The notes under the pieces: model-generated | The model's database searches: none | What the model was told of the DNA's origin: nothing | What the model saw: the letters and a program-made list of their open reading frames with translations, nothing else | Position numbers and translations under genes: made by a program | In this document: positions 1 to 46,034 of the stretch, in pieces | Position numbering within the stretch: position 1 is the first letter of the stretch | How the letters are laid out: each line of letters starts with the position of its first letter | NCBI GenBank assembly: GCA_020725605.1 | Contig: DYER01000099.1 | Span: forward strand, 1-46,034 | Length of the DNA: 46,034 nt | Direction: 5' to 3' | From: Ammonifex sp. | GTDB taxonomy: Bacteria; Bacillota; Desulfotomaculia; Desulfotomaculales; DYER01

Positions 1-345
1 TTCCACCCCGCCGGCCACGTAGATGCGACCCACGCCCGCCCGGATGTAAGCGGCGGCCAGGTTCACGGCGCTCGACCCGGACCCGCACTGCCGGTCCACG
101 GTCAGGCCGGGCACGCCGATCGGCAGGCCGGCCTTGAGGAGCGCCAGGCGCGCCATGCAACCGGGGGCCCCCAGGCAGTGGCCGAAGATAACCTCGTCGA
201 TCTGGCCCGGGTCGGCAAGCCCGCTGCGCCGGACCACCTCCCGGATCACCAGTGCGGCGCAGTCTTCGGGCGGCACGTCCCGCAGGGCCCCGTTCTCCCG
301 GGCAATAGGTGTTCTCACGGCGCCGACTATCACGGCCTCGGGCAT
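1..345 (-). CDS. Acetyl-CoA acetyltransferase / thiolase, N-terminal part (runs off left edge)
   Basis: Reverse strand from ATG at 345 (RBS aaggagg upstream) reads MPEAVIVGAVRTPIARENGALRDVPPEDCAALVIREVVRRSGL...GLTVDRQCGSGSSAVNLAAAYIRAGVGRIYVAGGVE: typical thiolase N-terminus with the Cys in RQCGSG. Absent from the ORF track because it is truncated. Confidence 0.93.
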   Translation of the reverse strand, partial: MPEAVIVGAVRTPIARENGALRDVPPEDCAALVIREVVRRSGLADPGQIDEVIFGHCLGAPGCMARLALLKAGLPIGVPGLTVDRQCGSGSSAVNLAAAYIRAGVGRIYVAGGVE

Positions 346-388
346 TTGGAGTTCCTCCTTTTACCGGGTGTTTGGTGGTGAAATATGC

Positions 389-474
389 ATCCGACCGCCA
401 CGTGTTTAACATTGAAACCTTGGGCGGCGCTCTTGCGTTTCACCGCTGTGACCTCCACGGTGCGGTCTTTTCGG
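389..474. repeat. Dispersed repeat copy R1
   Basis: atccgaccgccacgtgtttaacattgaaacc...gtttcaccg...gtcttttcgg; aligns with 8142-8227. Confidence 0.7.
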
Positions 475-482
475 CCTTTCTT

Positions 483-498
483 TGCAACATCCGTGCCA
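483..498 (-). promoter_or_regulatory. Sigma-54 promoter P0 for the thiolase
   Basis: Reverse complement of 481-499 is cTGGCACGGATGTTGCAAA, an exact match to TGGCACG-N4-TTGCA (GG-N10-GC), 139 bp upstream of the thiolase ATG. Confidence 0.8.
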
Positions 499-609
499 GA
501 GCACTCCCTCATGGGCGGTCGGCGGGCGAAGCGCCGGGCCGGAGGTTGGGTTGCGGTGGCGATTCCGGGTGCTGAGCGCAGCGGACGTCTTCGGGGATGG
601 GTTCCCCGG

Positions 610-629
610 GCGGTGCGTAGCGGCACCGC
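610..629. promoter_or_regulatory. Dyad U1, putative enhancer (UAS) of a sigma-54 activator
   Basis: GCGGTG-CGTAGCGG-CACCGC. Confidence 0.6.
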
Positions 630-684
630 GGGAGGAAGGAAGGATCGTGGCGGAAAAAGGCACTGCCGTGGACCGAAGGACCGT

Positions 685-704
685 CCGGTGACGAAGAGCA
701 CCGC
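685..704. promoter_or_regulatory. Dyad U2, putative UAS
   Basis: CCGGTG-ACGAAGAG-CACCGC; starts 21 bp before U3. Confidence 0.6.
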
Positions 705-705
705 C

Positions 706-725
706 GCGGTGTGAGCATGCACCAT
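706..725. promoter_or_regulatory. Dyad U3, putative UAS
   Basis: GCGGTG-TGAGCATG-CACCAT; starts 71 bp before the -24 GG of P1. Confidence 0.6.
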
Positions 726-775
726 TTGGGGAGCTTACCGTGCGGGGCGAAGGGGTACCCCGTGGTTATGAAAGT

Positions 776-791
776 TGGTACAAGGATTGCA
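776..791 (+). promoter_or_regulatory. Sigma-54 promoter P1
   Basis: TTGGTACAAGGATTGCAATT; GG 777-778, N10, GC 789-790. Confidence 0.75.
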
Positions 792-1310
792 ATTAGTTAA
801 TGTACGACACTGCGGAAAAGTAGAAAACCAACGGACAGAAGTAGTTGCTTTTAGCAAGTCTCAAGGGGAACGGACGGATCTAGTTCGTGGGGCCCATCGG
901 TCTTGCATCCCGCACAAGATGTGGGTGATAGGAGGAATTGACGCTGGGGGTGCCGCACGCAGAGTTTGTTGGCTGTGGCCAAGGACACGAGCCGCTATAG
1001 GGTCGCGCTACAGGCAAGCGTCTGCGGGCATAGGGTGCAGCGAAACGAGGCAGGGCCCGTGTGGACGACGTAGAGGAACTCGTAAGAGGGGGTAGGAGTC
1101 CGCGGCGGTGGAATTCACGTTTCTCTAATGACGTGGTACGTGGCACGGGAGTGGGGTTCGGTGCTTTTGTGATGCCCGGAGCGAGGCCGAGGTTAGAACT
1201 CACGGCGTTTCTCTAGAATGAAGGGACCTAACTCGAACGGCGGTTGAATGGGGAAGTCCAAACAAACCCAATTCCTGTGGGAGAAGTTGACAATCCAGGA
1301 GGTGGAACCC

Positions 1311-3908
1311 GTGACAGAGAGCCTCTATTTTGAGCAGCTGGAGGCCTGCTGGCGGCGCGTCTGGCCTCATCCGTCTCTCCCGGAGCGGCCTGTCAAACCC
1401 TTCGGGGACCTTCCGATATGCCATTACGTAACCGAATACGCGCGGCGCCGGCCGGAAAGGGATTGTCTCATCTATTACGGACGGCGACTCTCCTACCGGG
1501 AAGTCGACGAATTGAGCAATAGATTCGCCAATTTCCTGCTGGACATGGGCCTAAAGAAGGGCGACAGAGTGGCGCTGATGCTCCCCAACTGCCCGCAGTT
1601 CTACATCGGGTATCTCGGAACGCTGAAGGCGGGCGGCGTCTGCGTGTTGCTGAATCCCCTGTTGAAGGAACTGGACCTGGAGTCCCTGGTGCAGGAAGCG
1701 CAACCGGTAGCCGTCCTGACGCTGGACCAGCTTTACCCCCTGGTGAGCGGGGTGGTGGCGAGGGTTAACCCCTCCGCCCGCGTGATCCCAACAAGCTTTG
1801 CGGAATTCCTGCCGCCCGAGCCCGAGATACCGTTGCATCCCACCATGCAGGGGGCGGCACCCCTTGGGGAAACCTCGGCCTACCTGTCCTCGCTTTTAGA
1901 GAAGAGTTCGGCGGCCCCGCCGCCGGTGCAAATCTCACCCGAGGACTACGCCACCATGAACTTTACCGGCGGAACCACCGGGTTACCCAAGGCCGTGCTG
2001 CACCGCCACCGCAACATCATCTACACAGCGGCCTGTATCTACACCTACAATTACGCTCATTTGCTTGTGGAAGACCATTCCGGAAGACCCGTAGATTTTC
2101 AGGGTTTCCTGGACGCAATATACCGGGACGAGGTGGCCATGGCGGCCATGCCGATTTTCTGGATCGCCGGCAAAGACGTCGGTGTGGACGGCCCGCTTTT
2201 CGGCGGCTCCACCATCGTTCCCATCACGCGCTGGGACCCTGCGGTGGCCATGGAAGCCATTGATAGGTACCGGGTAACCACCATGTACGCACCGTTTGAT
2301 CTTTACTGGGAGATCCTGACCCATCCGGCGCAGGACCGGTACAGCCTGAAAAGTTTGCGACTCTGCGTGGGGTCGAGCTTTATAAAGGGTCTCAGCCGGG
2401 AACTGCGGGAAAGGTGGCGTCTCCGCACGGGAGCCATTCTCCGCGAGGCGGCCTACGGCCTAACCGAGACGCACACCTGCGACACCATGACGGGGGGCTT
2501 TCACAGGGGGGACCTCGACATCGAGCGGAGCCAGACCTACGGTGGGGCGTTCTGCGGTATTCCCCAGCCGGGAACGCTCGTCAAGATCGTGGACCCGGAG
2601 AGCGGAGAGCTGTTGGGTCCCGGCCAGAAGGGTGAGATCGTGATCAAGTCGCCCTCGGTTGTCGAGGGGTATCTTAATAAGCCCGAGGAAACGGCCAAAT
2701 CCTTCCGCGAGGGCTGGCTCCACACCGGGGATATCGGCATGTACGACGAGGACGGCTTTTTGTACTACATTTCCCGAACCAAGTACATGCTCAAGGTTTC
2801 GGGCGTCAGCGTCTACCCTACCCAGATTGAGATGCTCCTGCTGAAACACCCCGCGATTGAACTGGTGGGTGTGATCGGGGCGGATGACCCGGTAAAGGGG
2901 CAGGTACCCATCGCCTACGTAAAGCTGAAGGAAGGTTTTCCCGCGGTAACCGAAGCCGAGTTAATCGACTGGTGCCGCAAGAATATGGCGGCCTACAACG
3001 TACCTCAGCGGATCATCATCGAAAGTTCGCTGCCGTTGTCGGCCACGGGCAAGGTTATCAGAGAAGAGCTGGTGCGCGACTACGCCCGCAGGTTCGCGGC
3101 TGGATGTTCACCATCGGAGGAGAAACGAGGAGGCCAATTCAGGAGCTATCGCAATCTCTCGTTGGAATGGCGTGGATCCGTTCTGTACATCACCATCAAC
3201 CGTCCGGGAGCCTTGAACGCCCTCAATCGGGAGACGCTGGAAGAGATTATCGCGGTGTTGCGCACCGAGGCGCGGGAGGCGCGGGTGATCGTTTTTACCG
3301 GGGCGGGGAACAAGGCTTTCGTAGGCGGGTCGGACATACGCGAGATGGACGGAATGGACGCGCTCAAGTTCCGGGAGTACATGCGCGTATTCGCGGAAGC
3401 CATAGGGCTGATAAGAAGTATAGAGAAGCCCACCATCGCCGCCGTGAACGGTGTGGCTTTCGGGGGCGGCAATGCGCTGGCTCTTTCGTGCGACTTCGTG
3501 GTAGCAGCCGAGGGAGCCCAGTTCGGCCAGCAGGAAATCAACGTCGGCATTTTCGGTGGCGCGAGCCTTCTCACTGCTTTGGTGGGTAGGATACGGGCGG
3601 CGGACGTTGTCTTTACGGGCAGGGCACTCGACGCGCGCGAAGCCCATGCCTGGGGACTGGTGACCCGGGTGGTGCCGGCGGACGCACTGGCCGAAGAAGT
3701 GGCGAGGCTGGCGGAACATCTTGCCAGCCGCCCCCCCAAAGCCCTGGCGCTGGCCAAGCAAGCGATCAATTACGCCATGGCGGTGCCCCCGGATGCGGCC
3801 GCAACTTACGAGAGAGAACTCATCAGTTTGTGCTTTGACACTCGAGATCAGAAGGAGGGGATGCGTGCCTTCCTGGAGCGCAGGAAACCGGTATTCACGG
3901 GTGAGTAG
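1311..3908 (+). CDS. Bifunctional AMP-forming acyl-CoA ligase / enoyl-CoA hydratase-isomerase fusion
   Basis: Single ORF (track 1248-3908; GTG 1311 has RBS aggaggtg). N-part has MNFTGGTTGLPKAVLHRH and the LHTGDIGMYDEDGFLYYISRTKYMLKVSG ligase motifs; C-part ITINRPGALNALNRETL...AAVNGVAFGGGNALALSCDFVVAAEGAQFGQQEINVGIFGG is crotonase-fold. Confidence 0.92.
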   Translation: MTESLYFEQLEACWRRVWPHPSLPERPVKPFGDLPICHYVTEYARRRPERDCLIYYGRRLSYREVDELSNRFANFLLDMGLKKGDRVALMLPNCPQFYIGYLGTLKAGGVCVLLNPLLKELDLESLVQEAQPVAVLTLDQLYPLVSGVVARVNPSARVIPTSFAEFLPPEPEIPLHPTMQGAAPLGETSAYLSSLLEKSSAAPPPVQISPEDYATMNFTGGTTGLPKAVLHRHRNIIYTAACIYTYNYAHLLVEDHSGRPVDFQGFLDAIYRDEVAMAAMPIFWIAGKDVGVDGPLFGGSTIVPITRWDPAVAMEAIDRYRVTTMYAPFDLYWEILTHPAQDRYSLKSLRLCVGSSFIKGLSRELRERWRLRTGAILREAAYGLTETHTCDTMTGGFHRGDLDIERSQTYGGAFCGIPQPGTLVKIVDPESGELLGPGQKGEIVIKSPSVVEGYLNKPEETAKSFREGWLHTGDIGMYDEDGFLYYISRTKYMLKVSGVSVYPTQIEMLLLKHPAIELVGVIGADDPVKGQVPIAYVKLKEGFPAVTEAELIDWCRKNMAAYNVPQRIIIESSLPLSATGKVIREELVRDYARRFAAGCSPSEEKRGGQFRSYRNLSLEWRGSVLYITINRPGALNALNRETLEEIIAVLRTEAREARVIVFTGAGNKAFVGGSDIREMDGMDALKFREYMRVFAEAIGLIRSIEKPTIAAVNGVAFGGGNALALSCDFVVAAEGAQFGQQEINVGIFGGASLLTALVGRIRAADVVFTGRALDAREAHAWGLVTRVVPADALAEEVARLAEHLASRPPKALALAKQAINYAMAVPPDAAATYERELISLCFDTRDQKEGMRAFLERRKPVFTGE

Positions 3909-3977
3909 TGCAGCCGACTGTTACTGTTTTCTTTCATTATACAGTAGCTATGGCAATCAGATGAGGGGGTGTACGGC

Positions 3978-4181
3978 ATGTCTCCCGTCATTAGAATGTC
4001 GGGGAATGACTTCGTCATTCTGGCTATGATTGTGGTTGCTACGCTTATTATCTATGTTCCCTGGCACTTCGATATAAAGATAAAGGGTCTGTGCCTGATG
4101 GGCTGGATGCTAATCGGGTTGTACTTTCTTGCCCCGGTAGTTTCCTTGATCCTCATCGGTAGAGAAAAGGAAAGACGCTAA
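3978..4181 (+). CDS. Small two-TM membrane protein, possible symporter accessory subunit
   Basis: MSPVIRMSGNDFVILAMIVVATLIIYVPWHFDIKIKGLCLMGWMLIGLYFLAPVVSLILIGREKERR; RBS gaggggg; directly precedes an SSS symporter. Confidence 0.7.
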   Translation: MSPVIRMSGNDFVILAMIVVATLIIYVPWHFDIKIKGLCLMGWMLIGLYFLAPVVSLILIGREKERR

Positions 4182-4247
4182 TGGCTTGCTGCCGCCGACT
4201 GCAAAGGGCGCGCTTGAAAATGATGAAGGTGGAAAGGGGATTGGGTT

Positions 4248-5705
4248 GTGGCGAAAGGCGTTGAGCTGAGCATTGTAATCCTGTACTTCTTGCTATGCAT
4301 CGGAATAGGCGTTTGGTCGCGAAGGTTAGTGGCAAACAGGGCTGAGGAATACTGGGCTGCCGGCAGAAGTATTGGGACATTTCTTAACTCATGGGCTATC
4401 CTAGCTGCCCTCACCAGTGGAGGGTCCACGCTGGCTGCGCCAGGTACAGCTTATAAGCTGGGTGTGCCTTACGGGTCTAGCCTGGTTGCGGGAGCAATCT
4501 GTGGCTTTTCGTTGGCTTCGGTATTGGTAGCCAGGTATTTGCGAAATGCCGAGGTATACACGGTTCCAGAATTTCTGGGTAAACGCTATAACGATAATAA
4601 AACGATTGGGATACTTGTACCAATAATTGTTCTCCTTACGAACGGGATGTATATGGTGGCGCAGCTCAAGGCTACGGGGTTAGTTATTAGCTGGTTGACG
4701 GGACTGCCGTACGTCTACGGATTGGTTATTGGAACAGTCACCTTTATCCTGTATGTTTCCATCGGTGGCATGTGGGCAGTGACCTACACTGACGTCATAC
4801 AGGGAATGCTTTTAACCTTTGTCACCATAGCCTTAACAGTTACAGCGGTAGCGAGGTTCGGGCTGGGAAATATGGCTACTCACGTTGTCACAGATGCGCC
4901 TCAGCTGGGCTCGATCGCGGCAGCTTTACCCTATTCCTCCTACGTGGGTGGTTTTATAAGTTGGGCGCTGGCCGTTTGCGTGCTGCCACATTTGATGATG
5001 CGCGTGTTTACTGCTCGGAACGTAAGGTCCGCGCGTCTTTCACTTAATTATGGGATGTTAATCTATGCGTTTGTAATGGCCTCTGCTGTATTGCTTGCGA
5101 TGGCATGTAGCTTTCTGCCGTCGGACGTGCTACGTCGTGTGCCGGCCGACCAGTACCTACTGAACTTGGGCGACATGCTCTTTGGCCCGATAATGAAGGG
5201 TGTTCTGGTAGCCGGGGTTGCGGCTGCGGTAATGTCGACTGCAAGCGGTTTGTTACTGGCATGCAGTGCCGCTTTTACCAATGATCTTTACAAGCAATAC
5301 ATCCGGCCTAACACATCTGAGCGCGAGGTAGTTCGTGTAGCTCTTGTTACCACCTGGGTAGTTGGCGTAGCCACATTGATCCTGTCCATTAAGCCTCCGC
5401 CGTTCCTGGTGGTGCTGTATACGGCGGCCGTGGCCTTTCTAGTGAGTTCTTTGTTTGCACCCCTTATCCTGGGAATTTGGTGGCGCAGGATGAATACCGC
5501 TGGTGCAATCGCAGGGTTGATAGTTGGAGCTGTTACCTTCAGTATATGCTTCTTTGGATTAGATATGCCGGCATCAACAGAGATTCTGGTTGCGCTACCC
5601 CTATCACTTGTGGCAGCCGTGGTTGCCAGTCTGTGTACGAAACCGCCTGCACCCGAGGAGATATCTTTCTTGAGGAAAATTCACGAGGCAGGATTAGGTG
5701 GTTGA
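4248..5705 (+). CDS. Sodium:solute symporter (SSS) family transporter
   Basis: 485 aa multi-TM protein: LCIGIGVWSRRLVANRAEEYWAAGRSIGTFLNSWAILAALTSGGSTLAAPGTAYKLG...SIGGMWAVTYTDVIQGMLL. Confidence 0.92.
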   Translation: MAKGVELSIVILYFLLCIGIGVWSRRLVANRAEEYWAAGRSIGTFLNSWAILAALTSGGSTLAAPGTAYKLGVPYGSSLVAGAICGFSLASVLVARYLRNAEVYTVPEFLGKRYNDNKTIGILVPIIVLLTNGMYMVAQLKATGLVISWLTGLPYVYGLVIGTVTFILYVSIGGMWAVTYTDVIQGMLLTFVTIALTVTAVARFGLGNMATHVVTDAPQLGSIAAALPYSSYVGGFISWALAVCVLPHLMMRVFTARNVRSARLSLNYGMLIYAFVMASAVLLAMACSFLPSDVLRRVPADQYLLNLGDMLFGPIMKGVLVAGVAAAVMSTASGLLLACSAAFTNDLYKQYIRPNTSEREVVRVALVTTWVVGVATLILSIKPPPFLVVLYTAAVAFLVSSLFAPLILGIWWRRMNTAGAIAGLIVGAVTFSICFFGLDMPASTEILVALPLSLVAAVVASLCTKPPAPEEISFLRKIHEAGLGG

Positions 5706-5869
5706 AAACCTATCTTTCCAGCCCTTAGCTGAAGAGGTCACGAACCTCTGGCACACGGAACGGAGCGTGGCTGCCCCAGCTTCCTATCGTAAATGCGGTT
5801 CCGGGCATTGCTTAGTACGGCTCCACATGAGTTGCTATCCCTTTTTGGCTGGCGTGTGTCCCGCTCGCT

Positions 5870-6840
5870 CCCGTGCTCCGTAGACCGGGTTACGGAGAAC
5901 ATGACTATGACGAAACGGCAAATGAATACAGGCTTAACAAGAGCTTCAGCGAGTACTGGGATAGGATTAGGGAATCTAAAGCTACCTGCGCTATACTATT
6001 GGAGGTTGTTATCCCTTTGCTAATGAGCAGGCGCGTGAGCCCATATGACCGAGAAAATACCTTAAACAAGGCGTACATGCAACCATTACCTAAATACTAC
6101 CACCAAGTAGCTGAGAGATTTGGATTCGATTTTGTACTTGCTGGATACGGGCAAACGGAAGCGGGAAATGCGTTCTTTGCTATAATTGATGAGCTACCTG
6201 GAGAGATGGGAACACCGGAAGAGCTATAAGAGGGCTTGTCAAAGGATGAGATCAGGGAGCCGGCAAGGGTGGATGGTTACTTGTAACAGGCGATTCGGCC
6301 CTCAAAAAGGGGTTTGCGGGGAAACCGTCGCACTGGTAGACGCCATAGTAGTAGATGACGGTGATCAGGAACTCGGTGTGGGCCAGGTTGGTGAGATTTG
6401 TTTTGGACCAAAGTTGCCATGGAGTATGTTGAATACTTTAGAAGCATTGATACACCGGCTGAGGCTTTTCGAAATTGTTGGTTTCATTCAGGGGACGTTG
6501 GTTAGAGGGACGAGGAAGTGTTGTAGATCGGAAAGGGTGGGTCATACGGCGTCGGGGGGAAGAATATATCATCATATCAAGTGGAGGACTTCGTTAGCAA
6601 TCACCCCAAAGTTAAAGTGTCTGCCGCATTTCTGGTACCGACGAAGGTGGGCGGTGAGGATGAGGTCGCAGTAGTTGTTGCAGTAAATGGGGGGTGTTGG
6701 CCGAGATGAGTTGAGAAAGCGGCTTGAAATAGAAATGTCGGGGTTTATGGTACAAACTACATAAAGCATGGATGATTTACCAAGAACTCCAACGAACAAG
6801 ATAGAGAAGTTGTACTTCGGAAGCGTATGGTTAAAGAGCC
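5870..6840 (+). pseudogene. Decayed AMP-forming acyl-CoA synthetase
   Basis: Ligase-like peptides scattered over frames with stops/frameshifts: MQPLPKYYHQVAERFGFDFVLAGYGQTEAGNAFFAIIDELPGEMGTPEEL / RGLSKDEIREPARVDGYL / DAIVVDDGDQELGVGQVGEICF / NCWFHSGDVG / ISSYQVEDFVSNHPKVKVSAAFLVPTKVGGEDEVAVVVAVNGG. Confidence 0.85.
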
Positions 6841-6863
6841 GGGGCTAAGAGGGAGGAAGGGGC

Positions 6864-7349
6864 ATGAGTAAGCGAGGCGTAGGAGATATATATTTCGAGG
6901 ATTTAGAAATCGGTAGGACGTTTAGCTCCCCCGAAGTAACGATAACGGCTTGTGAGGTCGATATTTACTCTTTTCTGACGGGGCATGCCCACCCGATAGA
7001 TAACGCACGCAACATTCACATCAACTCGGATTACGCCAGGAGTCTGGGCTTGAAGGACCGGGTGGTTCCGGGGTTGCAGTTGGTGTCCTACACCACAAAG
7101 CTGGCTGGGTTAATTGGGCTGTGGGGAAGGGTGCTACTTTTTCTAGGCCTGGACAGCATCAGATTCCTGCACCCCGTTTTTCCCGATGACAGGGTGCGCC
7201 TTGACATAGAAGTCGTTGACAGGAGGGAGGCGGACAAGTGGCCAGACCGGGGCGTCGTGACCTTTAGGTACGTCATGAAGAACCAGGAAGACAAGGTGGT
7301 ACTGACTGGCGAAGCCTCTTATCAGTTCTTGAAGCGGGTAGCTGGATAG
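6864..7349 (+). CDS. MaoC-like hotdog-fold dehydratase
   Basis: 161 aa; YFEDLEIGRTFSSPEVTITACEVDIYSFLTGHAHPIDNARNIHINSDYARSLGLKDRVVPGLQLVSY pattern of MaoC/R-hydratase proteins. Confidence 0.85.
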   Translation: MSKRGVGDIYFEDLEIGRTFSSPEVTITACEVDIYSFLTGHAHPIDNARNIHINSDYARSLGLKDRVVPGLQLVSYTTKLAGLIGLWGRVLLFLGLDSIRFLHPVFPDDRVRLDIEVVDRREADKWPDRGVVTFRYVMKNQEDKVVLTGEASYQFLKRVAG

Positions 7350-7734
7350 CCGGTTCTCGATAATAGCTCTCTTCAAAAAAACATTGGCCAGAACATATCA
7401 CGAATATGATACCATTTGGCAGAAGGTTTGTTCCAGGAATTAAGTAACTGGCCGTTTCGGGTTTTCCGGCGAGTTTGGTAAGCGGTCGGAGCTAGAGAAT
7501 TTCTTTTGTGAACACGGAAATGACTTGGCGAAACAGTCTTGAGTGCCGGAAAGAAATACAAGGATTGCACTTGCGAAGTGATGGAAGAAGTAGCCCAAAA
7601 ACCAGCTTGGTTTTTCCTAGTATACCTCAGCGTTACATCGAGATCCGGCTTTTGGCGACCCGACCCTAAGATAAAGGAGTGTTCTCTTTACCAGTTAATC
7701 AAAGAAAAGGCGCCGTCCCGACATTTCTTTCCCC

Positions 7735-8150
7735 TGCTTTTTCGACCAGGAAATCTTCAGCCGCGTGTTCCCGGGGGGCCATCCCCTGGTGCTGATCAAG
7801 AAATATGTGACTTCTCCTTCGTGAACGAGCATGCCGTACGTTACTACCACGCGGAGCTCGGGTGCCCGAGCTTTCCGCCCGAGGTGCTCTTTCGGGTGCT
7901 GTTCCTGGAGGTGTGGGCCAGCCTTTCGGCCCCCTGGGCGTGCCGGGAGCCGAATACAACGTGGTCTACCGCTGGTTTTGCGGCCTGGGCTGGGAGGACC
8001 CGTGGCCGGCGACACCACCCTGGTTGTCTTGAGAAGGCCCCTGGGCGAGGACGGCTTCCGGCGCCGGTTCGAGCGGGTGGTGCGGCAGGCAAAAAGGAGA
8101 AGGGCCTTTTACGGGGTAAGTGGGCCATTGCGGACGGCGCAAATCCGACC
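7735..8150 (+). mobile_element. Decayed IS1182-like transposase N-terminal remnant
   Basis: Frameshifted peptides FFDQEIFSRVFPGGHPLVLIKKY / DFSFVNEHAVRYYHAELGCPSFPPEVLFRVLFLEVW / EYNVVYRWFCGLGWEDPVAGDTTLVVLRRPLGEDGFRRRFERVVRQAK resemble DUF772-type IS1182 transposases. Confidence 0.72.
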
Positions 8151-8227
8151 GCCCTGTGTTTAATAATGAAACTTTGCGCGGGGCTTTTGTGTTTCACCGT
8201 TTAACCTGCGGGGTGTTGTCTTTTCGG
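8142..8227. repeat. Dispersed repeat copy R2
   Basis: atccgaccgccctgtgtttaataatgaaact...gtttcaccg...gtcttttcgg; aligns with 389-474, roughly 75-80% identity by eye. Confidence 0.7.
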
Positions 8228-8238
8228 TCGTGGCCCCG

Positions 8239-8254
8239 TGGTACGAAAATTGCA
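8239..8254 (+). promoter_or_regulatory. Sigma-54 promoter P2 of the liv operon
   Basis: GTGGTACGAAAATTGCAATT; GG 8240-8241, GC 8252-8253; 86 bp before the livH ATG. Confidence 0.75.
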
Positions 8255-8325
8255 ATTACGAAAAACTGCCAGAAAACTGCAAGTAGCATGAATCCCACAC
8301 AACACGAGGGGCGGTCGCCAAAGGT

Positions 8326-9189
8326 ATGGAGGTATTCGTTCAGCAGGTCTTCAACGGGATCATGCTGGGGAGCACCTATGCCGTGGTGGCGGTAGGGCTC
8401 ACCCTGGTTTTCGGCATTCTGCACATTCCCAATTTTGCCCACGGCCACTTTTACATGCTCGGAGCGTACCTTACCTTTTTCCTTGTGACCTCCTGGAAGA
8501 TCGATTTCTGGCCGGCTCTCGTGCTGTCCGCCGTGCTGCTGGCGCTGCTCGGGGTCCTGGTGGAACGGATCGTTTTCCGGCCCATGAGGGACCAGCCGCA
8601 CGTCAACGCGTTCATTTCCGCCATCGGGACCCTGATGTTTCTGGAAGCCTTTGTTATGGTCGTTTGGGGACCGCAGGGGCACCGCATTCCAAACCCGTAC
8701 CCCGAAACGGTCAACCTCCTGGGAGTCGTTACCACACAGCAGCGCCTGCTGGTAATCGCCGCCGCCGTGGTCCTGATTGTGCTGTTGCACCTGTTCATCA
8801 AGAAGACCGTTATGGGCGCGACCATCGAGGCCGTGGCCCAGAACCGCGAAGGGGCCATGCTTGTGGGGATAAACGTCGATCGCGTGTCTTCCGTAACCTT
8901 TGCCGTATCCGCCGCCACCGCCGCGATCGCGGCTTCCATGGTGGCCCCCATCTTCATGGTCTCCCCCACCATGGGCGCCCTGCTGGGAATGAAGGCCTTC
9001 ATAGTGGTCATCCTCGGAGGCCTGGGCAGCGTTCCGGGTGCCATTGTCGGAGGGTATATTCTGGGCATCGTCGAGGCCCTGGGCGGGGGATACATCTCGG
9101 CCGACTACAAGGACGTTTTCGCCTTCGGAGCCCTCATCCTGATCCTGGCCATTAAGCCTACCGGCCTTTTCGGAAAGGAGGTCGGCTAG
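8326..9189 (+). CDS. livH: Branched-chain amino acid-type ABC transporter permease LivH
   Basis: 287 aa; VQQVFNGIMLGSTYAVVAVGLTLVFGILHIPNFAHGHFYMLGAY. Confidence 0.93.
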   Translation: MEVFVQQVFNGIMLGSTYAVVAVGLTLVFGILHIPNFAHGHFYMLGAYLTFFLVTSWKIDFWPALVLSAVLLALLGVLVERIVFRPMRDQPHVNAFISAIGTLMFLEAFVMVVWGPQGHRIPNPYPETVNLLGVVTTQQRLLVIAAAVVLIVLLHLFIKKTVMGATIEAVAQNREGAMLVGINVDRVSSVTFAVSAATAAIAASMVAPIFMVSPTMGALLGMKAFIVVILGGLGSVPGAIVGGYILGIVEALGGGYISADYKDVFAFGALILILAIKPTGLFGKEVG

Positions 9190-9191
9190 CG

Positions 9192-10199
9192 GTGAGGCGC
9201 GGGCAATTCTTTCGGGAAAAATGGCCGTACCTGATACTGCTGGTCTTTGCACTGGCGGTTCCGGCGCTTTTTCCGAGCCGCTACGTGCTACAGGTAATTA
9301 CCATGAGCTGCGTCTTCGCCATTGCCACCCTGGGTCTTAACCTTATCCTGGGCTATACCGGCCAGGTTTCCCTGGCACACGCGGGCTTCTTTGCCATCGG
9401 AGCCTACGGGGTGGCAATGATGACGAAGGCGGGGCTTTCTTTCTGGCTTGCTCTTCCGCTTTCCGCCCTCCTCGCCGCCGCGGTGAGCTTTTTCGTCGGG
9501 CTGCCCACGCTCCGCACGCGGGGATCGTATTTTGCCATTGCCACCCTCTGCTTCGGCGTGATCGTCTCGATTGTGGCGGGTAGCTGGTTCAGCCTCACGG
9601 GCGGCCACACCGGAATCGTCGGTATCCCGTTGCCGAATGCGATTCCTTTCCCCCTGGTGGGGGAGATCGGGTTCCATTCCAAGGCCGCGCAGTATTACCT
9701 CGTGCTGGGGTTCTTGCTGTTAACCCTTTTCGTCATGCATCGCCTGGTTAACTCCGTACAGGGGCTGAGCTTCGTGGCCGTGCGGAACAACGAGGTTCTG
9801 GCCGGTGCCGTGGGCATCAACGCCTTTGCCACGAAGCTGCTCTCCTTTGTGATCGCCAGCTTTTTTGCGGGCATCGCAGGCGGCATTTACGCGAGTCTCA
9901 TGAGAAGCGTCAGCCCGGACGTCGCCTCGATCAACCTCATGTTTAACTGGGTGGTGTACCTTTTGCTTGGGGGCGCGGGCACCCTCGCGGGACCCGTGGT
10001 CGGCACCCTGGCCATCTCGGCACTCACGGAGTCCCTCCAATTCCTGGCCGAGTACAACCTCCTCGTCTTTGGCGCCCTGCTGGTCGCGGCAATGGTTTAT
10101 TGCCCCCGGGGGCTCGTGGGGCTAGTGGAGGCCGGGGGGAAGAAGGTCAGGGTCTACTATCGCAGGCAGGTGGGTGTGAGAAGTGATCTTGAGGGTTGA
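9192..10199 (+). CDS. livM: Branched-chain amino acid-type ABC transporter permease LivM
   Basis: FAIATLGLNLILGYTGQVSLAHAGFFAIGAYGVAM; GTG start; adjacent to livH. Confidence 0.93.
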   Translation: MRRGQFFREKWPYLILLVFALAVPALFPSRYVLQVITMSCVFAIATLGLNLILGYTGQVSLAHAGFFAIGAYGVAMMTKAGLSFWLALPLSALLAAAVSFFVGLPTLRTRGSYFAIATLCFGVIVSIVAGSWFSLTGGHTGIVGIPLPNAIPFPLVGEIGFHSKAAQYYLVLGFLLLTLFVMHRLVNSVQGLSFVAVRNNEVLAGAVGINAFATKLLSFVIASFFAGIAGGIYASLMRSVSPDVASINLMFNWVVYLLLGGAGTLAGPVVGTLAISALTESLQFLAEYNLLVFGALLVAAMVYCPRGLVGLVEAGGKKVRVYYRRQVGVRSDLEG

Positions 10200-10947
10200 A
10201 AGGCTTACGAGGAGATTTGGGGGGCTGCTGGCCGTCAACGAGGTAAGTTTTCACGTCGAAAAGGGCGAAATACTCGCAATTATCGGTCCCAACGGGGCCG
10301 GCAAGACCACGGTCTTTAACCTCATCAGCGGCTTGCTTCACCCCACCTCTGGCCAGATTTACCTGGAAGGAGTGCCGATCGCCGGTCTCAGGCCGCACCA
10401 GATCGCCAGAAAGGGCATTGCCCGGACCTTCCAGACCACCGCCCTCTTTAACCAGCTCCGGGTGATCGACAACCTGGTCGTGGCCCACAAGCTCCGCACA
10501 ACGCATGGCCTGCTGGACACCCTGTTTCGTACGCGGCGCTGGCGGGCGGACCGGGAGAAGAGCCTTGCCAGGGCGGTGGAAGTTCTGGAGTTCGTGGGGC
10601 TGAGGGAAAAGGCCCTCCACCCGGTGTCCACCCTATCCCAGGAGGAACAGAAGCGCCTGGCCATAGGCGTCGCCCTGGCCACAGAGCCGAAGATCGTATT
10701 GCTCGACGAGCCCACCGCGGGACTCATCCAGGACGAAACCGATGGGATCATGACGTTGATTAAAAAGCTCAAAGCCGCAGGGGTTACGGTGTGCGTAATA
10801 GAGCACAAGATGCGCCTGATCATGGACCTGGCAGAGCGGATTATCGTTCTGAACTACGGTAACAAGATAGCCGAAGGGACGCCGGAGGAAATAAGCAGGA
10901 ACGACGCGGTGGTCCAGGCCTACCTGGGAGGGGAGTACGCTGCTTAA
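10183..10947 (+). CDS. livG: ABC transporter ATP-binding protein LivG
   Basis: Walker A GPNGAGKTTVFN, LSQEEQKRLAIGVALATEPKIVLLDEPTAGL; overlaps livM end. Confidence 0.93.
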   Translation: MILRVERLTRRFGGLLAVNEVSFHVEKGEILAIIGPNGAGKTTVFNLISGLLHPTSGQIYLEGVPIAGLRPHQIARKGIARTFQTTALFNQLRVIDNLVVAHKLRTTHGLLDTLFRTRRWRADREKSLARAVEVLEFVGLREKALHPVSTLSQEEQKRLAIGVALATEPKIVLLDEPTAGLIQDETDGIMTLIKKLKAAGVTVCVIEHKMRLIMDLAERIIVLNYGNKIAEGTPEEISRNDAVVQAYLGGEYAA

Positions 10948-10957
10948 GCTGACCGAT

Positions 10958-11647
10958 GTGACCACCACGATCGGGGGATTTCGAGTCATTCACGGAGTCT
11001 GTCTGGAGATCCGCAAAGGAGAGTTCGTTGCGCTGTTGGGCAGCAACGGCGCGGGCAAGACGACCTTGTTTCGAACCGTCGCCGGGGTGCTGAAGCCCTG
11101 CCGGGGGACGATAGAGTTTCAGGGGAAGCAGATTCACAGGCTTTCTCCTGACCGGATCGTCTCCCTGGGATTGTCGCTCTGCCCCGAGGGGCGCCAGCTT
11201 TTTCCCCAGCTTTCGGTCTACAAGAATCTCCTCCTGGGGGCGTACACGCGGCGTAAGGAAATGTCCAGGGTTCGCAAGACCATGGAGTGGGTGTACGAAC
11301 TGTTTCCGGTGCTCAAGGAAAGGCGAAATCAGCCCGCCGGAACCCTGAGCGGCGGGGAACAGCAAATGCTGGCCATCGGCCGTGCGTTGATGTCCGAGCC
11401 GGAAATGTTACTTTTGGACGAGCCGACCATGGGGCTGGCGCCGCTGGTGGTGCGGAGAATAGCGGAGGTGATCAAAGAGATCAACAGGGCGGGAACGACG
11501 GTGTTCCTGTCGGAGCAAAACGCCAATATAGCGCTCATGATCACCGAACGGGGTTACGTCCTGGAGAACGGCAGGATCGTCCTGGAGGGCCCGAGCCCGG
11601 AACTCCTGGAAAACGCGACGGTGAAACGGGCCTATCTGGGCGCCTGA
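10958..11647 (+). CDS. livF: ABC transporter ATP-binding protein LivF
   Basis: GSNGAGKTTLFRT, LSGGEQQMLAIGRALMSEPEMLLLDEPTMGLAP; true start may be CTG at 10940 (LLKLTDVTTTIGG). Confidence 0.92.
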   Translation: MTTTIGGFRVIHGVCLEIRKGEFVALLGSNGAGKTTLFRTVAGVLKPCRGTIEFQGKQIHRLSPDRIVSLGLSLCPEGRQLFPQLSVYKNLLLGAYTRRKEMSRVRKTMEWVYELFPVLKERRNQPAGTLSGGEQQMLAIGRALMSEPEMLLLDEPTMGLAPLVVRRIAEVIKEINRAGTTVFLSEQNANIALMITERGYVLENGRIVLEGPSPELLENATVKRAYLGA

Positions 11648-11740
11648 GGCCCACACCGACCAGGGGAGGAGGGGGAATGACGCCGGTCGTGAGGTTTGGA
11701 GGCTGCGACAGGTAGAAAGAGGAAGAAGGGAGGTTAAAGA

Positions 11741-13024
11741 ATGAGAAAACTCAAAACGTTCGGGCCGGCGCTGGTGGTCGTGGCCGCACTCCTGTTGGTG
11801 GTGGCGGGCTGCGCCGGGCAGGGGGGCCGGCAGACCGCGAAGGAAATCGTCATCGGCTTCAACGGGCCCCTGAGCGGGCCGGCCGCGGAGTACGGCCGGG
11901 ACTGCGCCAACGGCGTCGAGATGGCCATCAACGAAATCAACGAGGCGGGCGGCATCACGGTGGGGGGGCAAAAGTACGTCTTCCGGCTGGAAAAGCTCGA
12001 CCACCGGGCCGACCCCTCCCAGGCCGTGGCCAACGCCCGGCGGTTCCGCGACCAGTTTAAGGCGCGGGTGATCTTCGACTGCGTGTTCAACTGCATCGCG
12101 CCGCAGCTGGAGATCAACCAGGAGAAGGGCAACGAGTTCCTGATGATGGCCTGGACCTCCACTCCTAAGCTGGTCGAGCTGGGGAACAAGCTGGCCGTGG
12201 CCATTCCGCCGCCCTTCACGGCGTACATGAAGGCCTTCATGGACATGGCGTGGCAGGAGGGCTACCGCAAGGTGGCCATGGTCGTTACCGTCGGGGCCTA
12301 CGGCGACGAGTGGCGCTCGATATTCAAGGAGGAGTGGCAGAAGAGGGGCGGGGTCATTACGGCCGACCAGCCGGCCAATTACTACGCGCAGACCGATTTC
12401 TCGGCCCAGCTCACCGCGGCCCTGGCGACCAAGCCCGACGCCCTGCTCATCGGCGGGCCCTCCAGCACGACGGCGCTGGTCATCGAGCAGGCCCGGAACC
12501 TCGGGTTCAAGGGCGGCTTCATCCTGGTGGACCAGGCCAAGATGGACTACATCGTAGACGTCGTCTTCAAGGGGAAGACGGACCAGATGGGCACCACCTT
12601 TGGCGTCGGCGCCATCGCCCAGTATCCGTCGCCCGCGGCCAAGTCCTTCAACGAGAAGTACCAGGCCAAGTACCAGGTGCACAACACCTGGGAGGCGGCG
12701 GGCAACTACACGGCCATGCACGCCCTGGCGAAGGCGATGGTGGCGGCGGGCACCGTGGAGGACGTCGCGGCCATCAGGGCCGCCCTGGAGAAGGTTTTTC
12801 CCATGACGGGCGACAAGTATCCGGCGGAGATCCTCGGCATTCACAAGAACGGCCAGATGCTGATGATGGCCCTCCCGCAGGCGATCAAGGGAGGAAAATA
12901 CACGGATCCCTGGCTCATGGTTTACTGGACCAGAACCCAAGAGGGCTTCGAACGGGTCAAGGAAAAACTGACTATGCCTCAGTTGGCCAGGTGGGTGCCG
13001 CTCGAAGGTTATTACGTTGACTGA
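11741..13024 (+). CDS. ABC transporter substrate-binding lipoprotein (LivJ/K-like)
   Basis: Signal with lipobox VVAGCAGQ; EIVIGFNGPLSGPAAEYGRDCANGVEMAINEINEAGGI. Confidence 0.92.
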   Translation: MRKLKTFGPALVVVAALLLVVAGCAGQGGRQTAKEIVIGFNGPLSGPAAEYGRDCANGVEMAINEINEAGGITVGGQKYVFRLEKLDHRADPSQAVANARRFRDQFKARVIFDCVFNCIAPQLEINQEKGNEFLMMAWTSTPKLVELGNKLAVAIPPPFTAYMKAFMDMAWQEGYRKVAMVVTVGAYGDEWRSIFKEEWQKRGGVITADQPANYYAQTDFSAQLTAALATKPDALLIGGPSSTTALVIEQARNLGFKGGFILVDQAKMDYIVDVVFKGKTDQMGTTFGVGAIAQYPSPAAKSFNEKYQAKYQVHNTWEAAGNYTAMHALAKAMVAAGTVEDVAAIRAALEKVFPMTGDKYPAEILGIHKNGQMLMMALPQAIKGGKYTDPWLMVYWTRTQEGFERVKEKLTMPQLARWVPLEGYYVD

Positions 13025-13046
13025 CTTTGGTATTCCGCAAAAGTTA

Positions 13047-13078
13047 GGCAGTGGTGCAAATCCGCACCACTGCCTTTT
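13047..13078 (+). terminator. Rho-independent terminator-like hairpin after the substrate-binding protein gene
   Basis: GGCAGTGGTGC-AAATCC-GCACCACTGCC-TTTT, 11-bp perfect stem. Confidence 0.65.
13051..13070. promoter_or_regulatory. Dyad V1, putative UAS (inside the terminator-like stem)
   Basis: GTGGTG-CAAATCCG-CACCAC. Confidence 0.5.
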
Positions 13079-13134
13079 GCGATTGTGTCGGTGTGCCGGT
13101 GCTTGAGGAGGTGAGGGCCGGCGAAGAACCCAAT

Positions 13135-13154
13135 GTGGTGTATTCCTACACCAC
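13135..13154. promoter_or_regulatory. Dyad V2, putative UAS
   Basis: GTGGTG-TATTCCTA-CACCAC; starts 21 bp before V3. Confidence 0.62.
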
Positions 13155-13155
13155 T

Positions 13156-13175
13156 GCGGTGTCTAACTGCACCAT
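13156..13175. promoter_or_regulatory. Dyad V3, putative UAS
   Basis: GCGGTG-TCTAACTG-CACCAT; starts 72 bp before the -24 GG of P3. Confidence 0.6.
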
Positions 13176-13226
13176 AGTCATCGGTCTGCGTGCCGGGTGC
13201 CCGCCCGGAGTCGGGGAACCGCTTTC

Positions 13227-13242
13227 TGGTACGGTTATTGCA
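13227..13242 (+). promoter_or_regulatory. Sigma-54 promoter P3
   Basis: TCTGGTACGGTTATTGCATA; GG 13228-13229, GC 13240-13241; 30 bp before the GTG start. Confidence 0.78.
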
Positions 13243-13270
13243 TATAAAACGATACTGAGAGGTGGTAGGG

Positions 13271-14902
<1,632 letters not shown>

Positions 14903-14905
14903 AAG

Positions 14906-15769
14906 GTGAACGTGGAAAAGATTTGCGTGGTGGGGGCCGGCAACATGGGGCACCAGATCGCCCTGTGTGCCGCCCTGGCCGGCTACCGGGTCAGGTGCAC
15001 CGACACGGATCCCCGGGCACTGGAGAAGGCCGAGCGCTTTGCGGACACGTACCTGCCCGAGAGGGTGGCCAAGGGCAAGCTGACGGAGGAGGCCGCCCGC
15101 CAGGCCCGGGCCAACCTCACCTTTACGCCGGGCCTGGAAGAGGCGGCCTCCGACGCGGACTTCGTCATCGAGGCCATCATTGAGAATCTCGAGGCCAAGC
15201 GCCGGCTGTTCGCCCGCCTGGACGAGATCTGCCCGGCCCACGCCATCCTGGCGACCAACAGTTCCTTTATCGTGAGCTCGCGCATTGCCGACGTGACCCG
15301 GCGGCCCGAAAAGGTGTGCAACATGCACTTCTTCAACCCGGCCCTGGTGATGAAACTGGTCGAAGTGGTCAAGGGCCCGCACGTGGCGGATGAGACCGCG
15401 GCCGTCACCGTGGAAGTGGCCAAGAGAATGGGCAAGGTACCGGTGGTTCTCAAAAAAGAGATCTACGGGTTCCTGGTCAACCGCATTCTGGCCGCCATCA
15501 ACGCCGAAGCCCTGTACCTGTACGATATGGGAATCGCCTCCTACGAAGACATCGACAACGCCGTCGTGCTGGCACTGGGCCACCCCATGGGGCCGTTCCG
15601 GCTCATGGACCTGACGGGCATCGACCTGGCCTACCACATCGGCATGGAGCGGTATCGGGAAACCGGCAACCCGGCGGACAGGCCCTCGCCGGTGGTGGTT
15701 GAGAAGTACGTCAGGGGAGAATGGGGCCGGAAGACGGGCAAGGGCTTTTACGAGTACGGCGAGAAGTGA
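14906..15769 (+). CDS. 3-hydroxyacyl-CoA (3-hydroxybutyryl-CoA) dehydrogenase
   Basis: VVGAGNMGHQIALCAALAGYRV, ATNSSFIVSSRIADVTRRPEKVCNMHFFNPALVMKLVEVV. Confidence 0.94.
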   Translation: MNVEKICVVGAGNMGHQIALCAALAGYRVRCTDTDPRALEKAERFADTYLPERVAKGKLTEEAARQARANLTFTPGLEEAASDADFVIEAIIENLEAKRRLFARLDEICPAHAILATNSSFIVSSRIADVTRRPEKVCNMHFFNPALVMKLVEVVKGPHVADETAAVTVEVAKRMGKVPVVLKKEIYGFLVNRILAAINAEALYLYDMGIASYEDIDNAVVLALGHPMGPFRLMDLTGIDLAYHIGMERYRETGNPADRPSPVVVEKYVRGEWGRKTGKGFYEYGEK

Positions 15770-15780
15770 GGTGTTGGAGT

Positions 15781-16920
15781 TTGATCAGCTTCAAGCTGAC
15801 CGAGGAGCAGGAGCAGATCCGGCAACTGGCGAGGTCCTTTGCCGCCAGGGAAATCATCCCCATTGCCGCGGAATACGACGAGAGAGAGGAAATTCCCTGG
15901 CACGTGGTGGAGAAGGCGCACGAGGTGGGCCTGATGAACCTGGGGGTGCCGGTGGAGTATGGCGGACAGGGGCTGGACCTCCTCACCGGCGCCATAGTGG
16001 CGGAGGAGCTGGCCTACGGCTGCCTGGGCATCAACGGTACCTTCGGCGCCAACGAGCTGGCCCTGACGCCGCTGCTGCTGGCGGGCACCCCGGAGCAGAA
16101 GGCGAAGTTCCTGCCGCCCTTCTGCGCCAGGCCGCAGCTGGCGGCCTTCTGCCTGACGGAACCCAACGCCGGTTCCGACGCCGGGGCCATCACCACCAGC
16201 GCCCGGCCGGAGGGCGACGAATACGTCATCAACGGCCAGAAGTGCTTCATCACCAACGGCGGGGTGGCGGCCCTCTACACCGTCTTCGCCAAAACGGACC
16301 CGGCCAGGGGCCTCAAGGGCATCAGCGCCTTTCTGGTTCCGGGTGACACGCCCGGACTCAGGGGGGGCAAGAAGGAGAAAAAGATGGGCGACCGGGCCTC
16401 CCACGTGGCCGAAGTGATTCTCGAGGACGTCCGGGTCCCGCGGGAGAACCTGCTGGGCAAGGAGGGCGACGGCTTCAAGATCGCCATGATGACCCTGGAC
16501 CGCACCCGTCCGGGAGTCGGGGCGGCGGCCGTGGGCGTGGCGCGCCGGGCCCTCGAAGAGGCCATCAAGTACGCCAAACAGCGCGTGCAGTTCGGACAGC
16601 CCATAGCCGCCAACCAGGCCATCCAGTTCATGCTGGCCGACATGGCCATGAAGGTGGAGGCGGCCCGGGGCCTGGTCTGGAAGGCGTGCTGGATGCTGGA
16701 CCAGGGACTGCCGGCCACCAAGGAGAGCGCCATGGCCAAGTGCTTTGCGGCCGACGTGGCCATGTCCGTAACGACCGACGCCGTGCAGATCTTCGGCGGC
16801 TACGGCTACATGAGGGAATACCCGGTGGAAAAGCTGATGCGCGACGCCAAGATCCTGCAGATTTACGAAGGCACCAACCAGATTCAGCGCCTGGTGATCG
16901 GCCGCGAACTGTTGAGGTAG
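15781..16920 (+). CDS. Acyl-CoA dehydrogenase
   Basis: LTEPNAGSDAGAITTSARPEGDEYVINGQKCFITNGG ... QIFGGYGYMREYPVEKLMRDAKILQIYEGTNQIQRLVIGR; TTG start likely. Confidence 0.94.
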   Translation: MISFKLTEEQEQIRQLARSFAAREIIPIAAEYDEREEIPWHVVEKAHEVGLMNLGVPVEYGGQGLDLLTGAIVAEELAYGCLGINGTFGANELALTPLLLAGTPEQKAKFLPPFCARPQLAAFCLTEPNAGSDAGAITTSARPEGDEYVINGQKCFITNGGVAALYTVFAKTDPARGLKGISAFLVPGDTPGLRGGKKEKKMGDRASHVAEVILEDVRVPRENLLGKEGDGFKIAMMTLDRTRPGVGAAAVGVARRALEEAIKYAKQRVQFGQPIAANQAIQFMLADMAMKVEAARGLVWKACWMLDQGLPATKESAMAKCFAADVAMSVTTDAVQIFGGYGYMREYPVEKLMRDAKILQIYEGTNQIQRLVIGRELLR

Positions 16921-16943
16921 TCCGACCAGGGGGGAGACATAGG

Positions 16944-17717
16944 GTGGAATACACCAAGCTGGAAGTCAGGAAAGGCGAGGGCTACGTGGTGGCGGCCATA
17001 AACAACCCGCCGGCCAACGCCCTGGGACAGAAAGTACTGGCGGAGCTCAACGCCCTGCTGGACGCCTGTCTCGGGGACGATGAGGTAAGGGCTCTGGTCA
17101 TAACCGGGTCCGGACCGAAACTGTTCTCGGCCGGGGCCGACATCAACGAATTCGCCGCCCTCAGGGCGGGTCAGAAACCGGAAATCAGCGGGCACGACGT
17201 TTTCGCCAGGATCGAAAACTATCCCAAACCGGTGATTGCGGCCCTCCAGGGCAGCGCCTTCGGGGGCGGCACCGAACTGGCCATCAGCTGCCACCTGCGC
17301 ATCATGGCGGCCAACGCCCAGATCGGCCTGCCCGAGGTCAAGCTGGGCATCATCCCGGGGTGGGGAGGCACCCAGCGGTTACCCCGGCTGATCGGCAAGA
17401 CCAAGGCCCTCGAGGTCATGCTCACAGGCGACCCGCTGAGCGCCGAAGAAGCCCTGCGCTGCGGCCTGGTGAACCGGGTGGTGCCGCAGGAGCAGGTGCT
17501 TCCCGAGGCGGAAGCCCTGGCCGCGCGGCTGGCCAGGGGGGCTCCCCTGGCCATCAGGGAGATCCTGAAGGCGGTGACGCGGGGTCTCGAGACCACCCTT
17601 GAAGAGGGCATCAAGATCGAGCAGGCGGGATCGGCGGTGGTCTTTGCGAGCGAGGACGCCGTGGAGGGAGCTACGGCGTTCTTCCAGAAAAGGGCGCCGA
17701 ATTTCAAGGGGAGATAG
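16944..17717 (+). CDS. Enoyl-CoA hydratase/isomerase
   Basis: PVIAALQGSAFGGGTELAISCHLRIMAANAQIGLPEVKLGIIPGWGGTQRLPRLIG; GTG 16944 with RBS ggggaga. Confidence 0.94.
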   Translation: MEYTKLEVRKGEGYVVAAINNPPANALGQKVLAELNALLDACLGDDEVRALVITGSGPKLFSAGADINEFAALRAGQKPEISGHDVFARIENYPKPVIAALQGSAFGGGTELAISCHLRIMAANAQIGLPEVKLGIIPGWGGTQRLPRLIGKTKALEVMLTGDPLSAEEALRCGLVNRVVPQEQVLPEAEALAARLARGAPLAIREILKAVTRGLETTLEEGIKIEQAGSAVVFASEDAVEGATAFFQKRAPNFKGR

Positions 17718-17808
17718 CCGGCTGAACAATCCTGAAAGGCGAAGAGCAGAGAACCGGTGCTCAGAGGTGAGTATAAGGAACCTCGCTGCCAAGAGTGGGG
17801 GGAGCAAA

Positions 17809-19476
17809 ATGAGCAGACCTTACGAAGCCTTCTGGCCGGCACGATTGCCCAAAACCCTGGATTACCCCGCCGTGCCGCTGTTCCGGTTACTCGAGGTGGC
17901 GGCCGATTTTTACCCCAACAAGACCGCGATAAATTACTACGGTCGGGCGATAAGCTACCGCGATCTGTGGCTGGGTGCGCAAAACCTGGCCGGTGCACTG
18001 GCGCGGCGGGGCCTCGCAAAGGGGGACCGCGTGGCCCTTTACATGCAGAACTCACCCCATTACGTTATCGCCTTCTACGGCGTGATGCGTGCCAACGCGG
18101 TCGTCGTGCCCGCAAACCCGATGCTTACGGAGGAGGAATTGACCTTTTTGCTGAAAGACAGCGGGGCTACCGGGGTCATCACCACCACGGACCTGTGGCC
18201 GCGGGCGGAGAAAGCCGGTAGCCGGGCCGGTGTGCGGTTTGCCCTGGTGGGGAGCTACGCCGACTACCTCCCTGCGGAGCCCGCTCTGCCGGTGCCCGAA
18301 TTTGTGCTGGCCGGCCCTGCCGCGCCCTCGGGCGACGAGGGGTGGTTCACGGCGCTGAAAGAAAACAATCCACCACCTCCGGTAGAGGTTGACTATCAGG
18401 ACCTTTGCCTGCTACCGTATACCTCCGGTTCGACCGGGATACCCAAGGGCTGCATGCACACGCACCAGACCGTGATGGCCAACCTTCTCAGCTCCTACTA
18501 CTGGCTGACAATGACTCCTTCCAGTGTTCACCTTTCCGTGTTGCCCCTTTTCCACGTCACGGGACTGATCCACAGCATGCTGGCGCCCCTTTACGCCGGC
18601 GCCACGCTGGTATTGCTAACGCGGTGGGACCGGCGGGCGGCCGTGGAGGCGATAGAAAAGTTCCGGTGCACCCACTGGGTCAATATCACGACCATGGCGG
18701 TGGATTTCTTGAACGCCCCGGACATCGCCTCCCGCGACCTGAGTTCCCTCGTGGCCGTGGGCGGTGGAGGCGCGCCGCTACCTGAGGCGGTGGGGCGGCG
18801 GTTGGAGGAGCTGACCGGATTAAAGTACGTCGAGGGCTACGGGTTGACCGAAACCATTTCCCAGACCCACTTCAACCCGCCGGACCGCCCGAAACTGCAG
18901 TGCATCGGCATCCCGGACTTCGGAGTTGATGCCCGGATTGTGGATACGGACACCTTCAAAGAACTGCCGCCCAACGAACCGGGCGAACTGGTCATCGACG
19001 GACCGGAAGTGTTCAAGGGCTACTGGAACCTGCCGGAAGAGACCGCCGCGGCCTTCATCGAACTCGAGGGCAAGCGGTTCTTCCGGACCGGCGACGTGTG
19101 CTACATGGACGAGGAAGGGTACTTCCATATCGTGGACCGCACCAAGCGCATGATCAACGCTGCGGGATTCAAGGTATGGCCTGCGGAGGTGGAGAACCAT
19201 CTGTACCGGCACCCCGCCGTCAAGGAAGCGTGCGTGGTCGGGGTCCCCGATCCGGTACGGGTGGAGGAGGTACGCGCCTACGTGGTGCTGAGGGAAGAGT
19301 ACCGGGGCAAGGTCCGGCCGGAGGACATAATCGCGTGGGCCAGGGGCCAGATGGCGGCCTACAAGTACCCGCGCCAGGTGGTTTTCGTGGAGGACCTGCC
19401 GAAGACGGGAACCGGCAAAATAGCGTGGCGTGAGATTCAGCAGCAGGCGCGGGCCGAAGCCGAAAGGAGCGGATAG
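17809..19476 (+). CDS. AMP-forming acyl-CoA ligase
   Basis: LPYTSGSTGIPKGCMHTHQTVMANLL, FFRTGDVCYMDEEGYFHIVDRTKRMINAAGFKVWPAEVE; ATG 17809 after ggggggagc. Confidence 0.92.
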   Translation: MSRPYEAFWPARLPKTLDYPAVPLFRLLEVAADFYPNKTAINYYGRAISYRDLWLGAQNLAGALARRGLAKGDRVALYMQNSPHYVIAFYGVMRANAVVVPANPMLTEEELTFLLKDSGATGVITTTDLWPRAEKAGSRAGVRFALVGSYADYLPAEPALPVPEFVLAGPAAPSGDEGWFTALKENNPPPPVEVDYQDLCLLPYTSGSTGIPKGCMHTHQTVMANLLSSYYWLTMTPSSVHLSVLPLFHVTGLIHSMLAPLYAGATLVLLTRWDRRAAVEAIEKFRCTHWVNITTMAVDFLNAPDIASRDLSSLVAVGGGGAPLPEAVGRRLEELTGLKYVEGYGLTETISQTHFNPPDRPKLQCIGIPDFGVDARIVDTDTFKELPPNEPGELVIDGPEVFKGYWNLPEETAAAFIELEGKRFFRTGDVCYMDEEGYFHIVDRTKRMINAAGFKVWPAEVENHLYRHPAVKEACVVGVPDPVRVEEVRAYVVLREEYRGKVRPEDIIAWARGQMAAYKYPRQVVFVEDLPKTGTGKIAWREIQQQARAEAERSG

Positions 19477-19478
19477 AC

Positions 19479-20276
19479 ATGGTGCGTTATAGAATCCACC
19501 CGCTGAAGGTGGGCGAGCTGACGGCGCCCGTGGGCGTACTGACCATGTTGGGGGACATGCGCACGTTTCTGGTGGCTCCCGTGCTGATCTTTTACCTGGA
19601 GGGAGGGCCGAGGAAGATAGTGGTGGACGCCGGGGTGCCGGCGGCAGGCGAAGACGGGCTGGTACACGGCTTTCCGCTGAAAGGGGGCGGGGAAGAGGGG
19701 GTGCGGCAGGCGCTGGCAAAGGTCGGTACGACGCCTGAAGAAATCGAACTCCTGATTCTCACCCATCTGCATTTCGACCACTGCGCCGCGGCGCACCTTT
19801 TCCGTAACGCCCGAATCGTGGTCCAGAGGAAGGAGTGGGAGACGGCCTTTAACCCCATTCCCACGGCCCGGGCGGTATACGACGAGGCGCTGTTCAGGCG
19901 TCTGGAACATATGGACCTGGTTTTGCTGGAGGGCGACTGCGAGGTCGCTCCGGGCGTGCGCGTTCTCCTGTTGCCGGGACACACTCTGGGCATGCAGGGT
20001 TTGGCGGTTGAAACCACACGGGGAACGGTGGTACTGGCCGGCGATCTCGCCTATTCCTATTACAACATAAATCCCAACCTTTCGGAGTTCACGGATCTCG
20101 CCGGCAACAAACTGACCCTAACTGGGCGTCCGGACCTGCCCTTCGCTCCTCCGGCCATTCATATCGATCTGGTGGCCTGGTTCGACAGCATGTGGAAGGC
20201 GGTGGCCACCGCCTCCCGCCGGGATATGGTTATCCCCGGACACGATCCGGCGCTCGTCAACACCGTCATTGAATGA
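19479..20276 (+). CDS. Metallo-beta-lactamase-fold hydrolase, quorum-quenching-lactonase-like
   Basis: HLHFDHCAA (HxHxDH), IVVQRKEWETAF, PGHTLGMQG, AGDLAY, IPGHDP. Confidence 0.85.
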   Translation: MVRYRIHPLKVGELTAPVGVLTMLGDMRTFLVAPVLIFYLEGGPRKIVVDAGVPAAGEDGLVHGFPLKGGGEEGVRQALAKVGTTPEEIELLILTHLHFDHCAAAHLFRNARIVVQRKEWETAFNPIPTARAVYDEALFRRLEHMDLVLLEGDCEVAPGVRVLLLPGHTLGMQGLAVETTRGTVVLAGDLAYSYYNINPNLSEFTDLAGNKLTLTGRPDLPFAPPAIHIDLVAWFDSMWKAVATASRRDMVIPGHDPALVNTVIE

Positions 20277-20297
20277 AGAGCGAAGAGGTTTCAGATA

Positions 20298-20313
20298 TGG
20301 CGCCCGTGGTGCT
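20298..20313 (+). promoter_or_regulatory. Possible (weaker) sigma-54 promoter P4
   Basis: TATGGCGCCCGTGGTGCTAA; GG 20299-20300, N10, GC 20311-20312; 2 mismatches to TGGCAC-N5-TTGC. Confidence 0.4.
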
Positions 20314-20354
20314 AAAAAGTCCGACGGAAAAAATTTGAAAGGACGGGTGAACTG

Positions 20355-21878
20355 ATGGGAGTTAAGACTTTCGAGGATTACTACAACCGCCTGAAGAAGA
20401 TGCGTCCCAATATTTACATTGACGGGCACAAAGTGGACCGCACCGACGAGAGATTGCGGCCGGGAATCAACGTCATCCGCGAAACCTACGACCGCGCCAA
20501 CGATCCCTCCTTTGAAGACCTTTGCGTGGCGACCTCGCACATTACCGGCGAAAAAATCAACCGCTTCTGCCACATTCACCAGAGCCGGGAGGACCTGCTG
20601 AAGAAGCAGCTCATGACACGCCTCCTCTGCCACCGGGTTGGGGGCTGTATCCAGCGCTGCATGGGGACCGACGCGCTGAACGCCCTTTCGGTGGTCACCT
20701 ACGAAATGGACCAGGCGCTGGGCACGGCCTATTACCCGCGCTTCCTCAACTACCTCCGCTACTACCAGGAAAACGATCTCTGTGCCAACTGCGCCCAGAC
20801 GGACGCCAAGGGATACAGAATCAAAAGACCGCACGAGCAGGACGATCCCGACCTTTATTTGAGGGTCGTAGAGGTAAAGAGCGACGGCATCGTGGTGCGG
20901 GGAGCAAAGCTCCACAACACCATTGCCCCTTACGCGGACGAAATCATCGTTCTCCCCACCCGCTTTATGACGGAGAAGGACAACGAGTACGCCGTGGCCT
21001 TTGCCATTCCTGCGGATTGGGAAGGGGTAAAGATCGTCGCGCGGCACGCGGTCCAGCACAGGCGGAAAAAGCTCCTCGCTCCCATCGCGGAATTCGGCGA
21101 CGCCGAATCCTTCACGATTTTCGACGACGTCTTCGTGCCGGAAGAAAGGGTCTTCATGAACGGCAAGGCCGACCCCCGGCAGACGCCTTTCGCTGGCTTC
21201 CTGGCCCTGCTTTTTGCCCACTACCACCGCCACACGTACACCGGCTGCAAGCCCGCAATTTCGGAAATCATTGCCAGCGAGGCGGCGCTTGTGGCGGAGT
21301 ACAACGGCATTGAGCGCGAGGATCACGTCCGTGAAAAGCTCTGCCACATTATCAGCACCGCGGAACTCGTTTTTGCCGCGGGCCAGGCGAGTGCCTACCG
21401 TGCGGAACGGGCGCCTTCGGGAACGTACATACCCGATGAAATTCTCACCAATGCCGGCAGGAAACTGGCGGGAGAAGAGATTTACAACGAGTACAGGATA
21501 CTCGCCGACCTGGCCGGGGGCCTGGCGGCCACCCTTCCCCTGGAAGGAGACTTTTACAACGAAGAAACGGGTCCCTTCCTTCACAAGTACATCAGGCGTA
21601 ACCCCAGGATCTCGCCGGAAGACGTGCACCGGTGCTTCCGGTTGATCGAGAATACCCTTGTTTCGGAGCTGGCCGGGGTTATGCAGGTTGCGGGCCTGCA
21701 CGGCGGCGGCTCTCCTCAGATGGAAACCATCACCATGATGTCCCGCTACGATTTGGAAAAGCTTAAGAGTATCGCCAGGTACCTGGCGGGGATCGAAAAG
21801 GAGCTCCCGCGCTACGAAAGGGAAACCGTGACGCCGCGCCAGATGCTCGAAAGGTTCCGCAAACTTTACGGCAGGTGA
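20355..21878 (+). CDS. 4-hydroxybutyryl-CoA dehydratase family protein, divergent paralog
   Basis: 507 aa; keeps cluster-ligand pattern CIQRC and HRHTYTGC, plus RFCHIHQSREDLLKK; lacks GYRTESMHG (VMQVAGLHG instead). Confidence 0.85.
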   Translation: MGVKTFEDYYNRLKKMRPNIYIDGHKVDRTDERLRPGINVIRETYDRANDPSFEDLCVATSHITGEKINRFCHIHQSREDLLKKQLMTRLLCHRVGGCIQRCMGTDALNALSVVTYEMDQALGTAYYPRFLNYLRYYQENDLCANCAQTDAKGYRIKRPHEQDDPDLYLRVVEVKSDGIVVRGAKLHNTIAPYADEIIVLPTRFMTEKDNEYAVAFAIPADWEGVKIVARHAVQHRRKKLLAPIAEFGDAESFTIFDDVFVPEERVFMNGKADPRQTPFAGFLALLFAHYHRHTYTGCKPAISEIIASEAALVAEYNGIEREDHVREKLCHIISTAELVFAAGQASAYRAERAPSGTYIPDEILTNAGRKLAGEEIYNEYRILADLAGGLAATLPLEGDFYNEETGPFLHKYIRRNPRISPEDVHRCFRLIENTLVSELAGVMQVAGLHGGGSPQMETITMMSRYDLEKLKSIARYLAGIEKELPRYERETVTPRQMLERFRKLYGR

Positions 21879-22038
21879 GGAAGGTAGGGACCGTTACGAA
21901 GGCACGGGTCGGCAAAACGAGAGCAGCACACCGGTTCGAATACATTGTCCATAGAAGGGAGCGCCTTCCGTTCGGGAAAAACGGAGTTCGGAAGCGGGAC
22001 GGCGACGCGGAAGAAGAACCTCGAGTGCTTCAGGAGGG

Positions 22039-22076
22039 AAGGCACGTCGGGCCCCGCAGAGGGTCCGGCGTGCCTT
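22039..22076. other. Hairpin in decayed intergenic region
   Basis: AAGGCACG ... CGTGCCTT, 8-bp stem with further internal pairing. Confidence 0.4.
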
Positions 22077-22127
22077 GGTGTACCCGGCAGGGGCGCTGAC
22101 CTGACGGTAAAATCGCCTGCGACACCA

Positions 22128-22378
22128 AGGGTTACAGCCGGACAGAAGAGAAAGGGCTGGTAATGCTCGGTGCCGGGACAGGGTTGGGCATTTCGGTGTT
22201 AAGTCCCATAAGTAACGCCCTGATTGCTGGTTTTAGTTGGCGGATGGCCTTTGCTGTTTTGGGCACTACGGTAACGGTACTTGTTATTCCCTTGGCCTTA
22301 TTGTTTGCAAAAAGGCGACCGCGGAAAACCCGGTTAGGGGAGAGTTCAAGCACAAGCTCGGAATTTTCGGTGCGGTGA
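22128..22378 (+). pseudogene. MFS transporter fragment
   Basis: Reads YSRTEEKGLVMLGAGTGLGISVLSPISNALIAGFSWRMAFAVLGTTVTVLVIPLALLFAKRRP, an internal MFS segment without the rest of the protein. Confidence 0.65.
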
Positions 22379-22420
22379 AGTTCCGGCAGCGGCCTGGGGA
22401 GCATCGCAGGGTTGGGGCGA

Positions 22421-22849
22421 ATGGAGGAACTAAAGATGCTCTTGGGGGAGCTACGCGCCAGGGCCGAGGGGAGCGGGTTTTGGCGCCTGTTAGGCATGAG
22501 GGTCGGGAAGGTCGAAGAGGGAAAGGCGGAACTCGCGTTAACCGTCTCGGAGGAAATGATGGAGCCGGACGGTACGGCGTCGAAGGGCGTCATTGCTTCA
22601 CTTATCGATTCGGCCGTCGGCGTCGCGGTTGCCACTCGCCTCGAACCGGGTATGCGACCGGTGACGGTACAACTGAAAGTGAGTTTCCTCCTCCCTGTGA
22701 AAAGGGGCGACCTGAGGGCGGTGGCCACCGTCGTACACCAGGGTGAGGACGTGAGCGTCGGCATTGCCGAGGTGAAGGACGAAAGCGGCCGGCTGGTCGC
22801 CTGTGGTATGGCCACTTACCTGGTAAGTGAGGCGCGCAGGAGCAGGTGA
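22421..22849 (+). CDS. PaaI-like hotdog thioesterase
   Basis: VSEEMMEPDGTASKGVIASLIDSAVGVAVATRLEPGMRPVTVQLKVSFLLPVKRGDLRAVATVVHQGEDVSVGIAEVKDESGRLVACG. Confidence 0.88.
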   Translation: MEELKMLLGELRARAEGSGFWRLLGMRVGKVEEGKAELALTVSEEMMEPDGTASKGVIASLIDSAVGVAVATRLEPGMRPVTVQLKVSFLLPVKRGDLRAVATVVHQGEDVSVGIAEVKDESGRLVACGMATYLVSEARRSR

Positions 22850-23069
22850 AATGCCCTCCGGGTCAAGCGGGTACCTCAAGGAGAAGCTGGGGAGGCCAGA
22901 GGTTATTTCCATAACGCCCGTTCGGCGCTCGACGAGGAGAGGGCAATCTCGTTGCCGTGGGGTTGCAGTCAGCAGTCGGTATTATTGGGGCGGCGGATTT
23001 CCTCGAAAAGGGCCGGAGCGATGATAAGTGCGGCGGTTTACGGGACGCTTAACGAAGGGAGGAATACCG

Positions 23070-25136
23070 GTGGTCAGGGTGAGGCACGTAATGAGTCGGG
23101 CCTTCGTGATTCTTACAGAAGAGGTCGCAATCCGGGAGGCCGCGGCCAACTTCCAGGAAAAGCCCATCCGGCGCATCGTGGTTGTAGACAGGGGTCAGCC
23201 CGAAACGGTTGTGGGCATTATTTCCACCGAATGCTTCCTCAAGGCCATAACTGAGGGACTGGACTTCCGTGCCCCCGTGGGGAACATCATGTACCGGGAG
23301 TTCTGCACCGTCCATGAGGAAGCCCCCGTGGAAGAGCTTCCCCGCGAGACGGTACATACGGTGGTGGTCCTGAACGGAGCGGGGCATGTGGCCGGCATTT
23401 TAACCCGCAGTGACCTGATGGCCATCCACGGCGGAAACTGCTGGCTACGCAACGAGCAGGTCAAGGCGATCTTCGACGCACTGCCCAACGGAGTGGTGTT
23501 CACCGATAACCGGGGGACCATACTGCTGGTCAATAAGGCGGCCGAGGAGATGCTCTGCGAGGACGCGGGAAAGCTTGACGGGTTGTCCTATTGGGACGTG
23601 TTTCAGGACGAACACCTGTCTGAAGTGTTGGATACCGGCGTGGCGGACAGGAATCGAAGGCAAATCATAAACGGGGTAGTGGTTCTCCGCAACATCTTCC
23701 CCAGTGTCAAGGACGGCAAGACATGCGGAGCCCTGGTTACCTTCCAGGACGTCTCGGAACTCGAAATGCTGGCCGACGAGCTGAACCGCGTCAAGGAGCT
23801 AAATCGTGACCTGGAGGGTATTATCGAATCCTCCTTCGACGGCATAGTGGTGGCCGATGGCTCGGGAAGGGTGTTGAAGTGCAACCGGAGCTTCACCGGC
23901 CTGGCCCGTTGCCTGCCGGGAAACCAGTTTAGCGAAACGGTTGTCGAACCGGTTATCTCGAGGGCTCTGAAAAGGGGCAAGACGGTCACAATTAAGAAAA
24001 CCGTGGCCGGTAACAGGGAGCTGCTTCTGACGGCCAACCCCATTTTCGGCGACAATCAGGCCATCGAAAGGGTGGTCTGCAATATCCGGGATATGACCGA
24101 GCTGGAATCGCTCAGGAGGGAAATGGAGCAAAGCAAGGATCTGTCCATCCGCTATTGCGAAGAACTGGCAACCTTGCGCAGTCTCCAGCTGGAACTGGCC
24201 AATCTGGTGGTTTCCAGTCCGGTTATGAAAAGGGTCGTTGAACAGGCGATACGCGTTGCGTCCGTGGACTCGACCGTGCTGATCACGGGCGAAACCGGCG
24301 TCGGCAAGGAGGTTATCGCCAAGCTGATTCACCAGCACAGCCCTCGTAAGGACAAGCCGTTTATCCAGATAAACTGCGGGGCAATTCCCGAGGCCTTGAT
24401 CGAGTCCGAGCTGTTCGGCTACGAAAAGGGGGCCTTTACGGGTGCCAGCAGGACCGGCAAGGTTGGCCTGCTGGAGGCCGCCAGTCACGGGACCCTTCTT
24501 CTGGACGAAATAGGCGAACTTCCGCTGCCCCTGCAGGTCAAGCTACTGCGAGTGTTGCAGGAGCAACAAATCATAAGAGTCGGCAGCGTCAGGCCGACCA
24601 AAGTAGACGTAAGGATTATCGCGGTTACAAACCGGAACCTGGAAAAGATGGTCGGAGAAGGTCGCTTTAGGGCCGACCTGTTCTACCGGCTGAACGTCGT
24701 ACCCATTTACGTCCCGCCGCTACGTGAGAGGAGAGAGGATATAATTTCGCTGGCGCAGTATTTCGTGGAGAGATACAACAAGAAGTACGGCCTGAACAAA
24801 AGGCTCGCTCCGGCTGCGCTTGCGGTGCTGGAGAGGTACAACTGGCCGGGCAACGTACGCGAACTGGAGAACGTGATCGAAAGAATGGTTATCATGAGCG
24901 GCGGGCAGACCATTGAGCCGCACGAGGTACTGGGATACCTGCAGGAGAAAGCCAATCCGGTGATGGGGGTGGAGGATATCATCCCCTTGAGAGAGGCCAG
25001 CGAAATGGTCGAAAAGCAGCTCATCCTGAAGGCCCTTGCCAGATTCAAAAGTACCCGCAAGGCGGCACGCGTTCTGGGAGTCGACCATTCCACCATAGTC
25101 CGCAAGCTGCTCAAATACCAGCTTCAAAGCGGTTAA
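23070..25136 (+). CDS. Sigma-54-dependent transcriptional activator (CBS pair, PAS, PAS, AAA+, Fis-type HTH)
   Basis: Walker A GETGVGKE, ESELFGYEKGAFTGA, NWPGNVRELENVIERMVIM, KSTRKAARVLGVDHSTIVRKLLKYQL; N-terminal VRHVMSRAFVILTEEVAIREAAANFQEKPIRRIVVVD CBS; GTG 23070 after gggagg. Confidence 0.93.
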   Translation: MVRVRHVMSRAFVILTEEVAIREAAANFQEKPIRRIVVVDRGQPETVVGIISTECFLKAITEGLDFRAPVGNIMYREFCTVHEEAPVEELPRETVHTVVVLNGAGHVAGILTRSDLMAIHGGNCWLRNEQVKAIFDALPNGVVFTDNRGTILLVNKAAEEMLCEDAGKLDGLSYWDVFQDEHLSEVLDTGVADRNRRQIINGVVVLRNIFPSVKDGKTCGALVTFQDVSELEMLADELNRVKELNRDLEGIIESSFDGIVVADGSGRVLKCNRSFTGLARCLPGNQFSETVVEPVISRALKRGKTVTIKKTVAGNRELLLTANPIFGDNQAIERVVCNIRDMTELESLRREMEQSKDLSIRYCEELATLRSLQLELANLVVSSPVMKRVVEQAIRVASVDSTVLITGETGVGKEVIAKLIHQHSPRKDKPFIQINCGAIPEALIESELFGYEKGAFTGASRTGKVGLLEAASHGTLLLDEIGELPLPLQVKLLRVLQEQQIIRVGSVRPTKVDVRIIAVTNRNLEKMVGEGRFRADLFYRLNVVPIYVPPLRERREDIISLAQYFVERYNKKYGLNKRLAPAALAVLERYNWPGNVRELENVIERMVIMSGGQTIEPHEVLGYLQEKANPVMGVEDIIPLREASEMVEKQLILKALARFKSTRKAARVLGVDHSTIVRKLLKYQLQSG

Positions 25137-25220
25137 CGGGTACCGGACTGTGGCCCCTGCCCCCACGGAGAGAGGGGCGGGTCCTGGAAGGAAGGTCGGG
25201 TTACGGGGGAGATTGACGTT

Positions 25221-25236
25221 CTGCCGGACCCGGCAG
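25221..25236. other. Short perfect inverted repeat upstream of abfD
   Basis: CTGCCGG-AC-CCGGCAG, 22 bp before the ATG. Confidence 0.45.
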
Positions 25237-25257
25237 GACCAAACCGGGGGTGAGCAA

Positions 25258-26715
25258 ATGGCCTTGAAGACCGGCCGGGATTACCTGGAGAGCCTGCGCA
25301 AACTGAACATGACCATTTACCTGTTCGGAGAGAAAATCGAAAACTTCGTGGACCACCCCGTCATCCGTCCGTCGATCAACTCCGTGGCCAGGACCTACGA
25401 GCTGGCCCTGGACGAGCGCTACCGCGACCTCATGACCGCCACTTCGAACCTCACCGGGAAGACCGTCAACCGCTTCACACACCTCCACCAGAGCGCGGAA
25501 GACCTGGTGCGGAAGGTCAAAATGCTGCGCCTGCTGGGACAGAAAACGGCGTCCTGCTTCCAGCGGTGCGTGGGCATGGACGCCCTCAACGCCATCGACA
25601 CCGTGACCTACGAGATGGACCGGAAGCTGGGCACCAACTACCACGAGCGCTTCCGCCGTTTTGCGACGTACGTCCAGGAAAACGACCTGGTGGTGGACGG
25701 AGCGATGACCGACCCCAAGGGCGACCGGTCCCTCCGCCCGAGCCGGCAGGCCGACCCGGACCTTTACCTGCGGGTGGTGAGGAAGAATTCGGACGGCATC
25801 GTGGTGCGGGGGGCCAAGGCCCACCAGACCGGGGCCGTGAACTCCCACGAAATATGCGTCATGCCCACCGTGGCCATGACCGAGGAGGACCGCGACTACG
25901 CGGTCTCCTTCGCGGTACCGAGCGACACCCCGGGGCTGCTTTACATCTACGGCCGGCAGTCCTGCGACACCAGAAAACTGGAAGGGTCCGAGATCGACGT
26001 GGGCAACGCCCGCTACGGCGGCCAGGAGGCCCTGGTGATCTTCGACGACGTGTTCGTGCCCTGGGAGCGGGTATTCATGTGCGGGGAGTACCAGTTCTCC
26101 GGGGCCCTGGTGGAGCGGTTTGCCGCGTACCACCGCCAGAGCTACGGCGGCTGCAAGGTGGGGGTGGGCGACGTACTCATCGGCGCGGCGGCCGTGATGG
26201 CGGAGTACAACGGGACCGCCGGGGCATCCCACATCAGGGAAAAGCTCATCGAGATGATCCACCTGAACGAAACCCTGTACTGCTGCGGCCTCGCCTGTTC
26301 CTCCCAGGGGCACCGTACCCCCTCGGGGACCTACCTGGTCGACCTGCTGCTGGCCAACGTTTGCAAGCTGAACGTAACCCGCTATCCATACGAAATAGCC
26401 CGCCTGGCCGAAGACATAGCGGGCGGACTCATGGTCACCATGCCTTCGGAAAAGGACTTCCGGCACCCGGAGATCGGCCGCTACCTCGAAAAGTACCTCA
26501 AGGGGGTGGCTGGGGTGCCCACCGAGCACCGGATGAGGATGCTGCGCTTGATTGAAAACCTGACCATGGGCTGCGCCGCGGTGGGCTACCGCACGGAGTC
26601 CATGCACGGTGCGGGGTCGCCCCAGGCACAGCGGATCGTGATCTCCCGGCTGGCCAACCTCGATCACAAGAAGAAGCTGGCCCGGATTATTGCCGGTATT
26701 GACGAGGAGGAATAA
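25258..26715 (+). CDS. abfD: 4-hydroxybutyryl-CoA dehydratase
   Basis: Closely follows remembered Clostridium AbfD sequence: YLESLRKLNMTIYLFGEKIENFVDHPVIRPSIN, KTASCFQRCVGMDALNA, YHRQSYGGCKVGVGDV, GYRTESMHGAGSPQAQRI. Confidence 0.96.
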   Translation: MALKTGRDYLESLRKLNMTIYLFGEKIENFVDHPVIRPSINSVARTYELALDERYRDLMTATSNLTGKTVNRFTHLHQSAEDLVRKVKMLRLLGQKTASCFQRCVGMDALNAIDTVTYEMDRKLGTNYHERFRRFATYVQENDLVVDGAMTDPKGDRSLRPSRQADPDLYLRVVRKNSDGIVVRGAKAHQTGAVNSHEICVMPTVAMTEEDRDYAVSFAVPSDTPGLLYIYGRQSCDTRKLEGSEIDVGNARYGGQEALVIFDDVFVPWERVFMCGEYQFSGALVERFAAYHRQSYGGCKVGVGDVLIGAAAVMAEYNGTAGASHIREKLIEMIHLNETLYCCGLACSSQGHRTPSGTYLVDLLLANVCKLNVTRYPYEIARLAEDIAGGLMVTMPSEKDFRHPEIGRYLEKYLKGVAGVPTEHRMRMLRLIENLTMGCAAVGYRTESMHGAGSPQAQRIVISRLANLDHKKKLARIIAGIDEEE

Positions 26716-26757
26716 ACCGGGAGAATTAAAAGGGCCGGGCCAGCGGCGGCCGCCGCG

Positions 26758-26973
26758 TCACCCGGGCCCCAGCCGCAGCACCGCTCCGGGGCTGAATTCG
26801 GGCCGCAGGTAGTCCCGCGGGTCCGTGCTTAGAAGGCGCAGCACGCGGGCCAGGCCCGGACCGCAGGCCTCCACCAGCAGGCGGGCCCCGCCGGCCTCCA
26901 CCTCCACGCCGGCCGCAACGCGGTCCCAGCCTTCCAGCACCCGTTCCAGGGGTAGGGGCGTGTAGAGGATCAT
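26758..26973 (-). CDS. YlzJ-like protein
   Basis: 71 aa MILYTPLPLERVLEGWDRVAAGVEVEAGGARLLVEACGPGLARVLRLLSTDPRDYLRPEFSPG; downstream of tepA. Confidence 0.82.
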   Translation of the reverse strand: MILYTPLPLERVLEGWDRVAAGVEVEAGGARLLVEACGPGLARVLRLLSTDPRDYLRPEFSPGAVLRLGPG

Positions 26974-27235
26974 GTGGCGCCGACCTCCCGAATGAACCTG
27001 CCTCGGCCATTTTTAAAGGGGAACTCCGGCCCGCCCTCACCGGCGACCCTGGTGCCGCGTCCGCTTCCGGCCTCCCGAAGGGGGTTGCAACCCTTCGGTA
27101 CTCCGAGCCTCGTGGATCCCGGGAATCCGCGCGCGGCCGCCCTTCTCCCGACGGACGGTGTCCTGGGGCCCCGCCCGGGCTTCCCGCGCCGACGTGGCTT
27201 GCGGGAGGGGTAGCCCGAGGCGCGCCGGAATGCGC

Positions 27236-28000
27236 CTACCGGGCCATCAGTTCCTTCAGCTTGGCCACGGCCTCGGCCACGCCGCCCACCTCGTCGATGA
27301 TGCCGCGCTCCACGGCCTCCCGGCCGATGAGCACCGTGCCGATGTCCCGCGCCAGCTCCCCGGTGCGGAACATCAGGTCGCGGAAGGCCTCCTCGGAGAT
27401 GCGCGAGTGGCGCACCACGAAGTCCACCACCCGATCCTGCATCTTCTCCAGGTACTCCCAGGTCTGCGGCACCCCTATCACCAGCCCGTTCAGCCGGATG
27501 GGGTGGATGGTCATGCTCGCCGTCTCGGCGATGAAGGAATAGTCTGCCGCAACCGCGATGGGCACTCCAATGCTATGACCGCCCCCCAGCACCAGCGAGA
27601 CCGTGGGCTTGGACAGCCCGGCGATCATCTCGGCGATGGCCAGGCCGGCCTCCACGTCCCCGCCCACGGTGTTGAGAATTACCAGGAGCCCCTCCACGCT
27701 TGGGTCCTGCTCCAGGGCCACCAGTTGCGGCAGGACGTGCTCGTACTTCGTGGTCTTGTTCTGGGGCGGCAGCACCAGGTGTCCTTCGATCTGGCCCACG
27801 ATGGTGAGACAGTGGATGCTGCTGCGGGGTCGGGGCAGTTCGGGCACGCCCATTTCCCTGATGCTGGCTTGGGTCTGGGGCGCCGGCCCGGGGTGGGGCG
27901 CCTGGGGCTCCCGGTGCGGGCGCTCCTCCGCGTCCGGCTCCGCGCCGGGCGGCCAGTAAATACCACATCCGCCGGGCCCTCCGTACCGCCTCTCGGACAC
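27236..28000 (-). CDS. tepA: ClpP-like translocation-enhancing protein TepA
   Basis: [94 protein letters not shown] 28000 with gaggggag RBS. Confidence 0.9.
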
Positions 28001-28076
28001 CGGCTCACGCTCCCCTCGGGTGGGTTCCCTGCCGTGTTTATTATGCGCCGGCCCCGACAAAATAACCCCGCCCGTT

Positions 28077-28158
28077 GTTCGACGGGGAATTTTGCCTTCG
28101 GAAACCCCTCCGGTTACCGCACCGGTAAGCTGGCAAAATTCCTCGTCGTTCGACGGGG
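28077..28158. repeat. Inverted repeat flanked by direct repeats
   Basis: GTTCGACGGGG at 28077-28087 and 28148-28158; GGAATTTTGCC 28086-28096 pairs with GGCAAAATTCC 28132-28142. Confidence 0.6.
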
Positions 28159-28429
28159 CCCCTCGCCGATTCCCACAATGCTCAGGACCTTCGCCACATC
28201 CTCCGGCGTGCGCTCCACCGGCCCGGTGCCTCCAGTTCCTCAAGCTCGGCGCGTTCGAAAGCCATCCTTTCCAGCGCGGCCGCCCGTGCCTCCAGTTCTT
28301 CGACCCTGCGCTCGAGTCCGCCCACGCCTTTTCCCCCTTTATCGGGTACCCGAAAGCTGGCTCACCACAATACTATACCACGTGTTGTGACCCGTGAGGG
28401 CAAGCCGGGTATTCTACCGGGCCAAGGCG

Positions 28430-28459
28430 TTGACAGGGCACCCGGACCGCGGCTATGAT
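28430..28459 (+). promoter_or_regulatory. Sigma-A-type promoter of uppP
   Basis: TTGACA-N18-TATGAT. Confidence 0.6.
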
Positions 28460-28539
28460 GTTACGGTGGGGCCGGCCGCCACCCGCGCCCCGGGCCGGCG
28501 AAAGGGCCGGGGCGGGCGGCGCAGGTCCCGGCGGGAGGA

Positions 28540-29340
28540 ATGCCTATGGCAGAGATAACGGTGTGGCAGGCGGCGGTCCTGGGGACCGTCCAGGGGCTGG
28601 GCGAGTTCCTGCCCATTTCCAGCACGGCCCACCTGGCCCTCGTGCCCTGGATTATGGGCTGGCACGACCCGGGCCTGGCCTTCGACGTGGCCCTGCACCT
28701 GGGCACCCTGGCCGCGGTGCTGGGCTTTTTCTGGCGCGACTGGGTGGTGCTGCTGCGCCACGGCCTCACGGGCCGCCGCACGCCTCAAGGGCGGCTGTTC
28801 TGGTACCTGGTGCTGGCCACCGTGCCCGGCGCGGCCTTCGGCTATCTGCTGGAAGACCTGGCGGCCACGGCCTTTCGCGCCCCCTGGCTCATCGCCCTCA
28901 TGCTGATCGTTATGGGACTGGTCCTCTACCTGGTGGACGCCCGGGCCCGGCGCCAAAAGGACCTGGCGGGCCTTTCCGCGGTCGACGCCGTGCTGGTGGG
29001 CCTGGCTCAGGCCGTGGCCGTGGTGCCCGGCGTGTCCCGTTCCGGCGCCACCATCACCGCCGCCCGCGCCCTGGGCTGCACCCGCGAGGCCGCGGCCCGC
29101 TTCTCTTTTCTGCTTTCCACCCCCATCATCGCCGGCGCCGGGCTCCTGGAGGCCACCCGCCTGGGGCCGGGCACCGTCGACGCACCCTTTGCGGTCGGCG
29201 TGGCCACCAGCGCCCTGGTGGGCTTCCTGGCCATCGGCTTCCTGCTCCGCTACGTGGCCACGCGCAGCTTCAACCTCTTCGTCTGGTACCGCTTCCTCCT
29301 CGGCACCGCGGTGCTCCTGCTCTGGCTGGTGCGCGGCTGA
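28540..29340 (+). CDS. uppP: Undecaprenyl-diphosphatase UppP/BacA
   Basis: AVLGTVQGLGEFLPISSTAHLALVPWIMGW, VVPGVSRSGATITAARALG. Confidence 0.95.
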   Translation: MPMAEITVWQAAVLGTVQGLGEFLPISSTAHLALVPWIMGWHDPGLAFDVALHLGTLAAVLGFFWRDWVVLLRHGLTGRRTPQGRLFWYLVLATVPGAAFGYLLEDLAATAFRAPWLIALMLIVMGLVLYLVDARARRQKDLAGLSAVDAVLVGLAQAVAVVPGVSRSGATITAARALGCTREAAARFSFLLSTPIIAGAGLLEATRLGPGTVDAPFAVGVATSALVGFLAIGFLLRYVATRSFNLFVWYRFLLGTAVLLLWLVRG

Positions 29341-29395
29341 CTTCTGGAGGCCGTGCGCACGCGGTCGCGCCGCCGGCGGCCGGCCCAATCGGGCA

Positions 29396-29425
29396 TTGCA
29401 CAATGTGTGCATTTTGTGCTATAAT
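29396..29425 (+). promoter_or_regulatory. Sigma-A-type promoter upstream of SLH gene
   Basis: TTGCAC-N18-TATAAT. Confidence 0.55.
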
Positions 29426-29530
29426 ACGCCCCCAACCGGCGCCACCACCTGCCCTGCGTCCTGCGGGTGGCCCTCTGTCGCACCGACGCGGAAGTGAGGT
29501 CGCTATTTCGGCTTCCATTCCCCGCGAAAA

Positions 29531-29546
29531 TGTGAGGTGGATCACT
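29531..29546. promoter_or_regulatory. CRP/FNR-type site upstream of SLH gene
   Basis: TGTGA-GGTGGA-TCACT; TAAAAT -10 at 29570-29575. Confidence 0.55.
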
Positions 29547-29653
29547 TTACTTCCCCGGCCAACCTGTGGTAAAATGCTGCCAGGTTTCCGGGGGTGTACT
29601 GTGCCCGCCGGAACCTCCCTTCATCCCCGCCCGGAAAGGGGGTGAGTAAGGTG

Positions 29654-31351
29654 ATGGGCGTACTTTATCGCAACCGCCCGTTGCTCGGCAACGTGGGGTT
29701 GGTGCTCTTCGTCGCCTTCCTGGCCATGGTCTTGTTCCCCGCGTACGCTCCCGCCGGCGACCAAATGTCGTTCTACGTCCGACAGACGTATCCCGGTACC
29801 ACGCCGGAGTGGGTTTCTGTAGACGGAACCGCGCAACTGGTCACCGATGATTCCCTCGCAAGCACCGCGGTCGAAATCGCGATAGTTCCCCTGACAGAGC
29901 AAGACTTCCAAGCCATGCTTCCGAACCTGTGGTTCACAATCAAGCGTGGTGACCAGGTGGTAGCAACCGTTTATGCCAACCAGGCCACCTACGAGCAGGT
30001 CTACGTAGGGGTTTACGCGGGATACAAACTGGTCTACCAGTGGGCCTACGCCTTCAGCCAGCTGCCCTCGTTACCCCAGAGTTTCACGCTGACGGTTTAC
30101 TGCGACGGGCAACAAAAAGCTGGCTTCACCTTGCAGGTGGATCGACCACCCGCTCCTCCTACCGGCGGCGGTGGCGGCGGTGGCGTCACTGAGACCACCA
30201 CGCCCGTAGATGCGGGCACGGTGAAGAGCACCGCCACGACCTCCACGCTGACGGCCGACGCGGCCAGGGTGGAGCAACTGGCGGCCACGCAGCCCAGGGT
30301 CGAGCTGGTGGTGCCCGCAGACCTGGTTAAGGCCACCAACTACGTGGTCGTGAGCGCGGACGCGCTGGCCAAGGTCTTCGACGCCGGCAAGCCCGTGGTG
30401 GTGGGCGCCGGCGACGTAAAGCTCACCATCCCGCCTCAGGCCATGGACTACGAGCCCCTCGTGGGCCAGGACCTGACCGTCAGGGCCGAGTTCGGCAGGG
30501 CCGACGTGGGCACCCTCCCGGCGAGCTACCGGGCCGCCGGTGACGCCTGGGACGTGGCCATCCGCGTCCTCAAGGGCACCGAGGACAAGGGCGGCATCAG
30601 CAGCTTCCTGGCGAAGGTCACCCTGGCGCTGCCGTACAAGGCCGACGGGCTTGACGAGAACAAGCTCGGGCTGTACCGCTCCACAAACGGTTCCTGGGCC
30701 TACCGCGTGAGCAAGGTCGACAGGGCCAACAAGCAGGTCGTCGCCTGGCTCGCGAGCCTGAGCCGGTACGCGGCCCTGGCCTACGAGAAGACCTTCGCGG
30801 ACATCGCCACCCACTGGGCCCGGAACGACATCGAGGTCATGGCGGCGCGGCACGTGGCCCAGGGCATGCCTGACGGCACCTTCGCGCCCGATGCCGGCGT
30901 GACCAGGGCGCAGTTCGCGGCCTTCGTGACCCGGTGCCTGGGCCTGGAGCCGGGCGGCGCGGCCGGGTTCTCGGACGTGCCCGCCAACGCGTGGTACGCC
31001 GGCGTGGTGGCGGCGGCGGCGAAGGCCGGCATCGTGAAGGGCTTCGAGGACGGCACCTTCCGTCCGGACGAGCCGATTACCCGCGAGCAGGTGGCGGCCA
31101 TGGTGACGCGGGCCCTTAAGGTGGCGGGCAAGGAGGTCACCCTGACGCCGGCGGAGCGCGACCGGCTCCTGGCCGTCTTCGCGGACCGCGGCGCCATCGG
31201 CGACTGGGCCCTGGACGCGGTGGCCGTGGCCGTGAAGGAGGGCATCGTGCGGGGCCGCGCCGTGGACAGCTTCGCGCCGCAGGCGGGCGCCACGCGGGCC
31301 GAGGCGGTCACCATGCTCAAGCGCCTGCTGACCTCCGTCGGCTGGCTGTAA
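29654..31351 (+). CDS. S-layer homology (SLH) domain protein
   Basis: Signal peptide, PTGGGGGGG linker, three C-terminal SLH repeats (FADIATHWARNDIEVMAARHVAQGMPDGTFAPDAGVTRAQFAAFVTRCLGL ...). Confidence 0.93.
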   Translation: MGVLYRNRPLLGNVGLVLFVAFLAMVLFPAYAPAGDQMSFYVRQTYPGTTPEWVSVDGTAQLVTDDSLASTAVEIAIVPLTEQDFQAMLPNLWFTIKRGDQVVATVYANQATYEQVYVGVYAGYKLVYQWAYAFSQLPSLPQSFTLTVYCDGQQKAGFTLQVDRPPAPPTGGGGGGGVTETTTPVDAGTVKSTATTSTLTADAARVEQLAATQPRVELVVPADLVKATNYVVVSADALAKVFDAGKPVVVGAGDVKLTIPPQAMDYEPLVGQDLTVRAEFGRADVGTLPASYRAAGDAWDVAIRVLKGTEDKGGISSFLAKVTLALPYKADGLDENKLGLYRSTNGSWAYRVSKVDRANKQVVAWLASLSRYAALAYEKTFADIATHWARNDIEVMAARHVAQGMPDGTFAPDAGVTRAQFAAFVTRCLGLEPGGAAGFSDVPANAWYAGVVAAAAKAGIVKGFEDGTFRPDEPITREQVAAMVTRALKVAGKEVTLTPAERDRLLAVFADRGAIGDWALDAVAVAVKEGIVRGRAVDSFAPQAGATRAEAVTMLKRLLTSVGWL

Positions 31352-31372
31352 TCGTCCTGGTCGTGCAAACCC

Positions 31373-31417
31373 TTCCCCGGCGGGCGCACGCCTGACCCCG
31401 CCGGGGAATGTTTTTTT
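31373..31417 (+). terminator. Rho-independent terminator of SLH gene
   Basis: TTCCCCGGCGGG - 12 nt - CCCGCCGGGGAA - TGTTTTTTT. Confidence 0.9.
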
Positions 31418-31594
31418 GGCCGCCCGTCCGGACCTGAAAGCCGGTTCCGGGCCGGCACGGTGAGTTCGGTCCGGCCGGCCTGGCAGGAAATTGGGTGAAT
31501 TGGTCGAAGAACTAGCGAAAACCGTGTCCCGTATCAACCTGTTGCGGATGTCCCCGGCGGCGCGAGGCCGCATTTTTCGGGAGGAAGTTTTCCT

Positions 31595-33973
31595 TTGGGC
31601 AGGTTCCGGTGTGAAAACACGGGCGAGATCCGGCTCAACCTCAATCTCTCGCCCTTTATCCTGACCGTCGTGGCCGCCCTGCTGGTGCTGGCCCCGCTGG
31701 GCCGCGGGCTCTTCTTCCCGCCGGAGCTCCTGCTGGCCAACGCGGCCGCGGGCGCGCTGTTCCTGCTGCTGGCCCTGGACGCGGCGGCGCGGGGCGCGCG
31801 CGGCGGGCTCACCTGGGCAGACGCGGCCCTGGTGGTCCTGGTGCTGGCCTACGCGGCCTCCACCCTGGTGGCCGTCCACGTCAGGCCCGCCGTGGGGGCC
31901 CTCCTGACCCACCTCATGTACGGCGCGGTGTACTGGGCCGCGGCCCGGCTGTCGGCCCGGGAGGGGTACGCCCGCGCGGTGCTTGCGGCCTGCCACGCCG
32001 GCGTGGTGGTCACGGCCCTCGTGGGGGCGCTGGCCGCGGCCGGCCTGCTGCCGGTGCCCGGGGCCTGGGACGGCCGGTCCCTCATGTCCACCCTCCAGTA
32101 CAAGAACGCCTTCGCGGCCTACCTGGCCACGGGCTGCGTGGCCGGGATGGGCCTGGCCGTGCGGGCGGGGAGCCTGGGGCGCGTCGTGCTGGCCTCCGCC
32201 AACGCCCTGCTGGTGGTGCTGCTTTTCGCCACCCAGTCGCGGGGCGGGTGGGTGATCTTTCCGGTGGGCCTGGCCCTGCTCTTCTGGTGGGTGCCGGCGG
32301 TGTACCGCTACCGCGCCCTGTTCCACGCCGTGCTTTTCGTGACCGCCGGACTGGTGGCGGTGCGGCCGGTCTACGGGGCCCTTACCGGCGGCGCCGGCGC
32401 GCGGGCCCTCGTCTGGCTCGCGGTGGCCGCGGCCGCCGCCGGGCTGGCCCAACTGCTGTACGAAGGGCTGGCGGCCTGGCTCAACCGGCCCGAGGTGCCG
32501 GACGCCACCCGGCGGCTGATGGCCCGCGGCGGGGCGGCCTACGTCCTGGCCGTGGCCCTGGCCTACGCCACCTACGCCGTGGGCACGGCCCCTACCGTGG
32601 CGGCCACCGTGCTGCCGGCCCCGGTGGCCGCGCGCATGGCCACCATCGGGGCCGAGGACGTGAGCTTTAAGGCGCGGCTCCTCTTCACGGCCGACGCCGT
32701 GCGCGTGGCCCTGGACCGGCCCTGGCTGGGCGGCGGCGGGGGGGCCTGGAGCGCCCTTTACCATCAGTATCAATCTTCGGTCTACTGGACCACCGAGGTG
32801 CACAACCACCTGGCCCAGGTGTGGGTGGAGGCCGGCGTAGCCGGTCTGCTGGGCTTCCTGGGCCTCGTGGCCGGCCTTGTTGTGGCCGGCCGGCGGGCGG
32901 TGGCCCGGCTGCCGCGCGACGCCGCGGCCCTGACCGCGACGGCGGGCGCGGCTGCGGCCACGCTTTTCCTGCACAGCGTCCTCGATTTCGACCTTTCGCT
33001 GGCGGCCCTGGGAGTGGTGCTGTTCGCCCTGATGGGCGTGGTGCGGGGCGCGTCTGCGTCCCACGCGCCGGCCGTGACGATGCCTGCGGCCGCGGGAAGG
33101 CTGCCCTGGCCGCGGCGGCCGCGCGCCCGGCAGATTGCGGCCGCCCTGCTGGGCGTGGTGCTGGGCGCGGGCCTCCTGGTGACGGCCGGCCGCCTTTACC
33201 GCGCCGGGGTGGAGGGGGCCCTGGGCGCCCGGGCCGTGGCGGCCGGGGACCTGGCCCGCGCGGCGGCGCACTACGCCGCGGCGGTGCGCCTCGACCCCTT
33301 CACGCCCGAGTACCGGGCGGACCTGGCGCAGCTCTGGGCCGTGCGGGCCGTGGCCCGCGACGACGCCGTGGCCCGGTACCGGGCCCTGGCCCTGGCAGGG
33401 GAGGCGGCCGCGCGGGCGCCCCACGACGCGGTGCTCCGGGGCACGCTGCGCAACGTCTACCTGATTTTAAGGGAGTACGACCCGGCCGTGAGTGAGGCCG
33501 AGGCCGTGGTGGCCGCCAATCCCCTGGTGGGCGCCCACTGGGAGGTGCTGGGCCAGACCCTGGTGGCGGCGGCCCGCGGGCTTCTGGAAAATGGAGACCG
33601 GGCCGGGGCCGGCGGGTACCTCGAGCGCGCCGCGGCCCTGCCGGAGGAATTGGCCGCCGCCGAGGCGCGCCTGAACAGGCAGGCGGCCTACGGCCGGCGC
33701 GCCGTCGACCGGCCGCCGGGCCTGTGGCTGGCCGCGGGACAGGCGCACTACCTGCTGGGCCGGTATGCGGAGGCCGTAAGCCTGCTGGAGCGGGCGCGGG
33801 CGCAAAAGGCCCCGGCGGGCGAGGCGCTGGTGTGGCTGGCCGCGGCCCACGCCCGGCGGGGGGAGGCGGATCGGGCGCGGGCCCTGCTGGACGAAGCCGC
33901 GCGGGCCGACGCCAAGGCCCGCGAGCGATACCGGGAGATTTTGGCCCTGGGCCCGGTGCGGCCGGGGCAGTAG
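31595..33973 (+). CDS. O-antigen ligase/Wzy-like membrane protein with C-terminal TPR region
   Basis: 792 aa; many TMs, LFATQSRGGWVIFPVGLALLFWW, WTTEVHNHLAQVWVEAGVAGLLGFLGLV, then TPR-like C-terminus; TTG start likely. Confidence 0.82.
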   Translation: MGRFRCENTGEIRLNLNLSPFILTVVAALLVLAPLGRGLFFPPELLLANAAAGALFLLLALDAAARGARGGLTWADAALVVLVLAYAASTLVAVHVRPAVGALLTHLMYGAVYWAAARLSAREGYARAVLAACHAGVVVTALVGALAAAGLLPVPGAWDGRSLMSTLQYKNAFAAYLATGCVAGMGLAVRAGSLGRVVLASANALLVVLLFATQSRGGWVIFPVGLALLFWWVPAVYRYRALFHAVLFVTAGLVAVRPVYGALTGGAGARALVWLAVAAAAAGLAQLLYEGLAAWLNRPEVPDATRRLMARGGAAYVLAVALAYATYAVGTAPTVAATVLPAPVAARMATIGAEDVSFKARLLFTADAVRVALDRPWLGGGGGAWSALYHQYQSSVYWTTEVHNHLAQVWVEAGVAGLLGFLGLVAGLVVAGRRAVARLPRDAAALTATAGAAAATLFLHSVLDFDLSLAALGVVLFALMGVVRGASASHAPAVTMPAAAGRLPWPRRPRARQIAAALLGVVLGAGLLVTAGRLYRAGVEGALGARAVAAGDLARAAAHYAAAVRLDPFTPEYRADLAQLWAVRAVARDDAVARYRALALAGEAAARAPHDAVLRGTLRNVYLILREYDPAVSEAEAVVAANPLVGAHWEVLGQTLVAAARGLLENGDRAGAGGYLERAAALPEELAAAEARLNRQAAYGRRAVDRPPGLWLAAGQAHYLLGRYAEAVSLLERARAQKAPAGEALVWLAAAHARRGEADRARALLDEAARADAKARERYREILALGPVRPGQ

Positions 33974-33987
33974 AAGGGGGGCAAACC

Positions 33988-35355
33988 TTGACCGCGGAAA
34001 GGGAAATGTCGTCCGGCGGGCCGGCGCCGCCGGCGGAAGACGTCATCGACCTCAGGGAATACCTGCGGGTTCTGGCCCGCCGGCGGGGGGTGGTGGTGCT
34101 TACGACGCTGCTGGCCGTGCTTACGGCCGGACTTTTGAGCTTTTTTGTATTACCCCCGGTGTACGAGGCGCGCACCGTCTTGCTGGTCACCCAGGCCACC
34201 GAAAAGGTGCAGGCACCCACGGCCGGCAAGGAGGGCGAGTCGGTCATCACCACCATCACGCGCCTGCCGGCCCTCACCATGAACACCTACGTCGGTCAGT
34301 TGAAGAGCGAGACCGTGGCCGAGCGCACCATCAAGAAGCTGGGGCTCGATCCCACCCTGTACACGCCGGTTACCCTGGCGCGCATGGTCACGGCCACGGC
34401 CCAGAAGGACTCCAACCTCATCGAGCTCAAGGTGCGCCACCAGGACCCCCTGCTGGCGGCGCGCATCGCCAACACCATGGCCGAGGAGTTGCTGGGGCTG
34501 ATCTCCGAGAAGAACCAGGAGCAGATGGCCCGCTCCGTGCAGTTCCTGGTGGACCAGCGGCAGGCCACCGAAAAGGAACTCCAGAAGGCGGTGGAGGAAC
34601 TGGGCAAATTCGACTCCGAACCGCGCAGCGTGGCCTTCCTGGAGGAGCAGTTCAAGGCCCTCACGGCCGAACTCACCCGCGCCCAGGCGGACCTCAACAA
34701 GGTGAGGGTCGAGGCCGAACAACTGCGGGCCGGCCTGGCGCGGCTGGAGGCGGACCTGGCGGACACCCCGCGCATGATCAAGGTCACCCGGTTGGATCCC
34801 GTCACGGGCCGCACGCTGGAGGGCGAGGACGTCAACCCCGTTTACGTCAACCTGGCCGAAGAGGCCGCCAAGAAGAAGGCGACCCTGGGGGAGAAGGAGG
34901 CGCAAGTGTCGGCCCTGCAGTCCCTGCAGGCGACACTCGCAGAGCAACTGGCCACCCTCCAGGGCGAGCTCACGGCCAAGAAGGCCAAACGCGACCAGCT
35001 GGCGGCCGAGGTGAAGCGCCTGGAGCAAACGCGGGACCAGCTGGCGAGCAAGGCCACCGAGACCCAGATCGCCCGCTCAGTGGACCTGGGAAGCACCACC
35101 GTGGTGGTGGTTTCCCCGGCGGTGGTGCCGGCCAAACCCGTCAAGCCCAACAAGAAGCTCAACGTGGCCGTGGCCCTGGTGCTGGGCCTCATGGCCGGCG
35201 TGGCCCTGGCCTTCGTGGCCGAGCACCTGGATTACACCATCAAGACCCCCGAGGACGTGCGCCGGCACCTCGGTCTGGCCGTGCTGGGCTCCATACCCGA
35301 CGCCCACCTGGAGCGCCGGCTGCGCGGGGTCAGGGCCGGGGGTGCTGAGGCGTGA
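33988..35355 (+). CDS. Wzz/GumC-type polysaccharide chain-length determinant
   Basis: VIDLREYLRVLARRRGVVVLTTLLAVLTAGLLSFFVLPPVYEARTVLLVTQATEK, coiled-coil, C-terminal VVSPAVVPAKPVKPNKKLNVAVALVLGLMAGVALAFVAEHLDYTIKTPEDV. Confidence 0.9.
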   Translation: MTAEREMSSGGPAPPAEDVIDLREYLRVLARRRGVVVLTTLLAVLTAGLLSFFVLPPVYEARTVLLVTQATEKVQAPTAGKEGESVITTITRLPALTMNTYVGQLKSETVAERTIKKLGLDPTLYTPVTLARMVTATAQKDSNLIELKVRHQDPLLAARIANTMAEELLGLISEKNQEQMARSVQFLVDQRQATEKELQKAVEELGKFDSEPRSVAFLEEQFKALTAELTRAQADLNKVRVEAEQLRAGLARLEADLADTPRMIKVTRLDPVTGRTLEGEDVNPVYVNLAEEAAKKKATLGEKEAQVSALQSLQATLAEQLATLQGELTAKKAKRDQLAAEVKRLEQTRDQLASKATETQIARSVDLGSTTVVVVSPAVVPAKPVKPNKKLNVAVALVLGLMAGVALAFVAEHLDYTIKTPEDVRRHLGLAVLGSIPDAHLERRLRGVRAGGAEA

Positions 35356-36128
35356 GAAGGATGTTGCGGCGTTTGTCCCGCGTGTTCGGCCGCGCGCGGC
35401 GTCCCCGCCCGCCCGCGGGCGCCGACGGCCCGGCGCCGGTGTGGGTCGACGGCCGTACCGGCCTGGCCGAGGCCTTCCGCACCTTGAGGGCCAACCTGAG
35501 CTTCGCCGGGCCGCCCGAGACCAGAACCCTGCTGCTGGTCACCAGCACCGCGCCCGACGACGGCAAGAGTACGGTGGTGGCCAACCTGGGCGCCGTGCTG
35601 GCCCAGGCCGGGGACCGGGTGCTGGTGGTGGACTGCGACCTGCGCAAGCCCACCCTGCACCGCATGCTGGCCGTGCCCAACCACCGGGGCCTCACCAACG
35701 TCCTGGTGCAGCGCGCGCCGGTGGAGGAACTGCTGCTGGACGGCCCGGTGCCCGGGCTGAAAGTGCTCACCAGTGGCCCGGTGCCCCCGAACCCGGCGGA
35801 GCTGCTGGCCACGCCCGAAATGTCCTACCTGCTGGCCCAGCTGCGGGAGAACTACGACGCCGTGCTCGTCGACACTCCGCCGTTGCTCGCCGTGGCCGAC
35901 GCGGCCGTGCTCGCCCCGCTGGTGGACGGCGTGATCCTGGTGGTCTCGGCCTGGAGCGCGCGCGTGGACATGGTGCAGGAGGCTCTGGAGCAACTGGAAA
36001 AGGCGCGCGCCCGCATCCTGGGCGTGGTGCTCAACCGCACCCGCGTGCCGGCGCGGGACTACTACTATTACTACTACCGCTACCGCCGGGGCCGCGAACG
36101 GGAAGAGGGGCCGGAGATAGTGCTCTAA
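35352..36128 (+). CDS. Bacterial tyrosine kinase (CpsD/CapB family)
   Basis: EAFRTLRANLSFAGPPETRTLLLVTSTAPDDGKSTVVANLGAVLAQAGDRVLVVDCDLRKPTLH; C-terminal YYYYYYRYR. Confidence 0.93.
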   Translation: MRRMLRRLSRVFGRARRPRPPAGADGPAPVWVDGRTGLAEAFRTLRANLSFAGPPETRTLLLVTSTAPDDGKSTVVANLGAVLAQAGDRVLVVDCDLRKPTLHRMLAVPNHRGLTNVLVQRAPVEELLLDGPVPGLKVLTSGPVPPNPAELLATPEMSYLLAQLRENYDAVLVDTPPLLAVADAAVLAPLVDGVILVVSAWSARVDMVQEALEQLEKARARILGVVLNRTRVPARDYYYYYYRYRRGREREEGPEIVL

Positions 36129-36240
36129 AGGTCGCAGGAGTAGTACGGGGCCATACCCCGGTCCCTCACTTATTCCTCCACGATTTTCACCCTGCGCTCT
36201 CGTATTCAGGCCGTCGCCCGGATGCTGGCCTCCACCGGAC

Positions 36241-36256
36241 TGTGATCCCAATCACA
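36241..36256. promoter_or_regulatory. CRP/FNR-type site upstream of the WbaP-like gene
   Basis: Exact TGTGA-TCCCAA-TCACA; TAAAAT -10 at 36278-36283. Confidence 0.65.
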
Positions 36257-36358
36257 GAATTTCTCCCCCGCCGGGAGTAAAATTACTTAACGACATTTCC
36301 ACCGGCGGCAGGAATTTCCCGCCCTGCCGTCGAAATTACAGGGGACCCGGCGGAGGCG

Positions 36359-38074
36359 ATGACCCGCGGTCCCGACGTGGGCGCCAGGGGACGCGGAATA
36401 GCTGGTGGCGCAACCGGCCGCCGGGAAGATTCCGTTTTGCGCGCCGCGGCGCCCACTGACCACGTACCCGTCCCCTTTTCAGACGGCCCTCCAGCATCCT
36501 GCGGCGCTCGCGCACCCCACCTTCCCGTCGGCTCCCGCGGCGCGCGGAGAGGAGAAAGTTCCTTGGACGGACGGGCCGTTCGAAACCTGGAACACGCCGC
36601 GCTGCCGGTTCCGAAGGCCGGGGCGCGCTTTACATTGGCTGCGGCCCTGCGGCGCGTTGCGGCCCCGGCGGGCCTGCTGCTGGGGGACCTGGCGGGCCTC
36701 GCCACAGGCTTCGCGCTGGCCTGGGCCCTGCGGGTGTGGCTCCTGCCGCGCCTGTGGCCCGCCTACGCGGTACCGGCGCCGGCCGCCTTCTGGGCCAACC
36801 TCTGGTGGATGCTGGCCTTCGGCGTGGTGTGCCTGGCCTACCAGGGCCTCTACACCAGGCGCCTGCCCTTCTGGCGCGAGGCCAAGCGCCTGGCCAAGGC
36901 CTGCCTGCTCGCGTTTCTGATTGTTCTCGGCGTGGTCACGCTGGGCAAGAAAGCGGGCCAGGTCTCCCGTACCGTCCTTGTGCTGGCCTGCGCCTTCAAC
37001 CTCTTCACCCTGCCCGCGGCCCGCTGGGCCGCCAAGCGGCTCCTGTGGCGCGCCGGCCTGTGGGCCAGGCCCGTGCTGGTGCTGGGCGCCGGCAAGACCG
37101 GCGAGCTGGTGGCCCGCGCCCTCACCGGAGACAGGCACCTGGGCTACCGCATCGTCGGCTTTCTGGACGACGACCCGGCCAAGCGCGGCGTGCGCGCCAA
37201 CGGCGTCTACTACCCGGTCCTGGGCGGCTTCCGCGACTCGGACCGCGTCATGCAGGCCACCGGCGCCCGGGACCTCATCGTGGCCGCCCCCGGCATGGAG
37301 CCGAAGGCCCTGGTGGGCCTGGTCAACAGGCTCCAGCGCTCCGCGGCCTCGGTCACGGTCATACCGGACCTCTTCGGCGTGCCCGTCATGGGCGCGGAGA
37401 CGGACTACTACTTCGACGAGCAGGCCCTGGCCCTGAGGGTGAGGAACAACCTGGCCAACCCCCTGAACCGGTTCTTGAAGCGCGGCTTCGACCTGGTCGC
37501 TGGCTCGCTCATTCTCGTCGCCGTCCTGCCCCTAGTGGGCCTGATAGCCCTGGCCGTGAAGCTGGATTCGCCCGGCCCGGTGCTCTTCCGCCACCGGCGC
37601 CTGGGCCTGGGCGGCCGGGAGTTCTGGTGCTACAAGTTCCGCACCATGCACGTCAACGCCGAGGAGATCCTGCAGAGGCTCCTGGCCGAAAACCCGGCCC
37701 TGCGGGCCGAGTGGGAGCGGGACTTCAAACTGCGGAAGGACCCACGCATTACCAGGGTGGGCGGGTTCCTGCGCCGGACGAGCCTGGACGAGGTCCCCCA
37801 GATTTTCAACGTCCTGAAGGGGGAAATGAGCCTGGTGGGCCCGCGGCCCATCGTGGAGAAGGAGCTCCCGCGTTTCGCCATCTTCGCCCGCGACTATTTC
37901 TCGGTGCGGCCCGGCGTCACCGGTCTGTGGCAGGTCAGCGGCCGCAACGACACGGGGTACGAACACCGCGTGCGCCTGGAATCCTGGTACGTCCGCAACT
38001 GGTCCCTCTGGCTCGACCTCACCATCCTCGTCCGCACCGTCGGCGTGGTGCTGGCAAGGCGGGGAGCGTATTGA
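36359..38074 (+). CDS. Undecaprenyl-phosphate sugar phosphotransferase (WbaP-like)
   Basis: KRGFDLVAGSLILVAVLPLVGLIALAVKLDSPGPVLFRHRRLGLGGREFWCYKFRTMH ... RRTSLDEVPQIFNVLKGEMSLVGPRPI; alternative TTG start 36563. Confidence 0.93.
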   Translation: MTRGPDVGARGRGIAGGATGRREDSVLRAAAPTDHVPVPFSDGPPASCGARAPHLPVGSRGARRGESSLDGRAVRNLEHAALPVPKAGARFTLAAALRRVAAPAGLLLGDLAGLATGFALAWALRVWLLPRLWPAYAVPAPAAFWANLWWMLAFGVVCLAYQGLYTRRLPFWREAKRLAKACLLAFLIVLGVVTLGKKAGQVSRTVLVLACAFNLFTLPAARWAAKRLLWRAGLWARPVLVLGAGKTGELVARALTGDRHLGYRIVGFLDDDPAKRGVRANGVYYPVLGGFRDSDRVMQATGARDLIVAAPGMEPKALVGLVNRLQRSAASVTVIPDLFGVPVMGAETDYYFDEQALALRVRNNLANPLNRFLKRGFDLVAGSLILVAVLPLVGLIALAVKLDSPGPVLFRHRRLGLGGREFWCYKFRTMHVNAEEILQRLLAENPALRAEWERDFKLRKDPRITRVGGFLRRTSLDEVPQIFNVLKGEMSLVGPRPIVEKELPRFAIFARDYFSVRPGVTGLWQVSGRNDTGYEHRVRLESWYVRNWSLWLDLTILVRTVGVVLARRGAY

Positions 38075-38109
38075 TTGCGGATAGGCCAACGAAGAAAGGA
38101 GTTTTTTTC

Positions 38110-38802
38110 GTGGACAAAGATCGCCTCTACAACTGGACCCTCGAACAAAAGGAAGCCGAGAGCATCCGCATCATTAAGGAAACCGTGGACCGCTTCGGCC
38201 AGGACAGGGTGGCCACAACCTGGACCGGCGGCAAGGACTCCACCACGCTCCTGCACCTCATCAGGCAGGCCTGCGGCGGCCGGGTGCCGGTGCGGGTGAT
38301 CCAGATCGACACCTCGGTGAAGTTCAGGGAAATCTACGATTTCGTGGCCCGCATGGCGAGAGAATGGGACTTGAACCTTTGCGTGGTGCGCAACGAAGAA
38401 GCGCTCAAGACCATCAAGATCGCCGAAGATCACGTGCAGTGCTGCTATCAGCTCAAAACCATCCCCCTGCAAAACGCCATCCGGGAATTCGGCTTGGCGG
38501 CCCTGTTCACCGCGGTTCGCTGGGACGAGCAGGAGGCCCGGCAAAACGAAGAGTACTATTCACCACGCCAGAACCCCGATCACGTGCGGGTGCAGCCCAT
38601 CCTGCACTTCCGGGAAATCGATATCTGGAGCTACATCAGGAAATACGACCTGCCCTTCTGCGAGCTTTACCGCCGCGGCTACCGTAGCCTGGGCTGCGAA
38701 CCCTGCACCCGCATCGGCGCCACGACCGGCCCCGAGCGAGCCGGCCGCGAGGCCGCCAAAGAGCAGGCCATGCGGCGCCTGCGGGAGATGGGGTATTTTT
38801 AG
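38110..38802 (+). CDS. PAPS/APS reductase-family PP-loop protein
   Basis: TTWTGGKDSTTLLHLI PP-loop, VQCCYQLKTIPLQNAI, GCEPCT; GTG 38110. Confidence 0.85.
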   Translation: MDKDRLYNWTLEQKEAESIRIIKETVDRFGQDRVATTWTGGKDSTTLLHLIRQACGGRVPVRVIQIDTSVKFREIYDFVARMAREWDLNLCVVRNEEALKTIKIAEDHVQCCYQLKTIPLQNAIREFGLAALFTAVRWDEQEARQNEEYYSPRQNPDHVRVQPILHFREIDIWSYIRKYDLPFCELYRRGYRSLGCEPCTRIGATTGPERAGREAAKEQAMRRLREMGYF

Positions 38803-38816
38803 GAGGATAAGTTATA

Positions 38817-40139
38817 TTGTCCAAGAAAAAGTTACCCCACATCATCCTTATCGTTCTAGATAGTGCCAGAGCCAAAAGCTTTTCGTGTTACGGCTACCAC
38901 CGCAAGACCACGCCCAACATCGACCGCATCGCGGAAGAGGGCGTGCTTTATAAGTGGTGCTTCGCCCCGGCGAATTGGACTCTTCCGTCGCACGCTTCAC
39001 TTTTTACAGGGCTTTATCCTTCGGAACACGGTTGCCATTGGGGTTTCCCTTTTCTAGATAACGCCCTTATCACGTTGCCTCAGGTACTTCAGCAGGCGGG
39101 CTATTTCACTGTCGGGATCTCCTGTAACAGTCTGATATCTAACGCCACTGGGTTTACCCGGGGTTTTGACCGCTTCTACGACCTGGGTGTCGCTTACCCC
39201 TTTCAACATGCGGAGGCTCCAAGCGGATTTAGCGTACGAGAGAAGCTGGCAAGCATAATAAGCGAGCCCTCGCCAGCCCGGGTGCGCTGGCTTGTAAACC
39301 GTTTAGTCGCTCGAGCCTACGGCCTGGTGGCAAGCTGGAAGGCCTTTCTAACACGGCGCGCGCTAAGGCTGGCTCTTACTACGCTCGCTATGGGGCAGGA
39401 GAGGCACATTTTCTTGTTTCTCAACCTGATGCAGGTGCACGGGCCATACGAACCCCCGAGGGAGACGCTGGGCACATTTGGAGGGAGAAGGAAGCCGAGC
39501 TTTCGCCATCTGGCGCCCCTGCCGTCGCAGTACTACGCAATTCGTCCGATGCCGGCGGAGGCGGCTGAGAAGTTAACTGCGTTGTACGACGAAGAGCTTC
39601 TCTATGTAGACAGGAGAATCGGCGAGCTACACCAGTATCTCGAAATGTCCGGTCTGGCCGACGAAACTGTACTAATCATCACCTCGGATCATGGAGAGTT
39701 GCTCGGGGAGCACGGCGGGCTTTTCTGGCACATGTATGGGCTCTTCCAGGAGCAGTTGCACATTCCGCTAATCATCCGCTGGCCGAGTGAGTTAGGCGCT
39801 TACGGCGTTAATGACAACCTGGCTCAGCTGCATGACCTCTTTGCCACTCTGGTAGGCCTTTGCGGCTCGCCGTTTCCCGTTCCAGAAGGAAGTGTGGACC
39901 TTTTGAATGGTAAGAGAGGATTTGCGCTGGCGGAGGATGTGGACGCACCGTTGCGGGTAGGGGATTGGGCGGCCAGGGACCCGAAGTTTGATGCGGCGGC
40001 CTTTCCTTTCCGGGAGCCGGCGAAGGTTACCATCCGGTTAAAAGACACGGGCCGCCTGGAGGTAGCAGTCTTGCAGCCGCAGGACTCAATCTCACTTACC
40101 TCGCTGGCGAAAGGGGCGATGGAATGGAAAAGGAGTTAA
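38817..40139 (+). CDS. Sulfatase-like / alkaline-phosphatase-superfamily hydrolase or transferase
   Basis: IILIVLDSARAKSFSCYGYHRKTTPNIDRIAEEGVLYKWCFAPANWTLPSHASLFTGLYPSEHG, VLIITSDHGELLGEHGG. Confidence 0.87.
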   Translation: MSKKKLPHIILIVLDSARAKSFSCYGYHRKTTPNIDRIAEEGVLYKWCFAPANWTLPSHASLFTGLYPSEHGCHWGFPFLDNALITLPQVLQQAGYFTVGISCNSLISNATGFTRGFDRFYDLGVAYPFQHAEAPSGFSVREKLASIISEPSPARVRWLVNRLVARAYGLVASWKAFLTRRALRLALTTLAMGQERHIFLFLNLMQVHGPYEPPRETLGTFGGRRKPSFRHLAPLPSQYYAIRPMPAEAAEKLTALYDEELLYVDRRIGELHQYLEMSGLADETVLIITSDHGELLGEHGGLFWHMYGLFQEQLHIPLIIRWPSELGAYGVNDNLAQLHDLFATLVGLCGSPFPVPEGSVDLLNGKRGFALAEDVDAPLRVGDWAARDPKFDAAAFPFREPAKVTIRLKDTGRLEVAVLQPQDSISLTSLAKGAMEWKRS

Positions 40140-41461
40140 TCTTACTTCTGATGTGCGGAATGCTGGTCTTTGTGTTCGCCCTGGTGAGGCCACGCTACGC
40201 CCTTGCCGTGACATTGGGAGCCAATTTTTTCAACCAACCCCGCCCCCAGATCGCGGGTGCCTATGTTACGCTGGCAGATACGGCCATCGTTGCCCTGACC
40301 TTAGTGTGGATACTGAGGTCGCTTGTGGTTGGAAGGCTCGCATTTCCCAGGACCGGCCTCGAAATGCCTTTTGGGTTCCTCGCAGGCGCTTACGCCCTCT
40401 CGACAGTTTTCGCTTTTGACCTCGGCCGGGCGCTGGTTAAAACCCTTCAGTTGGTTGAGTGGATGCTTCTCTTATACCTTACAGTTAACTATGGACGCGG
40501 TAAAAAAACCCTCCGTCTCCTCGTCGGTACGCTCGTGGGCGTTGGTCTCTTCGAGGTGGCTGTAGCCGGTTACCAGGCGGCACGAATGGAAGATTTTCGC
40601 CGGGTTACGGGAACCCTAGGCAATGACCTGGGTTGGTACATGTTTATGCTATTGGTTTTGGTAACGGTGCAGGTCGTTACATGCACCGAATTAAAACACA
40701 GGCTCTTATGGGCTGTTGCAAGTATACTTTTCACCTTTGGTTTTTTGTTGACCCAGGTTCGCGAACTCTGGTTTTCGCTCCTGGCGGTTCTGTCGCTTTT
40801 AGCGATTCTAGAGGTTTTCATCCACCGGCGGCCACGCCGTTTTCTGCGGTTTTTGGGCATTGTGGCGGTGAGCGGTGCTGCGGGCATCATCCTTTTACTA
40901 CCAAAACTCGGGTCTTATTTGGTCACTCTTGAAAATCGCGGCTTGGACACCCTTTACACGCGATTGGGTCAGTGGGGGGCGGCACTCAATATCGCCGCCG
41001 CGCATCCCTGGGTCGGGATTGGCCCAGGCGGATTTGGTCAGTTGTGGGCCCCTTTCATTCCTGAAACGTACTATTCGCTATGCGTGGCCTACGGCCTGGT
41101 CGGCAATCCAGAGATCGATGCCCACAGTTTTCTTTTTACCCGGCTGGCCGAGACGGGGCTTTTCGGGGCGGCGGCGGCGGTTTGGGTGCTGTGGTGCCTA
41201 GTTAGACGCACGGCACGGGTTAAGTGGCTATCGCTACCCCCTTTAGCCCAGAGTATCGCCATAACCGCGTGGCTGTTGGCGCTCTTGGCTTTGCTAACAT
41301 TTGTTTACAGCGACTTCTTCCAGATCAAGCTGTTCTGGATACTGGTGGGCTTGGGCCTGGCCTGCTATAGTTTTGTCACGGACACTGCTCGGCCGGAAGC
41401 AAAGGCGACCACTCTTCGGCCATTGCAGCGCGAGAAGGGTGCGTATAACTTTGGGTGTTGA
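40124..41461 (+). CDS. O-antigen ligase/polymerase family protein
   Basis: 445 aa polytopic; TLGNDLGWYMFMLLVLV, AAHPWVGIGPGGFGQLW, DAHSFLFTRLAETGLFGAAAAVWVLW. Confidence 0.85.
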   Translation: MEKELILLLMCGMLVFVFALVRPRYALAVTLGANFFNQPRPQIAGAYVTLADTAIVALTLVWILRSLVVGRLAFPRTGLEMPFGFLAGAYALSTVFAFDLGRALVKTLQLVEWMLLLYLTVNYGRGKKTLRLLVGTLVGVGLFEVAVAGYQAARMEDFRRVTGTLGNDLGWYMFMLLVLVTVQVVTCTELKHRLLWAVASILFTFGFLLTQVRELWFSLLAVLSLLAILEVFIHRRPRRFLRFLGIVAVSGAAGIILLLPKLGSYLVTLENRGLDTLYTRLGQWGAALNIAAAHPWVGIGPGGFGQLWAPFIPETYYSLCVAYGLVGNPEIDAHSFLFTRLAETGLFGAAAAVWVLWCLVRRTARVKWLSLPPLAQSIAITAWLLALLALLTFVYSDFFQIKLFWILVGLGLACYSFVTDTARPEAKATTLRPLQREKGAYNFGC

Positions 41462-41659
41462 AGAACCTTATGAGTAAAAGAGCCCAGACTGCTTCGGCTG
41501 TGTCCGAAAAGAAATAGTAGTGAAGTCTTATAAAAGGCAAGGGGCGCGGCTTTTAAGCCAGTCTTGAACGCAATTACCTGCGGCCTACGTGAGCGGTTCT
41601 TCACGACCCAGTATCTGATAAAGGCCCGGCGGCCCGAGATGAAACGGGGGATTTGAAGC

Positions 41660-42694
41660 TTGGTACATCAGCCGCTGGTTTCGGTTATCGTCGTAAATTA
41701 TAACGGGCGCCACCTGCTGAATGCTTGCTTACAGTCACTGCTTGCCCAAACTTACCCCAAACGGGAAATAATCCTGGTAGACAACGGTTCTTGTGACGGC
41801 AGTGCGGACTATGTGGCGGAAAAGTTCCCGGAGGTTGTGGTGGTGCGGTCCGAAAAGAATCTTGGTTTTGCCGGAGGTAACAACCTCGGAGCGTGCTACG
41901 CTCGGGGCGAGTTCATAGCGCTTCTTAACAATGACGCCGAGGCGGCACAGGACTGGCTAAAGCGGATGCTCCAGGCTTTTGACGACCCTCGTGTAGCGGT
42001 GGCGATGGCCAAGGTCTACACCGAAGGAACGCCGTCCGAGTATTACGAGAAGAACGGCACAATCAATTTCCTCGGCTACAACATCATGAGGATTTTTGAC
42101 GAGCCATGGAAGACTTTCTTCGCCTCCGGCTGTGCCTTGATGTACCGGCGGGAGGCGGTGGGTGAAGTACCCTTCGATGAGGATTATTTTCTGTACGCGG
42201 AGGACCTCTATCTGAGCTGGCGGATGCGGCTAAAAGGTTACGAAGTAATACAGGTACCAGAGGCAGTTGTCTTTCATAAAGGATCGGCTACAGCTAAGAA
42301 GCGCGCGGATAATCTTTACTATCAGGTGAGGAACCGGCTCTTAAACTGCCTTTTATTCTACGAAAACCGTACGTTGCTGAAAATCGCACCGTACCTCAGC
42401 TTTTACCTTGTAGCGGAGGTTGCCCGCTGTGTATGGGCTAATCCCCAAAGTTTTCCGGGTATCCTAAAGGCGTATCTATGGCCAGTGCTGCACTGGCGGG
42501 CCGTGCTGGCTAAAAGAAGGGCGGTACAGGCGGAGCGAGTAGTCAGGGACGAAGAGATCCTGGGCCTGATGAGCTGCAAGCTGGTCGACGGCGGTGGCTT
42601 CTTGGCCCGTCGGCTCAATGGGTTGAGCCGTCTCTACTGCCGACTCTTTGGCCTGCGCACTGTGGAGATCTCAAAGGAGAGTGCTCTATCTTGA
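41660..42694 (+). CDS. Glycosyltransferase family 2
   Basis: PLVSVIVVNYNGRHLLNACLQSLLAQTYPKREIILVDNGSCDGSADYVAEKFPEVVVVRSEKNLGFAGGNNLG. Confidence 0.92.
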   Translation: MVHQPLVSVIVVNYNGRHLLNACLQSLLAQTYPKREIILVDNGSCDGSADYVAEKFPEVVVVRSEKNLGFAGGNNLGACYARGEFIALLNNDAEAAQDWLKRMLQAFDDPRVAVAMAKVYTEGTPSEYYEKNGTINFLGYNIMRIFDEPWKTFFASGCALMYRREAVGEVPFDEDYFLYAEDLYLSWRMRLKGYEVIQVPEAVVFHKGSATAKKRADNLYYQVRNRLLNCLLFYENRTLLKIAPYLSFYLVAEVARCVWANPQSFPGILKAYLWPVLHWRAVLAKRRAVQAERVVRDEEILGLMSCKLVDGGGFLARRLNGLSRLYCRLFGLRTVEISKESALS

Positions 42695-43836
42695 AGATCG
42701 CGGTTGACGCGCGTTGCGCGGCGGACCAGGGCAGGACCGGAACGCACACTTACGTTCTAAATTTGCTAGCTCATATGGTTCGTTTAAGGGAGGAACCAGG
42801 AACGGGAAGGCTAGAGTTTCTTTACTATACCTCAGAACCTCCCTGCGCGGACGTGGTAGATCTCTGCAAGAACATTGCTACCTTTGTTACTCTCCCCTTC
42901 CCGTGGCGGAGGAACCGGTTATGGGTGGACCTGCGTTTATTACCATGCGTCCTTCGCGAGCGGCCGAGTATCCTTTTTCTTCCTAATCATGTGGCACCGC
43001 TTTTGCCGACGCCCTTTCCCGTGGTGACCACCATCTTCGACTTGGCCTTCCTTCGCTTCCCGGAGCATTTTCCCCGACGTGCGCGGAGCACCCTGAAGCG
43101 GAATACGGCCCACGCCGTGCACCGGGCGGATCGGGTAATTACCATCAGCGAGGCCACCATGCGCGACCTCCTAAAAACTTATGGCCTCCCGGCGCAGAAG
43201 GTGGTCGTCACATATCCAGGGGTAGATCACAACATATTTAAACCCTGCGTGGAGCCCTCGGCTTTGCAGGCGGTGCGGGAGAGGTATGGTTTGCCGGAGG
43301 CTTTCTTTCTCTATGTGGGCGCACTTCAGCCGCGCAAGAACCTCAGACGTCTGTTACAGGCTTATGCTATGGCGAGGAGCAGGGGTCTTGAATGGTCGCT
43401 GGTGGTGGCCGGGCCCCGAACCTGGCTTTACGAGGACATTGTAGCGGCACTGAAAGTCACGCCGGGAGTCCGCTATCTCGACTATGTGCCTTTTGCGGAC
43501 CTACCTGTTCTTTACAACCTGGCGGGGGCCTTCGTTTACGTGCCCCTCTATGAAGGCTTTGGCCTGCCGGTGCTGGAGGCCATGGCCTGCGGGACGCCAG
43601 TCATCACTTCTAACGTTTCTTCCCTGCCCGAAGTAGCCGGTGATGCGGCGGCGTTGGTGGATCCCTATGATACCGAAGCAATCGCATGGGTACTACAGCA
43701 GTTGGCAGGAGACGAAGAGCTGCGCCGGACGATGAGGGAAAAAGGCCTGGCCCGCGCAAAGAGTTTTTCTTGGGAGCGCTGTGCACGGGAGACGCTGTCC
43801 GTGTTTGAGGAAATAATTCGGGGGGTGCGACATTGA
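42691..43836 (+). CDS. Glycosyltransferase family 4
   Basis: [78 protein letters not shown]-like region; TTG start. Confidence 0.92.
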
Positions 43837-44355
43837 AAATCTTCGACCTAGGTTGTGGCCTGAATAAACTTCCGGGTGCTGTAGGGGTTGACATACGGCC
43901 GGGGCCGGAGGTGGATGTGATCCACGACCTGAATGTATATCCCTGGCCCTTTGCCGACAACGAGTTTGATTTTGTGCATGCCAGTAATATCCTGGAGCAC
44001 CTGGATGACGTGGTCCAAGCGGTGGAGGAGATCCACCGTATCACCAGGCCGGGGGGTGGTGAAGGTGCTGGTGCCTCACTTTTCAAGCAGCGCTTTTTTC
44101 ACCGACCCCACGCATAAGCACGCCTTTTCGTCCCGTTCTTTTGATTACTTTGTGACAGGAACCGAGTTGTGTCGTCTCAACTATTCACACGTCAGATTCT
44201 TAAAAAAACATGTTCAGTTGGGCTTTCCCTCCCGGAACCCGCTCAAGAACCTGGTTTTGAGGCTCATCAACCGTTACCCCGAGTGGTACGAGAAGAGGCT
44301 GGCCTTCCTTTTGCCGGTTGGCTCCGTCCTCTTTGAGTTGGAGGTCGTAAAGTGA
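43833..44355 (+). pseudogene. Class I SAM methyltransferase interrupted by a frameshift
   Basis: Frame 1 [75 protein letters not shown], then the second frame VVKVLVPHFSSSAFFTDPTHKHAFSSRSFDYFVTG...VLFELEVVK; shift at a G6 run near 44050. Confidence 0.85.
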
Positions 44356-45305
44356 TGCCGCCGGCATCCCCGCAGGAGGTCACGCCTAAAGTAGACGTGA
44401 TCGTCGTGACTTACAACGCGGCCGGGTATATAGAAACCTGTTTGAAATCGGTCCTTACTCGTAACCCTCGGTATCCTTACACCATCACCGTGGTGGACAA
44501 TGCATCTACGGATGGCACAGTAGATATTGTCGCCGCCAAATTTCCTGTCGTCAACATTCGCCGGAACACGCATAACCTGGGCTTTGCACGCGCGAATAAT
44601 GCGGCCGTCGGGGAGGCCCGAGGGGACTACGTTGTCTTCCTTAACCCAGACACGGATGTGAAAGAAGGGGCGCTCGATAATCTGATCGACTTCCTGGAAG
44701 CTCACCCAGAGGCGGGAGCCGCAGGGCCGAAGCTCCTCAACAGTGACGGTTCGCTCCAGCTTACCGGCAACACCTTTCCTACGCTTTGCAACTTGCTTTT
44801 TGAGACGCTTTTCTTGGACCGGCTTTTTCCTCGTAGCAGGGTTTTCGGGGCGCATAAGCTTTCATGGTGGAATAGACAGGAGGCGGCCCCTGTGGACTGG
44901 GTGATGGGCGCTTGTCTTGCTGTCCGGCGGGAGGTAGGGGAGAGGCTAGGCTGGTTTGATGCGCGGTTCTACATGTATTTCGAAGAGACCGACCTTTGCC
45001 GCCGGATCCGGGAAGCTGGATACAAGGTGTATTACGTGCCGCGGGCGGAGGTGGTCCACTTCGGAGGTACGGGGCCAAAGGCGTATTCCGGCCAAAAGGT
45101 CTGGTGGTGGCATCGGAGTCTGTTTTATTACTATCGAAAACACCACCGGGACAAGCTTATTCTTTTACGCCTTATAGTTTTCTTCCGCACGCTGTTGCGC
45201 ACCGGGCTGTGGCTTTTGCTCATCCTGCGTTACGGGCGTTTCGCCTGGGAGAAGAGCTTGGCGTATTTGAGGACGCTCCAGCTGGTCTGGTTTGAGGGCT
45301 GGTGA
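44352..45305 (+). CDS. Glycosyltransferase family 2 (rhamnosyltransferase-like)
   Basis: KVDVIVVTYNAAGYIETCLKSVLTRNPRYPYTITVVDNASTDGTVDIVAAKF...NLGFARANNAAVGEARGDYVVFLNPDTDV. Confidence 0.92.
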   Translation: MMPPASPQEVTPKVDVIVVTYNAAGYIETCLKSVLTRNPRYPYTITVVDNASTDGTVDIVAAKFPVVNIRRNTHNLGFARANNAAVGEARGDYVVFLNPDTDVKEGALDNLIDFLEAHPEAGAAGPKLLNSDGSLQLTGNTFPTLCNLLFETLFLDRLFPRSRVFGAHKLSWWNRQEAAPVDWVMGACLAVRREVGERLGWFDARFYMYFEETDLCRRIREAGYKVYYVPRAEVVHFGGTGPKAYSGQKVWWWHRSLFYYYRKHHRDKLILLRLIVFFRTLLRTGLWLLLILRYGRFAWEKSLAYLRTLQLVWFEGW

Positions 45306-46034
45306 TTTTGTTGAAGGTAACCATGGTTACGGGAAGCTTTCCTGAAATGCCCTGTGGCGTTGGCGATTACACCTATCGCCTGGTGGAAGCACTTTTAGAG
45401 GGGGACGAAGGAATAAGGGTCGACGTGGTGACCAGTGCCGACAATCGGGTCAGGGTTCCCGATGCTCCCAGGCTTGCTATTCATCGGGTGAGTACCTGGA
45501 GTATGCGGGGGTTCCTCCGCCTGATGCAGCTGATAGCCAGCACCGGCCCGGACGTGGTGCATATCCAGTATCCTGCGAAGGGGTATGGCACCGGTCTTGC
45601 GCCCAACCTTGTCCCACTCCTCTGGCGTTTTTATCGGCCCGGGGTGCCGGTGGTGGTCACCTTGCACGAGTTTACCATTGCTCACCCGCTCCGGAAGTTG
45701 AGTGCTCTCTTTCTAATCCTCACTTCGCGCTGCCTGGTCGTCTGCGACCCGCGGGAGGAAAAGGCCCTCCGCTACTTCCGGTGGCCACGCGGCGGGCCAG
45801 AGTTGATCCCTCTAGGGGCTAATGTTCCAGTACAGTTCAAGTGCCACCTGCAGGCCCGTGAGGCTGACTGCCTGACGATCTGTCACTTTGGGTTTTTGGA
45901 CAAGTCTAAGGAAGGTTCTCTTTGCGTTGAAGCGCTATACTACCTGCAGAGAAAAGGGTTGCCTGCAAAACTCGTCTTTGTTGGTGGAGTAAAGCCGGAG
46001 GAAGAAGCCCGGCTGAGGGCGTTAGCGGCGGAAA
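45302..46034 (+). CDS. Glycosyltransferase family 4, N-terminal part (runs off right edge)
   Basis: Open frame from GTG 45302: VTMVTGSFPEMPCGVGDYTYRLVEALLEGDEGIRVDVVTSADN...GPDVVHIQYPAKGYGTGLAPNLVPLLW...VVVTLHEFT...LVVCDPREEKALRYF; not in the ORF track. Confidence 0.85.
   Translation, partial: MILLKVTMVTGSFPEMPCGVGDYTYRLVEALLEGDEGIRVDVVTSADNRVRVPDAPRLAIHRVSTWSMRGFLRLMQLIASTGPDVVHIQYPAKGYGTGLAPNLVPLLWRFYRPGVPVVVTLHEFTIAHPLRKLSALFLILTSRCLVVCDPREEKALRYFRWPRGGPELIPLGANVPVQFKCHLQAREADCLTICHFGFLDKSKEGSLCVEALYYLQRKGLPAKLVFVGGVKPEEEARLRALAAE

Follow-up and report, generated by a model that had tools for sequence, protein, structure and literature searches.

Organization of the Divergent Locus

The window, that is, the whole 46,034-nt stretch of DNA that was analysed, covers positions 1-46034 of contig C96 in a draft genome of 2.2 Mb (115 contigs, 84.8% complete), which contains one rpoN (467-aa frame) and about 13 genes for sigma-54 activators; no relatives of the same genus or family are present among the listed comparison genomes. 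The contig end cuts a minus-strand thiolase gene, leaving its first 115 codons, and the TIGR01930 score falls under the whole-protein cut-off because of this truncation; the ATG at 345 is preceded by an AGGAGGA ribosome site. On the opposite strand, the first gene downstream of promoter P1 encodes a fusion of an acyl-CoA ligase, of the fatty-acid type, and an enoyl-CoA hydratase (Table 1). This fusion was not found in the 99 relatives searched, where the best relatives align to the ligase part alone (47% identity), and a scan for the fusion protein yielded no named relative. The window also encodes a sodium symporter and branched-chain amino acid ABC genes and, in 13262-21878, a ligase, a hydroxyacyl-CoA dehydrogenase, an acyl-CoA dehydrogenase, a hydratase, a second ligase, and an HpaB-like gene. 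These are followed by the gene of a CBS-PAS sigma-54 activator and by a second HpaB-like gene, whose product matches the dehydratase/isomerase of gamma-aminobutyrate metabolism 1u8v (E 2.4e-229) and vinylacetyl-CoA isomerase. Broken acyl-CoA-ligase-like remnants at 5900-6710 (e.g., AERFGFDFVLAGYGQTEAGN in frame 5831-6229) form an apparent pseudogene, and frameshifted transposase-like fragments (NEHAVRYYHAELGCPSFPPEVLFRVLFLEVW, recognised by eye) occupy 7700-8140, upstream of the promoter at 8239.

Table 1. Genes, predicted sigma-54 sites, and enhancer dyads of the window, with the related elements on C20 (dyad distances from the -24 element).
Feature	Position	Strand	Basis
Thiolase (acetyl-CoA acyltransferase)	1..345	-	Pfam Thiolase_N 9.5e-25; NCBIfam TIGR01930 4.7e-30
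Thiolase sigma-54 promoter TGGCACGGATGTTGCA	483..498	-	Exact consensus TGGCACG-N4-TTGCW, 16 nt
Enhancer dyad 1 (single) GGTGCGTAGCGGCACC	612..627	.	Motif GGTGY-N6-RCACC
Enhancer dyad 2 (first of tandem pair) GGTGACGAAGAGCACC	687..702	.	One base off motif
Enhancer dyad 3 (second of tandem pair) GGTGTGAGCATGCACC	708..723	.	21 bp from dyad 2
Apparent ancestral P1 relic TGGTTATGAAAGTTGG	764..779	+	Aligned with intact promoters of paralogous copies
Sigma-54 promoter P1 TGGTACAAGGATTGCA	776..791	+	Dyads at 52/73/148 bp
Acyl-CoA ligase/enoyl-CoA hydratase fusion	1311..3908	+	Pfam AMP-binding 7.4e-76, ECH_1 7.2e-59
Sigma-54 site TGGTACGAAAATTGCA	8239..8254	+	Upstream of branched-chain amino acid ABC permeases
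Second enhancer triplet	13053-13068, 13137-13152, 13158-13173	.	Same motif, 21-bp pair
Sigma-54 promoter TGGTACGGTTATTGCA	13227..13242	+	Upstream of ligase/beta-oxidation/HpaB genes 13262-21878; dyads at 53/74/158 bp
Likely cognate activator, CBS-PAS-AAA+(GAFTGA)-HTH_50	23028..25136	+	Pfam; GAFTGA, Walker A; motif covariation
Third triplet	C20:18893-18982		Upstream of promoter C20:18840-18825 (short-chain dehydrogenase); dyads at 52/73/126 bp

Sigma-54 Sites on Both Strands

The original prediction placed an exact sigma-54 consensus, reading into the thiolase, on the minus strand at 484-498, and P1, facing the ligase-hydratase fusion, at 777-790. Both sites were confirmed, with their extents corrected to 498-483 and 776-791, and both show in a sequence test the GG at -24 and the GC at -12 of the 16-nt pattern TGGCAC-N5-TTGCA. 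Among 2000 dinucleotide shuffles of 346-1310, a single one contains the exact consensus, which arises on average 0.015 times per shuffled 46-kb window. P1 departs from the strict consensus by two mismatches, a level at which the window holds 9 sites vs. 7.4 expected and shows no enrichment, so its support comes mainly from the dyads and the context. Four sites of the window score at least as high as P1 (498-, 776+, 8239+, and 13227+), against 0.155 expected, and all of them fall in the pathway region. The looser pattern TGGYRYR-N4-TTGCW has 29 matches in the genome and 5 in the reversed control. Transcription is predicted to start at about 472 from the thiolase promoter, with a leader of about 127 nt, and at about 802 from P1, with a leader of about 509 nt. 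The P1 leader (802-1310) contains no recognisable gene and no Rfam match (1-14000 searched), and its folding is not better than that of shuffles (z 0.61).

Enhancer Dyads and Their Arrangement

Three enhancer dyads had been proposed within 610-725, between both promoters, and they are found there as copies of one motif, which was derived by eye from the palindromes preceding P1 and the 13227 promoter. Six exact copies of GGTGY-N6-RCACC occur in the window, where 0.28 are expected and none of 100 shuffles reaches six, and shuffling the intergenic region 2000 times never produced two or more exact dyads or a tandem pair. In the whole genome, the exact motif has 56 copies vs. 7 in the reversed control and, thus, lone copies are non-diagnostic. 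Tandem dyads 21 bp apart occupy exactly three places in the genome and none in the control, all three preceding sigma-54 sites (776, 13227, and C20:18840-18825). Only four of the 29 sigma-54-like sites of the genome carry the triplet, namely P1, the 13227 and C20 promoters, and the thiolase promoter; no GGTG dyads were found in the 300 bp upstream of the 8239-8254 site. The exact tandem pattern was present in 2 of the 99 relatives (G057 and G074).

The dyads lie between the two promoters, at roughly 50-250 bp from each of them, as expected for a shared enhancer, the distances from the thiolase promoter being 113/188/209 bp. At the homologous loci of the activator family, the unit typically comprises a pair 19-22 bp apart and a single dyad some 45-84 bp off, and the single dyad is usually promoter-proximal (e.g., 68/147/166, 72/154/173, and 76/121/142). 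Viewed from the thiolase promoter, the dyads follow this usual order, with the single dyad near and the pair far, whereas the order is reversed for P1, 13227, and C20; the triplet is found in both orientations relative to the promoter across family loci. Strong dyads flanked by two clear, divergent sigma-54 sites were met in the window and at no other family locus examined; a further divergent pair (L262) has weak dyads.

Paralogous Copies of the Control Region

The region 395-777 has a paralogue on C20 (L074:9436-9084; 64% over 385 bp, E 4e-30), which precedes a gene for a PHB-depolymerase-like esterase. This copy, which is nearly whole, retains an intact forward promoter (TGGCACGAAAATTGCG); its dyads are degraded in part, and the -12 element of its divergent site is gone (TGGCGTAGATGCTCCA). 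No divergent gene was found there among the families searched, and the short-chain dehydrogenase gene on that side is not divergent. Of a partial copy at 8143-8255, which includes the sigma-54 site at 8239 ahead of the ABC permease genes, only the left 85 bp and the forward promoter remain, without dyads or minus-strand promoter; the control region is, thus, a regulatory unit that has been duplicated. P1 lies 12 bp beyond the worn forward promoter at 764-779, at the 52-bp spacing, as at 13227 and C20, which suggests that both this spacing and the thiolase promoter may have been kept by selection. The block GGAAAA-GGCACTGCCGTG at 650-671 is among the best conserved with respect to the C20 copy, although it lies outside the three dyads. 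The repeat 393-475/8146-8228 was considered as a transposon relic and rejected, since it belongs to the paralogous control region.

The Candidate Activator and the Residue-to-Base Covariation

The product of 23028-25136 combines an AAA+ domain (PF00158, 1.8e-71) carrying Walker A at residue 421 and GAFTGA at residue 468 with an HTH_50 domain (6.1e-15), the composition of a sigma-54 enhancer-binding protein, and its recognition helix reads VDHSTIVRKL. Its match to NF041552 (PrdR; E 7.5e-141) reaches 470.3 bits, under the equivalog cut-off of 795, and, thus, the protein is not PrdR itself; TGT/ACA sites of the PrdR type were not recovered, the top de novo dyad around the His-helix homologues being GGTG-N8-CACC. 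Homologues are common within the order. In four genomes of one genus, whose activator has the helix ISHSTLLRK, the same dyads (21-bp pairs plus one) precede a sigma-54 promoter beside the activator gene. On these comparisons, the CBS-PAS activator likely binds the GGTG dyads.

About 80 further homologous loci were added (L119-L132 and L199-L278 being the loci considered). Exact dyads near homologues have the half-site GGTG when the helix contains H-S-T, GATG with Q-S-T (19/19), and GTTG with A-S-T (6/6); the 12 GGTG counts take in the window's own dyads, with the shared triplet counted twice, one PST match is the coding sequence of the helix itself, and one RSS-assigned locus also holds an H-S-T activator. 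Since the first count partly fixed the motif, a second one took in all 256 half-sites; GGTG (His), GATG (Gln), and GTTG (Ala) were again the top half-sites of their classes and did not come up in the downstream controls. In a tree that excludes the HTH, the protein of the window falls within a supported all-His group of 10, and a His protein nested among Ala and Gln proteins (L249) also has GGTG. Residue and base agree at 16 of 16 scorable loci, but phylogenetically independent His/G pairs number two and, thus, the covariation test is phylogenetically weak. It is reasonably likely that, in this CBS/PAS HTH_50 family, the second base of the half-site is determined by the residue preceding S-T (GGTG for His, GATG for Gln, GTTG for Ala), and that a conserved three-dyad unit (a pair 19-22 bp apart plus one) reads it and is able to serve one promoter, whichever way it faces, or a divergent pair simultaneously. 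This covariation is the freshest result and the part that specialists might not expect. If the residue code is true, binding sites and, hence, regulons would be predictable from sequence for many such activators, and activator-target assignment would become testable in many anaerobes, whose sigma-54 activators are abundant and for the most part still to be assigned. The homologues of the HTT type may use GGAA (four dyads in two loci). Occurrences of GGTGGACCAGTCCACC near several activator homologues were rejected as dyads, since they are the coding sequence of the helix VDQST.

A Probable Divergent Control Region and Its Alternatives

The 965 bp separating the thiolase and ligase-hydratase genes probably form a divergent sigma-54 control region, in which one activator would serve both promoters and a pathway regulon. 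The PrdR-like CBS-PAS protein would bind the dyads at 612-723 as dimers and could assemble one hexamer, which would loop to the sigma-54 polymerase at P1 (rightward) and at the thiolase promoter (leftward) and open both. In line with AAA+ proteins of this kind, the three dyads would seat three dimers, that is, one hexamer. The same activator may act through the triplets at 13227, ahead of the ligase, hydroxyacyl-CoA dehydrogenase, acyl-CoA dehydrogenase, hydratase, and HpaB-like genes, and at C20:18840-18825; with matching triplets under the same activator, the thiolase, the ligases, and the beta-oxidation enzymes would form one regulon. Since three dyads are also present at other acyl-CoA pathway genes, a single activator with its gene nearby probably turns on the genes to either side. 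The proposed linkage of the thiolase to the rest of the pathway stands at the sequence level, because both sites face the genes named in the original prediction and the dyad motif is shared with the pathway promoters 13227 and C20. We infer activator binding, looping, the use of a common oligomer by both promoters, the inducing signal, and the transcription starts. That one oligomer serves both promoters is plausible, because the family unit consists of three dyads and the triplet is found facing its promoter either way. Points against this explanation are the distance of about 22 kb between the activator gene and the divergent region, the long P1 leader, which is an odd feature, and the weaker sigma-54 match of P1.

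P1 shares its 52/73 spacing with two one-sided promoters, at which the triplet evidently acts on a single promoter, while the thiolase promoter stands at 113/188/209 bp; the cluster may, thus, be adjusted chiefly to P1. The same spacing, together with the number of sigma-54 activators in the genome, speaks for an arrangement in which the dyads serve P1 alone and the thiolase promoter, although real, is driven by another activator through unrecognised sites. This seems unlikely, since an unsystematic inspection of 499-611 gave no other clear dyad, the thiolase promoter sees the dyads in the order met by most homologous promoters, and its distances fall inside the 100-250 bp range given for most Clostridiales sites in PMC6615313. 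More doubtful still is a reading of the minus-strand site as a chance match, with the thiolase transcribed from a different promoter. In its favour, the thiolase is truncated and has no orthologous locus among the genomes compared, and a paralogous copy exists without a working divergent site. However, an exact match is expected about once in 2000 for the region, its orientation and distance are right, no sigma-70-like promoter was found in 300-1350, and the copy that lost the site is the one with no divergent gene among the families searched.

The binding protein might also be the PrpR-type activator C20:20429-22354 and not the CBS-PAS activator of the window, since its gene adjoins the triplet C20:18893-18982 within an acyl-CoA gene cluster. 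This is the least probable of the alternatives, and a rather improbable one, because tandem GGTG dyads occur at none of 12 homologue loci (12-20 kb around each), whereas the His-helix homologues of the window activator do carry GGTG dyads. With the CBS-PAS protein as the preferred activator of both promoters, a putative activator, binding motif, and regulon can be assigned to an acyl-CoA pathway of an uncultured lineage, and the thiolase on the opposite strand is probably co-regulated with that pathway.

Comparison with Known Systems

The divergent layout itself is a well-supported but ordinary case of an arrangement known elsewhere. In Desulfovibrio vulgaris, the divergent sigma-54 operons orp1 and orp2, known for promoters with a shared enhancer, are controlled by the activator DVU2106 (PMC3897727) and resemble the locus in having two divergent sigma-54 promoters, palindromic sites for one activator, an activator gene in the same cluster, and joint activation, which is predicted here. 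However, the two orp promoter regions have separate sites, at -131 and -88, and their DNA is bent by IHF (PMC3897727), whereas the window has a three-dyad cluster between its promoters and genes of acyl-CoA metabolism. RpoN holoenzyme binding in the divergent spacers hycA/hypA and ygeV/ygeW of Escherichia coli (PMC8743547) is comparable to the sigma-54 sites predicted in the spacer of the window.

Regarding the Clostridiales, PMC6615313 describes targets that often have several sites; the range that it gives for them includes the thiolase promoter and, partly, P1. PrdR and related Clostridiales CBS/PAS activators show sequence kinship with the protein 23028-25136 and share multiple dyads per target, but the sites of PrdR are reported as TGT-N10-12-ACA (PMC6615313), in contrast with the GGTG-N8-CACC dyads of the window.

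FhlA controls E. coli hyc/hyp, which are probably shared-enhancer divergent sigma-54 promoters, but FhlA-type sites are TGT/ACA repeats, and both pathway and activator class are unrelated to those of the window. NtrC sites have the form GCACC-N5-GGTGC, and the 21-bp tandem pair yields a similar RCACC-N5-GGTGY register; however, the isolated dyads of the window are solely GGTGY-N6-RCACC and the linked activator is a one-component CBS-PAS protein. When 85,462 genomes were scanned for a tandem pair accompanied by a promoter, 10 Proteobacterial matches came up; several lie inside open frames, some resemble NtrC promoters, and none was informative.
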